Positions 1-64,000 of a DNA stretch of 64,000 nt are shown piece by piece. The notes below the pieces were generated by a model. It worked only from the letters and a program-made list of their open reading frames with translations. It was not told the origin of the DNA and did not search any database. A program made the position numbers and the translations under genes. This DNA comes from Nymphaea colorata (lineage: Eukaryota > Streptophyta > Magnoliopsida > Nymphaeales > Nymphaeaceae): NCBI RefSeq assembly GCF_008831285.2, contig NC_045146.1:13819149-13883148 (forward strand), written 5' to 3'. Position 1 is the first letter of the stretch. Each line of letters opens with the position of its first letter.

Positions 1-279
1 TCTTCCTTAGGAAGAAACTTCCGAGACCTATCACCTAGAAGGAAGTAACGGACGAATTCAGCAACAGGCGAACGATTCTTCCAAAGCTAAATTCCACGGT
101 GCAGCCTTAATAAATCGACAGATTATCTTGAACATCCTTTGATGAAGACAATGGAAGAACCTTTTTCTTTCTCAAGAAATTAACTAAATAGTTTGTGTTG
201 AGCTACCAACTCCGTTGCTTACTTGCAATGAGTATTTAGCGCCATAAACATATATACTTTCTATAAATATAAAACAAAC

Positions 280-1298
280 CTTGAGCTTGCAATTCAAGAA
301 CTTTTGCTTTGAATCTGAGGAACTGATATACTTGGATGCGAAATGAGAATGGGCTAACTGCTGATGCGGTTGCCGGTAGTATCGTCGATCCGGCTGCTGC
401 AAAATTACAACCCTTCCGGAAGTCTGGATTATCCAATGAATCTAAGTATGGATCGAGAAGTGGCAGATTGAAAGCGTCGCCTGAAAGCAATGGATTAAGT
501 TTTCGATCAACTCATTTGTCTTCAAGTTATCAATGGAACGATCAAAAAATGCACTTTTTAACTTCTGCTGATGCTATCAAACTGGCAGAAAAATGCAACC
601 GTGAATATCAGAAAAAGGTGCCACCTGCCACGTTATTTGCCGATCGATCTGATACGGCAAGCCAGACCGTATCGTTCTAAGCCCTATTTTTAATTCGCAA
701 AAACTAATTAATAACTAAATTAAACTATTAAAAAACTAAAAATTTATGGGCCGATACAGGACACAATTTGGTACGACCGGCGTGAAAGATAGTCAAAGAT
801 CCAGAAATGAGAAGTACGACCGGCGTGAAAGATAGTCAAAGATCCAGAAATGAGAAGTACGACCGGCGTGAAAGATAGTCAAAGATCCAGAAATGAGAAG
901 TACGACCGGCGTGAAAGATAGTCAAAGATCCAGAAATGAGAAGTTCAGGATTTTTCTGCCTGCATCCAAACGCAATCGAAGAACGCAGACCTCCCAAGCA
1001 TCGGAAAAATGGCAGGAATAAAAAGATCGCAAATTCTTCGACAAGAAAAACGCAACTTACTCAAGAAGTCGACGATGAGCCTTCCGTCGCAGAAGCGACC
1101 GGCGGGGCTCTTGAAGAAGGTCTCGCCGTTGGGTGGGACGAGTTTCTCGCCCATTGCGGCCACCAGGTTGCCGGTGTCCGAGTTCGAATCCCCAAAGTTG
1201 AATATGGCTGGGAAGTTCAGGTCGACCTCTTCGGTGGTGGGTACCAAGAGAAACAGGGAGGGCAGTAACACGAGATACAGGAACTTAGCAGAACCCAT
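280..1298 (-). CDS. GDSL esterase/lipase, exons 1-2 only (partial)
   Basis: Exon 1 is 1061-1298 and exon 2 is 280-480. The intron is 481-1060 (donor A|GTAAGT, acceptor TTTCAG). Splicing in phase 1 restores a continuous 146-residue N-terminus. Residues 1-24 look like a signal peptide (MGSAKFLYLVLLPSLFLLVP). Block I is GDSNS at residues 36-40, with Ser38 the expected nucleophile. The plant-typical PPNG and PAGRFCDGR motifs follow, then block II GCNFA at 103-107 (oxyanion Gly). Family members are about 350-400 residues and have a C-terminal DxxH, so more exons are needed. After exon 2 there is a good donor (CAAG|GTTTGT), but positions 1-279 hold no recognisable exon 3. The gene either continues left of the window or is truncated. 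The secreted hydrolase role is inferred from the family. An upstream in-frame ATG at 1325 would add nine residues; I prefer 1298 because it gives the cleaner signal peptide. Confidence 0.78.
771..942. repeat. 43-bp minisatellite, 4 copies
   Basis: Four identical head-to-tail 43-bp units start at 771, 814, 857 and 900, each opening GTACGACCGG. They lie inside the GDSL intron. The lack of divergence between units points to recent expansion. Confidence 0.95.
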
Positions 1299-2570
1299 GG
1301 ATAGTGCGAGTTTGGTGTGAAACACTAAACAGGATCTTCCCTTCTCTTCTTCAACTTTTTTTCTTCTTTCTGTGCTCTTTCTTCTCTAAATAAAGCATTG
1401 TCTTGTTGGCGTTCTCTACTGAATGACATGATTAACTTTTGGAAAGGAGGTCGGTAAATGAAAGTTTGCCTTAGAAGATACTCCACAGAGAGAGATGGTG
1501 GCCTGTTCTGTTTGCAAAGGCTGCAACGTTGCATTCTCTCATCACTATCAGCCAAAAAAGAATGGGGTCAAATGTTGCAGTCTCAATGATGTTAACGCGT
1601 TCCTTGAATTGCAGTGGAGTCGATCGACTACTCGGAAAGGGGAAAACGGAAAATAAAACCCTCTGCTAGTCACTAGCTTCTTCGAGCTCAAATAGTCTTG
1701 GATCTCAGCTTGAATTTTGCGCTTGTTCTTATGTTTTTAGCATTTCTTTGGCTTTTGGTTTACAAAGTTACAAATACAGTAATAATCTTTTTGTTGCTTC
1801 AGAAACAATTCTGAAGTTGGTTCTGGTAAATTAAATCCGGCAGCATACTTCGATTCTATTAAACTTTTTTCTTGATTTTTTAATACAAAAGGATTTGAAA
1901 ATTGGCCTACACCTACCGAGTGTGGCTTATATGACAGTATTCTGTACGAACAAAGCAAAAACTACGCAAGTACATGTGTAACCTCACGAACACTTTCATG
2001 ATGTGAAAGGGAGGGAGGCCTTCTAGGAGCTACTATTGCTGTTATTTTTTCTTAACATGTCGAAGGCAGATGTTACTACAATCAGCTTTGAATCAAATCA
2101 GATTCTGAAGTGCGTTAAAGAATAAGCTGAGTAGAATCGACTTGAAATTAAGCTTGATTTTTAAGATAAGAATAAGAAAGCGTTTATAAGAATAATGGAG
2201 AGTTATAGTGTTAGAAAGACCACAGCCTATGACGTTTAACTAATAGGGAGTAGTACCATGGTTAAATTAGTACCATTAGTTAATAAAAACAAAAGTACAA
2301 AAATAATAAAAATATTTGGTAGATAACATCATTTTCTCCACCAATGCAATTCGAATTCAAGTTGATTCCAATTGATATGATTTTGAATACAATTAAAGAC
2401 AGGAAATGGTCGCTTCTTGGGTTCCTACCGATGGGCAAGCTCCGGATGACCTTCATCGTGGCCAATCAACGCCAAGGTAGCGTCTGAATGATGCCTTGAA
2501 AATCCAATATTTTGTGAAAATCATGTTTTCCAAATAGGGATCTTTTAAAGTAGCGTTTGAAAATTGGTCA

Positions 2571-2600
2571 GCCAATGGTTGGGTAAAACAGTTCGATCCT
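2571..2600 (+). mobile_element. Possible SINE head (unit 1), eroded
   Basis: Counterpart of the better-preserved box pairs at 8386 and 13,883. The A-box-like GCCAATGGTTGGG is followed almost directly by GTTCGATCC, so the spacer between the boxes has been lost. Confidence 0.25.
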
Positions 2601-3347
2601 TGTAGATGCTGATGCTCTAAGTTGATAGATGTACCCTATCCTATCCAGGTTCATATGTAGACAAGGACCCTAAAAGAAGGGGGGATCAGGGACCTTCAAG
2701 CCTCTTTTATGGGTGATGAGGTGATGAGTTGTTAACCTCATGCTCACACCAAAAACTGTTATTTGTATTTGACTGTAAGACTGAAACTTGAGGAATGAAG
2801 TAAAACTCATTTTTCCATGAAAAGCCTGAGGGAGAAGATTTTTCAGATGCTATGTGGAAACGAGTTTTATGAAACTGGGTTTTTGACAAACCCAATTTCC
2901 ACATCACCCAAACAAAATTAAGACTGGGCTTAAGCCGTCATCTAAACAGTACCTCAGCATAGATTGGCTTCTTCATTTTGATGAAGTTAGGTAAACCTTC
3001 AAGAAGACACGCTAAAAGGGTACCGGAAACTTTTGTTTGTTTGTTTAAACTAAAGAAACGTAGCACCAATTTGGATGATTTAACTCGGTGGCAAATCAAT
3101 TCATTCATTGACCGATAAGAGGGGACGACAAGTTATACACTCCATTTTCAATTGTTTCCGATATTAATCAACAAGAAATTGCTTTTATTTTTAGTTATTC
3201 TTTTAACAGTATTTTTTTTTTGGTCTATTCATAACTGATTCTGGATCGGAGACACCACCGGCCGTGCCACTCTCTCAGCAACAGTTGTAAACCTCAAGAG
3301 ACGCCATTTGTTACCTAGAGACACGCAGCGATCTCTTTCTCTTCACT

Positions 3348-3879
3348 CCTCGAGCGGCGGCAAATTGTACGTGGAAAGTAAAACCAGCGAGACTCGTCTT
3401 TTTCGCCTCAACACAGGGATAACCATGGACGAGGAGGAAGAGCGACAGCTTGTGTAGACTGTGAGAGAAGCCGAGGAACCTGCGGTGAGGATCCCTAGAA
3501 AGAAAGAATAGGAAGGGGAAGAAGAAGAAGTGGAGGAAAAAGTGAGTTTGGAACGTTGAGATGAGGTTGAGTCATTGGGTCAGATTTATAATTGGGGGTT
3601 CGCTTCCTTCTTGCGAGGCCAATCCCCAACTCTAAATCGACCACACAACTCAACCTCATCTCAACGTTCCAAACTCACTTTCCTCTCCTTCACTCTTTCT
3701 TCCATTACCTATTCCCTCATTTTCTTTCTCAGGACCTCGACCTCAAGTTCGTCTACTGCTCTTGTGATCTAGAGAAGCTGTTGCTCTTCCCCCTTCTCCT
3801 ATTCTTCTCCTTGTATGGAGACACAAAGAGGAGGCTAGCTGGTTTTACTTTCCACGTTCAATTTGCCGCCCCTCGAGAA
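3348..3879. repeat. Long inverted repeat, copy 1
   Basis: The left arm (3348-3600) and right arm (3621-3879) are imperfect reverse complements around a 20-bp loop (3601-3620). Both ends carry CCTCGAG next to a GGCGGC/GCCGCC block. The loop-proximal stem is the cleanest part: about 30 bp beginning GTGAGTTTGGAACGTTGAG pairs perfectly with the right arm. Transcribed in either direction it would fold into a roughly 250-bp hairpin. The open frames across it are by-products of the arm sequence, not convincing genes. Confidence 0.88.
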
Positions 3880-4244
3880 CAGCAAAGCTAAAGATGTCGC
3901 AGCCAGTCTTGAGGTAATAAATGGAGTCTCTTAATAAGAGGCGGAGCTGCTAGAATTTTTTTTAGGAGCGAGTCAAATGGTCCAACCAAGAAATTTTTAT
4001 TTTTTTAATGTAATTTTTTTTCCAATTAACTGGAGAACGAGAAGTACTTTGCCAGCCTTAATATTGCCTTCACTTGCCCTAGGATTCAAGTTTTTTTCAT
4101 GTACATATTATACCTTCTCAATAAATGGTGGGGAGCCTACCTCCCAACATCCTTCATTGGAAGTTGAGTAGTTGGATTTTCTACGAGATCAACCGACACG
4201 AAATCTGGCATAGGATCCGCCAACGAGATTAATGACAATCTACT

Positions 4245-5085
4245 AGTTTGGAAAGGGAGACGACTCCCAAGGGCTGTTTGGGTGGTCTATTTAGGCAGTG
4301 CTGGACGACTTCCTATGGATGGACTCGTGCAAAAGCAAGTCGATCTTTCGCTTCCAGGTGTCATGTCTGCAAGCACACAAATGAAGATATCAAACAGCTG
4401 TTTTTCGACTACAAGGGTGCTCGATCTATTTGGATTTGCATCTACGGTAAGTTTGGGAGGGCTGCACCATGGCATTGGAGGCCCCCAAACATCATGTAAG
4501 GACTCAGTCGGTGGCATAAGGAATCAAAGACAAAACTATCGACAAATGTTGAAAAAAAAAAGCTTCCAGATGGTGATTTGGAGAACCGGTAACCACTTTA
4601 AGCATATAGGGGACATTGCCATAGGCAACTTGGCCAATCAATTTTGGTCGCACTGCAGCGAGCAACAGTGGACCTATCAGTGGACTCAATCACAACAGGT
4701 GAAAACTCATAATTGGCTACGTACTGAAATCCTATGGAGCAATGGAGTTAACCAAAATGATACTTGAGTGGAAATCAATAGCACTTCCTTGTTTAAGGCT
4801 GGCAGGAAAGGGGTAGCAGGCCTCATTAGAGACGATGCAGGTTGGTTTCGGTATGGACTAGCTTGCTGGATTCATAATAGTTCTGGTTGGCGAGAGACTG
4901 AGGTTTTTATGGAATGCATCATGAACTTGGCTAATTTGGAAGATAATCTAGGGCATATCTACATACTGGCAAATGATGGCGATTGAAAGCAGCACCTTCG
5001 TAGTTTAATAGAATGCAGGTCTGACATTGCGCCCAACTCAAACAGTTTCTTCAGCACTTTTGCCATTTGCAAGAGGTGGCCTCTT
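4245..5085 (+). pseudogene. Decayed LINE fragment: zf-RVT and RNase H
   Basis: Plus-strand translation in shifting frames matches the C-terminal part of plant non-LTR retrotransposon polyproteins. Around 4330-4480 it reads like the zinc-finger segment after reverse transcriptase (RCHVCKHTNEDIKQLFF, then ARSIW). Around 4768-5060 it reads like the RNase H domain (GVAGLIRDDAGWF, later ILANDGD). The usual catalytic Asp of the first RNase H strand (NTDGS in relatives) is absent; NSTS stands there. Several stops and frame changes show it is dead. No reverse transcriptase core is present. Confidence 0.65.
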
Positions 5086-5144
5086 GCTTAAGCCTCTAAT
5101 TTGTTGATGTTTATTCCAGATAATGGGCTGTATACCAAATGGAA

Positions 5145-5165
5145 TCCCACATGTAACATGTGGGA
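5145..5165. repeat. Short palindrome
   Basis: TCCCACATGT and ACATGTGGGA flank a single base, giving a perfect 10-bp inverted repeat inside the transposon insertion. No function is evident. Confidence 0.5.
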
Positions 5166-5712
5166 CCCATTAAGAGAAAGTATCATGAGGAAATGAGGTC
5201 CTTGCAGACCCATTTTTGCTGTATATACTACTCAATTTTGTTGCAATACAAGGATGAGAGCCTCACCCCCAAGCAGTCATTGTTCGGAATTAGCTTGGGT
5301 GAGGCCACGGCCTAGGCGACCCCCCCTCCCTTCGCCCCTGCTCTTAACGTTTATAACTATCGGCAAGAGAAACAGATGAAGGGTTGGCCAAGGTCCTGCA
5401 GGATCTTTCTACCCTTCTGGTTTTAAATCTTACTGAAGCACATGTAAGGTAAAAGTTATCGAAGGCGCAAAGCTGGTTATATACACAAGCTTGTGTGCCA
5501 TGCAACGGCTCATGTGCATGACAGGTATTCTTGAAAAGTTTGAAAGTGGGTGAGGAGAACACATGTCATGTAGAAAGGTCCTAGGGATGGCAGAGGTAGA
5601 GAGGGGGCTTTGATCACACCTCCCTTGCCCAACACCAACTGGGCTCTAGAGACTGACCAATCTCACACTTCTTATCTATATTGGCTGTTGAAAATGAAAG
5701 TGAGACCGTCTC

Positions 5713-5720
5713 AATTTATA
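5713..5720 (-). promoter_or_regulatory. Orphan SLAH TATA box (unit 1)
   Basis: Minus-strand TATAAATT. Flanking sequence on both sides aligns with that around the start of SLAH gene B. The start codon position is decayed (CAT to TAT on the plus strand) and no exon 1 follows. Confidence 0.5.
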
Positions 5721-6510
5721 AAAGAGGGGAAGGAGAGAAAGCGAGGGAGTGCCCAATAAGGAAACCTTCTCTATCTGTCTAGGAATGTCAATATATCAGA
5801 TTAAAATTAGAAATATGATCTAACTGCTTCAAAAAATTCAGAAAAAACATTAATATGCAATTAATAAATCGTATTTGATTTTACTTTAAAATAGGACATA
5901 TGATGGATTCAGATTTGGTTTTAAACAAATATCCAGTCAAATCAAGAACTGCGTGGCATGGCATCCATATATACTCGTTATGAACAGATTTCTCTGTCAA
6001 AGTAGTCCTGTCTTCCTATAGGTATTACCGAAACCAATTTTTCTTTTTATGTTTTTCCAAAATAGACTCACTCGATTAATATAATCAGATACTTTGTAGG
6101 CGCTAATCAGCACTCGTAATTAACTTTATTAGAAATGTTTTCAAGCTGGTAACCGTGTGCAATTATATAGGAACAACGCGAGGGGGCGTTAATATAAGAA
6201 ACGGGGGTGGGGGGTGAGGAGGCCCGATATATAATATATATGTCTGGAACCTTCCCTCGGATAGAAATATTTGTTTTAGAGAAATTGGTGTGGGAACAAA
6301 TGCATTCATCTGTTTTCACTATGTAATTTAGCACGCCTTAAATCTTTCAGGTTATACAGGTGACAACATGTATATTTATTCACCGGTATAACCTTCATTC
6401 TTTCTTTTTTTAATGGTTCCTTTCCTTCCTTCATAAAATAGGACTGGCACTTGCATAGTTAAGATTATTAATCGGAAAAATAATGAAAATACAATATATG
6501 TGCCCGAAAG

Positions 6511-6552
6511 ATATATATATATATATACATGAAGAGAGAGAGAGAGAGAGAG
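6511..6552. repeat. (AT)n(GA)n microsatellite, unit 1
   Basis: A short AT tract (6511-6527) and GA tract (6532-6552). It is the positional counterpart of the much longer tract at 11,684 and of 23,351. Confidence 0.9.
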
Positions 6553-7866
6553 GTAGGGAAAAGAATTGAAATAAACAGACTGCCAAATGATTTTTTTTTT
6601 TGTTTAAACCACCACTAAAAACACCTTATAATGAAAACATTAGCAATGGTTTATGATACTTTTAACCATCATTCGTGATGTGTTTAAACGGCATTCTTAG
6701 ATATGTAACCATCCGACAGTAGGCTTATTTCAATAGAGTCAAGCAGAGAAAATTACACACAAACTTGAGCAACCGCAATAGCACGTGCTCTGTTATCTAT
6801 CATAATCAAGGTAGGTTCATTTATACTGCTTAGGGATGCTGATTTGGATTAGATATTTGTTTGAAGCATTTTAAAAAAAATCCGATATGGAAAAAAATTT
6901 AATATTCGATCAAAAAATTCGATTGAATTCAGATTTAAAGATTAACATCCGATCAGACATACATAAGTAACAGAGACCCCTTTTTCATATAATAAAAATC
7001 GATCCCTATCCTTGATGGTCCCCTTTATTTGAACAGCAAAAGAAGCAGTTTGCACTAGTGGCCAGACTCAATGAGCAGCAAGTTCAAGGTGAAAAGAATG
7101 ATGATGAACCCCACAACACATATGATAAGAATGCTAACATTATGAAAAGGACCATTAACAAATATTGTGGCAAAAATCAAGACGGTGGATTATGGACACA
7201 GTTAATAACCAACACAAATCAAGGAACCATTGTGATAATGAATATACAAATAAGGAGTTATCTCAGCTGTAATACCTATATATAAGAGATTAACATGTTT
7301 TATCAATTCAAGGCCGATAGCCTTTTCTAGATAAATAAAATTATTCTAGGTTAAAATTTCTTATTTTTTATGTTTTCAAGTATCTCTCCATAAAAGTACT
7401 CCAGAAAAGTAGTCTCAATGATGTTAACGCGTTCCTCGAATTGCAGTGGAGCCGATCGACTACTTGGAAAGGGGAAAACGGAAAACAAAACCCTCTGCTA
7501 CTCACTAGCTTCTTCGAGCTCAAATAGTCTTCGATCTCAGCTTCAATTTTGCGTTTGTTCTTATGTTTTTAGCATTTCTTTGCCTTTTGGTTTTCAAAGT
7601 TACAAATACAGTAATAATCTTTTTGTTGCTTCATAAACAATTCTGAAGTTGGTTCTGGTAAATTAAATCCGGCTGCATACTTCGATTCTATTAATTTTGT
7701 TTCTTGATTTTTTAATACAAAAGGATTTGAAAAAATGGCCTACACCAACCGAGTTTGGCTTATATGACAGTATTCTGTATGAGCAAAACAAAAACTTCAA
7801 GTACATGTGCATACATTAGTTAATAAAAACAAAAGTACAAAAAATAATAAAAATATGTGGTACATA

Positions 7867-8045
7867 CAGTAGCGGAGCTACTTGTTGACTGGGGCGAGCC
7901 ACTGACCACGCCAGTCCATCAAAAAATTTATTATATTGTGTTAACTTCACATAGTTATGATTCTAAAATTTTATGCAATGCCCACACCAAAGTTGTGTCA
8001 CCAAAGCGAGTGCCCCGCAAATAACAAATCTTGGCTCCACCATTA
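7867..8045. mobile_element. Small hAT-like MITE with 8-bp TSD
   Basis: The 179-bp insertion is flanked by GGTACATA at 7859-7866 and 8046-8053. Unit 3 has the empty site at about 13,540. The imperfect terminal inverted repeats (CAGTAGCGGAGCT and GGCTCCACCATTA) match the plant hAT end pattern. It has no coding capacity. Confidence 0.75.
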
Positions 8046-8385
8046 GGTACATAACATCATTTTCTCCACCAATTCAATTCGAATTCAAGTTGATTCCAAT
8101 GGATATGATTTTGAATACAACTAAAGACGGGAAATGGTTGCTTCTAGGGTTCCTATAGCATGCAAGGGGGGCATTCTGCATTGTGTTCGCGGAATACATT
8201 ACTTGTTTGGCTTAATGATACTTCGAAGACAAATTTAAAGACCCCGATGGCGAAGCTCCTGATGACCTTCGTCGTGGCCTATCAACACCAAGTTAGCCTT
8301 TGAATGATGCCCTCAAAAACAGATATTTTGTGAAAGTCATATTTTCCAAATGAGGATCTTATAAAGTAGCTTTGGAAAGTTAGTC

Positions 8386-8560
8386 GGCCAGGTGGTTGGG
8401 TAGAGGACACGTTATCGGTTCGATTCTTATAGATGTTTCTCTCTTTAAGAGTAATAAGTTGATAGATGTACCATATCCTATCCAAGTCCTTATGCAGACC
8501 AGGACCCCAAAAGTAGGGAGAATTATAGATCTTCAAGCCTCTTTTACCGGTGGTGAATTT
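8386..8560 (+). mobile_element. Possible tRNA-derived SINE
   Basis: An A-box-like GGCCAGGTGGTTGGG with TAGAGG (8386-8406) is followed 12-20 bp later by a B-box-like GGTTCGATTC (8418-8427), the layout of a Pol III internal promoter. The same segment recurs in units 1 and 3, so its insertion predates the array. The end is not defined. Confidence 0.3.
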
Positions 8561-9663
8561 TTAACCTCATGCTCAGGCTAAAAACTGTTGTATTTGAGCA
8601 TAAGACGGAAGCTTGAGGAATGAAGTAAAACTCAATTTTCTCTAAAAAGCCCAAGGAAGAAGAATTTTCAGGCATGAAAATGAGTCTTGTTAAACTAGGT
8701 TTTGACAAACCCAATTTCCACATAGCCTAAACACACCTAGAACTGGGCTTAAGCAGTCATCTAAGCAGCCCCTTCGCATTGACTAACTTCTTCTTTTTCC
8801 TAGGCAAGCGGAAGTTAGGTAAACTTTCAAGAGAACATGTTAAAAGGGTACCGTAAACTTCTTCAACTTAGCACTTTGAGTCCAACTTTGTAGAAACGTA
8901 AATATCGACTGAAGCATATACTTACAATAACCAAATTTGCCATGGAAATTAAACAATTGTCATGGAGCACAAACTTATACGGAAGTTGGTATAACAGGGC
9001 AGCTGGAGTCTCATCAGGGCTTTTCTATTAGAGTGTGGTGGGAGTTGGTATGATAGGTTAGCTGGACCATCGTAAGGCCTTCTCTAAAAATTAAGTTTTA
9101 TGAAAATTTAGTTTTTTCTTATTTTTTGAAACTAAATTAATTTGTTATATGTTTGGAAGACTTTTTGGAACGAGACAATGAGTTGCCTCAAAAAAAAAGT
9201 ATGTCCATGAATGACTTAACTCCAAGAGATGTGTCCATGGGATGCCTTGGGCATGAGTTTTTTTTTTTAATATAACATGGGTTTGAGATATCCATGCTAT
9301 TGAGATGTTCTGTTTGTTTAAACTAGAGATCTTAGACGGCCTTCTGTTTCAAATCCAAGGCTACCAAACTTAGTATCAATTTGGATTGAATTCCGTGGCA
9401 AATGAATTCATTCTTTGACTTGACCAATGAGAGACAATTGTTTCCGATATTAATCAACAAGAAATTGTTTTTATTTTAAGTTATTTTTATTTAATTTTCG
9501 TTTTGTTTTTGTGGAGACTTTTTTAACAATAAATTTTTTTGTCTATTCATAATCGATTCTAGATCGGAGACACCACCAGCCGTGCCACTCTCAGCAATAG
9601 TTGTAAACCTCAAGAGACCCCCATTTGTTACGTAAAGACAGACAGCGATCTCATTCACTTCAC

Positions 9664-10191
9664 TCCTCGAGCGGCGGCAAATTGAACGTGGAAAGTAAAG
9701 CGAGCGAGACTCCTCTTTTTCGCCTCAACACAGGGAGAACCATGGGATGAGGAGGAAGAGCAACAGCTTGTGCAGACTGTGGGAGAAGTAGAGGAACCTG
9801 AGGTGAAGATCCCAAAAAAGGAAAGGACGGAATAGAAAGAGGAAGAAGAAGAAGTGGAGGAAGAGGAGATGGAGGGTGACCAAGTGGAGGAAAAAGTGAG
9901 TGTGGAAGGTTGAGTCATTGGGTCGATTTATAATTGGGGGTTTGCTTCTTTCCCTGCGACGAAGCCAATCCCCAACTCTAAATCGACCTCACGACTCAAC
10001 CTCATGTCAACGTTACAGGCTCACTTTCCCCTCCCTTTTACTCTCCTCCACTCCTTGTTCTTCCATTGCCTATTCGCTCATTTCCTTTCTCGGCACCTCG
10101 CCCTCAAGTTCGTCTACTTCTCTTACAATCCAGACAAGCTGTTGCTCTTCTCCCTTCTCCTATGCCTCTCCATGCATTGAGACACAAAGAG
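9664..10191. repeat. Long inverted repeat, copy 2 (right arm truncated)
   Basis: The left arm is about 9664-9942 and the right arm 9966-10,191. The outer roughly 90 bp of the right arm are missing: copy 1 continues through TTTCCACGTTCAATTTGCC, while here the sequence jumps to TTAATAAATGGAG. The rest of the stem stays complementary. The left arm has one open plus-strand frame rich in Glu (DEEEEQQLVQTV). Confidence 0.85.
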
Positions 10192-10602
10192 TTAATAAAT
10201 GGAGTCGCAAGGGATAGACGGATGAAGGGTTTGGCAGGGTTCGGTGGTGAACCAAGGGTTCTAAATCCTGCTGAACCATAAGCAAAAAGCAAAGTAAAGG
10301 TTATCCAAGGTATGAAGCTTGTGCGCTGTGCATAGTGAACTACTGGTCTTAAATCTTGCTAAAGCATAGACAATGTAAAGGCCATGGAAGATAGGAATCT
10401 AGTTATATGCACAAATTTGTGCGCCATGCATAGTCATAGTCGCATATGCATAACATATATGCTTCTTCCCAAAGGTCCTCGAGATGGCAGAGGCAAAGAA
10501 GGGGCTCTGCCTCTATAACACCTACTGGGCTCTAGAGACTGACCAATCTCACTTCTTATCTATAGTGGCTGTTGCAAATGAAAGGGAGACGGTCTCCATT
10601 TA

Positions 10603-10610
10603 CATTTATA
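10603..10610 (-). promoter_or_regulatory. Orphan SLAH TATA box (unit 2)
   Basis: Minus-strand TATAAATG, at the position equivalent to the TATA of genes D and G. It lies about 410 bp upstream, in the minus direction, of inverted repeat copy 2, with no channel exon between them. Confidence 0.5.
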
Positions 10611-11680
10611 AAGCTGGAGAAAGAGAGAGAGAGAGAAAGAGAGCCCAATAAGGAACCTTTCTCTATCTGTTAGGGATGTCAATATATCCGATTAAAATTA
10701 AAAATATGATCTAACTGCTTCAAAAAAATTAGAAAAACATTAATATGCAATTAATAAATCGTATTTGATTTTAATTTAAAATAGGACATATGATGGATTC
10801 AGATTTGGTTTTAAACAAATATCCAATCAAACTAAGATTGTGATTCACACACTGCGTGGCATTGCATCCATATATACTCGTTATGAACAGATTTCTCTAT
10901 AAAAGTACTCCCGTCTTCGTATATGTATTACCGAAATCAAATTTTCTTTTTTTATGTTTTTCCAAAATAGTCTCCCTCGATTGGTATAATCAGATTACTT
11001 TGTAGGCGCTAATCAACATTCGTAATTGACTTTATTAGAAATGTTTTTACGTGTGCAGTTATATAGGAACAACCGGATTTGAGGAGGCCCGATATATAAT
11101 AAACTTAATTACGTGAAAGAACCAATACGTAAATTAATAAAATAGATTGTGGGTCGAGAGGGCCACCGCCCACACGAATCCACGCCTAGCGCCGCAACGT
11201 GGATTGCTTTCCTAAACGTTATTTCGCCTTCCATGGCCACCAGTTTTGAGTATTTTTGCGATCCCTTTAAATTTATGAAAAAATCAACCTCTCTGTAATA
11301 TGTTCAAAGTTCGCAAGTGAAATGTTACTGTAAAGAAATAGAAAAGAATTGTTTGGAACCTTCGCTCGGATAGAAATATTCGTTTTGGAGAAACTGAAGC
11401 TATATAAACACTTGGTGTGAGAACAAAAGCATTCATCTGTTTCCACCATGTAACTTTACACGCGTTAAATCTTTCAGGTTATACCGGTGACTTTACATTC
11501 ATTCTTTTTTTTTCTCCCTTTCCTTCCTTCATAAAATAGGACTGGCACTTGCGTAGTTAAGATTATTAATCGGAAAAATAATGAAAATACAATAAAGAAA
11601 GGCTCATTAATTTGCAGCTACGCTTGATATTATGGCGGAGGGCAGAGCTGGCGGTTGACCCAAATACATGTGCCCGATGG

Positions 11681-11811
<131 letters not shown>

Positions 11812-11993
11812 GGAAAAATAATTGAAAAAAAACAGGCAGCGGAATGTTATTGGATGATTATTTTTTTTAATCCGTCCATAAAAAGACCTTGTAATGGAAA
11901 TATTGGCAATGGTTTATGATATTTTAACGATCGTTGGTGATGTGTTTTAACGGCATATTTAAATATATAACCATCCGACAGTAGGCTTATTAG

Positions 11994-12416
11994 TTATTTC
12001 AATAGAGTCAAGGTGAGAAAATTACAGCAAAACTTGAGCAACCTCAATAGCAGTGCTCTGTTATCTATCATAATCAGATCTGAGTATCGATACACAGTTG
12101 GTGTTGGATACACAGTTGCATATATTGGGCAAAAAGGGGAAGGCATTGGCCTTGCTGTTCTCTGGTCACGACGTTGACGTGCATTGTTGGAGAAGATCAC
12201 AGGTTTCCCGGAAACAATGGAGCACAGGAGCAAGACGAGGGTGACAAAAAGCGAAGCCGTAGACAGGACCCTTCTAATTTGATGAGCTAAGACGGTGTCT
12301 GTTGCCTTCGCACATGAAGCCGATGAGAGTGCAAGCATCGTCGCAGGAAAGGAATAAGCCCACCATGCAAAACTGAACTTTTTCATTGAATGCTGGAAAA
12401 GCGGTGGCCTGACAAT
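11994..12416 (-). pseudogene. Isolated SLAH exon 2 (exon 1 lost)
   Basis: From an intact acceptor (TTTAAATAG) the frame reads IVRPPLFQHSMKKFSFAWW and continues through the last two membrane helices of an S-type anion channel, as in gene B exon 2. About 33 bp of the preceding intron remain, ending at 12,449, where the sequence switches to a copy of the GDSL start region. No exon 1 lies upstream before unrelated repeats, so it cannot make a channel. The C-terminal tail is longer than and different from gene B's. The RP pair after the splice site is kept here but is TPP in gene B. Confidence 0.85.
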
Positions 12417-13882
12417 CTATTTAACAGAAATCGTAAACAAGCGATCAGATACAGGAACTTAGCAGAACCCATGGATAGTGCGAGTTTGGTGTGAAACACT
12501 AAACAGGATCTTGCCTTCTCTTCTTCAACTTTTTTTCTTCTTTCTGTGCTCTTTCTTCTCTAAATAAATAAAGCATTGTCTTGTTGGCGTTCTCTACTGA
12601 AGGACATGATTAACTTTTGGAAAGGAGGTCGGTAAATGAAAGTTTGCCTTAGAAGATACTCCACAGAGAGAGATGGTGGCCTGTTCTGTTTGCCAAGGCT
12701 GCAACGTTGCATTCTCTCATCACTATCAGCCAAAAAAGAATGGGGTCAAATGTTGCAGTCTCAATGATGTTAACGCGTTCCTTGAATTGCAGTGGAGCCG
12801 ATCGACTACTCGGAAAGGGGAAAACGGAAAACAAAACCCACTGCTAGTCACTAGCTTCTTCGAGCTCAAATAGTCTTCGATCTCAGCTTGAATTTTGCGT
12901 TTGTTCTTATGTTTTTAGCATTCCTTTGGCTTTTAGTTTTGAAAGTTACAAATATAGCAATAATCTTTTTGTTGATTCAGAAACAATTCTGAAGTTGGTT
13001 CTGGTAAATTAAATCCGGTAGCATACTTCGGTTCTATTAAACTTTTTTCTTGATTTTTTAATACAAAAGGATTTGAAAATTGGCCTACACCTACCGAGTG
13101 TGGCTTATATGACAGTATTCTGTACGAACAAAGCAAAAACTACGCAAGTACATGTGTAACCTCACGAACACTTTCATGATGTGGTGCCAGGGGCGAGTTG
13201 AACAGTCCAACTTTTGGATTGGGTGGGTTCAAACTGAATCCAAGTCTAAATAATACATGATGCAACTAAAAGTTTTTAATTTTATGTGTAATTTTTTTTA
13301 TTACAATCAGCTTTGAATCAAATCAGAATCTGAATTGACTTAGAGAATAAGCTGTGTAGAATCGACTTGAAATTAAGCTTGATTTTTTAAGATAAGAATA
13401 AGAAAACGTTTGTAAGAATTATGGAGAGTTTTAGTGTTAGAAAAGCTACAACCTATGACGTTTAACTAATGGGGAGTAGTACCATGGTTAAATTAGTCTC
13501 ATTAGTTAATAAAAACAAAAGTACAAAAATAATAAAAATATGTGGTACATAGCATCATTTTCTTCACCAATTCAATTCGAATTCAAGTCGATTCCAATTG
13601 ATATGATTTTGAATACAATTAAAGACAGGAAATAGTCGCTTCGTGGGTTCCTCTAGCATGCAAGGGGGGCGCTCGGCACTGTGTTCGCTGAATACGTTAC
13701 CTGTTTGGCTTAATGATACTTCGAACACAAATTTAAAGAACCCGATGGCCAATCTCCTGATGACCTTCATTGTGGCCTATCAACACCAAGGTAGCGTTTG
13801 ATTGATGCCCTCAAACACCGATATTGTGTGAAAATCTTGTTTTCCAAATAGGGATCTTTTAAATTAGCTTTCGAAAATTAGT

Positions 13883-13924
13883 CAGCCAGGTGGTTGGGTG
13901 GAGGACACATCATTGATTCGATTC
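13883..13924 (+). mobile_element. Possible SINE internal promoter (unit 3)
   Basis: CAGCCAGGTGGTTGGGTGGAG resembles an A box and GATTCGATTC a B box, spaced as in tRNA-derived SINEs. It is the counterpart of 8386-8427. Confidence 0.28.
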
Positions 13925-15164
13925 TTGTGGATGCTCCTCTCTTAGATTGTAAATGGTGGTATTGTGATGCTTTAAGTTGATAGATGTACCATGTCCTATC
14001 CAGGTCCCTATGTAAATTAGGACCCCCAAAGGTAGGGGGTATTAGATATCTTCGAGTCTCTTTTCTTCTTGGTGGTGAGTTGTTAACCTCATGCGGACAT
14101 GAAAAACTGTTATTTATATTTGAGCGTAGGACAGAAACTTGAGGCATGAAGTAAAACTCAATTTTCGCTAAAAAGCCTATAAGGGAGAAGATTTTTCAGG
14201 CCTGAAATTGAGTCTTGTTAAATTAGGTTTTGACAAACCCAATTATCGCTTGACCTACACACACTAAAACTGGGCTTAAGCTGTCATCTAAACAGCCCCT
14301 TAGCATTGATGAACTTCTTCTTTCTCCTAGGCAAGCTGAAGTTAGGTAAACTTTCAAGAGAAGAAGTTAAAAGGGTACCGTAAACTTCTTCAACTTAGCA
14401 GGTAAAGTCTGTAGAGAGGTAAATATCGACTGAAGCATAAAATTACAACTAAATTTGCAATGGAAATTCAACAATTGTCATGGAGCACAAACTTATGCGG
14501 AAGTTGGTATAACAGGGCAGCTCATCAGGGCTTTTCTATTAGAGTGTGGTGGGAGTTGGCATGATAGGTTAGCTGGAGCAACGTAAGGTCTTCTCTAAAA
14601 GTTAAGTTGTACAAAAATTTAGTTTTTTCCTAATTTTTGAAACTAAATAAATTTTGTTATATATTAGTGAGACTATTTGGAACGTGACCATGAGTTGCCT
14701 CCAAAAAAGTATGTCCGTGAATGACTTACCTTCAAAAGATGTGTCCATGGGATGCCTTGTGCATGGTTTTTTTTTGTATATAGCATGGGCTTGAGATATC
14801 CATGCTATATGCTATTGAGATATTCTGTTTGAGATCTTAGACGGCCTCCGATTTCAGGTCCAAAGCTACCAAACATAGTACCAAATTGGATTGAACTCGG
14901 TGGCAAATCAATTCATTCATTGACCGATGAGAGGCAATTGTTTCCGATATTAATCAACAAGAAATTGTTTTTACTTTTAGTTATTTTTATTTAATTTTCG
15001 TTTTGTTTTTGTGGAGACTTTTTTTAGCAATAAATTTTTTTGTCTATTCATAATCGATTCTAGGTCGGAGACACCACCAGCCGTGCCACTCTCAGCAATA
15101 GTTGTAAACCTCAAGAGACCCCATTTGTTACTTAAAAGACAGACAGCGATCTCATTCACTTCAC

Positions 15165-15739
15165 TCCTCGAGCGGCGGCAAATTGAACATGGAAAGTGAA
15201 GCGAGCGAGACTCCTCTTTTTCGCCTCAACACAGGGAGAACCAAGGGATGAGGAGGAAGAGCAACAGCTTGTGCAGACTGTGGGAGAAGTAGAGGAACCT
15301 GAGGTGAAGATCCCTAGAAAGGAAAGGACGGAATAGGAAAAGGAAGAAGAAGAAGTGGAGGAGGAGGAGATGGAGGGTGACCAAGTGGAGGAAAAAGTGA
15401 GTTTGGAAGGTTGAGTCATGGGGCCGATTTATAATTGGGGGTTCGCTTCCTTCCTTGCGACGAGGCCAATCCCCAACTCTAAATCGACCTCACGACTCAA
15501 CCTCATGTCAACCTTACAGGCTCACTTTCCCCTCCTTTTTACTCTCCTCCACTCCTTGTTCTTCCATTGCCTATTCCCTCATTTCCTTTATCGGCACCTA
15601 GCCCTCAAGTTCGTCTACTTCTCTTACAATCGAGACAAACTGTTGCTCTTCCCCCTTCTCCTATGCTTCTCCATGTATTGAGACACAAAGAGGATGCCAG
15701 CTCGATTTACTTTCAACGTTCAATTTGCCACCGCTCGGG
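15165..15739. repeat. Long inverted repeat, copy 3
   Basis: The left arm (15,165-15,442) and right arm (15,468-15,739) are roughly 80% complementary by eye over about 270 bp, around a 25-bp loop that contains CTTCCTTCCTTGCGACGAGG. It is the most complete copy. The minus-directed orphan SLAH TATA box at 16,382 lies about 640 bp from it. Confidence 0.88.
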
Positions 15740-15872
15740 AAGAGCAAAGTGAAAGAGGTAGCTGCGCGTCATTAGGTAATAAATGGAGTCTCTTGACGTT
15801 TACAACTATTGGCAAGAGATGGACGGATGAAGGCTGGCCAAGGTCCGGCAGGATCTTTCTACCTTTTTTGTT

Positions 15873-16262
15873 TTAAATCTTGGTGAAGCACAGGCAAGGT
15901 AAAAGTTATAGAAGGCACGAAGCTGGTTATATACACAAGTTTATGCGCCATGCAACGGCTCATGTGCATGGAATGTACTTTTTCAAAATGAGTGAAGAGA
16001 ACACATGTCATGCACCAACTGTAAATCTTGGTGAAGCACAGGCAACCTAAACGTTATAGGAGAAAAGCTGGTTATATGCACAAGTTTATGCGCCATGCAA
16101 TGCCTATGTGCATGACAAATACTTTTTGAAAGTGGGCGAGGAGAACACATGTTATGCACCAGGAATTAACCGTAAATCTTGGTGAAGCACAGACAAGGTA
16201 AACATTATGAAAGGCACGAAGCTCGTCGTATGCACAAGCTCATGCACCAGGAACTAACTTTG
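15873..16262. repeat. About 150-bp subrepeat, 3 copies
   Basis: TAAATCTTGGTGAAGCACAG starts at 15,873, 16,022 and 16,173. Each unit also holds CACAAGTTTATGCGCCATGC-like and GAACACATGT-like segments. Units 1, 2 and 4 have about one, two and two or more decayed copies between hairpin and promoter. Confidence 0.85.
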
Positions 16263-16381
16263 CACACAGAAAGGTCATCGAGATGGCAGAGGCAAAGAGG
16301 GGACTTTCATCACCCCTGATACTAACCAATCTAACACTTCTTATCTATAGTGGCTGTTGCAAATGAGAGTGAGACCGTCTC

Positions 16382-16389
16382 TATTTATA
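16382..16389 (-). promoter_or_regulatory. Orphan SLAH TATA box (unit 3)
   Basis: Minus-strand TATAAATA, 41 bp before the decayed start-codon position (16,346-16,348). This is about the spacing seen in the intact genes. The first dozen codons of SLAH exon 1 are still faintly alignable (GACTGACCA block), then homology ends. Confidence 0.55.
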
Positions 16390-17394
16390 AAACTGGGAAA
16401 GAGAGAACGAGGGATAGATAGCAAAACAGTCAATTGGAGCCCAACAAGGAAACCTTCTCTATCTGTTAGGGATGTCAATATTTGAGACCAAAATTAGAAA
16501 TATGATCTGACTGCTTCAAAAAATTTAGAAAAACATTAATATGCAATCAATAAATCGTATTCGATTTCATTTTCAAAATAGGACATATGATGGATTCAGA
16601 TTTGGTTTTAAACAAATATCCAATCAAATTAAGATTGTGATTGACACACTGCCTGGAATTGCATCCATATATACTCGTTATGAACAGATTTCTCTATAAA
16701 AGTACTCCTGTCCTCATATAGGCATTACGGAAATCAATTTTTCTTTTTTATGTTTTTCCAAAGTAGACTCACTCGATTAATATAATCAGATTACTTTGTA
16801 GGCGCTAATCAACACTCGTAATTAACTTTATTAGAAATGTTTTCACGTGTGCAATTATATACGAACAACGCAGAGGGGCATTATTATAAGAAATATTGGA
16901 TTTGAGGAGGCCCGATATATAATAAACTTAATTACGTGAAGGAACCAATATGTAAATTAATAAAATAAATTGTGGTCGAGAGGGCAATTGCCCACACGTA
17001 CCCACACCTAGCGCCGCAACGTGGATTGCTTTCTGCCACGTTATTTTGCCTTCCATGGCCACCAGTTTTGAGTATTTTTGCCAATATATAAAGTTTTTTT
17101 TAGATACAAATCATGTTATTTTGAAACAGAATCACCATATGATCTAAAAGTTTTCAATTATTAAGCTACTACATGCATGATCCCGTCTAACAAATATAAT
17201 TTGGTAATAGGATGATCACTTGATTGAATGCATTTAGAGTTGAAAACGCAGTGGGGATACACCACTTAATCAGTCACTTCGTTAAGAGTTGAACTCGAAT
17301 CAACTAAATGCATTGGAAACGAACATGGTACTGGCAAAAGTATGCGTTAATTCTCCCTTTCTCTCCCTTTTTATATATGTATACCCATTTTCAT

Positions 17395-18758
17395 TTAGGC
17401 AAAGGAAGTCGAGGAGGAGGCATATATTGTTGAAGAAGGCGAAGCCGTTGGTGTTGGATACACTGTTAAATAGATTGTGGAAAAAGGGGAAGGCATTGGC
17501 GTTGTTCTTCTCTGCTCACAACGTTGACGTGCACTATTGGAGAAGAACACAGCTTTCCCGAAAACAATCGAGAGCAGAAGCAAGACGAGGGTGACAAACA
17601 GCGAAGCCATAGACAGGACCCTTCTAATTTGATGAGCTAAGACGGTGTCTGTTGCCTTCGCATATGAGGCCGATGAGAGTGCAAGCATCGTCACAGGGAA
17701 GGAATAAGCCCACCATGCAAAACTGAACTTCTTCATCGAATTCTGAAAAAGCGGTGGCGTGACCATCTATTAAACAGAAATCGTAAACAAGCGATCAGAA
17801 CGATGAACTGAAGAGAAGGACTTTAACTCGACAATTTATGTAAAACAAGCGTTATCAAGGTAAGGTTAGTAGCAAATTCAAACTGACGAGTAGTGCCATG
17901 TGAGCTTACTAGCGATGTGAAGAGGAAGAGGGAGAGGAAGTACAACATCTTGCAGCCGGCGCCGAAGTAGCCCGAGATCGACTCCCATGCAACAGACGCC
18001 ACGCTCGGTGCAGCGATCGACAAGAAGGACGCTGGTCGTAGTTGGATCGTGATGGACCTGACGCTTGATAGGCGCTGATACAATGCAATAAACACCACAA
18101 CACAATGCATGATGCCGATGGAAAATAAAAACAGACTGATTTGTGGCAAGGAGAGGTCGGCGGCGGTCTGAGCTGCAGCGAAGTGGCCGATCATGGAGAG
18201 GTGGGTGGAAGGGGTCGCTATGGCCGCCAAGATTTGCTTGTCCTTGGTGAACGACTGGCCATAGATGTTGAACTGCAGCAGAAGCACAGGCAAGGTGAAG
18301 GAGCCCCAAAGGGCCATCGAGATGACTCTGCCCAAATGGACCCAGTTGAAGAAATTGGTTCCCTCTAATCTAATGCCCAGCCTCCAATATCGGTCTTGTA
18401 TGGAGGCAGGGATTAGGATGCACCGAAGGAGCAAGATGGCGGAAATCCATGGCGTAAAGAGGTAGTTCACCCAGAAGGGGTGGAGGAAATCGACCTTGAC
18501 AATGTTGGAGTAGAATATATATTTGAGGATGTATAAGAGGAAGGAGGAGGAGAGAGCGAGAGCGGCCAGCAGCCAGGAGTACCTCTCTACGACGGAGTTG
18601 AAGATGGGAGGCCATGGATCGTAGAAGGATATGGAGTTCATCGTCCTCCAAAGGACAGCTTGGCCGGCGAGGGCCATGGAGGCCATGAAGATGTCTGCGT
18701 GAAACCTTGCCAAGAATGGAGAAGGTGACTGACCAGTAGTCCCTCGCTTTCTGTCCAT
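17395..18758 (-). CDS. SLAH: SLAH anion channel gene B
   Basis: Exon 1 is 17,910-18,758 (283 codons, donor CTA|GTAAGC). The intron is 17,767-17,909 (143 bp). Exon 2 is 17,395-17,766 (acceptor TTTAATAG). The predicted protein has 406 residues. It matches the SLAC1/TehA-like anion channel family: FLARFHAD at 15-22, FTPWISAILLL near 101-111, IYGQSFTKDK at 164-173, ALYQRL near 215-220, LRPASFLS near 230-237. SMKKFSFAWWAYSFP in exon 2 opens the last two helices. The N-terminus is only about 14 residues, as in SLAH1/SLAH4 rather than SLAC1 or SLAH3. The highly conserved IYGQWFTKGKRF motif of its relatives is changed here (W to S, GKR to DKQ), so gating or partner use may differ. It would act in the plasma membrane; function is by family. 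Confidence 0.88.
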
Positions 18759-18798
18759 AGTGGTTGTTGCTGCTTGCGGGAAGAAGAAAGACAGGTCC

Positions 18799-18806
18799 TA
18801 TTTGTA
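18799..18806 (-). promoter_or_regulatory. Weak TATA-like box of gene B
   Basis: Minus-strand TACAAATA stands where genes D and G and the orphan promoters have TATAAATA, about 45 bp before the ATG. Gene E has the same variant. The changed base may weaken the box. Confidence 0.4.
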
Positions 18807-18839
18807 CAACTAGGAACCTAATTTGAATGAGACGGTGAG

Positions 18840-20341
18840 GCAGAGATAAAACAGTCAGAAGGAGTCAACAAGGAAATCTTCTCTCCTTCACAATTGCATC
18901 TACTAGGGACATGAATGGATAAGATTTGAACCAGATATACTTAACTACTTAAGATTCAGATGTAGAAAAAGGTTTATCGGTCAATTAAAAGCTTGAATCA
19001 TGTTTGGATTTAAGAAATCATGTCTAATTGAATTCCGAAATGGGTTTAAGAAAACAACAGATTGAATTATGATTCAAATTCGAACTCAGATTCATTTTCT
19101 GTTTCAAATAAATATCTTATATTGAATATCAATATCAATTTTTAGTTCGGTTGTGTACTCAAAAAGTAATATTCAGAATCAGATGTGGACATAAAATTCG
19201 GATTGATTTTGAATTTAGAGGTTGGATGCAGATATAACATATATATTTTTTCTCATTAGTATTCGATTCTTATATAACCTATGAACATCTTCAACATTTT
19301 ATACGAAGAGATTTTCGAATAGAAGTCCTTTCCTCATGTAGGTCATATATTTTCGAAACCAAACTTTCCCTTTTATCTTTTTTCAAATAAACCTATTTGA
19401 TTTTTTGGGGTTATCTATAGTTAAAGGAGCTAATAGAAACTGTCAAGTTACCTATACGAACACAGTGTTTGCCAATACTAATGGTTGATTTTAACAAACA
19501 ACCATTAGTTTACATTGAAAAAGAAAACTTTTTGTAAAGAGAAAATTGAAAATGGAAAAAAGTAAAAAGAATATGGAGGAGATTTCTTTTTTAATAAATT
19601 ATCAAAATGTCATTACTCCTTTACTGTGCATAGTGAGTTCCGTGCACAAAACTTTCTCTCCTACTTTATGGGCACTGTACGAATGTGTTTGATAATTGGA
19701 ATGCCACATTCTATAGAATGTAAATGTTCTACGAATGTATAATGCATCGTTCTTGTTACCAAATGCCTTAAATATCAAGGTGCACACCATGATCTGATGT
19801 TGAGAGATCCAAATTCATTTAAGACAGACCTTTCAAACGCGTTTGAGGCATACAAACACGGTACCAGTTGAAACTTACAACGAAAAAGGGGTGAACAAAA
19901 ATGGGAGGAGAGATTGTGTCGTTGGTGCGGTAAGCAAGTGGAAACGATTGTCTTAATCTGCGTACACGAATTGTTATGTTTCAGGGACACCAATATTTAA
20001 ATAAACTGAATTATATCGAAAGACTGATATGTAAATTAATAACTAAATTTTATCGGTTAGTGTGGACCACAACCCAACAAGCCAACACCTACATCCCCTG
20101 CTTCCAGCCATACAGGGGTGTCCACTACATCTATCTGTTGCCCACTTTCACTGAGCCCTTCACTTACTCTTAAGGGTAGGTATCATTTACATGGACATGG
20201 TACACCTTTACATTGTGCACAGGTCTGTGTATAGTGTAGATTGTTTCTTTTTATGTTCTTTCACATTTCATGGCTCATAGTTTCGTAAGTATTTAACATC
20301 ACGACTTAATTAATCAATTAATTTTGAATGAAAGTGCCTCA
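18840..20341. other. Upstream region of gene B, no gene
   Basis: AT-rich sequence. 18,900-19,260 resembles the dispersed plant repeat that opens TAGGGAYRTSAAT and recurs beside every SLAH promoter in the window. 19,300-20,341 matches 45,340-46,513 of block 2. No credible gene seen. Confidence 0.6.
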
Positions 20342-21522
20342 TTTATGTTCACGCATGTATGTTCCGGGATGTCGGTATTGGCACAGGATCAAAGCAAGGG
20401 TCATAAGCTATGTCACCAGGGCGTGTCCTTTTTCAACCCCACTCGTGTGGACACGATTATTTTCATCAAATCTCAACAAGCACCCGACTCACATCAAACG
20501 CAAGTCCCGTGAGGTCAAGCCGCACCATAGACATTTTGGTCTTTTTCTTTTTTATTTTTATGTAAGTAAAAATAGATTCAGGGCACAAAATCATGCCCTT
20601 CCCGCTGCTCTGTCCGACGTCTCTACCGACAGCATTGTCTCCTGCACCGCCGGCATTCTCTCATTGCTCCGACGTCTCAACTCTCCGTCTTGCTGCTCTC
20701 TCCGAGTCTCCGTCCGCTGCTTTTTCTCCTCCACTAGTGGCCGCTACTATCTCTCCTCCACCGTGGGGTCTGCTCTCTCTCCGTCCGCTGCTCTCTCCGG
20801 CCGCTGCTGTCACTCCTCCACCGGCATCTGCTGCTATCTCTCCTCCACCAACGGTTTGTCGTGGAGCACAAACTTATACGGAAGTTGGTATAACAGGGCA
20901 GCTGGAGTCTCATCAGGGCTTTTCAATTAGAGTGTGGTGGGAGTTGGCATGATAGGTTAGCTGGAGCAATGTAAGGTCTTCTCTAAAAGTTAGGTTGTAT
21001 AAAAATTTAGTTTTTTCCTAATTTTTCAAACTAAATAAATTTGTTATATATTAGTGAGACTTTTTGGAACGTGACCATGAGTTGCCTCCAGAAAAGTATG
21101 TCCGTGAATGACTTGCCTTCAAAAGATGTGTCCATGGGATGCCTTGTGCATGTTTTTTCCTTTTTGTATATAGCATGGGCGTGAGATATCCATGCTATTG
21201 AGATATTCCGTTTGAGATCTTAGACGGCCTCCGATTTCAGGTCCAAACATAGTACCAATTTGGATCGAACTCGGTGGCAAATCAATTCATTCATTGACCG
21301 ATGAGACGCAATTGTTTCCGATATTAATCAACAAGAAATTGTTTTTACTTTTAGTTATTTTTATTTAATTTTCGTGACTTCTTTAGCAATAATTTCTTTG
21401 TCTATTCATAATTGATTCTGGATCGGAGACACCACCAGCCGTGCCACTCTCTGCAATAGTTGTAAACCTCAAGAGACCCCCATTTGTTACGTAAAGACAG
21501 ACAAAGATCTCATTCACTTCAC

Positions 21523-22059
21523 TCCTCGAGCGGCGGCAAATTGAACGTGGAAAGTAAAGCGAGCGAGACTCCTCTTTTTCGCCTCAACACAGGGAGAACC
21601 ATGGGATGAGGAGGAAGAGCAACAGCTTGTGCAGACTGTGGGAGAAGTAGAGGAACCTGAGGTGAAGATCCCTAAAAAGGAACGGACGGAATAGGAAAAG
21701 GAAGAAGAAGAAGTGGAGGAGGAGGAGATGGAGGGTGACCAAGTGGAGGAAAAAGTGAGTTTGGAAGGTTGAGTCATGGGGTCAATTTAGAATTGGGGTT
21801 TAAATCGACCTCACGACTCAACCTCATGTCAACGTTACAGGCTCACTTTCCCCTCCCTTTTACTCTCCTCCACTCCTTGTTCTTCCGTTGCCTATTCCTT
21901 CATTTCCTTTCTCGGCACCTCACCCTCAAGTTCGTCTACTTCTCTTACAATCCTGACAAGCCGTTGCTCTTCCCCCTTCTCCTATGCTTCTCCATGTATT
22001 GAGACACAAAGAGGAGGCCAGCTCGTTCTACTTTCCACGTTCAATTTGCCACCGCTCGG
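21523..22059. repeat. Long inverted repeat, copy 4 (loop deleted)
   Basis: Same arms as copies 1-3, but about 45 bp at the centre are missing, so AATTGGGG runs directly into TTTAAATCGACC. The outer stem (CCTCGAGCGGCGG with CCACCGCTCGGG) is kept. Confidence 0.85.
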
Positions 22060-22590
22060 GAAGAGCAAAGTGAAAGAGGTCGCTAAGCTTCTTTAGGTAA
22101 TAAATGGAGCCTCTTGACGTTTACAACTATTGGCAAGTGATAGACGGATGAAGGGTTGGCCAAGGTCCGGCATTATCTTTCTACCCTTGGTGAACTTCTA
22201 AATTTGGTTGAAGGTAAAAGTTATCGAAAGAGCGAAGTCGATTATATGCACAAGCTTGTATGCTATGTATAAGCTCAGTACTTTAGTGAACCACTTGTTC
22301 TAAATCTTGTTGATATGAAAGACGTGAAGCTGGTTATATGCACAAGCTTGTGCTATGAATAGGCTCATCTGCATGAATAGGCTCATGTGCATGACAGGTA
22401 CTTCCTGAAAGTGAGCGAGGGTAACACATGTCATGTCATGCACCAGGAACTAACTCTGCACACATAACCACTTCTCCCCAAAGGTCCTCGAGATAGCAGA
22501 GGCAGAGAGGGGCTTTGATCACCCCTAAGACTGGCCAATCTCACACTTCTTATCTATGGTGGCTGTTGCAAATTGAAGTGAGACCGTCTC

Positions 22591-22598
22591 TATTTATA
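22591..22598 (-). promoter_or_regulatory. Orphan SLAH TATA box (unit 4)
   Basis: Minus-strand TATAAATA about 530 bp upstream, in the minus direction, of inverted repeat copy 4. As in units 1-3, no channel exon follows. Confidence 0.5.
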
Positions 22599-23350
22599 AA
22601 ACTGGGGAAAGAGAGAGCAAAACAGTCAATTGGAGCCCAATAAGGAAACCTTTTCTATAGGTTAGGATGTCTATATCAGATTAAAATTAGAAATATGATC
22701 TAACTGCTTCAAAAAATTCAGAAAAACATTAATACGCAATTAAAAATCGTATTTGATTTTAATTTAAAATAGGACATAGGATGGATTCAGATTTGGTTTT
22801 AAACAAATATCCAATCAAATTAGGATTGTGATTCCCACACTGCAGGGCAAGGCATCCATATATACTCGTTATGAACAGATTTCTCTATAAAAGTACTCCT
22901 GTCTTCATATAGGTATTACCGAAATCAACTTTTCTTTTTTATGTTTTTCCAAAATAGGCTCACTCGATTAATATCATCAGATTACTTTGTAGGCGCTAAT
23001 CCACAGCAACACTCGTAATTAACTTATTAAAAATGTTTTCAAGCAGCTGACCGTGTGCAATAATATAGGAAAAACGCGGAGGGACATCGGTATAAGAAAT
23101 TATTGGATTTGAGGGCTCCCGGTATATAATAAACTTAATTACGTGAAGGAACCAATATGTAAAATGCATTCATCTGTTTTCACCATGTAATTTAGCACGC
23201 GTTAAATCTTTCAGGTTATACCGGTGACATCATGTATATTTATTCACCGGTATAACCTTCATTTTGATTTTTTGCTCCTTTCCTTCCTTCCTAAAATTGG
23301 ACTTCCACTTGCGTTGTTAAGAGTATTAATCGGAAAAATAATGAAAATAC

Positions 23351-23351
23351 A

Positions 23352-23388
<37 letters not shown>
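23351..23388. repeat. (AT)n(AG)n microsatellite, unit 4
   Basis: Positional counterpart of 6511 and 11,684 in the other array units. Confidence 0.9.
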
Positions 23389-23903
23389 AAGAAGGAAAAG
23401 AATTGAAATCCACCGACTGCCAAATGTTACTGGATGATATATATTTTTTTTAAACCATCACTAAAAACACCTATAATGAAAACATTAACAATGGTTTATG
23501 ATATTTTTAACGATAATTTGTGATGTGTTTTAACGGCAGATGTAAATGTTTAACCATCAGACATTAGGCTTATTTCAATAGAGCGAAGCAGAGAAAATGA
23601 CAGCAAAACTTGAGCAACTTCAAATCAGATCTGAGTATAGATTTGTGACAGTCATGCTGGTTGGAAACTTTCTTCTCCATTCCAGTATTGCCTTAATACG
23701 GTTGATCTTTGCTTTGTTATTTACCACCACTTTAATCACGTAGAATCTTTCCTATTGGTTAGGGATGTCAAGGTATCTGATTTGGATTGGATATTTGATT
23801 GAACTGTTTTGAAAGAAATCACACATGAAAAGCAATTTAATATTCGATCAAAAAATCGATCAAATTCGATTTAAGAAATGACATCCAGTGGGTTCACATA
23901 TAC

Positions 23904-23907
<4 letters not shown>

Positions 23908-23992
<85 letters not shown>
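23908..23992. repeat. (AT)n microsatellite at insertion edge
   Basis: About 85 bp of AT repeats with one TTT interruption. It ends exactly where collinearity with block 2 resumes. Confidence 0.95.
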
Positions 23993-24459
23993 AAAGGTAC
24001 AAGGGTGACTCTCCACCACTAAACCTTATAAGGTCAACGGAAAGCAATAAAATGGTTGGATTGAGACTTAGGCTAATGTCTTCAACTTGTCCACCACAGC
24101 TTTCCTCTTATATCAACTATTCCGACGCAATTTTTCGTTTTTGTTCCTGAAGCCTGCAACTAAAAGTCTAAAAGTAACATGCCAGTTCATGGCCAGTCGC
24201 AAACAAACGAATGATTCGGAAGGCAAAGTGGTGCACATCGGCATTCATTTGCAGAAGCAACAATCGAGAATTCAGATAATGTTGCATGGGCAAGAACAGC
24301 ACTCAGAAGATCCATACTTGTTATTAAGAAAAAATAGCGACGTCAGAGCAAAGCTTAAAAGCTACAAAGGCCTATTAGATTAACACTACAATTATTTGCA
24401 AAGTTCTTATATATCTGTATGTATGTGTGTCTGATTCCAAAATTTTTCCTTTTCTCCAT

Positions 24460-26307
24460 TTACAGAGGAAGAGACGGGGATGAAGAAGGCTCGGGCTCCT
24501 CCATTGCCCTAGACGGTGAAGCCATGGGCATAACTTTTGCTTGAGAATTTTGTTGACGCGTATTAGCAAAGATGACCTTCCTATGAACAACGGTGAGCAG
24601 GATCAAGGCGAGGGTCATAAGCAGTGAAGCCATGGATATGACCCTTCTGATCGCATGAGCTAAGCCGGTGTGCACTTCCTGCGCATATTCAGCTGAGGAG
24701 AGAGCGAGCATTGTGACGGGGAAGACGTAAGCCCACCATGCAGAACTGAACCTCCTCATTGCCTTCACAAAAAGCGTCGGCCGGACTACCTGTGGAACAC
24801 GAACCGTAAAACGATCGAACGATCAGCGTGATGAATTATAAAGAAGGACTTCGGTCCGCAACATCTGCATGTGTTTATGTAGCTCTTGGGCAGCGATCGA
24901 TGTCCCTTCCTGCCCCAAGTTTTGAGCTCCCATGCGAACGTATGTGGTGATCGAGGACATGCTTCTGTTTGGTTTTTGTGCCCCGTCCCTGTCCCGGACA
25001 CGTCCGGCCCGGTCAGGGAAGGCCATGTCTTCAACTATACCTTCAAGTCCGGTTGTATGGCAGAGGGCTTTATAAGTGATTGGTAATCCATGTCAAATTC
25101 GCCTATTAAAACCCTAAATCTTTTAGGGTCAAGGAAAGCCTTTAGACCCTTTGGATCAAGGGCGGAAACATAAATTTTTTATAATAAGTGTTAAATTAAA
25201 GTTTTTAAATTTTGATTAAGGTCTAAATATGATTTTTAAAATTTTTTATATAAAACAAGTGAAATTTTTCAAAATTTACAAGTAATTTTTTTTTTAAAAA
25301 ATTGAGGTGAATCCAAGCCCATACTATCTAATTTGGTGTATATTTAGAGGTGCACACCTCTGCAATTCAATTCTATTAGACACTGACCTATGTATGTCAT
25401 GCTTGTGCATATAACATAACAAGCTTTCATGTGTAGTTTTAGTTCATGTGTATTAATGTGTGTGATTTGAAAGTAGCGAACTTACTAGCAACGTGAAGAG
25501 AAAGAGGGAGAGGAAGTACAGCATCTTGCAACCGGAGCCGAAGTGGCCGGAGACCGCTTCCCATGCAATGGACGCCACGCTAGGCGCAGCGATCGATAAA
25601 AAGGACGCCGGCCGTAGTTGCACCGGGACAGACCCGGTGCAAGGAAGGCGCTGATACAATGTGACAAACACCACAACATAATGTATGATGCCTATGGAGA
25701 ACAAGAACAAGCCGAGTTCGAGCCAGGCGAGCCGGGCGGCAGTCTGCGCGGCGACGAAGTTGCCGATGAGGGAGAGGTGGGTGGAAGGGTTGGCCACAGT
25801 GGAGAGGAAGCGCTTGCCCTTGGTGAACCACTGGCCGTAGATCTTCACCTCCAGCAGCAGTATAGGAATGGTGAAGGCACACCAGATGGTCCTCGAGATG
25901 GTTGAATTCAGGTAGCCCCAGTTGAAAATTTTGATCCCTTCCAAGCTGCTGCCTCTCCAACGGTCGTATCTGGAAGGGAGGACGCACTGGAGGAGCAAGA
26001 TAGCGGCAATCCAAGGGGCGAAGAGGTAGTTGACCCGCCACCGGTCGAGGAACTCGGCCTTGACGATGTGGAAGTAGAAGATGGACTTGAAGAGGTAGGC
26101 AAGGGTGGAGGAGGAGAGGACGGCTGCAGCCAGCAGCCAGAAGGACTTCTCGGCGATGGAGGTGAAGATGGGAGGCCATGGATCGGAGAAGGAGCCGGAG
26201 CTGAGTGTCCTCCATAGGACAGCTTGGCTCGCGAGGGCCATGGAGACGCGGAAAAGGTCTGCGTGGAACCGAGCCAAGAAAGGAGAGGACTGATCAGACC
26301 CAGCCAT
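24460..26307 (-). CDS. SLAH: SLAH anion channel gene C
   Basis: Exon 1 is 25,486-26,307 (274 codons, donor CTA|GTAAGT-like). The intron is 24,790-25,485 (696 bp). Exon 2 is 24,460-24,789 (acceptor CCACAG). The product has 383 residues, the usual SLAH1/SLAH4 length. Motifs: FLARFHADLF 10-19, NYLFAPWIAAILLLQ 93-107, KIYGQWFTKGKRFLS 155-169, ANPSTHLS 172-179, TLYQRLP 216-222, LRPASFLS 231-238. VVRPTLFVKAMRRF at 275-288 leads into the last two helices (AWWAYVFPVTMLALSS). The start is at MAGSDQSS; the frame extends 14 codons further upstream across the TATA region, which I take as untranslated. The intron is longer than in its copy F because it holds transposon debris (25,156-25,325). The Ser/Pro-rich tail ends SPSLPL. 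It is expected in the plasma membrane as an anion channel or modulating subunit. Confidence 0.93.
25156..25325. mobile_element. Decayed hAT-like MITE in gene C intron
   Basis: AGGGCGGAAACATAAATTTT opens a T/A-rich body with TTAAATTAAAGTTTTTAAATTTTG, and it closes near GAGGTGAATCCAAGCCC. This is the body type of the common plant element also seen at 26,420 and 48,660. It is missing from the paralogous intron of gene F. Confidence 0.5.
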
Positions 26308-26335
26308 AGTGATAAGGAGGGAGGCTGCAGGTTTC

Positions 26336-26344
26336 CTTATATAG
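26336..26344 (-). promoter_or_regulatory. TATA box of gene C
   Basis: Minus-strand CTATATAAG, only 29-37 bp before the ATG. A start site about 30 bp downstream of the box would leave a leader of only a few bases. Confidence 0.6.
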
Positions 26345-26419
26345 AGCACGGAAAGAATGCTGACAATACCGAGAGAGAAGGAGAGAATTTTTAATTGGTT
26401 TATCGGACGGAGGAAGTTA

Positions 26420-26598
26420 GAAATTTGTTACGAGGAGGTTAAATTAAAGTTTTTAACTTTTAATACTAAGGAAATACTATATTTTCAAAATTTTTATATA
26501 AAACAAATAATTTTTTTTAAAATTTATATGTGATTTTTGTTAAAAAAGTTTTTTGTGGTGGGGCCAGGGCCCATGCACCCCCCTTGACTCCACCCCTG
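26420..26598. mobile_element. hAT-like MITE upstream of gene C
   Basis: A body with TTAAATTAAAGTTTTTAAC and TTTTATATAAAACAAATAA, ending TGACTCCACCCCTG (the hAT-type terminus). A related copy lies at the same place upstream of gene F (48,660-48,803), so it probably inserted before the block duplication. Confidence 0.55.
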
Positions 26599-26599
26599 G

Positions 26600-26806
26600 T
26601 TCTTTGTACTCGTAGTCGTTTCATCACTGTGAAGGACTCTTTAAATGGTTGCCAAGTCAAAACCAAGTTTCCTAAAGTCCAAGGGACACAGTGCTTATTT
26701 TTAGCACCATTTGTAGGACACCTACCAGCCACATCTCTCTTTTTCTCTCTTTTCTTATGTGTAGTAGGTTTCTTGTCTTAAATTTTGTTATGCATTCACA
26801 TTTTAT

Positions 26807-26850
<44 letters not shown>

Positions 26851-27690
26851 CCGGAGTGTCTAAATTTGATGCCCTCTATGTTGCATAAAAAATAAAGTTA
26901 TGATTTTGTAACTCATTTTGCATTTATGCAATGTGAATAATTGACGTCCTTTTTTTCGTATTATGCATATTTCTCTTTGAAAAGTGAATGGAAATGAGAG
27001 CACGTAGGGGCGGGCTCACACACACTGAAAATACTTCTTAAAATAGTTTTAGAACAATCACACTGTGCGATAAATCCACATTACCTTTTAATTAAAATTA
27101 AAAGAACAAAACCTTTCTTCCTTTCCTTCTCTAAAATTGGTTCCTTTTTTTTAAGGTTAGCTCCTTCATGAAATACAACTGCATGTATATGTATTTTCAG
27201 AAGGATCAATGCTCTAGAAAGATCGTTTAATCCCTTCAATCAGTTGAATAAGTTCTGCAAATGCATTTAAGAGAGGCATTTCAATGGCCAACCCCCTACA
27301 ACTTGAAACTTAGAAAAAGAAAAGAAAGGATGGAGATTGACACTGGTGTGACAATATGCTTGTAGAAAACTTTTTCATGCTCAGAACATTGCTCAACGTG
27401 GATTTTTTGGTCCTCTTTTTTCCACCTTTTATGGCCTCATATATACCTCATTCCAATTTCTGAGCGAATCTCTCCTTCTTTCTACTTCAAGCTAACCAAA
27501 AGTTCTGCGCGTTAATTTGTTGAATAAGTTGAAAGTTAATGTCTTTGAACGAAACGTTGTTTACACAACTTAATAGTCACTTTTGATTTTGTTCCTCTTT
27601 CGTGATGAAACACTCCCTAGAATCATAACCACTTTAACAGTCTCCTTCTATAGTAAACCACCAGAATAAATATCCCATCCCACCAACCTT
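26600..27690. other. Spacer upstream of gene C, no gene
   Basis: Contains a (CA)n(TA)n microsatellite (26,807-26,850). From about 26,870 it is collinear with 49,120-49,940. No supported gene. Confidence 0.6.
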
Positions 27691-27693
27691 GCA

Positions 27694-27730
27694 TTATATA
27701 TATATAAAGAGAGAGAGAGAGAGAGAGAGA
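27694..27730. repeat. (AT)n(AG)n microsatellite
   Basis: Short AT tract followed by about eleven AG repeats. Confidence 0.9.
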
Positions 27731-27880
27731 TATGTGGCTCGTAGGTGTAGTAGATGAACTCAGCGTTCTTTTATGTCAACTCGCATATAGGTAAGCCATG
27801 TTCATGCATATATGCGGAAACCGTGGTATTGATCGACTTAATTAGTACAAATATTATTTCACGATGTCTTCTAGTTCTAG

Positions 27881-28045
27881 AGTCTTCCTTGGTTCTTGTT
27901 CTGGAGCCGGTGGTGGGGATATGGTGCAAAAGCATTGCACGCATTCAGGATCCTGGCCGACTCCAAATCCATGTTCTTGTTCAAGCAGTCGGTCTGGATC
28001 ACCTTGGTGCTGACATTAATATCCAATGCCCTAGATTTGAGATGA
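27881..28045 (+). pseudogene. Exon-like fragment, hydrophobic C-terminus, unrecognised
   Basis: The frame reads FWSRWWGYGAKALHAFR, then a polar stretch (LADSKS), a hydrophobic run (VWITLVLTLISNALDLR) and a stop. It follows TTCTAG, a possible acceptor. The block 2 copy at about 50,540-50,714 keeps the frame with a 9-bp in-frame insertion and replacements such as S to L and T to I. I do not recognise the family. It could be the last exon of a lost membrane-protein gene. Confidence 0.35.
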
Positions 28046-28129
28046 TGCTGGAAAATTTCAAATGGTAGGACTGAATCTAGTAAAAATGTTACATTTTCAG
28101 AGCGGGGTTGAAGCCTGGTGAAAAACAAT

Positions 28130-29737
28130 ACACGTCAAACTCGAACTTTATTTTGAGCTTTCATACCATAATGCCCAAAAGAATTAATTACATTCACAAA
28201 ATTGAACTAGCAACCAGAATGTCTCGTAGTATGCCGCTAATCCAACAGCTATGCTACGCTCCTTGAGTCACAGGCCGCTCTTCTTAAAAGGAAAAAAAGA
28301 CAAAATTTGCTTTGTCAACTATATGATCAATTAAATGTGGCAAGAAATTAGTTTTAGTTGATTTGAAGTTTGTATGACGTCGATGCTCCTTCATTTTCTT
28401 TTGACTAGTGGAACACGTAAACTTCAAATTTTTACTATTCCAAAGACGACATATCTCTGCTGTACATTCTCCTCCTTGAAGATTTGTACATCATAAAAAG
28501 GAATTTAAAAGACGCTAATTTCTGCAGTTTGGGGCGGAAGTTTGGTCAGCAAATAGAATTTCAGAAAAGAAGGAAAAAAAAAAACAAGAAAAGAGTGAGT
28601 TTAATGTATTGAGAACAGAAGTCTTCACATTTAATTTCCATCATCAGATAGCAACTACTGCTATCAAATGTCAAACCCAGAAGCTAGGAAATCAAATTCT
28701 AACTTCACGCTAAGATTCAAAACCAAATCTTCGTCAATAGACTTCAATAAAATTTATACACGTTGCAACTTGACTTGTGGTCATCTATATCTTTAGTCGT
28801 CAAATTTAGGGCTTCATCCACCTGATCAATAAAGAATTCATGAATTTAACAAGATTTAAAGGTAAGCTACAGATCAAGATTAAGAGTATATAAAATAATA
28901 TGTGACTCTAGTTTTTCAGAATCACCCAATTATCTAAATAGAACCCTCCAATCTACCATGATGGACTCAACTGCTAAGAGAAATACAAGGAAAAAAACGT
29001 GACAGACATTTTTGTCATCTATTAATTCACACATTTTTCAAATTGTTTCCTTCTCAATTATCCATCTGTTTCAGATGAACAGACCTTGTTAGATGGTTAC
29101 ATGTCCATATAGCTAGAGTTATCATTCACTCACTTATATATGTATATATATAAAAAAAGAGATTAAAAGTGACGCGAATAATCAAAATATACAAATGCCT
29201 CAAGATTGAGAGAGACCAAAAGGATCAAGAAATCCAAACGTCATCTCTAAAGTGACGCTAATTTTTTGTTATTTGTTTGAGGCAATATATACTTTCATTC
29301 TTCAAGATCGTGGACACTTGCTTCCCCTTGTTAGAATGGAAGAAAGTCAGCAGAATCTAGTGTTTCATATGGACCACACTCGCCTGTTTTACAACATAAG
29401 AAACGTAATAAGAAAAAAATATTTCAAGTAAACGCACTGACGATTTCTCTTATAACATATATTTTTACCAAAAATGTTAAACCTACCTTATTATATGATA
29501 TTCTAAAAGTTTGAAAAATTCTACCTTCTTTTGTTTCTTTCTGGTCTGTTTTCTCTCCACTCCAGGTAATGCGCCACATTTTGGCCTTGCCCCGTCGTGT
29601 AAACCTTGACTTTTTGGGCAAACTTTCTCCGTCCCTCTGCATTTTCTTCTCCATTCTTTTCACCAAAGCTTTCATTTGCCATAGAAGGAGAAATTAACCT
29701 GCAGATGTAAGGTTGGTAGGTCATCATCAGTGTTCAA
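28130..29737. other. Spacer, no gene; SINE-like head on minus strand
   Basis: At 28,205-28,265 the minus strand reads GCATAGCTGTTGGATTAG followed by GGTTGCTAGTTC, a tRNA-like box pair. Its copy in block 2 is near 50,870. The rest is AT-rich and collinear with 50,800-52,330. Confidence 0.45.
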
Positions 29738-29882
29738 ATGAATCGCGCATCTTGGTCAGACTTTTTATGTTGGAATTACTTCACGGATGATGTAATTTCT
29801 GCTTACTGCAGTGAAAACGTCAAGACTGTGACTCTTTGTTTCAGTACTGTCGTAATGAGCTGCCGACTTTCTCTTCCAACAG

Positions 29883-30235
29883 AAGTTCTAGCCGATCGCC
29901 ATCAGTTTGATGATACAAATATAATTCGCCTTCTGCAGGTCCGGGTCAACCGTTTGTACATGTAATCTGGTTGAGAATTTGCTGTCTAAGTTATTCAGAC
30001 CCAATCAAAATGACTATGTGTCCTGCAAGATTCAGAACATACAAATCGACCTGATCTTAGTGTAGTTGTTTAACCAAAAAATTGGCCTTTTTCAGCCGAC
30101 AAAATTTGATGCATCTTCTGCAAATGATCTTGAGTAAGCACTCGTCAATTCCTGGTAATTGAAAAGTCAAGTCAGGTTGTGGAAATCCAATAGCAGATCT
30201 TTTTTTTTTCTAAAAAAAAAAATGCTGTGTTGTGG

Positions 30236-30323
<88 letters not shown>

Positions 30324-30906
30324 ATGAGTCAGTTGAGAATCTTTGTGACTTTGCTACCTTCTGTACATGGTTTGTTGGATGAAGAACTTCCTGAATCAAA
30401 TTGTCACCACAGATCAAGAAGCATTTCATTCAGGGGCTGAATTAGAATTTTTTCATGAGGAAGACCAAATTAAAGTTTCTAAATTTTGATAAGGGCAAAA
30501 AGTCTGGTGGTCAGCTTGTGAAAGTCTCGTGGTGAGTTTGATTCTCAAAAGCGTTATTACTCTGGACTATATATGGTGCATGTGCTACACTTTAGTGGAT
30601 GAGTGTGTCACTCCTCACGAAGGTAAAACACTTTTACCTCCTGACAATGCATTTAACTTGGAGGCTCACTTGTTCAGAATTTGGCCTTCTAGGACGCATT
30701 TCAGGCAATCACTTTCACGAGTTTATGCATGTATATGATGCATAGATTAGGCTCCACATCCAAACCCAAATGCAGGTGATTTAAAGCGAGGCAGGAGTTC
30801 AGTTGCAGATCCAGAACGCGGTCAGGCCCAGGTCCCTCGGCGTAGATCCTCTTCAACAACTAAGGGGCAGAGACGTACTTACAGCCCACCAGGATCGAGC
30901 TCATGA
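29883..30906 (+). pseudogene. Remnant exons of an unrecognised plus-strand gene (copy 1)
   Basis: Three segments look like exons. 29,883-29,938 (56 bp) runs from CTTCCAACAG to CTGCAG|GT and encodes VLADRHQFDDTNIIRLLQ. 30,096-30,133 (38 bp) runs from CTTTTTCAG to TTGA|GTAAGC and encodes PTKFDASSANDLE. Joined, they stay in frame. 30,775-30,906 encodes a basic Ser/Arg-rich C-terminus (VPRRRSSSTTKGQRR) ending in TGA, preceded by AAATGCAG. The third does not join the second in phase directly, so at least one exon is missing or unseen. I cannot name the protein. Confidence 0.45.
30241..30322. repeat. (AT)n(AG)n microsatellite
   Basis: AT tract 30,241-30,287 and AG tract 30,288-30,322. The block 2 counterpart (about 52,786) is a short CA tract, so this is block-specific. 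Confidence 0.95.
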
Positions 30907-33900
30907 GAGTTTTGATCCAGATTATTAATTTATTTTATTAATCATTTGATTATTCATTTTTGGATATTTGGTTCATTGTTATTCTGGATCCCTATATCTG
31001 ATCCGTATACGTGAACCTCTATTTAGAGAATTAGCCTGTCATTAGATAGTTGATGGTGAAATAAAATTGATTTTCTCTCTCCCTTCTAATTTCTCCTTCA
31101 TATATATAAAGTCAGACCACTTGAGTAAGAGAGAAAGACCAGACCTATTAAAATTAATTATTAATTTTTTTTGTTTGCAATCTAACCTTATGGATATGAT
31201 TTTAAAAATGATTTGGTGATAAACATATATTAAGTGAGTCATTTCTTAATTGAATAAGAATTTTTTAATAATAGAAAAAATGAACGGCTCTTATAACATC
31301 ATAATTTTGATAGTAGAAAGATCTTTTTTTTTTTTTACAAAAATACTTAAACTACAGCATGATTTATGTTAAATTAGTGTTTATAAACATCTTAGAAAGT
31401 TCATATTTTGTTTAAAAACGCTTTTTGATATGAATGTAAGAGGTATGGTTTATATATTATATATATATACATAAACTCTCTCATATGTATACGAATTGAA
31501 GGTGCGTTCTTCCATTCAAACACGTAAGGTTCTATACGCCATTACTTTTCGCAAGACAACCCATCTCTACGATCAGACATGTCACATGCCAATGTTGCTA
31601 GAATTTGTTCATGTACTGATTCGTGCGGCATTTGATTGTCACGTCATAAACTTTGAGGTGATGTGAGGTTTTGTGATTTTCACTTTAAGAATCGAACTCG
31701 ACAATCGATAATTTAACAGATATTTGTTTGAAAAACGCATATATTCGTCCCACCAAGAGTTAATTTTACAATTTTGAGATATATGGACCTCACATCAGTC
31801 GGATTTTTGTGCGTGTAATTTTGGGTAAGCGAGAGGATTACAGCCCACAGCTAGCGTGGTCTAAGGCTGTGTTGATGTCTCTCAAGAGACAATGCTCTCA
31901 TTTTAATACTGCACTCCATCTCATATATTGATATAATACTATAGTGCCTGCGAGAATCAAACTGATGACTTTAATTTTATTATTTTCGAATCTAAGCATA
32001 GATTTCATTTCAGGTGGTGTAGGTAGGTCGGCTCCACTTTAAACCGGTCCAACGAACTTAAATTTAGAGCAATATTCAAACGCGGCCTTATTTCTCAAAT
32101 AACAAGTACCAATGTAAACCTCCCCAAACATTGGCAAATGCAAGGGCTTGAATGCGCAGCTAGAATTAGCTACTCCCCACGTCCGGCACATAAATAAGAC
32201 GACAAAAAGTCACTGTTTGTTCAGCAAAAATATTTCCGATAAAAGCTGCCACCAGACCCGCTCTTGATCTTCATTTTGTTTATTCTACCAGCTCCGATGC
32301 CAATATAGACAACATTGCGGATCATGATCGGATCGCTTTTTTCTCTTTCTAACAAAAGTGAAATTGTCGCCATCTGTAGTAGAAGAAGTTGTTTTAATTC
32401 GTTTCAAGTCTAACGGGGTTTGGTAGGCGACGAGTCTCCACTTTGATTCCTTAAGAGGTAATTATCTATGCTGCAAACGAGAGACCACCAACATACAAGT
32501 TCGGGGGGAGGGCGATTTTGAGGAACCAGCTTCGGTCAGAGAAGAACAGACAGAAATGAAGGATGAGCGTCACTGCATCCCTTTCATTCTAAAGCACCAA
32601 AGTCCAAAATTTAGATGTGCATAAGCAGATTTTCCTTTCTATTCTTCCCCTTATTAAACAATTAACTCTACTTGAAGGTCCCTTTCTTGAGGAAGATGAC
32701 CCTGATCTTATTTTGAAAAATTTTGCTGGCAAAACCTAATATATTTGCAGAAGTCCTTATAGTCAGAGGCTTCTAGAGGGGAACATATTGGCACACAACC
32801 GGGCCACATTTCCTCTCTTTATTGCATTTGATTTTTTTGCTTTAAATAATCCTCATCGCCTTTTAAAAGCTGTGGTGCCATTAGACAATTGGTGTAATAC
32901 AACTGGAAGGTGTTATGCATAAGAGGTTGTGAATATAACGTGATTTTCTTTTTGATAAAATCTAGGGAGAGTTGCAATTGTGTGCTTCAAGATACAACCT
33001 TCCCTGGATAAGTTACAAAATGTACAAAATAAAAAAAAATGATGGTGATTATATATATATTCAAAATCTGGAAGATACTTCTTCCAACCAGCCTCCATAA
33101 CCACACCCACCTAGTGAAAAGGACTGGTAAAATGGCCCCCGCTACGCACCGGTTGCATCAGTGCTTGGGAAAGAGATTTACTTTCAAGAGGGTTGGTATA
33201 ATGGACGGAGCAAGAGCTAACAAGCAATTATTCTTTGTTAGAATCCTCATGGTATTAACTTTTTTGTTCTATAAAAAGAAGAAGACCTTCACATGCAAGT
33301 TGAAGCACAACAGGACTTTTCTACCGCACGATAGAAAACCTTCCTCAACTAAAAAAAGTAATGTAACTTCATCTTAGTGCAACCCTTCACCCAAATATAA
33401 TAGCACTAATTGAGATCAAACTCGTGATGCATCCTTCCCATGATTGATCTATCTCTTTCTCTGTAAATGTAAAATACCCTTCTCTTCCATTAAAATTTTA
33501 TTATTATTTATTAAAATCGAGGTGCAATATGGATAGAGGCTGGTTTATGCCAAATAGAGGCCGAGAGTCCATGACCACATTGTGGCTGGTGTGGGCAACT
33601 TTGTGGCTGCCCACACCAGCCTCAAAAAATTAATTTAATACATATGTATATGTTAATGTTTCAATATATTTGATTATTATATATATAAGTGTCCTAAAAA
33701 AATTAAATGTACTAATGAGTGTTCCACAAAAAAAAAAATCTAGCACCACTAGTGATTGAAAGCCGATATCTAATTCGGCCACACATGTTTCGCTTTCTAG
33801 CTTTTCGTTTTTTCAAATCGCATTGAATTCGCCTACTTGAAGACGCACACATATTTTGCCTTTCTACATTTCTTTAATCTAATTAAATAAGCCTAGTTGC

Positions 33901-35054
33901 TAAGACGGGAGGGTCTAAGTTTTAAACTATTTTTGTGGCAGTGGAACGTTTAGGCTTTTTAGCGAGGGAGAAAATGACGTGGTCGGGCTATATATGTCAC
34001 CTTGTCTCCACATTTCACTTTTTTTGTAGTGCAAATGTCTTAATAACAAGATACCAATCAACCAAAGACCGATAAAAAACTACATTGGTAGACTGAGCCA
34101 TCGATTTGCCAAGGCAATATCTTTATAAGTAACAAGATTACAATCAACAAGTGTCTCTTAATTGATAGATTCAGCCATGTATTTGCCAAGGCGCGAATAT
34201 ATTGCTTCCAATGAGCTGGTCTCGAATTTAATATAGTACGTGCATCCATAGGCTTAGAAATTAATATAAAAAGAATACAATTCCTACATTAAGCAAGATT
34301 AGTAATGCCATAATAGTGCAGATTTAACATTGCCTTACTAAAACTGTGTAAAATATTTCAAAATGCCCATGTTGGTTCCTTTGGCTTTACCAATTTGTAT
34401 GTCGGTAGAAATGCCATGTATCGGCAGGTTGTCAAGCCTTTTTTTTTTTCTTAAAAAATTTAAAGTCTGATATTATTTCCTAGGTTCTGCCTAATTGCAG
34501 AAAACAGTTTCCAGAGAAAATATTTTCTGACATTGTTTTTGGGGTAAGTTTGAGTAACTACCCCATGAGTCCCATGTTATGATCACTCATAAAGTCACAT
34601 TGTCAGTTCGATTTATTGTGAGTATTATTTTCCTGCACATAGGCGGTGCCTGAAATTTCTGATTAAGAGGTACTAAGAGCTTAAGTTTTAGAGTTTTAAG
34701 GGCACCCAACATATATAAATTGGCAAAATTCAAGACATTCCAATATATAAATGCATGAATTTTTATGGTATGGTATTAGCAATTACACGCACCAGTACCA
34801 GCCCCAGCCCAAAGTGGCTTCTACTCAATTAATGTAGGGAGAAGGAGAAAGACTTTGACCCTTCTTCGTGTGGTTTCTACTCAACCAAAGAACAATAATG
34901 ACCTCACAAATGGCCAACGGCGGACCACCAATCTTGGAATCAATTTACTTCTATTATGTTTTCCATCTCTTATGTTCTTCTAATCAACGAACTTTTGAAA
35001 GCTTTTAATTGTTCCGATTGAAAAACAATTCCAATTCTATTTGATGCTGTTCGG
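30907..35054. other. Long spacer, no supported gene
   Basis: Collinear with 53,600-58,150 with frequent indels. It contains short hairpins (33,584-33,622), a partial internal duplication near 34,040-34,200 and poly-T tracts. The longest open frames (33,039-33,377 and 34,058-34,249) are not conserved as frames in block 2. Confidence 0.55.
33584..33622. repeat. Perfect 14-bp stem hairpin
   Basis: GGCTGGTGTGGGCA and TGCCCACACCAGCC flank an 11-bp loop. It is absent from the block 2 counterpart near 56,170, so it may mark the end of a block-1-specific insertion. Confidence 0.75.
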
Positions 35055-35318
35055 TCAATTTTCTCTCTCTTTAAGAAATACATCCCACTGAAGCATATCA
35101 AATAGAAAACCACCAGCAACAATGGCATGAATTTCTTTGCTCGAGTCAAAATTAAGCATCCAGTGACCTTCTGCAAGTCGTTCGAGTTGTCCCCACTTTT
35201 TGCAGCATTCAAACGAGTAGTACAAAAGCATCTGCTCCACGATTCTTTCGTGCATGACCGGGCAGACCATGTGAGGCAGCGTCTCGCTTACGAATTCCTT
35301 CAAACACTTACCGTCCAT
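35055..35318 (-). other. 87-codon ORF, unrecognised, disrupted in its copy
   Basis: The frame reads KCLKEFVSETLPHM, then CCKKWGQLERLAEGH. The block 2 counterpart (58,145-58,350) keeps KELVSKTLPHM but has stops and frame breaks soon after. It is probably a decayed fragment; no family is assigned. Confidence 0.25.
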
Positions 35319-37552
35319 TCTTCAATTGGCATGATTCTACATGAAGAGATGGGGACGAGCCTGGTTGGAGACGGAAACAATGGAGATAACGAGCTGTGCA
35401 GACTTCCTGTTGAGAGGTTGGATCAAGACCAAATTACAAGCTTACAATAAACTTAGTTAAGAACAATGAGTTCCTTCGTTGCCTTTATGCCAAAATCACC
35501 TTCTACCCACCGCTGACCTGACCAGCTAAGCCGTAAAACTCGCAGGTTCAACAATCCCAAAGGATTGGAGACAATGGGGCCGGTTGAATTCAGGTCCCTA
35601 TTTAGGAGGAGGTGATGTAGAAGGAGGAAGCTTAGCGGCAAAGGCATGACTCGAGGGGTTCTTGACATTGTTGTGAAGTTTGTTAGAAATTTTGATTGAA
35701 TCTGTCGGGCATAGTGAATCGTACAGGAGAATAGACCATTCATGACCATGAAATGACATTACGATTATTTCAACGAAAATGTAGCAATATTACAAAGAGT
35801 AATACATAAATAGTTTATGAACATACGAAAATATTAATAAGCGAAACGTACAATCTATGTAAACCGAACTTATTTGCCACCACTTAAGCCTTATAAAATT
35901 GAGTTTTACAACATTATTTTTCGTAACAAAGAAATAATTACCATTGAAGTGAAAGATTTAGCTGCTTCGGTTTAAGCTGCCAGTTAAAACCAAGACATGG
36001 GGTTTTGGGTTGCATTGGAATTGGGTGGGATACAGTATATCTTTTAATATGAGTGTTGCAATTCTACTTTTCATGGTCCAAGAAAGTAGCGCACACTTGA
36101 ATTGAATAGGCGATATACTTTCTACATACCCACCCCCACCAGCTATACTATGCCCCATAAGGCAATAAGATAGAAAATTCTAAAATTGAGAAAAAGTAAT
36201 ACAAAAATTAGCATCAAAGAGTACAAAAAAAAAGATCCATGGAGACATTTTTTAGTCATAATATCTCATCTAAGCTTCCAAAGAAACTTAAGAATAAATC
36301 CACAAAGATCGAGAAGAAACATGACATTTTCTGTTGTTGGAGACATTTTGGCCAGTGGTACCTAACCCAGCTTCTATTTAGAAATGTGAAGATAGACAAC
36401 CCTCAACGCCAATTCCAGAAATGAGAAATCAAATGATTCCATGTAATAGTTGCTAAAATTATCAGAACATATATTGTTGAGGGTAAACTGTCAATTAAAT
36501 AAACGAATTTTTTCTTGGAAAGGTCACCCTCTTTTAAATAATATTATTTGTTTGTCTTTATAAAAACAGACTAATTGTGACAAAATTGTCAACATTTGCA
36601 ATGTATTGTGGTGCCCACATGAAAGGGTTGCTTTCTGTTGGCAATATACTTTTTTGTTTCCTTCACAATTAGACACAGCCACATGCTGCAGGCTACTTAA
36701 GAGATTTGATACTGGAAGTTTCCTTGTAATCAATAAGGGGGGCCCGAATAATTCATCAGCATTCGAAATTCATTTCAATTTCAATTTGAGGTGAAATTTT
36801 GATTCCGAGATTCTCATTCTAAAATCAAAATTTCAAGCACCATCAAACACTCCCTTAGCGTCCCATTCAGGTTACCATCTTTCTCTTCCTGCAAGCAGTT
36901 AAACAGATGTCCTATATATATATATATATGTATATATATAAAGTCATAACTGGAAGGATAAGAGTAAAATTCATGCAATTTATAAAAAAATTAACAAGAA
37001 GCCGGTGGTACATACATGAATATACCCTTGAAGAGAAGAAAAAATAAACTGAACAGATCAGATCGTATATGTGCATGGAAAAGTCAAAACCGATATGAGC
37101 GACGCAGAGAGTTGTGAAGTGACAGAAGACTTTTGCTGGTGACAGGCTGCCCCTGAAGACCACCAACTGAGCACCGACCGACCCTGCAGGTTGAACTCTT
37201 GACCTTCTTCTTCAACTGAGAAGATCTTTCTCCATCTAGCTGGAATGCATTGCTTATTGGCCTCTTTTCCGATGTTCTAGAAAGCCCTCCTGCATCAGCT
37301 GATTCAAGTCGAATCGACGGTACATCAGTTCAATTTGTCGGCCGATACAAGGGAGCCAGACCGATTCAATGTTTGCCGTGTACCATTTATTTTGTGTTGC
37401 CTTTATAAGTGTTTTTCAGTTGTTTTGTGTATAATTATCATTTATTTAATGCCGATTCTTGAGCGATTCGGCTGAATCCACCGATCCACGGACGCATCCG
37501 AAGAAGCCGGGCAACTGACTCAATTAGTTTCCCGTTTCTCAAGAATAGTGCG
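35319..37552. other. Spacer downstream of gene D, no gene
   Basis: AT-rich and collinear with 58,350-60,780. It contains a short AT tract at 36,911-36,940 and a GC-richer segment at 37,260-37,540 just beyond the gene D stop. No supported gene. Confidence 0.55.
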
Positions 37553-37555
37553 TCC

Positions 37556-37582
37556 TCCCCCCCCTCCCCCACCCCCCCCCCT
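37556..37582. repeat. Poly-C tract 3' of gene D
   Basis: Nearly uninterrupted C run with a few T and A. The gene G counterpart (60,787-60,797) is much shorter. Confidence 0.85.
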
Positions 37583-37606
37583 CAGTTTTAGTTTACGGTG
37601 GATGAT

Positions 37607-39558
37607 TCATAGAGGGAGGACGGGGTCGGAATCATTGTCTTGGATGGACTTAGGAGGTGAAGTCACCGGCAAGACCTTGGTTTGGGAGGAGGAGGCTGGA
37701 AACCGGTCTCCAGAAAAGAAGGTCTTTCTGTGAACGACAGTGAGCAGGATCAGGGCCATGGTCATGGCCAGTGATATCATAGACATGGCCCTTCTGAGAG
37801 CCTCGGCCACGACGGTCGGCACTTCCTTTGCGTACTCCGCCGAGGAGAGAGCAAGAACCGAGACAGGAAACACGTATGCCCACCATGCAGCGTTGAACTT
37901 CTTCATTGCCTTCACAAACAGGACAGGCCTCACAACCTGCACCAGGGAACGGGATTTTAGAATGAGCTCTTTTATTTACAATGTTGTCAATATTGCAGAT
38001 ACATGTTTTTCAGTTTTTTTTTTCTCATTTTATAAATTTTATAAATAAAAAGAAAAGCGATACAGGTTGATAGATAACGATACATATCGGCTGATAAACC
38101 GCATCGGCCACCTTAATTGAGAAGGAAGAGCTCGCTAGTGGTACTTATGGGATCCACTTCACCTACCTCCAACGATGTTGGCAGAGAAAAGACAAGTGTT
38201 GGTCTCTCCGATTACTGTAACCTCACAGTCTCTCTTTAATTGTGATTCCCCCACAGGCAGATACATAGGTCTTTCAGGTATTTAACCAACTCTACCAAAT
38301 TTCACGGCATCAAAGAGAAAAGGCTCCTCAAAAATGGGAATAATGAACAGTATTGTAAAAATGCTTGTTTCAGAGCTACTCATTTCTTTTTCTAAACGAT
38401 ATGGAACATGGAGCCATCTTGGCATCGATAACTATAAGATATTGTTATGGTAAAATCTAAAAAAATGTAAATTGGTATAATTTTATTCACCTATCAGCGT
38501 GTAATTTTGATTGAAGCCGGTTTGGCCAATTAAGGCCCTCATAGCTAGGGCATTTATAATAGCTTTGTTGTAATCGTTTTGATCCAAGTTCAAAGAACTT
38601 ACAGCATGACAGAGGCACGCCCAGGTCTTTCACCCCAAGAGCGGTTCTTCTGTGATGGGGAAAAGAGAAGAGATAAAAGATCATGCATGCAGCAAGAATT
38701 AAAGAGGGAAGGAAAAGAACGTACTAGCAATGTAAAAAGGAAGAGAGAGAGGAAGTGCAACATCTTGCAGCCGGAGCCGAAGTCGCCGGTGAGGGACGCC
38801 CACGCAACGCACGCCATGCTGGGGGCCGCAATCGACAGGAAGGAAGCGGGCCGCAGCTGTGCCGGGAACGAGTCGTTGTAAGGCAGGCGCTGGTATAAGG
38901 TCACGAACACCACCACGTAGTGCACGATGCCCACGGCGAACAAGAAGAGGCTGAGTTCCAGCAAGGCCAGCCGGGCGGCGGTCTGGGCGGCGACAAAGTT
39001 GCCGATGAGGGAGATGTGGGTGGATGGGTTGGCGACGGTGGAGAGGAAGCGCTTGCCCTTGGTGAACCACTGGCCATAGATCTTCACCTCCAGTAGAAGT
39101 ATGGGCATGGTGAAAGCACACCAAAAGGCCCTGGAGATGGCGGAGTTCAAGTGGCCCCAGTTCAGGAATTTGATTCCCTCCCAGCCGCTGCCCCTCCACC
39201 GGTCGTATCTGTTGGGAAGGAGGCATTGGAGGAGCAAGATGGCGGCAATCCATGGGGCGAAAAAGTAGTTGACCCGCCACCGGTCGAGGAACTCGGCCTT
39301 GACGACGTCGAAGTAGAAGATGCATTTGAAGAGGTAGGCAAGGGAGGAAGAAGAGAGGACGAGAGCAGCCAGCAGCCAGAAGGACTTCTCGACGATAGAG
39401 TTGAAGATGGGAGGCCATGGATCGGAGAAAGAGGCGGAGTTCAGCGTCCTCCAGAGGACAGCTTGGCTCGCAAGGGCCATGGAGACGCGGAAGAGGTCTG
39501 CGTGGAACCTTGCCAAGAAGGGAGAGATGGGCTGATCGCTCTCGTGCTGCCCGGTCAT
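37607..39558 (-). CDS. SLAH: SLAH anion channel gene D
   Basis: Exon 1 is 38,725-39,558 (278 codons, donor CTA|GTACGT). The intron is 37,937-38,724 (788 bp). Exon 2 is 37,607-37,936 (acceptor GGTGCAG). The product has 387 residues. Motifs: FLARFHADLF at 14-23, FAPWIAAILLLQ, KIYGQWFTKGKRFLS, ANPSTHIS, TLYQRLP, LRPASFLS, then VVRPVLFVKAMKKF and AWWAYVFPVSVLALSS in exon 2. The tail ends DSDPVLPL. The N-terminus before the channel domain is only 13 residues, so the long phosphorylation-rich N-terminus of SLAC1 and SLAH3 is absent. The start follows a TATA box at 39,598. It is almost identical to gene G, intron included. Other start choices are unlikely, since the first Met is conserved in G. Confidence 0.94.
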
Positions 39559-39597
39559 GCTGATTCTTGATGCTAAAAATGGAGGAGGCTCTGGTTG

Positions 39598-39605
39598 TAT
39601 TTATA
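39598..39605 (-). promoter_or_regulatory. TATA box of gene D
   Basis: Minus-strand TATAAATA, 40-47 bp before the ATG, same position as in gene G and the orphan promoters. Confidence 0.65.
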
Positions 39606-39619
39606 AACTCCCTGAGAAG

Positions 39620-42577
39620 AGAGAGACGTACAGCATTTAGATTTATCTTCGCTTGCTTTGTTTCCTGCGCGCCTTCCTTTCTTTCCTCCGCCAGTAGTGC
39701 CTGTTTGCTTCAGAATTTAATATTTAGTTGAGTCTAAGATTGAAGACGCTTGCAATGGGCAGACAAGTCAAAAATCAAGGTGGCCAGAGTCCAACGTCGA
39801 CAGTGTTTACTGGTTGCATATGGTACTTTTTTAACTGTTTCCTGCCCAAGGATCAATGGAGGTTCATCTTTCTGTCTCTCCCTCACCAAATAGTGGTAGT
39901 GGGCAGCGCAGTCGGGTTGGGTGGCATATTGTAGCCACATCGAATCTTGAGAAATGGTGTTGCAGAGTATTGATCTTTAATTAGATGCTAAGTGGACTGG
40001 TTTTTGTCTGCTTCCCCTCTTTCTTTCTCTTGAAAAGATATGCCGGCATATTATGGTCTCACATTGACTCCGCAGCTGGATCGCCGAAAGGGGACAAAAG
40101 TTAGTTTTCTCATTCAAACTATGGAACTAAATATGCAACTTGTTTTGATCTGATCCTCACAACCTTCAACTTGTTTGTGTCCAAAGTTAAGTCCACTAAA
40201 TTTATGAAAGAGAACTGAAAAAGAGAACAGAAGCCCGCTAATCGATAAACAATAGCAATTATATGCGGCTTGGTTTCAAATCTAACGAGAGTACATAGAT
40301 CTCACTTGACATGATCATTCAAGATAAAAAAAAAAAGAGGAAAAAGACGGAGAAAAAAGGGATATTCTATTTTGCTTATTGATCTGTGCAGGAAATTTGG
40401 TCATAGGACGCAACCGGCTCTAGGTTTTGACATTGTAGGTCTAATGCAAGCGATGTGGAAATTGACAAGCTCAAGGGGAAGAGCCTCCTTTGAATTAATT
40501 AAAATGATGTGTCTTCTATAGGTGCTTAGCAGCTCATACCCCATCGCTAGTCATATATCATATCATGCATGACCTACTCTCGCAACAGGTGCCTTCTTGT
40601 GCAATTTTAATCGCAATATTTTTCATTTTGCAGTCCCATGTTTAATGTTGTATTCTAAAAAGCAGTTTCAAGTTTTCCAAAATTGCATCTCAAGACTCTA
40701 ATTGGAGAGCCACTAATTAGAGACTCTAGAGTCATGGTTGGAGTAGGTGAAATGTCCAAACAAATAACCTTTTCGACTATACTATATGGCATGCCTAAAC
40801 AAATAATCAGCTCGACTCAAATCTTTGTATCAATGTATCAAAATCGGTGTGCATGGCAAATTGATTCCATTCAGTGACTCATTCAAGAATGAGAGTCAAT
40901 TTGCATACGCATTTCATTTGGATTTCAATTCATGCTAATCAATAAGTCAACCGATTTGCCAAATCAACAGCTTGGCCGATTCAATTAATCTAAAACCATC
41001 TTATGTTATGGTGCATATCTGCCAGCATGAGCACGTATGTCTTCTTTACATTTTCAAAATGAATTTATTTAAAATAGAATATTTAAAACAAAAAAAATAT
41101 TTTATTTGTGGCCAGTACGCACTGGGGTGCAGATATAAGAATTTTTCTTAGGGTATTTTTCAAAATTTTTACTTATATTTTTTTTGAAAAAATTGGAAAT
41201 TATGACAGGTGTTTTATTTCATTGTTTTTCGAAATATGCCCTATCATTTAAGCTTCCATTTCGAGTTTTACAACAATAATACTGGAACTTGCGTCTTCAC
41301 GTCTGTTTTTGGCACCTCCAATGAAATAACAAAAAGAAGCTGCTTTCTTTCGAATTACAAAGAAAACAATGGATCACGGTTGAAGCCAAAAAGCCATTAA
41401 ATTTTTTTTATTATTTTCATTATATCAGTCTAGGGGAGCACATAAAAGTACAATGCCGTAAGGGGAGTCTGACGTTGAGCACTTTTTGGGTCCCATCTCT
41501 GACCAATGTGACAGTAACAGGCCATCCCTATCCTGCAAACCACATCATGGTGACCTGACAAGCGCACCCGATCCAACCACCCTCTTGGATCTCCTCAGAT
41601 CCAACCCTTACAACTTGAATACTCAATAATATTTAGATCAATCTAAGTTGCATCTCATACATGCGACAGCTAAAATAAATGTGTCGTTCCAAATTTATTA
41701 GGTTGGCATTTGCACCATACACCAACGAGCATGTCAGTGCAGTTTGATAAAACTTGCATATGAATCTTTTTTTTTTTTTTTTTTTTGGTCTTTAAGTGGG
41801 TTGGCTTGATGGATGAAATGGTGGCTAGTAGGCGGGCAAGATTCATTTTAAAAATAACGTCGACATGCAAGATGAAGCATGGTAATGGTGGTACGTCAAA
41901 GCGTCGAAAGTAGACTCTCTACCTAAGGAGACGATGGTTTAGCTAAAGCTTCAACTCTCTTTTTGGCGGTAGGATGGATGAAATGCTCTATCTACTGTAC
42001 TTTGGAGATAACCCATTTCCTTACTTTTACTTTTAAACAAAGTCATGAATGAGAACCAAAACTGCATGTAACTGTGCTTTTTATTTTTCTTTTCTTTCAT
42101 TAAAAGTAATAAGCAAGGAAGGATCTACCATGAAAAAGACAACCATATTCCTTTCTAGAACTACTGATCTTCGCCAAGCGTTCCTTAATGATTTGAATCA
42201 ATTGACTGTAGCAAGACCCAATGTGCCCAGTTTGAATAATTTCCAGTACTGGCAGCTTTAATGTACTTTCTCCGACAACTACGTAAACCAAACTATGCGG
42301 GACTATTGAGAACCTCACAAAAGTAACCTGTCGTTGAGCAATGATTTAAAGTCTTCAAAATGTCCCTCTTTTGCCCAGTTAGGACAACTTTAATTTCTTC
42401 CACCTTCGACTTCCTTCAACAACAAGGCTTAAAGCTGACCCACCATGGGATGTAAACGATTCAAATTCAAGTCCAATCTAGCATTTACAGCAACCAAATT
42501 AATCGATTTGATTGTAATGGGATTAGAACTTGATCTCCCGCTCCATTGGCAGAACCAAAAATTTGTTCGGAGGGACA

Positions 42578-42666
<89 letters not shown>

Positions 42667-43571
42667 CAGAGCAATGATTTGTTGATGTTAATATGAAAAT
42701 AGAAAAACATTGAAAGGCTGGTGTGGACAATGGCTCCACCTCATTCCAACCTCAACTTTTGCAATCAAATTCATGTCATAAGATCTGATATTTATGTGTA
42801 TTGGATAGAACCTTTATCAGATACATATCAGTCTCGGATTTGGGATTTGTAGATCAAACTACATACTAGATTTGATCTCAAATAGTAATTGAATCTGTAA
42901 GGGTTTCAAGATACGGTAATCAGATGTATCCAATCCATTCACATCCCTAGACCCATCTATCTGGTTCCAATAGGCACTTGTCTGCCATTGGTGTGACCTA
43001 CATCAAATGAATCATAGTGAGGCCAAGTCATTTATGAAGTCATTGGAAGATCTCTTTCTCCATGACATATGCTTTATTGCCTTCACTAAACAAAAATTTC
43101 AAAAACGAAGAGTTGACTCAGACCTATAAATGCACCTTAAGGAATAGGATTTAAGATATGAATAACTTGGCATAAATGAATGAACTCAGCACTAGATAAG
43201 GTTTACCTAGCACATGTAAGCTACATTACCATATGAAACATTATGTTGTCATTTGCTTGATGCCACTTTGATATGAGCTAAAAAGGATCAAACCCCAGCT
43301 GAACGATGACCGATCTAATTCTTTATTGTTTGATTGGAAGCAATTATAAGATCCTCCAAACAAATATTTTGGATCTGACGAAATCCATTGACATGGAGTC
43401 GAGCCAACATTTGAAACTCTATATGGCAATAGAGAAAACGATGAAATGCTCGCAAACAAACTTCTTATATGTCTCAAGCAAGTGGGAATAAGATGTAGAT
43501 AAACATTGTCCAATCAAACTCCAAGCCATGCTGCCAGATCCAATTCAACTGATCCAACTCTTTAAGTATCA
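39620..43571. other. Upstream region of gene D and inter-block spacer
   Basis: 39,620-40,769 is shared with 62,840-64,000. 40,770-43,588 has no second copy in the window. It holds an AT microsatellite (42,582-42,664), an antisense copy of the dispersed TAGGGATGTGAAT repeat (about 42,790-42,955) and a fragment like the 33,584 hairpin end (GGCTGGTGTGGACA, 42,718). No supported gene. Confidence 0.5.
42582..42664. repeat. (AT)n microsatellite
   Basis: About 41 AT repeats in the inter-block spacer. Confidence 0.97.
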
Positions 43572-44795
43572 CTATCCAGATCCAATTGCTTTCCCGAAAA
43601 CAATCGGGAGCAGAACCAAGACGAGGGTGACAAACAGCGAAGCCATAGACAGGACCCTTCTAATTTGATGAGCCAAGACGGTGTCTGTTGCCTTCGCATA
43701 TGAGGCCGATGAGAGTGCAAGCGTCGTCACAGGGAAGGAATAAGCCCACCATGCAAAACTGAACTTCTTCATCGAATTCTGGAAAAGCGGTGGCGTGACA
43801 ATCTATTAAACAGAAATTGTAAACAAGCGATCAGAACGATGAACTGAAGAGAAGGACTTTTAACTCGACAATTTATGTAAAACAAGTGTTATCAAGGTAA
43901 GGTTAGTAGCAAATTTAAACTGACGAGTAGTGCCATGTGAGCTTACTAGCGATGTGAAGAGGAGGAGGGAAAGGAAGTACAACATCTTGCAGCCGGCGCC
44001 GAAGTAGCCGGAGATCGACTCCCATGCAACAGACGCCACGCTCGGTGCAGCGATCGACAAGAAGGACGCTGGTCGTAGTTGGATCGTGATGGACCTGACG
44101 CTTGATAGGCGCTGATACAATGCAATAAACACCACAACACAATGCATGATGCCGATGGAAAATAAAAAGAGACTGATTTGTGGCAAGGAGAGGTCGGCGG
44201 CGGTCTGAGCTGCAGCGAAGTGGCCGATCATGCAGAGGTGGGTGGAAGGGGTCGCTATGGCCGCCAAGATTTGCTTGTCCTTGGTGAACGACTGGCCATA
44301 GATCTTGAACTGCAGCAGAAGCACAGGCAAGGTGAAGGAGCCCCAAAGGGCCATCGAGATGACTCTGCCCAAATGGACCCAGTTGAAGAAATTGGTTCCC
44401 TCTAAGCTAATGCCCAGCCTCCAATATCGGTCTTGTATGGAGGCAGGGATTAGGATGCACCGAAGGAGCAAGATGGCGGAAATCCATGGCGTAAAGAGGT
44501 AGTTCACCCAGAAAGGGTGGAGGAAATCGACCTTGACAATGTTGGAGTAGAATATATATTTGAGGATGTATAAGAGGAAGGAGGAGGAGAGAGCGAGAGC
44601 GGCCAGCAGCCAGGAGTACTTCTCTAAGACGGAGTTGAAGATGGGAGGCCATGGATCGTAGAAGGACATGGAGTTCATCGTCCTCCAAAGGACAGCTTGG
44701 CCGGCGAGGGCCATGGAGACCATGAAGAGGTCTGCGTGAAACCTTGCCAAGAATGGAGAAGGTGACTGACCAGTAGTCCCTCGCTTTCCGTCCAT
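43572..44795 (-). CDS. SLAH: SLAH anion channel gene E (copy of B, altered tail)
   Basis: Exon 1 is 43,947-44,795 (283 codons). The intron is 43,803-43,946 (144 bp). Exon 2 is 43,572-43,802. The product has 359 residues. It differs from gene B at about ten positions in exon 1, including I to L in FHAD(I/L)F, N to K before IYGQ and S to C in THLSM. It shares the unusual IYGQSFTKDK. Exon 2 starts IVTPPLFQNS and keeps both last helices. After VFGKA homology to B stops at 43,589, and only IGSG and a stop follow, so about 45 residues of B's tail are lost. This is the edge of the duplicated block. The channel core is complete, so function is possible; stability or regulation may differ. Whether a polyadenylation signal exists downstream is unclear. 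Confidence 0.85.
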
Positions 44796-44842
44796 AGTGG
44801 TTGTTGCTTCTTGCGGGAAGGAGAGAGACAGGATCTATTTGT

Positions 44843-46796
44843 ACTAGGAACCTAATTTTAATGAGACGGTGAGGCAGAGATAAAACAGTCAGAAGGAGTC
44901 AACAAGGACTCTCCATCACAATTGCATCTACTAGGGACATGAATGGATAAGATTTGAATCAGATATACTTAACTACTTAAGATTCAGATGTACAAAAAGG
45001 TTTATCGGTCAATTAAAAGCTTGAATCATGTTTGGATTTAAGAAATCATGTCTAATTGAATTCCGAAATGGGTTTAAGAAAACAACCGATTGAATTATGA
45101 TTTAAATTCGAACTCAGATTCATTTTCTGTTTCAAATAAATATCTTATATTGATTATTAATATCAATTTTTAGTTCTGTTGTGTACTCAAAAAGTGATAT
45201 TCAGAATTAGATGTGGACATAAAATTCCGATTCAGATTTTGAATTTAGAAGTTGGATGCAGATATAACATATATATTTTTTCTCATTAGTATTCGATTTT
45301 TATATAACCTATGAACATCTTCAGCATTTTATATGAAGAGATTTTTCTATAGAAGTCCTTTCCTCATGTAGGTTATATATTTGCGAAACCAAACTTTCCC
45401 TTTTATCTGTTTTCAAATAAACCTATTCGATTTTTTGGGGTTATCTATATTTAAAGGAGTTATTAGAAACTGTCAAGTGTACCTATACGAACACTGTGTT
45501 TGCCAATACTAATGGTTGATTTTAACAAACCAAAAACGACAATTTACTTTAGCGAACTTGGTTATATGTGCCGAACTTGGTTATATGGCAATACTGGTAC
45601 AATTTTTCGTATGCCATTATGGTTATTGATTAAAATACTTTTAGTTCACATTGAAAAAGAAAACTTTTTGTAAAAAGAAAACTGAAAATGAAAAAAAGTA
45701 AAAAGAATAGGAAGAACATTTCTTTTTAATAAATTATCAAAATGTCATTCCTTCCTTTACAGTGCATAGTGCGTTCCGTGCACAAAACTTGCTCTCCTAC
45801 TTTATGGGCACAAGTGTGTTTGATAATTGGAATGCCACATGCTATAGAATGTAAATGTTCTACGAGTGTATAATGCATCGTTCTTGTTACCAAATGCCTT
45901 AAATATTGAGGTCCACACCATGATCAATCTGACGTTGAGAGATCCAAATTCATTTAAGACAGGCCTTTCAAACACGTTTGAGGCATACAAACACGGTACC
46001 AAATTGAAACTTACAACGAAAAAGGGGTGAACAAAAATGGGAGGAGAGATTGTGTCGTTGGTGTGGTAAGCAAGTGGAAACGATTGTCTTAATCTGCGTC
46101 ATTAGGGGAGACAAGAATTTGTGGCAAGGGGCAATAATATACAAATTGTTATGTTTTAGGGACACCAATATTTAAATAAACTGAACTATATTGAAGGATT
46201 GATATATAAATTAATAACTAAATTTTATAAGTTAGTATGGGCCACGGCCCAACAAGCCAACACGCTGCTGCCAGTCATGCAGTGGTGTCCACTACATCTA
46301 TCTCCCTTGCCCACTTTCACTGTACCCTTCACCCACTCTTAAAGGTAAGTGTCATTTATATGGACGAGTACACCTTTACATTGTGCATGCATATACCTAG
46401 CTCTGAGTATGTATTGCTTCCTTCCATGTTCTTTTACATTCCATGGCTTCTAGTTTCCTGAGCATTTTACATCACGATTTAATTAATCAATTAATTTTGA
46501 ACGAAACTGCCTCATTTTATTTGCTTAAAAGTTGAAGGTTTTTGAATGAAATGTGTTTTGTATTTCTAAATTAATATCCCAGTGGTCTTCTTATCCAAAG
46601 TCTCATTTTGAGGTAAACCATAATAATTATTACTGCCCTTCCTCTCTCTGCAAATTAATGTAGGTAGATGCCTAAAATCGTGGATTAAAGCATATGTATA
46701 TATGAGGTACAAGGGTGACTCTCCACCACTAAACCTTATAAGGACAACGGAAAGCAATAAAATGGTTGGATTGAGACTTAGGCTAATGTCTTCAAC
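44843..46796. other. Upstream region of gene E, no gene
   Basis: Collinear with 18,800-20,341, then 190 bp of its own (46,514-46,702), then collinear with 23,993 onward. It includes the dispersed TAGGGACATGAAT repeat at 44,930-45,300. No supported gene. Confidence 0.55.
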
Positions 46797-47141
46797 TTGT
46801 CCACCACAGCTTTCCTCTTATATCAACTATTCCGACGCAATTTTTCGTTTTTGTTCCTGAAGCCTGCAACTAAAAGTCTAAAAATAACATGCCAGTTCAT
46901 GGCCAGTCGCAAACAAACGAATGATTCGGAAGGCAAAGTGGTGCACATCGGCATTCATTTGCAGAAACAACAATCGAGAATTCAGATAATGTTCCATACT
47001 TGTTATTAAGAAAAAATAGCGACGTCAGAGCAAAGCTTAAAAGCTACAAAGGCCTATTAGATTAACACTACAATTATTTGCAAAGTTCTTATATATCTGT
47101 ATGTATGTGTGTCTGATTCCAAAATTTTTCCTTTTCTCCAT

Positions 47142-48559
47142 TTACAGAGGAAGAGACGGGGATGAAGAAGGCTCGGGCTCCTCCATTGCCCTAGACGGTG
47201 AAGCCATGGGCATAACTTTTGCTTGAGAATTTTGTTGACGCGTATTAGCAAAGATGACCTTCCTATGAACAACGGTGAGCAGGATCAAGGCGAGGGTCAT
47301 AAGCAGTGAAGCCATGGATATGACCCTTCTGATCGCATGAGCTAAGCCGGTGTGCACTTCCTCCGCATATGCAGCTGAGGAGAGAGCGAGCATTGTGACG
47401 GGGAAGACGTAAGCCCACCATGCAGAACTGAACCTCCTCATTGCCTTCACAAAAAGCGTCGGCCGGACTACCTGTGGTAATTAAAGAAGGATTGTAAAAA
47501 ATTGAGAATGTATGAAATATTTTCCCATTGATAAAAAATTTCAAAAATGCCCCCACCTCCCTTTGGTGTATATTTGTTGGGTGCACACCTTCATACATGC
47601 AACTCAATCCCATCATACCCAACGACCTATGTATGTCCAAGGGTACATGCTTGTGCATATAACGAGCTTCATGTGTAGTTTTAGTTCCTGTGTATTAACG
47701 TGTGTGATTTGAAAAGTAACGGACTTACTAGCAACATGAAGAGAAAGAGGGAGAGGAAGTACAGCATCTTGCAACCGGAGCCGAAGTGGCCGGAGACCGC
47801 CTCCCACGCAATGGACGCCACGCTAGGCGCCGCGATCGACAAAAAGGACGCCGGCCGTAGTTGCACCGGGACAGATCCGGTGCAAGGAAGGCGCTGATAC
47901 AATGTGACAAACACCACAACATAATGTATGATGCCTATGGAGAACAAGAACAAGCCGAGTTCGAGCCAGGCGAGCCGGGCGGCAGTCTGCGCGGCGACGA
48001 AGTTGCCGATGAGGGAGAGGTGGGTGGAAGGGTTGGCCACAGTGGAGAGGAAGCGCTTGCCCTTGGTGAACCACTGGCCGTAGATCTTCACCTCCAGCAG
48101 CAGTATAGGAATGGTGAAGGCACACCAGATGGTCCTCGCGATGGTTGAATTCAGGTAGCCCCAGTTGAAAAATTTGATCCCTTCCAAGCTGCTACCTCTC
48201 CAATGGTCGTATCTGGAAGGGAGGACGCACTGGAGGAGCAAGATAGCGGCGATCCATGGGGCGAAGAGGTAGTTGACTCGCCACCGGTCGAGGAACTCGG
48301 CCTTGACGATGTGGAAGTAGAAGACGGACTTGAAGAGGTAGGCAAGGGTGGAGGAGGAGAGGACGAGAGCAGCCAGCAGCCAGAAGGACTTCTCGGCGAT
48401 GGAGTTGAAGATGGGGGGCCATGGATCGGAGAAGGAGCCGGAGCTGAGTGTCCTCCACAGGACAGCTTGGCTCGCGAGGGCCATGGAGACGCGGAAAAGG
48501 TCTGCGTGGAACCGAGCCAAGAAACAAGAGGACTGATCAGACTCCTGCCTCCCAGCCAT
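47142..48559 (-). CDS. SLAH: SLAH anion channel gene F (copy of C)
   Basis: Exon 1 is 47,729-48,559 (277 codons). The intron is 47,472-47,728 (257 bp, much shorter than in C). Exon 2 is 47,142-47,471 (330 bp). The product has 386 residues. The N-terminus is MAGRQESDQSSCF rather than MAGSDQSSPF; after that the two proteins are nearly the same, with KIYGQWFTKGKRFLS, ANPSTHLS, TLYQRLP and LRPASFLS all intact. In exon 2 the changes are SSAEYAQ to SSAAYAE. The tail ends SPSLPL as in C. Splice sites are canonical (CTA|GTAAGT, CAG before GTAGTCCGG). No disabling change seen. Plasma-membrane anion channel by family. Confidence 0.93.
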
Positions 48560-48598
48560 AGTGATTTTTTATGTTAGAATGAGGGAGGCTGCTGGTTT

Positions 48599-48608
48599 CT
48601 ATATATAG
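48599..48608 (-). promoter_or_regulatory. TATA box of gene F
   Basis: Minus-strand CTATATATAG, 40-49 bp before the ATG. Confidence 0.6.
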
Positions 48609-48659
48609 ATCACCTAAAGAATGCTGACAGTGCAGAGAGTCAGAGAGAGAATTTTTAAT

Positions 48660-48803
48660 TGCTTTCTTCCTAAATATCATTTTTAAAATTTTTGTTATAT
48701 ATGATAAGTAATTTTTTTTTTAAATTCATATGTAATTTTTTTTTAAAAATATTTTTTGAGGTGGAGCTAGAACCCATGCTGGCCTCTGCTTGGCTCCACC
48801 CCT
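48660..48803. mobile_element. hAT-like MITE upstream of gene F
   Basis: T/A-rich body, ending GGCTCCACCCCT. Counterpart of 26,420-26,598 upstream of gene C. Confidence 0.5.
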
Positions 48804-49022
48804 AATTCCTTGCACGCGTAGTTGTTGCCAATATTTTAGTCCATAGCGAGGATGGAGGACTCTTTAAATGGTTGCCAAGTCAAAATGAAGTTCCTTACCA
48901 ACCACATCTCTTTTTTTTTCTTCTCTTCGTTCTTTTGTTAATTTTTATTTGCTTTTGAGGCTTGTTTTTTAAATGGAAGAACTCCTTGTCCTCAAATTTT
49001 ATTATTTATCCTTATTTTATAA

Positions 49023-49024
<2 letters not shown>

Positions 49025-49064
<40 letters not shown>

Positions 49065-49084
49065 ATATATATATATATATATAT
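49025..49084. repeat. (CT)n(AT)n microsatellite
   Basis: CT tract 49,025-49,063 and AT tract 49,064-49,084. Block 1 has (CA)n(TA)n at the matching place. Confidence 0.95.
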
Positions 49085-49089
49085 GCCGT

Positions 49090-50535
49090 CTGAACTAGTC
49101 TAGGACTGTTGTCCCCAGATGTTGCATAAAAAAGAAAGTAATGATTTTGTAACATTTACGCAATGTGAATAATTGTGTCCTTGTTTTTTCATCTCATGCA
49201 TATTCCTCATTGAAAAATGAATGGAAATGAGAGCACTATTATGTAGGCTGGGCTCACACACACACTACTTTTTAACATAGTTTTAATACACGATAAATCC
49301 ACATTACCTTTTAATTAAAATAAAAAGAACAAAACCTTTCTTCCTTTCCTTCTCTAAAATTGGTTCCCCGTTTTTGAAGGCTAGCTCTTTCAAATACGGC
49401 CTAGGAGTCATCTACCCCTCGATACAACTGCATGTATTTGTATTTTCAGATGGATCAATGCTCTGGAAAGATCGTTTCAGCCTTTCAGTCACTTGAGTGC
49501 AGCCAAAGTGCGTTGATATTAAGTTCTCCAACTTCATTTAAGAGAGACATTTCAATGGCCAACCCCCTACAACTTGAAGCTTCAAAAAAGAAAACAAAGG
49601 ATGGAGATTGTCACTGGTGTGATAATCTGCTCGTAGAAAACTCTTTCATGCTGAGAACATTGCTCAACGTGGATTTTTTGGCCCTCTTTCTCCCACCTTT
49701 TATGGCCTCATATATACCTTGATTCCAATTTCTGAGCCAATCTTTCCTTCCTTCTACTTCAAGCAAACCAAAAGTTCTTCGCATTAATTTGTTTAATAAG
49801 TTAGAGGTTGATTCGTTGTTTACAGAACTTAATGAGTCACTTTCGCTTTTGTCCTCTTACGTGATGAAACGCTCCCTAAAATCATAAACAGTCGCGTTCT
49901 ATAGTAAACCACTGGAATAAAAAATCCCACCAACCTTGCATGGTGTTGCCGGTCTTTTTGACAGTTAATTCGCACCAAGTCATCAGCTTGGCACTACGTC
50001 CATGTCTAAAAAAAGTGAGAGTATTGTACTAGCTGACGGACAGTAAGCCACCCCGATACAATACAATTCCGAACCCTAGAGAGCCAAAGGGAGTAGAGGG
50101 GTGGGGAGAGCTTGAGCTGTTAATATAATACAACTCGTGGGTCTCCTCTTGTTCAACCAAAAACTTTGCATTGATGTCGCTAGTGGTTTGGGAGATTAAG
50201 CTAGGCAGCTAGCTATGAAGGGAAAAAGAATACTAAAAAACATATTTTTTTTAAAATTAAAAAATAAAAATATATTGAAAAAGATCATTTAAAACAAATG
50301 ATCACCTTGTATGGACCGATAAACAAAACCGATTTACCATTCGTTGATGATTATACGTGGATTTTAATTAATAAGCTTACTTTTTTTACACACACATACA
50401 ATATATGTGGCTCGTAGGTATGGTAGATGAACTCAGCGCTCTTCTGTGTCAACTCGCATAGGTAAGCCGTGTTCATGCATATATGCACAAACCGTGGCAT
50501 CGACCGACTTAATTACTACAAATATTATTTCACGT
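49090..50535. other. Spacer upstream of gene F, no gene
   Basis: Collinear with 26,870-27,880, with an extra 450-bp stretch at about 49,945-50,400 not found in block 1. The 96-codon frame at 49,432-49,722 is broken in block 1, so I do not call it. Confidence 0.5.
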
Positions 50536-50539
50536 TCGA

Positions 50540-50714
50540 GAGTCTTCCTTGGTCCTTGTTCTGTGGATGCTTCAGCCGGTGGTGGGGATATGGTGCAAAA
50601 GCATTTCACGCATTCAGGATCCTGGCCGACTCCAAATCCATGTTCTTGTTCAAGCAGTTGGTCTGGATCACCTTGGTGCTGATATTAATATCCAATGCCC
50701 TAGATTTGAGATGA
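50540..50714 (+). pseudogene. Exon-like fragment, copy of 27,881
   Basis: Keeps GYGAKAFHAFRILADSK and the hydrophobic run to the same stop, with a 9-bp in-frame insertion upstream (CGCFSRWW). The three amino-acid changes I can place downstream of the insertion are all replacements, so I see no sign of constraint. Confidence 0.33.
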
Positions 50715-50799
50715 TGCTGGAATTTTTCAAAATCGTAGGACTGAATTCGGTAAAAGTGTTACATTTTCAGAGTAGCGTTGAAGCCTGGTGAAAAACAAT

Positions 50800-52330
50800 A
50801 CACGTTAAATTTGAAGTTTATTATGTGCTTCCGATGCCATAGAAATTAATTACATTAATGAAATTGAACTAGCAACTAGAATGTCTCATATTATGCTGCT
50901 AACGGAACAACTATACTATGCTCCTTCAGTCACGAATTCCTTTTCTTAAAAGGAAAAAAAAGAAATTTTTTGCTTCGGTCAACTACATGACCAATTAAAT
51001 GTGGCAAGAAATTAGTTTTAGTTGATTTGAAGTTTGTATGACGTCGATGATCTTTTCATTTTCTTTTGACTAGTGGAACACGTAAACTTCAAATTTTTGC
51101 TATTCCAAAGACGACATACTTCTGCTGTACATCCTCTTCCTTGAAGATTTGTACATCATATGAAGGAATTTAAAATAGGCTAATTTCGGCAATTTGGGGC
51201 GGAAGTTTGGTCACCAAATAGATTTCAGAAAAGAAAGGGAAAAAACAAGAAAAGAGTGACTTTAATGTATTGAGAACACAAGTCTTCACATTTAATTTCC
51301 ATCATCAGATACCACCTACTGCTATCAAATGTCAAACAAGAAGCCAGGAAATCAAATCCCAACTTCACGTTAAGATTGAAAACCAAATCTTCGTCAATGG
51401 ACTTCCATAAAGTTTACACACGTTGCAACTTGACTTGTGGGCATCTATATCTTTAGTCGTCGAATTCATGAATTTAACAAGACTTAAAAGTAATCTACAA
51501 ATCAAGATTAAGAGTATATAGATATAAGAATGTAATGTGACTCTAGCTTTTCGGAATCACCCAGCTATCTAATCTAATCAGGATTGTGGACTCACTGTTC
51601 AAAAAGACACACGGAGAAAAAAGTGATGAGCATTTTTGTCATCTATTCATTTACACATGTTTCAATTTGTTTTCCTCTCAACCATCCGTTATGAACATTG
51701 TTTTCCTCTCAACCATCCATCATGAACAATCTTTGTTAGATGGTTAAGTGTCCTGATAGCTAGAGTTATCATTCACTCACCTATATACAAATCCCCCAAG
51801 ATTGAGAGAGACCAAAAGGATCAAGAAATCCAAACGTCATCTCCAAAGTGACGCAAATTTTTTGTTATTTGTTTGAGGCAATATATACTTTCATTCTTCA
51901 AGATCGTGGACACTTGCTTCCCTTTCTTAGTATGGAAGAAAGTCATCAGAATCTAGTGCTTCGTATGGACCATGCTCACCTGTTTTACAACATAAGAAAC
52001 GTTATAATAAAAAATATTTCAAGTAAACGCACTGACGATTTCTCTTATAACATATTTTTTTACCAAAAATGTTAATCCTACCTTATTATATGATATTCTA
52101 AAAGTTTGAAAAATTCTTCCTTCTTTTGTATCTTTCTGGACTGTTTTCTCTCCAGTCCAGGTAATGCGCCACATTTTGACCATGCCCCGTCATATTATTA
52201 TATGATATTCTAAAACTTTCTCCGTCCCTCTGCATTTTCTTCTCCATTCTCTTCACGAAAGCTTTCATTTGCCATAGAAGGAGAAATTAACCTGCAGATG
52301 TAAGGTTGGTAGGTCACCATCAATGTTCAA
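50800..52330. other. Spacer, no gene
   Basis: Collinear with 28,130-29,737. Contains the minus-strand SINE-like head near 50,870-50,935. A short direct repeat (CTCTCAACCATCC) lies at about 51,675-51,720. Confidence 0.5.
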
Positions 52331-52475
52331 ATGAATCGCGCATCTTGGTCAGACTTTTTATGTTGGAATTACTTCACGGATGATGTAATTTCCGCTTACT
52401 GCAGTGAAAACGTCAAGACTGTGACTCTTTGTTTCAGTACTGTCGTAATGAGCTGCCGACTTTCTCTTCCAACAG

Positions 52476-53564
52476 AAGTTCTCGCCGATCGCCATCAGTT
52501 TGGTGACGCAAATATACTTGGCCTTCTCCAGGTCCGGGTCAACTGTTTGTACATGTAATCTGGTTGAGATTTTGCAGTCTAAATTATTCAGACCTAATCA
52601 AAATGCCTATGTGTCCTGCAAGATTCAGAACATACAAATCGACCTGATCTTAGTGTAGTTTAACCGTAAAATTTGTCTTTTTCAGCCGACAAAATTTGAT
52701 GCATCTTCTGCAAATGATCTTGAGTAAGCACTTGTCAAGTCCTGGTAATTGAAAAGTCAAGTCAGCTTGTGGTAATCCAATAGCACACACACACACACAC
52801 ACAAAATCTGAATTCTGTCTTGCTAGGTTAGCAGGACTTACATATGAAATAAATGGACGGGCTACCTCAGTGTCATCCTCTTTTGTAGTTAGCACATATA
52901 TTAATCTTTTTGAGCAGGCTGGTAAACTTCTGTTTGACCAGCTTGCTATTCTGGAAGAAGCATAGAAAGTGTCTGATTTCGAAGAAATTAGACCTTCATG
53001 GAATGTTGGTGCTGAGTCTGGATTCTTAGATTCCATTTAGAAAGAGAAAATGGCATTTGTTCTTTGAAAGCATTTTACCAATGTTCTAGTTCGTGCAATT
53101 GGGAGGACAACCATGCCCGGCCGGAAAAGGTTTCACTGCTAAAATTATCACATTCAAATGATTGGTTTAACCTCTAAATGCTCTAAACTTAAAATAGAAT
53201 AAGAAATTTGATGTCTTAACCAGAATTTGATCTCTAGTTGCCGCAAAATGGAAGAGGCCAAACACTATGTTTGGTCTTCAGATTCTTTTACTTTTCATTC
53301 TTCCCAGCCTTACTATAAACTAAGTGCCCACTAATGGAGACTAGAACGATATGTGAACCAAAAAGCAGGGCAACAGATGTTTTAGGTTATGATATGTGGT
53401 TGCCACCCTGCCCTATTTTTTCAATGATGTAAGTAATTATGTATGTATATGATGCATAGGCTCCACATCCAAACCCAAATGCAGGTGATTTAATGCGAGG
53501 CAGGAGTCCAGTTGCAGATCCAGAACGCGGTCAGGCCCAGGTCCCTCGGCGTAGATCCTCTTGA
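52476..53564 (+). pseudogene. Remnant exons of an unrecognised gene (copy 2)
   Basis: Same three exon-like segments as at 29,883-30,906: 52,476-52,531 (now reading FGDANILGLLQ), 52,686-52,723 (PTKFDASSANDLE, unchanged), and a C-terminal segment from 53,484. The last has a premature stop at 53,562-53,564 (TCA to TGA) inside RRRSS. About 650 bp of extra sequence separates the second and third segments. It is a dead copy. Confidence 0.45.
52786..52803. repeat. (CA)n microsatellite
   Basis: Nine CA repeats where block 1 has the long AT/AG tract at 30,241. Confidence 0.85.
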
Positions 53565-53804
53565 ACAACTAAGGGGCAGAGGCGTACTTATAGCCCACCA
53601 GGATCGAGCTCATGAGAGTTTTGATCCAGATTATTAATTTACTTTATTAATCATTTGATTATTCATTTTTGGATATTTGGTTCATTGTTATTCTGGATCC
53701 CTATATCCGATCCGTATACATGAACCTCTATTTAGAGAATTAGCATGTCATTAGATAGTTGATGGTGAAATAAAATTGATTTCTCTCTCTTTTCCCTAAT
53801 TTCC

Positions 53805-53926
<122 letters not shown>

Positions 53927-55651
53927 CTTGGATAAGAGACAAAAACCAGACCTATTAAAATTGATTATTATTATTACTTTTGCAATCTAACCTTATGGAC
54001 ATGATTTTAAGAATGATTTGGTGATAAACATATATTAAGTTAGTCATTTTCTTAATTGAATAATAATTTTTTAATAACAGAAAAATGAACAGCTCATATA
54101 ACATCAAAATTTTCAAAGTAGAAAGATCCTTTTTTTTTTACGAAAATACTTAAACTAGAGCATGATTTATATTGAATTAGTGTTTACAAACATCTTGGAA
54201 AGTTCATATTTTATTAAAACACTTTTTAATATGAATATAAGAGGTATGGTTTCTATTTCTCACCAAAGTGTCACGTACATAAACTTTGAGGTGATATGTG
54301 GTTTTTAGATTTTAACTTTAAAAGATATTTGTATGAAAAATGCATATATTGGTCCCACCAACAGTTAATTTTATAATCCATTGACATATATGGACCTCAA
54401 ATTACTCAGATCTTTTATGCGTATATTTTTGGGTAAGCGAGAGTATTACAGCCCACAGCTTATGCTGTGTCGGTGTGGTGTCTGTGAAGCATATTTATAT
54501 AAAAGCATAGTGCAAACGTGACTTTAGCTTCATTATTTTTGAAACTAACCATAGATTTCATTTCAGGTGTAGGTAGGTCGGCTCCACTTTAAACCGGTCC
54601 AGCGAACATGTGCCCTACTCAAATAACATGGACCAACATAAACCTCCTCAAATATTGGCAAATGCAAGGGCTTGAAGAGGCAGCTGGAATCACCTACTCT
54701 GCCCACGTCCGGTTCATAAATACGACAAAAAAGTCACTGTTTGTTCCTCAAAAATATTTCCGATAAGACCGCAGACCGATGCCAATATGGACAGCATTGT
54801 CGATCGTGATCGGATCACTTTTTCTCTTTTGTTAAATTGTTACCATGTGCAGTAGAAGTTGCTCAAATTCGTTTAAGTTCAAATAGAATTGAATAGGGGT
54901 TGGTAGGCGAGCAGTGTCCACTGTCCACTTTGATTCTTGAAGATATAACTTTTCGTGCTGCAAATAAGAGACGATCGACACACAAGTTAAAGCATCACGG
55001 GGTGCAGGAGGAAGGGGTGGACATTTCAAAGAACCAACATATGCTTTATATGAGGGGTTGGGTGGGGATTTCGGTCTTCTTCAAGCTGCGGGTCAAACCT
55101 GGAGCAATTTTCCATTGATAACCCTGAAAAACAAACAAATGAACCATGGTGGTCACTGCATCCCTTCTTTTCGAAAGCTCCAAAGTCCAAAACTTAGATG
55201 TGTAAGAACACATTTTCCATTCTATTCTTCTCCTCATTAAACAATTAACTCTACTAAACAATTAACTCTACTTGAAGGTACCTTTCTTAAGGAAGATGGC
55301 CCTGATCTTATTTTAAAATGTTTTGCTGGCAAAACCTAATATATTTTCCGAAGTCTTTATCGTTGTAGGCTTCTAGAGGGGAAGACATTGGCACACAAAC
55401 GGGCTACTTTTTCTCTCTTACTGCATATGATTTTTTTCTTTAAATAATCCTCATTGCCTTTAAAAAACTGTGAGGCCATTAGACAAATGGTGTAATACAA
55501 CTGGAAGGTGTTATGTATAACCGGCTGTGAATATAACGTGATTTTCTTTTCGATCAAATCTAGGGAGAGTTGCAATTGTGTATTTAAAAACTAAACAAGA
55601 TACAAGCTTCCCCGGATAAGTTTAAAAATGTACAAAATAAAAAAATGATGG

Positions 55652-55653
<2 letters not shown>

Positions 55654-55731
<78 letters not shown>
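55654..55731. repeat. (AT)n microsatellite
   Basis: About 39 AT repeats; the block 1 counterpart at about 33,050 has about five. Confidence 0.96.
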
Positions 55732-55734
<3 letters not shown>

Positions 55735-57870
55735 TCTGGAAGATGCTTTTTCCAACCCCCAGCCCCCATAACCCAATTTTATTTTCCTTACCTTGGGGGA
55801 TCGAAGGTTGCATCGGTTCTTTGGAAAGAGATTTATTCTTAAGAGGGTTGACATAACTGCAGGAGATGGCTGACAATCAATCTCTATAGTATCAACTTTC
55901 TGCCCTCTAAAAGTTAGGAACCCTGACGTACAAGTTGAAGAACCCTGAAAAACTTCTACCACATGATGGGAAACCGTGCTCGCCTAAAAGAGATAGTATA
56001 ACTTCGTACAACCCTTCACCCAGGTATATAGCACCCATTGAAAATAAACTGGTCTGTCCCGGAGTTGTCTCTCTCTAAATGTAAAAAACCGCTTCTCCTG
56101 CATTAGAATTCTATTATGATTTACTAAAATCGAGGTGAAATATGGATACAGGCTGCTTTATGCCGAATACCATCTCGCATTTGAAAGTGAAATTGAAAAG
56201 TATTGGGAATGGAAGAACTAGGAGTCCATGAAATATTCAAGCCGATTTCTGATTCGGAAACTGACTGATATTCTCCACTCGCACACACTGCGTACACATG
56301 TTTTGCCTTCCTTCCTTTCTTGCCGTTCTTCCTTTCTTTAATCTCATTAAAGTAAGCCTAGTTGCTATGAAGGAAGGGCCTAAGTTTAAAATATTTTTGC
56401 GGCAGTGGAACTTCTGGGCTTTTAGCGAGGGAGAGAATGACGTGGTCGGGCTTTGCATGTCTCCTTGTCTCCACATTTCACTTTTTTTATAATGGAAATA
56501 TCTGAACAACAAGATACCAATGAACGAAAGACCAATAAAAAACTACGTTGGTATATTGAGCCATGACTTTGCCAAAGCAATAGCTTTAAAGATAATAAGA
56601 TACCAATCAACAAGTGTCTCTTAGTTGATAGATTGAGCCATGTATTTGCCAAGGCACGAATATATTGCTTTCAATGAGCTGTCTTCGAATTTAATATAGT
56701 ATGTGCGTCTATAGGCTTAGAAATTAATAATAAAAAATATACAATTCCTACATTAAGCAAGATTCCATAATAGTGCAAACTTAACATTGCCTTACTAAAA
56801 CTGTGTAAAATATAATAAATATTTCAAAATGCCCACATTGGTTCCTTTGGCTTACCGGTTTGTTTATTGGTTGAATTGCCATGTACCGGCAGGTTGTTAA
56901 ACATTTTTTTTTGTTTTATTAAAAATTTTAAAGTCTATGCATTGATATTATTTCCTAGGTTCTGCCTAATTGCAGATAACAGTTTCCAGAGAAAATATTT
57001 TCTGACATTTCTTTAAGGGGATGTTTGAATAACTACTCAGCTATGCCCCGGTGTCTCGCTCATAAAGACACATTGTCACTTCAATTTAAGTGGGTGTTAC
57101 TTTCCTGCACACAGGCAGTGCCTGAAATTTCTACTCAGAAATTAACTTTTAAAGTTTTAGGGGCACCCAACATATGTAAATAGGTAAAATTCAAGACATT
57201 TCAGTATATAAATACATGAATTTTTACGGGCTGGTGGTTTTAGCAATTGCACACACCAGCACCAGCCCAAAGTGGCTCCACCATTGCTTTGAAAAGTGCA
57301 CTAAAGTGTGTGAAGGGTGAAATTCTAATTAATGGTTGTGGCCCACCTAGATCCCGAAGCAACACTGGACCTTTGGTAGGGAGAAGGAGGAAGATTTTGA
57401 CTTTTCTTCGTGTGATTTCTACACAACCAAAGAAAAATAATAACCTCACAAATGGTCATCAAACCCCCTATACAAAGCATTGATATTACTTTCCTTTCCT
57501 ACTGTCATGCAAGACTCGGACAGTACCTCTTCTTGACTATACATGAAAATGGGAGGCCCTGCATGGAACTGGGATGTCTTTTCAGTTCTATGCTTCTTGT
57601 TTCCATGGACGGTCAACTGTGCAAGAAAATGTTAAGCATGGATTTTCAGTCCCATGCATTCCATTTCCTTGCGCGGTCAATGGCCGACCACCAATCTTTG
57701 CGTCAATTTACTTTTATTATCTTTTTCATGTCTTATGTTCTTTTAAATCAATGAATTTTTAAAAGCTTTTTGGGTGAGCGAGAGGGTTATTCCACTACCT
57801 CAAGCAAGGCCCGAAGGCCCCCTCATTCCTCCTGCCTCTTAGGGTTCTGAGCTTCTTTGGTGTTACAAGA

Positions 57871-58002
57871 CACAAGAGCAAAGAGTTGACGGAAATCGAA
57901 CTAGAAACCTAAGACACAAGAGCATAGAGTTGACGGAAATCGAACTAGAAACCTAAGACACAAGAGCATAGAATTGACGGAAATCGAATTAGAAACCTGT
58001 CG
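57871..58002. repeat. 44-bp tandem repeat, 3 copies
   Basis: CACAAGAGCA starts at 57,871, 57,915 and 57,959. Each unit includes GGAAATCGAA, which on the minus strand resembles a Pol III B box. An A-box-like TAGCTGTCGGGTTAGG lies next to it (about 58,020-58,035, minus), so the repeat probably arose inside a SINE. Confidence 0.88.
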
Positions 58003-58144
58003 TTCACATGCCCCTAACCCGACAGCTATGTTATGGCCCATGAGGCAAAAAAACTTTTAGTTGTTCCCATTCAAAATTGATTCCAATTCTTTTGATTCTG
58101 TTACGCCAATTTTCTGACTCTTCAAGAAATGCATCCGAAAACTA

Positions 58145-58350
58145 CCGGCAGCAATTGCATGAATTTCTTTTGCTCGAGTCAAACTTAAGCATCAAGTGAC
58201 CTTCTGCAAGTCGTTCGAGCTGTCCCCACTTTTTGCAGCATTCAAACGAGTAGTACAAAAGCATATGCTCCTCGATTCTTTCATGCATGACCGGGCAGCG
58301 CGTGGGGCATGTGAGGCAGCGTCTTGCTTACTAATTCCTTCACGCACTTA
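58145..58350 (-). pseudogene. Disrupted counterpart of the 35,055 ORF
   Basis: KELVSKTLPHM is readable, followed by stops and frame changes. It supports reading the block 1 frame as a relic. Confidence 0.25.
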
Positions 58351-58485
58351 CCTTCATTTGGTATAACTTTACGTCAAGAGATGGGAACGAGCCTGGTTGG
58401 AGATGGAAACAATGGAGATAACGAGCCGTGCAGACTTCCTGTTGAGAGGTTGGATCAAGACCAAACCAAATTATAAGCTTGCAAT

Positions 58486-58740
58486 AAACTTAGTTAAGAA
58501 CATGAGTTTCTTCCTTGTGTAATTGCTTTTATGGTGCAGGGCCGCGCCTTACGGCCAAAATCACCTTCTACCCACAGCTGATCCAACCAGCTATGCCGAA
58601 CCCCTTAAAGTTAAACTTAGTTAAGAACAATGAGTTTCTTCCTTGTGTAATTGCTTTTATGGTGCAGGGCCGCGCCTTACGGCCAAAATCACCTTCTACC
58701 CACAGCTGATCCAACCAGCTATGCCGAACCCCTTAGAGTT
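58486..58740. repeat. 127-bp tandem duplication
   Basis: Two nearly identical 127-bp copies start AAACTTAGTTAAGAACA at 58,486 and 58,613. Block 1 has a single copy near 35,450. Confidence 0.92.
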
Positions 58741-60130
58741 AAACATCACATTTGTCGCCATTCAACCATCCCAAAGGGTTGGAGACCATGGGGCCGGTTG
58801 ATTTTTCATTTCGGTAGGTTCCTATTTAAGAGGAAGTGATGTAGAAGGAGGAAGCTTAGCGGCAAAGGCATGACTAGAGGGGTTCTTGACATTGTTGTGA
58901 AGTTGGTTAGAAATTTTGATAGAATCTGTCGGGCAAATCGACTAGTGAATCGTACAGGAGAATAGACCGTTCATGACCAGGAAATAACATTACGATTATT
59001 TCAAAGAAAATAGCAAGAAAATGTAGCAATATTACAAAGATTAACACATAAATAGTTTATGAACATACGAAAATATTAATAAACGAAACGTACAATCTAT
59101 GTAAACCGAACTTATTTGCCACCACTTAAGCCTTATAAAATTGAGTTTTACAACACTATTTTTTATAACAAAGAAATCATTACCATTGAAGTGAAAGATT
59201 TAGCTGCTTCCGTTTAAGCTGCCAGTAGAAAACCAAGACATGGGGTTTTGGGTTGCGTTGGAATTGGGTGGGATACGGTATATCTTTTAATATGATATGA
59301 GTGTTGCAATTCTACTTTTCAAGGTACAAGAAAGCAGCACACACTTGAATTGAATAGGGTATGTATACTATGCCCCCTAAAGCAATAAGATAGAAAATTC
59401 TAGAACTGAGAAAAAGTAATACAAAATTAGCATCAAAGAGCGCAAAAAAAGTGAACCACGGAGACATTTTTTAGTCATAATATCTCATCTAAGCTTCCAA
59501 AGAAACTTAAGAACAAATCCACAAAGATCGAGAAGAAACATGACATTTTCTGTTGTTGGACACATTTTGGCTGGTGGTACCTAACCCAGCTTCTATTTAG
59601 AAATGTGAAGATAGACAACCCTCAACGCCAATTCCAGAAATGAGAAATCAAGTGATTCCATGTAATAGTTGCTAAAATTATCAGAACATATATTGTTGAG
59701 GGTATACTGTCAATTAAATAAACGAATTTTCTCTTAGAAAGGTCACCCTCTTTGTAAATAATATTATTTGTTTGTCTTTATAAAAACAGACTAATTGTGA
59801 CAAAATTTTCAACATTTGCAATGTATTGTGGTGCCCACATGAAAGGGTTGCCTTCTGTTACCAATATTTTTTTTTCCTTCACAATTAAACACAGCCACAT
59901 GCTGCAGGCTACTTAAGAGATTTGATACTGGAAGTTTCCTTGTAATCAATAAGGGGGGCCCGAATAATTCATCAGCATTCGAAATTCATTTCAATTTCAA
60001 TTTGATGTGAAATTTTGATTCTGAGACTCTCATTCTAAAATCAAAATTTCAAGCACCATCCAACACTCCCTCAGCGTCCCATTCAGGTTACCATCTTTCT
60101 CTTCGTGCAAGCAGTTAAACAGATGTTAAA

Positions 60131-60131
<1 letters not shown>
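58741..60131. other. Spacer downstream of gene G, no gene
   Basis: Collinear with about 35,540-36,905; no supported gene. Confidence 0.5.

Positions 60132-60180
<49 letters not shown>
60132..60180. repeat. (AT)n microsatellite
   Basis: About 24 AT repeats; shorter and interrupted at the block 1 site 36,911. Confidence 0.95.
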
Positions 60181-60184
<4 letters not shown>

Positions 60185-60817
60185 ACAACTGTAAGGATTA
60201 GAGTAAAAATCATGCAATTTATCAAAAAATGAACAAGAAACCGGTGGTACATACATGAATATACCCCTGAAGAAAAGAAAAAATAAACAGATCATATCGT
60301 ATATGTGCATGGAAAAGTCAAAACCGATATGAGCGACGCAAAGAGTTGTGAAGTGACAGAAGACTTTTGCTGGTGACAGGCTGCCCTTGAAGACCACCAA
60401 CTGAGCACCGACGGAACCGGTTGAACTCTTGACCTTCTTCCTCAACTGAGAATATCTTTCTCCATGTAGCTGGAATGCATTACTTATTGGCCTCTTTTCC
60501 GATGTTCTAGAAAACTCTCCTGCATCAGCTGATTCAAGTCGAATCGGCGGCACATCAGTTCAATTTGTCGGCCGATACAAGGGAGCCAGACCGATTCAAT
60601 GTTTTCCGTGTACCATTTATTTAGTGTTGCTTTTATAAGTGTTTTTCAGTTGTTTTTATGTATAATTATCAACTACTTAATGCCGATTCTTGAGCGATTC
60701 AGCTGAATCCACCGATCCACGGAGGCATCCGAAGAAGCCGGGCAACTGACTCAATTAGTTTCCCGTTTCTCAAGAATAGTGCGTCCTTTCCCCCCTTCAG
60801 TTTTAGTTTACGGTGAT

Positions 60818-62776
60818 TCATAGAGGGAGGACAGCGTCGGAATCATTGTCTTGGATGGACTTAGGAGGTGAAGTCACCGGCAAGACCTTGGTTTGGGAGG
60901 GGGAGCCCGGAAACCGGTCTCCAGAAAAGAAGGTCTTTCTGTGAACGACAGTGAGCAGGATCAGGGCCATGGTCATGGCCAGTGATATCATAGACATGGC
61001 CCTTCTGAGAGCCTCGGCCACGACGGTCGGCACTTCCTTTGCGTACTCCGCCGAGGAGAGAGCAAGAACCGAGACAGGAAACACGTATGCCCACCATGCA
61101 GCGTTGAACTTCTTCATTGCCTTCACAAACAGGACAGGCCTCACAACCTGCACCAGGGAACGGGATTTTAGAATGAGCTCTTTTATTTACAATGTTGTCA
61201 ATATTGCAGCTACATGTTTTTCAGTTTTTTTTTTCTCATTTTATAAATTTTATAAATAAAAAGAAAAGCGATACAGGTTGATAGATAACGATACATATCG
61301 GCTGATAAACCGCATCGGCCACCTTAATTGAGAAGGAAGAGCTCGCTAGTGGTACTTATGGGATCCACTTCACCTACCTCCAACGATGTTGGCAGAGAAA
61401 AGACAAGTGTTGGTCTCTCCGATTACTGTAACCTCACAGTCTCTCTTTAATTGTGATTCCCCCACAGGCAGATACATAGGTCTTTCAGGTATTTAACCAA
61501 CTCTACCAAATTTCACGGCATCAAAGAGAAAAGGCTCCTCAAAAATGGGAATAATGAACAGTATTGTATTAAAAATGCTTGTTTCAGAGCTACCCATATC
61601 GTTTTTCTAAACGATATGGAACATGGAGCCATATTGGCATCGATAACTATAAGATATTTTTATGGTAAAATCTAAAAAAAGAATGCAAGTTGATATCATT
61701 TTATTCACCTATCAGCGTGTAATTTTGATTGAAGCCGGTTTGGCCAATTAAGGCCCTTATAGCTAGGGAATTTATAATAGCTTTGTTGTAATCGTTTTGA
61801 TCCAAGTTCAAAGAACTTACAGCATGACAGAGGCACGCCCAGGTCTTTCACCCCAAGAGTGGTTCTTCTGTGATGGGGAAAAGAGAACAGATAAAAGATC
61901 ATGCATGAGGCAAGAATTAAAGAGGGAAGGAAAAGAACGTACTAGCAATGTAAAGAGGAAGAGAGAGAGGAAGTGCAACATCTTGCAGCCGGAGCCGAAG
62001 TCGCCGGTGAGTGACGCCCACGCAACGGACGCCATGCTGGGGGCCGCAATCGACAGGAAGGAAGCGGGCCGCAGCTGTGCCGGGAACGAGTCGTTGTAAG
62101 GCAGGCGCTGGTATAAGGTCACGAACACCACCACGTAGTGCACGATGCCCACGGCGAACAAGAAGAGGCTGAGTTCCAGCAAGGCCAGCCGGGCGGCGGC
62201 CTGGGCGGCGACAAAGTTGCCGATGAGGGAGATGTGGGTGGATGGGTTGGCGACGGTGGAGAGGAAGCGCTTGCCCTTGGTGAACCACTGGCCATAGATC
62301 TTCACCTCCAGTAGAAGTATGGGCATGGTGAAAGCACACCAAAAGGCCCTGGAGATGGCGGAGTTCAAGTGGCCCCAATTGAGGAATTTGATTCCCTCCC
62401 AGCCGCTGCCCCTCCATCGGTCGTATCTGTTGGGAAGGAGGCATTGGAGGAGCAAGATAGCGGCAATCCATGGGGCGAAGAAGTAGTTGACCCGCCACCG
62501 GTCGAGGAACTCGGCCTTGACGACGTCGAAGTAGAAGATGCATTTGAAGAGGTAGGCAAGGGAGGAAGAAGAGAGGACGAGAGCAGCCAGCAGCCAGAAG
62601 GACTTCTCGACGATAGAGTTGAAGATGGGAGGCCATGGATCGGAGAAAGAGGCGGAGTTCAGCGTCCTCCAGAGGACAGCTTGGCTCGCAAGGGCCATGG
62701 AGACGCGGAAGAGGTCTGCGTGGAACCTTGCCAAGAAGGGAGAGATGGGCTGATCGCTCTCGTGCTGCCCGGTCAT
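60818..62776 (-). CDS. SLAH: SLAH anion channel gene G (copy of D)
   Basis: Exon 1 is 61,943-62,776 (278 codons, donor CTA|GTACGT). The intron is 61,148-61,942 (795 bp). Exon 2 is 60,818-61,147. The product has 387 residues. The SLAC1-family channel domain is complete (KIYGQWFTKGKRFLS, ANPSTHIS, TLYQRLP, LRPASFLS, VVRPVLFVKAMKKF, AWWAYVFPVS). I count only about five residue differences from gene D: QTAA to QAAA and MACVAW to MASVAW in exon 1, three in the tail (PASSSQ to PGSPSQ, DPVLPL to DAVLPL). The intron is also almost unchanged, unlike the flanking spacers. All expected residues and splice sites are intact. Anion channel or modulating subunit of the plasma membrane by family. Confidence 0.94.
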
Positions 62777-62815
62777 GCTGATTCTTGATGCTAAAAATGG
62801 AGGAGGCTCTGGTTG

Positions 62816-62823
62816 TATTTATA
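62816..62823 (-). promoter_or_regulatory. TATA box of gene G
   Basis: Minus-strand TATAAATA, 40-47 bp before the ATG, identical in position to gene D. Confidence 0.65.
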
Positions 62824-62839
62824 AACTCCCGGAGAAGAG

Positions 62840-64000
62840 TCAAGAGAGAGACGTACAGCATTTAGATTTATCTTCGCTTGCTTTGTTTCCTGCGCGCCTT
62901 CCTTTCTTTCCTCCGCCAGTCGTGCCTGTTTGCTTCAGAATTTAATATTTAGTTGAGTCTAAGATTGAAGACGCTTGCAATGGGCAGACAAGTCAAAAAT
63001 CAAGGTGGCCAGAGTCCAACGTCGACAGTGTTTACTGGTTGCATATGGTACTTTTTTAACTGTTTCCTGCCCAAGGATCAATGGATGTTCATCTTTCTGT
63101 CTCTCTCTCACCAAATAGTGGGCAGCGCAGTCGGGTTGGGTGGCATATTGTAGCCAGATCCTTAGTTCCAATCTTGAGAAATGGTGTTGCAGAGTATTGA
63201 TCTTTAATTAGATGCTAAGTGGACTGGTTTTTGTCTGCTTCCCCTCTTTCTTTCTCTTGAAAAGATATGCCGGCATATTATGGTCTCACATTGACTCCGC
63301 AGCTGGATCGCCGAAAGGGGACAAAAGTTAGTTTTCTCATTCAAACTATGGAACTAAATATGCAACTTGTCTTGATCTGATCCTCACAACCTTCAACTTG
63401 TTTGTGTCCAAAGTTAAGTCCACTAAATTTATGAAAGAGAACTGAAAAAGAGAACAAAAGCCCGGTAAAATGATAAACAATAGCAATTATATGCGGTTTG
63501 GTTTCAAATCTAACGAGAGTTCATAGATCTCACTTGACTTGACATGATCATTCAAGATCAAAAAAAAAAAAGGAAAAAGACGGAGAAAAAAGGGATATTC
63601 TATTTTGCTTATTGATCTGTGCAGGAAATTTGGTCATAGGACGCAACCGACTCTAGGTTTTGACATTGTAGGTCTAATGCAAGCGATGTGGAAATTGACA
63701 AGCTCAAGGAGTTGAGCCTCCTTTGAATTAATTAAAATGATGTGTCTTCTCTGGGTGCTTAGCAGCTCATACCCCATCGCTAGTCATATATCATATCATG
63801 CATGACCTACTCTCGCAACAGGTGCTTTCTGGTGAAATTTTAATCGCAATATTTTTCATTTCGCAGTCCCATGTTTAATGTTGTATTCTAAAAAGCAGTT
63901 TCAAGTTTTCCAAAATTGCATCTCAAGACTCTAATTGGAGATCCACTAATTAGAGACTCTAGAGTCATGGTTGGAGTAGGTGAAATGTCCAAACGAATAA
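62840..64000. other. Upstream region of gene G to window end
   Basis: Collinear with 39,620-40,769 with few changes. No supported gene. Confidence 0.55.

Follow-up and report, generated by a model that had tools for sequence, protein, structure and literature searches.

Hairpin loci built from inverted copies of a gene segment are known in plants. In the Arabidopsis strain Ws, the PAI1-PAI4 inverted repeat is read from a heterologous promoter with a start about 500 bp upstream (PMC3203196), and in the sex-determining region of Populus, 24-nt small RNAs map to an inverted pair of ARR17 partial duplicates (PMC9636151). At the Arabidopsis S-locus, the dominance hairpin Ah04mir1887 is predicted to target the SCR promoter directly upstream of the transcription start (PMC13128112). 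According to one report, mismatches keep hairpin transgenes from silencing themselves (PMC9263138).

Here, a window of 64,000 nucleotides from Nymphaea colorata (contig NC_045146.1) was analyzed, in which inverted repeats lie inside a SLAH/GDSL cluster (Table 1). The locus is probably a hairpin-capable, mostly decaying inverted gene-fragment relic, which would stem from a copy of a trehalose-6-phosphate phosphatase (TPP) gene placed beside a SLAH gene and multiplied to four. Among the titles and abstract openings of the open literature on TPP or SLAC1/SLAH with inverted repeats, no description of this arrangement was found.

Table 1. Features of the four-unit array (positions in the window)
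Feature	Position	Strand	Remarks
Inverted repeat 1 (IR1)	3296..3932		self-BLAST 74.8%; both arms match C8 TPP 5' region; left arm to about 3611 (TPP-sense on minus), right arm beyond 3611 (TPP-sense on plus)
Inverted repeat 2 (IR2)	9713..10191		self-BLAST 71.4%; alignment
Inverted repeat 3 (IR3)	15078..15829		self-BLAST 73.4%; both arms match C8 TPP 5' region
Inverted repeat 4 (IR4)	21454..22132		self-BLAST 74.2%; alignment
TPP-type TATA box, left arm, unit 1	3584..3590	-	TATAAAT
TPP-type TATA box, left arm, unit 2	9926..9932	-	TATAAAT
TPP-type TATA box, left arm, unit 3	15427..15433	-	TATAAAT
SLAH 5' relic, unit 1	5651..5720	-	TATAAAT first base 5720, leader, ex-ATG = ATA at 5679, exon-1 stub
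SLAH 5' relic, unit 2	10537..10610	-	TATAAAT first base 10610, ATA 10563
SLAH 5' relic, unit 3	16320..16389	-	TATAAAT first base 16389, ATA 16348
SLAH 5' relic, unit 4	22529..22598	-	TATAAAT first base 22598, ATA 22557
SLAH (SLAC1-family) channel exon 1	17826..18797	-	PF03595, E 8.5e-20; promoter alignment
SLAH exon-2-like relic	12204..12467	-	fused to duplicated GDSL-lipase 5' region
Insertion of about 1.4 kb	3934..5340		lies between IR1 and the SLAH relic of unit 1; direct CTCTTA on either side (3928-3933, 5341-5346)

Relation of the arms to a TPP 5' region

Self-BLAST detected four inverted repeats in the window, with self-complementarity of 71.4-74.8% (E 1.8e-54 to 4.5e-119). The original prediction had placed them at 3348, 9664, 15,165 and 21,523; they are real and extend further out than these starts. 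The arms, predicted at about 250 bp, measure about 240-375 bp, and the right arm of IR2 lacks its outer part in the alignment. IR3 is the longest of the four, and the alignment shows that IR4 has lost part of the central loop together with both central TATA motifs. Left and right arms are 70-78% alike.

The genome (407.8 Mb, 783 contigs) was then searched by a method that skips very common words, and the arms were placed at the four array sites and at one other, on contig C8, which is the promoter/5' leader of a TPP gene. With the right arm, seven of eight matches were the four repeats, the eighth being C8:17997566-17997650 (E 6e-15). In the reverse direction, 601 bp of DNA upstream of the C8 TPP retrieved, apart from its own locus, six pieces, which all fall in IR1 or IR3; five have E 4e-4 or better and the sixth 0.11. 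A genome search for targets matching the arms had been suggested earlier; that the arms have an identifiable source had been missed. The C8 segment (L024:4533-4828) lies upstream of trehalose-phosphatase exons recognized by PF02358 in two frames (E 6e-7, above the curated cut-off, and 3.9e-5, below it); it contains a TATA box with its first base at L024:4810, a leader rich in pyrimidines and what may be a 5' splice site. The left arms match it plus/plus and the right arms plus/minus. On sequence evidence, both arms are diverged copies of a TPP promoter/5'-leader segment, two close inverted copies joined head to head with their promoter ends meeting. Reciprocal searches thus identify the C8 TPP 5' region as the parent; the direct donor is uncertain and may be another TPP copy, lost or undetected, because the arms share only about 60-70% identity overall with the C8 TPP (a value that reads low, the alignment misplacing the TATA block) and about 115 bp of each arm have no counterpart in it. 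In the tree, the left arms form one group (bootstrap 82) and the right arms another (100), and TPP attaches between the two, a topology demonstrating, within this alignment, that the palindrome arose once, before the array formed. The CpG observed/expected ratio was 0.56-0.85 in the arms vs. 0.92 in TPP, which fits methylation but also plain decay.

The inverted-repeat shape and the presence of other insertions within the cluster, e.g., 3934-5340, could also suggest a foldback or long-TIR transposon that inserted once, was co-duplicated and donated the leader of the C8 TPP as well. Such an origin is very improbable, since the arms were found at only four sites and one TPP promoter, the latter a single-armed segment whose promoter, leader and splice-site features are rightly placed for TPP. 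Widely dispersed hairpin copies away from SLAH promoters, the original mark of a foldback transposon, were not found in genome searches skipping very common words, and a dispersed transposon was rejected as the main reading. A clean insertion of the IR4 block was likewise rejected: the paralogous stretch without IR4 differs by an exchange of about 170 bp for 3.6 kb, with no clean insertion and target-site duplication. The left arm was also considered as a gene, its plus strand reading as an acidic peptide, but one interrupted by stops; a search with this peptide returned the arms themselves and one unrelated frame at E 7.5. This reading was discarded because the plus strand is antisense to the TPP leader.

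SLAH relics and TATA boxes on the minus strand

The SLAH-derived TATA boxes expected on the minus strand at 10,603, 16,382, 22,591 and, for unit 1, 5713 are present, a few bases from these positions. In units 2, 3 and 4, the repeats lie 0.42, 0.56 and 0.47 kb downstream, in line with the 0.4-0.6 kb anticipated. The distance is 1.79 kb in unit 1, about 1.4 kb of it being the CTCTTA-flanked insertion, so that the displacement of this box by a 1.4-kb element is borne out; the 199-aa frame of the insertion (4168-4767) gave no Pfam match. Channel exon 1 had been described as missing behind each promoter. Nearly all of it is gone, but 27-29 nt are left, and each of the four units reads ATA where the ATG was.

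The SLAH origin of these relics was evaluated by aligning the ATG-proximal 207 bp globally, with free ends, to the SLAH genes at 18.8, 44.8, 26.3, 39.6 and 48.6 kb (the gene at 62.8 kb being left out), using 300 random window segments as null. With the 18.8- and 44.8-kb genes, 0-4 of the 300 segments reached the score in each of the eight gene-unit pairs; the corresponding numbers were 8-183 for the 26.3-kb gene, 200-268 for the 39.6-kb gene and 10-134 for the 48.6-kb gene. A stricter local alignment against 200 shuffles was mixed, with only the 18.8-kb gene and unit 3 clearly above the null (47 vs. a maximum of 34). The claim of a SLAH origin therefore largely holds: collinear similarity over TATA box, leader and first codons, clear in the global test and mixed in the local one, indicates that the boxes derive from 5' relics of SLAH genes like those at 18.8 and 44.8 kb; the exon 1 at 17826..18797 and the gene at 43860-44834 are the nearest to the relics in their 5' ends. 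Elsewhere in the array, the exon-2-like relic is 89% identical to the exon-2 regions at 17.5 and 43.6 kb, and the GDSL-lipase 5' region to which it is fused (12447-13183) is 97% identical to 1273-2005.

Since units 1-3 each retain a TPP-type TATA box in the left arm, minus-strand transcription need not begin at the SLAH relic. In unit 4 the left-arm TATA is lost as well, and the right-arm TATA is gone in all four units. The left arm might have been kept as a minus-strand TPP-type promoter, the right arm being dead weight and the pairing incidental. In agreement with this, left arms evolve more slowly than right arms in relative-rate counts (R-specific:L-specific 31:15, 30:13, 37:14 and 32:16, p 0.002-0.029 per unit), although the units are not independent and these counts, like the TPP identities, come from one alignment with the TPP TATA block misplaced and are hence approximate. 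However, no conserved reading frame was found downstream of the left-arm TATA, unit 4 has lost the box, and left and right variability in units 2-4 alone does not differ significantly (14 vs. 20 of 230 sites, p 0.37). A retained promoter thus appears quite unlikely.

Folding potential and possible activity of the hairpins

Minus-strand RNA of the four repeats is predicted to fold back far more stably than shuffled sequences (-374, -301, -443 and -417 kcal/mol for IR1 to IR4; z-scores -20.6 to -31.7 with 20 shuffles each), the longest paired run of IR1 reaching 35 bp. The capacity for long hairpins on this strand, as originally proposed, is thereby confirmed at the level of predicted folds. In all four repeats the minus strand gives the better fold of the two strands; since the units share descent, these do not count as four independent cases. 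No Rfam covariance model matched at gathering score in window positions 1-25000, i.e., no known microRNA family was recognized there.

These properties would be compatible with an active silencing locus, in which hairpin RNA from the SLAH relic or the left-arm TPP-type TATA would yield 21-24-nt products that silence TPP. By analogy with the proto-miRNA-like S-locus hairpins acting on SCR, the TPP core promoter would be the chief target. The layout resembles that of PAI1-PAI4, with its heterologous start about 500 bp upstream of the inverted repeat (PMC3203196), and IR1 3653-3678 matches the C8 TPP just downstream of its TATA box with one mismatch. Against that TPP stretch, 21-mers with up to two mismatches number 45 in IR1, 6 in IR2, 35 in IR3 and 25 in IR4, counts without a chance control and partly in CT-rich simple sequence. 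Arm differences that keep wobble pairing number 49 vs. 32 when counted as columns (p 0.075) and 14 vs. 7 when counted as substitutions (p 0.19), neither significant; single-side changes kept pairing 15 times and broke it 24 times, with one compensatory change. For selection on arm pairing, the compensatory, wobble-keeping and strand-asymmetry counts were all without significance, and no count supporting active silencing reaches it. Furthermore, the right arm evolves faster than the left, and the SLAH core-promoter relic (TATA-to-ATG) differs more from unit to unit than do the stretch upstream of it and the arms: in units 2-4, 26/104 of its sites are variable vs. 65/500 upstream, and 26/363 and 20/248 in the arms vs. 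67/569 in the left flank. Functional use of the relic promoter or of the pairing is not supported. On balance, an active silencing locus is unlikely. In its strongest version, four tandem hairpin genes, each an anion-channel promoter with a palindromic TPP promoter copy, would silence TPP in trans through promoter-directed small RNAs; this is a quite unlikely proposition which, if true, would tie channel-type expression to sugar signalling. Arms less variable than the left flank and better minus-strand folds would, on the other hand, fit a functional hairpin.

The relic reading would account for the locus as follows. A TPP segment made up of the promoter, the 5' leader and the opening nucleotides of the leader intron would have been copied to an ectopic site and duplicated into a head-to-head palindrome beside a SLAH gene, which would have lost exon 1 behind its own promoter; the composite would then have been tandemly duplicated to four copies inside the SLAH/GDSL cluster. 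The direction of copying, from TPP to the array, is the one we infer. Transcripts reading through on the minus strand, if any, would fold into a long hairpin with imperfect pairing, possibly cut into mixed 21-24-nt small RNAs acting chiefly on the array itself. Silencing of TPP by the locus is possible; most likely, the locus today is a relic in decay, still able to form hairpins but affecting TPP little if at all.

If expressed, the array would offer a natural inverted promoter fragment under a foreign promoter, present in four copies decayed to different degrees and with a nameable target, so that the early life of hairpin silencing loci could be tested within one cluster: the copies that still give rise to small RNAs, the extent of mismatch that is tolerated and the methylation of the promoter target. 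Hairpins with mismatches also deserve attention for themselves, since mismatches in transgene hairpins are reported to prevent self-silencing (PMC9263138). If silent, it would be a clear example of gene fragments turning palindromic and spreading by tandem duplication.

Comparison with known hairpin loci

The best reading of the array is that it resembles known inverted gene-duplicate hairpin (hpRNA/proto-miRNA) loci, its construction being comparable to that of PAI1-PAI4. As in MIR163-type origins, an inverted duplication of a gene segment would have produced a hairpin locus; miR163 is a processed microRNA, whereas no Rfam family matched here in window positions 1-25000 (PMC5388894). The S-locus proto-miRNA-like hairpins are also inverted repeats, with heterogeneous products, and the position of the Ah04mir1887 target in SCR corresponds to the TPP part best preserved in IR1; they are expressed and tested, and function in allele dominance (PMC13128112). 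Like the Populus ARR17 locus, the array consists of ectopic partial duplicates of one gene with an inverted pair able to give a hairpin, but the ARR17 fragments derive from exons and are accompanied by small-RNA data, and those described here derive from a promoter/5' leader (PMC9636151). As in PAI1-PAI4, an inverted repeat of a duplicated gene is fused to a foreign promoter and unlinked single copies are found elsewhere; the PAI arms are almost entire genes, arranged tail to tail and closely similar, whereas here promoter/leader fragments lie head to head, are 70-78% alike and occur in four tandem copies (PMC3203196).

Structure and origin of the inverted repeats

The four long inverted repeats of the original prediction, one per unit (IR1-IR4), were borne out by self-BLAST of the window, with a self-complementarity of 71.4-74.8% (E <= 1.8e-54). 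When the minus-strand RNA of each was folded, the energies listed below corresponded to z-scores of -20.6 to -31.7 and none of the 20 shuffles per repeat was as stable. Rfam returned no known RNA family within window 1-25000 at gathering score. Long TA microsatellites (11684-11792, 23898-23992, 42582-42664, 55654-55731) also appeared as trivial inverted repeats in the self-comparison.

Features located in the window, with folding of the minus-strand RNA
Feature	Window position	Evidence	Fold energy (kcal/mol)	Longest unbroken paired run (bp)
IR1	3296-3932	self-BLAST	-374	35
IR2	9713-10191	self-BLAST	-301	17
IR3	15078-15829	self-BLAST	-443	22
IR4	21454-22132	self-BLAST	-417	31
GDSL lipase exon 1	945-1385	PF00657, E 3.5e-5		

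All four repeats aligned to a single segment of a retrieved region of contig C8 (L024:4533-4828), the left arms plus/plus and the right arms plus/minus, that of unit 2 over its inner part only. Judged from two frames matching PF02358, at 6e-7 (above the curated cut-off) and 3.9e-5 (below it), this region carries a trehalose-6-phosphate phosphatase (TPP) gene on its minus strand. Further pieces with what we take to be TPP-like motifs are ordered between and around these frames. In the TPP sense, the segment contains a TATA box (first base 4810) and a pyrimidine-rich leader; a possible 5' splice site lies near L024 4563 and the start codon is likely near 3965. Because the left-arm match passes the possible splice site by ~30 bp, it suggests that the arm was copied from genomic DNA rather than from cDNA. 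The junction of the two arms falls ~20-30 bp 5' of the TATA site, and the palindrome is therefore a head-to-head one, joined at its promoter ends. When 601 bp of C8 served as query in the opposite direction, the matches were that stretch and six pieces, all within IR1 and IR3; the weakest of these had an E value of only 0.11. Arms within one unit are 70-78% identical, higher than the ~60-70% overall between arms and C8, a figure that is low since the alignment misplaces the TATA block. Besides, ~115 bp of every arm has no counterpart in C8, and the direct donor may be another TPP copy.

Hairpin copies spread widely through the genome were not found: all 10 left-arm matches, all 7 mid-arm matches and 7 of the 8 right-arm matches fell inside IR1-IR4, an absence elsewhere that is not absolute, as the searches omit very common words and score best candidates only. 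The eighth right-arm match lay at C8:17997566-17997650 (E 6e-15). The genome searched, presumably a plant's judging by gene content, comprises 407.8 Mb in 783 contigs, and the window belongs to contig C9.

SLAH relics and order of events

Every repeat lies downstream, on the minus strand, of a stretch aligning with the 5' end of the 18.8- and 44.8-kb SLAH genes (SLAC1-family channel genes named by window position) and spanning TATA box, leader and start codon. As originally noted, the channel exon 1 is missing: 27-29 nt are left and the start codon reads ATA in all four units. The proposed SLAH derivation of the TATA box held in end-free global alignment with the 18.8- and 44.8-kb genes, whose scores were equalled by 0-4 of 300 random window segments (26.3-kb gene, 8-183; 39.6-kb, 200-268; 48.6-kb, 10-134), whereas local alignment against 200 shuffles was mixed, one of eight pairs with these two genes being clear. 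PF03595 was matched by two of the six SLAH exon-1 frames tested. Much of the likeness further upstream comes from one AT-rich stretch (window 16462-16660) that recurs genome-wide (31 of 40 scored matches).

Among units 2-4, left arms share 94-97% identity and right arms 91-93%; unit 1 is more distant from the others (identity 83-86% for left arms, 81-84% for right arms). In the maximum-likelihood tree, left arms group together (bootstrap 82), as do right arms (100), with TPP joining between both groups; from this grouping, the palindrome arose once, before the array expanded. Sequence and descent of IR1-IR4 are well explained if a TPP promoter/leader fragment came to lie, inverted, behind a broken SLAH gene and was then amplified to four copies.

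Other rearrangements were observed in the window. Unit 1 carries a 1.4-kb insertion (3934-5340) between direct CTCTTA copies; the termini of the insertion, GAGGCGGAGC... and ...CGCCCCTG, may be short inverted repeats, and its 199-aa frame has no Pfam match. The GDSL lipase 5' region (1273-2005) is duplicated at 12447-13183 (97% identity), where it is fused to a SLAH exon-2-like relic. A 5.4-kb direct repeat (35481-40767 and 58674-64000, 93.6% identity) holds two near-identical SLAH genes. SLAH segments 17552-24795 and 43588-47477 are paralogous, the former containing the 3.6-kb IR4 block where the latter has ~170 bp of other sequence.

Silencing potential and probable decay

A bolder alternative is that IR1-IR4 form a live promoter-silencing locus, which we consider improbable. 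IR1 3653-3678 differs by one mismatch from the C8 stretch directly 3' of the TATA box, and 21-mers matching the TPP region at <=2 mismatches number 45, 6, 35 and 25 in IR1 to IR4, raw counts that are uncorrected for chance and include CT-rich words. TATAAAT is kept at the TPP position in the left arms of units 1-3 (3590, 9932, 15433) and lost from the unit 4 left arm and all right arms; minus-strand transcription could start there, and the transcript would then contain the left arm only. Across units 2-4, both arms vary somewhat less than the left flank (variable sites: left arm 26/363, right arm 20/248, left flank 67/569), which favours constraint or gene conversion. The core-promoter relic (26/104) is twice as variable as its own upstream stretch (65/500), which argues against upkeep of the SLAH promoter. 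The spacer between repeat and relic (15830-16299 and matching spacers), with short internal repeats (...GGTTATATGCACAAGCTTGTGC...), varies more than any other part of the unit (88/226).

Single-side changes at paired sites kept pairing in 15 cases and broke it in 24, with one compensatory change. In all four repeats, which share descent, the minus-strand fold is more stable than the plus-strand one; transitions still paired on minus- versus plus-strand RNA numbered 14 versus 7 (p 0.19), and between-arm columns keeping pairing 49 versus 32 (p 0.075). Relative-rate counts of right-arm versus left-arm changes, not independent of one another, were 31:15, 30:13, 37:14 and 32:16 (p 0.026, 0.014, 0.002 and 0.029), and one arm changing twice as fast is not obviously tolerated by a hairpin under selection. 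On balance, these tests lean towards decay.

Among known systems, the closest in construction is PAI1-PAI4, where an inverted repeat lies ~500 bp downstream of a foreign start site (PMC3203196). Akin in kind are the poplar ARR17 fragments (PMC9636151) and the S-locus hairpins, which include one whose predicted target is a promoter (PMC13128112).
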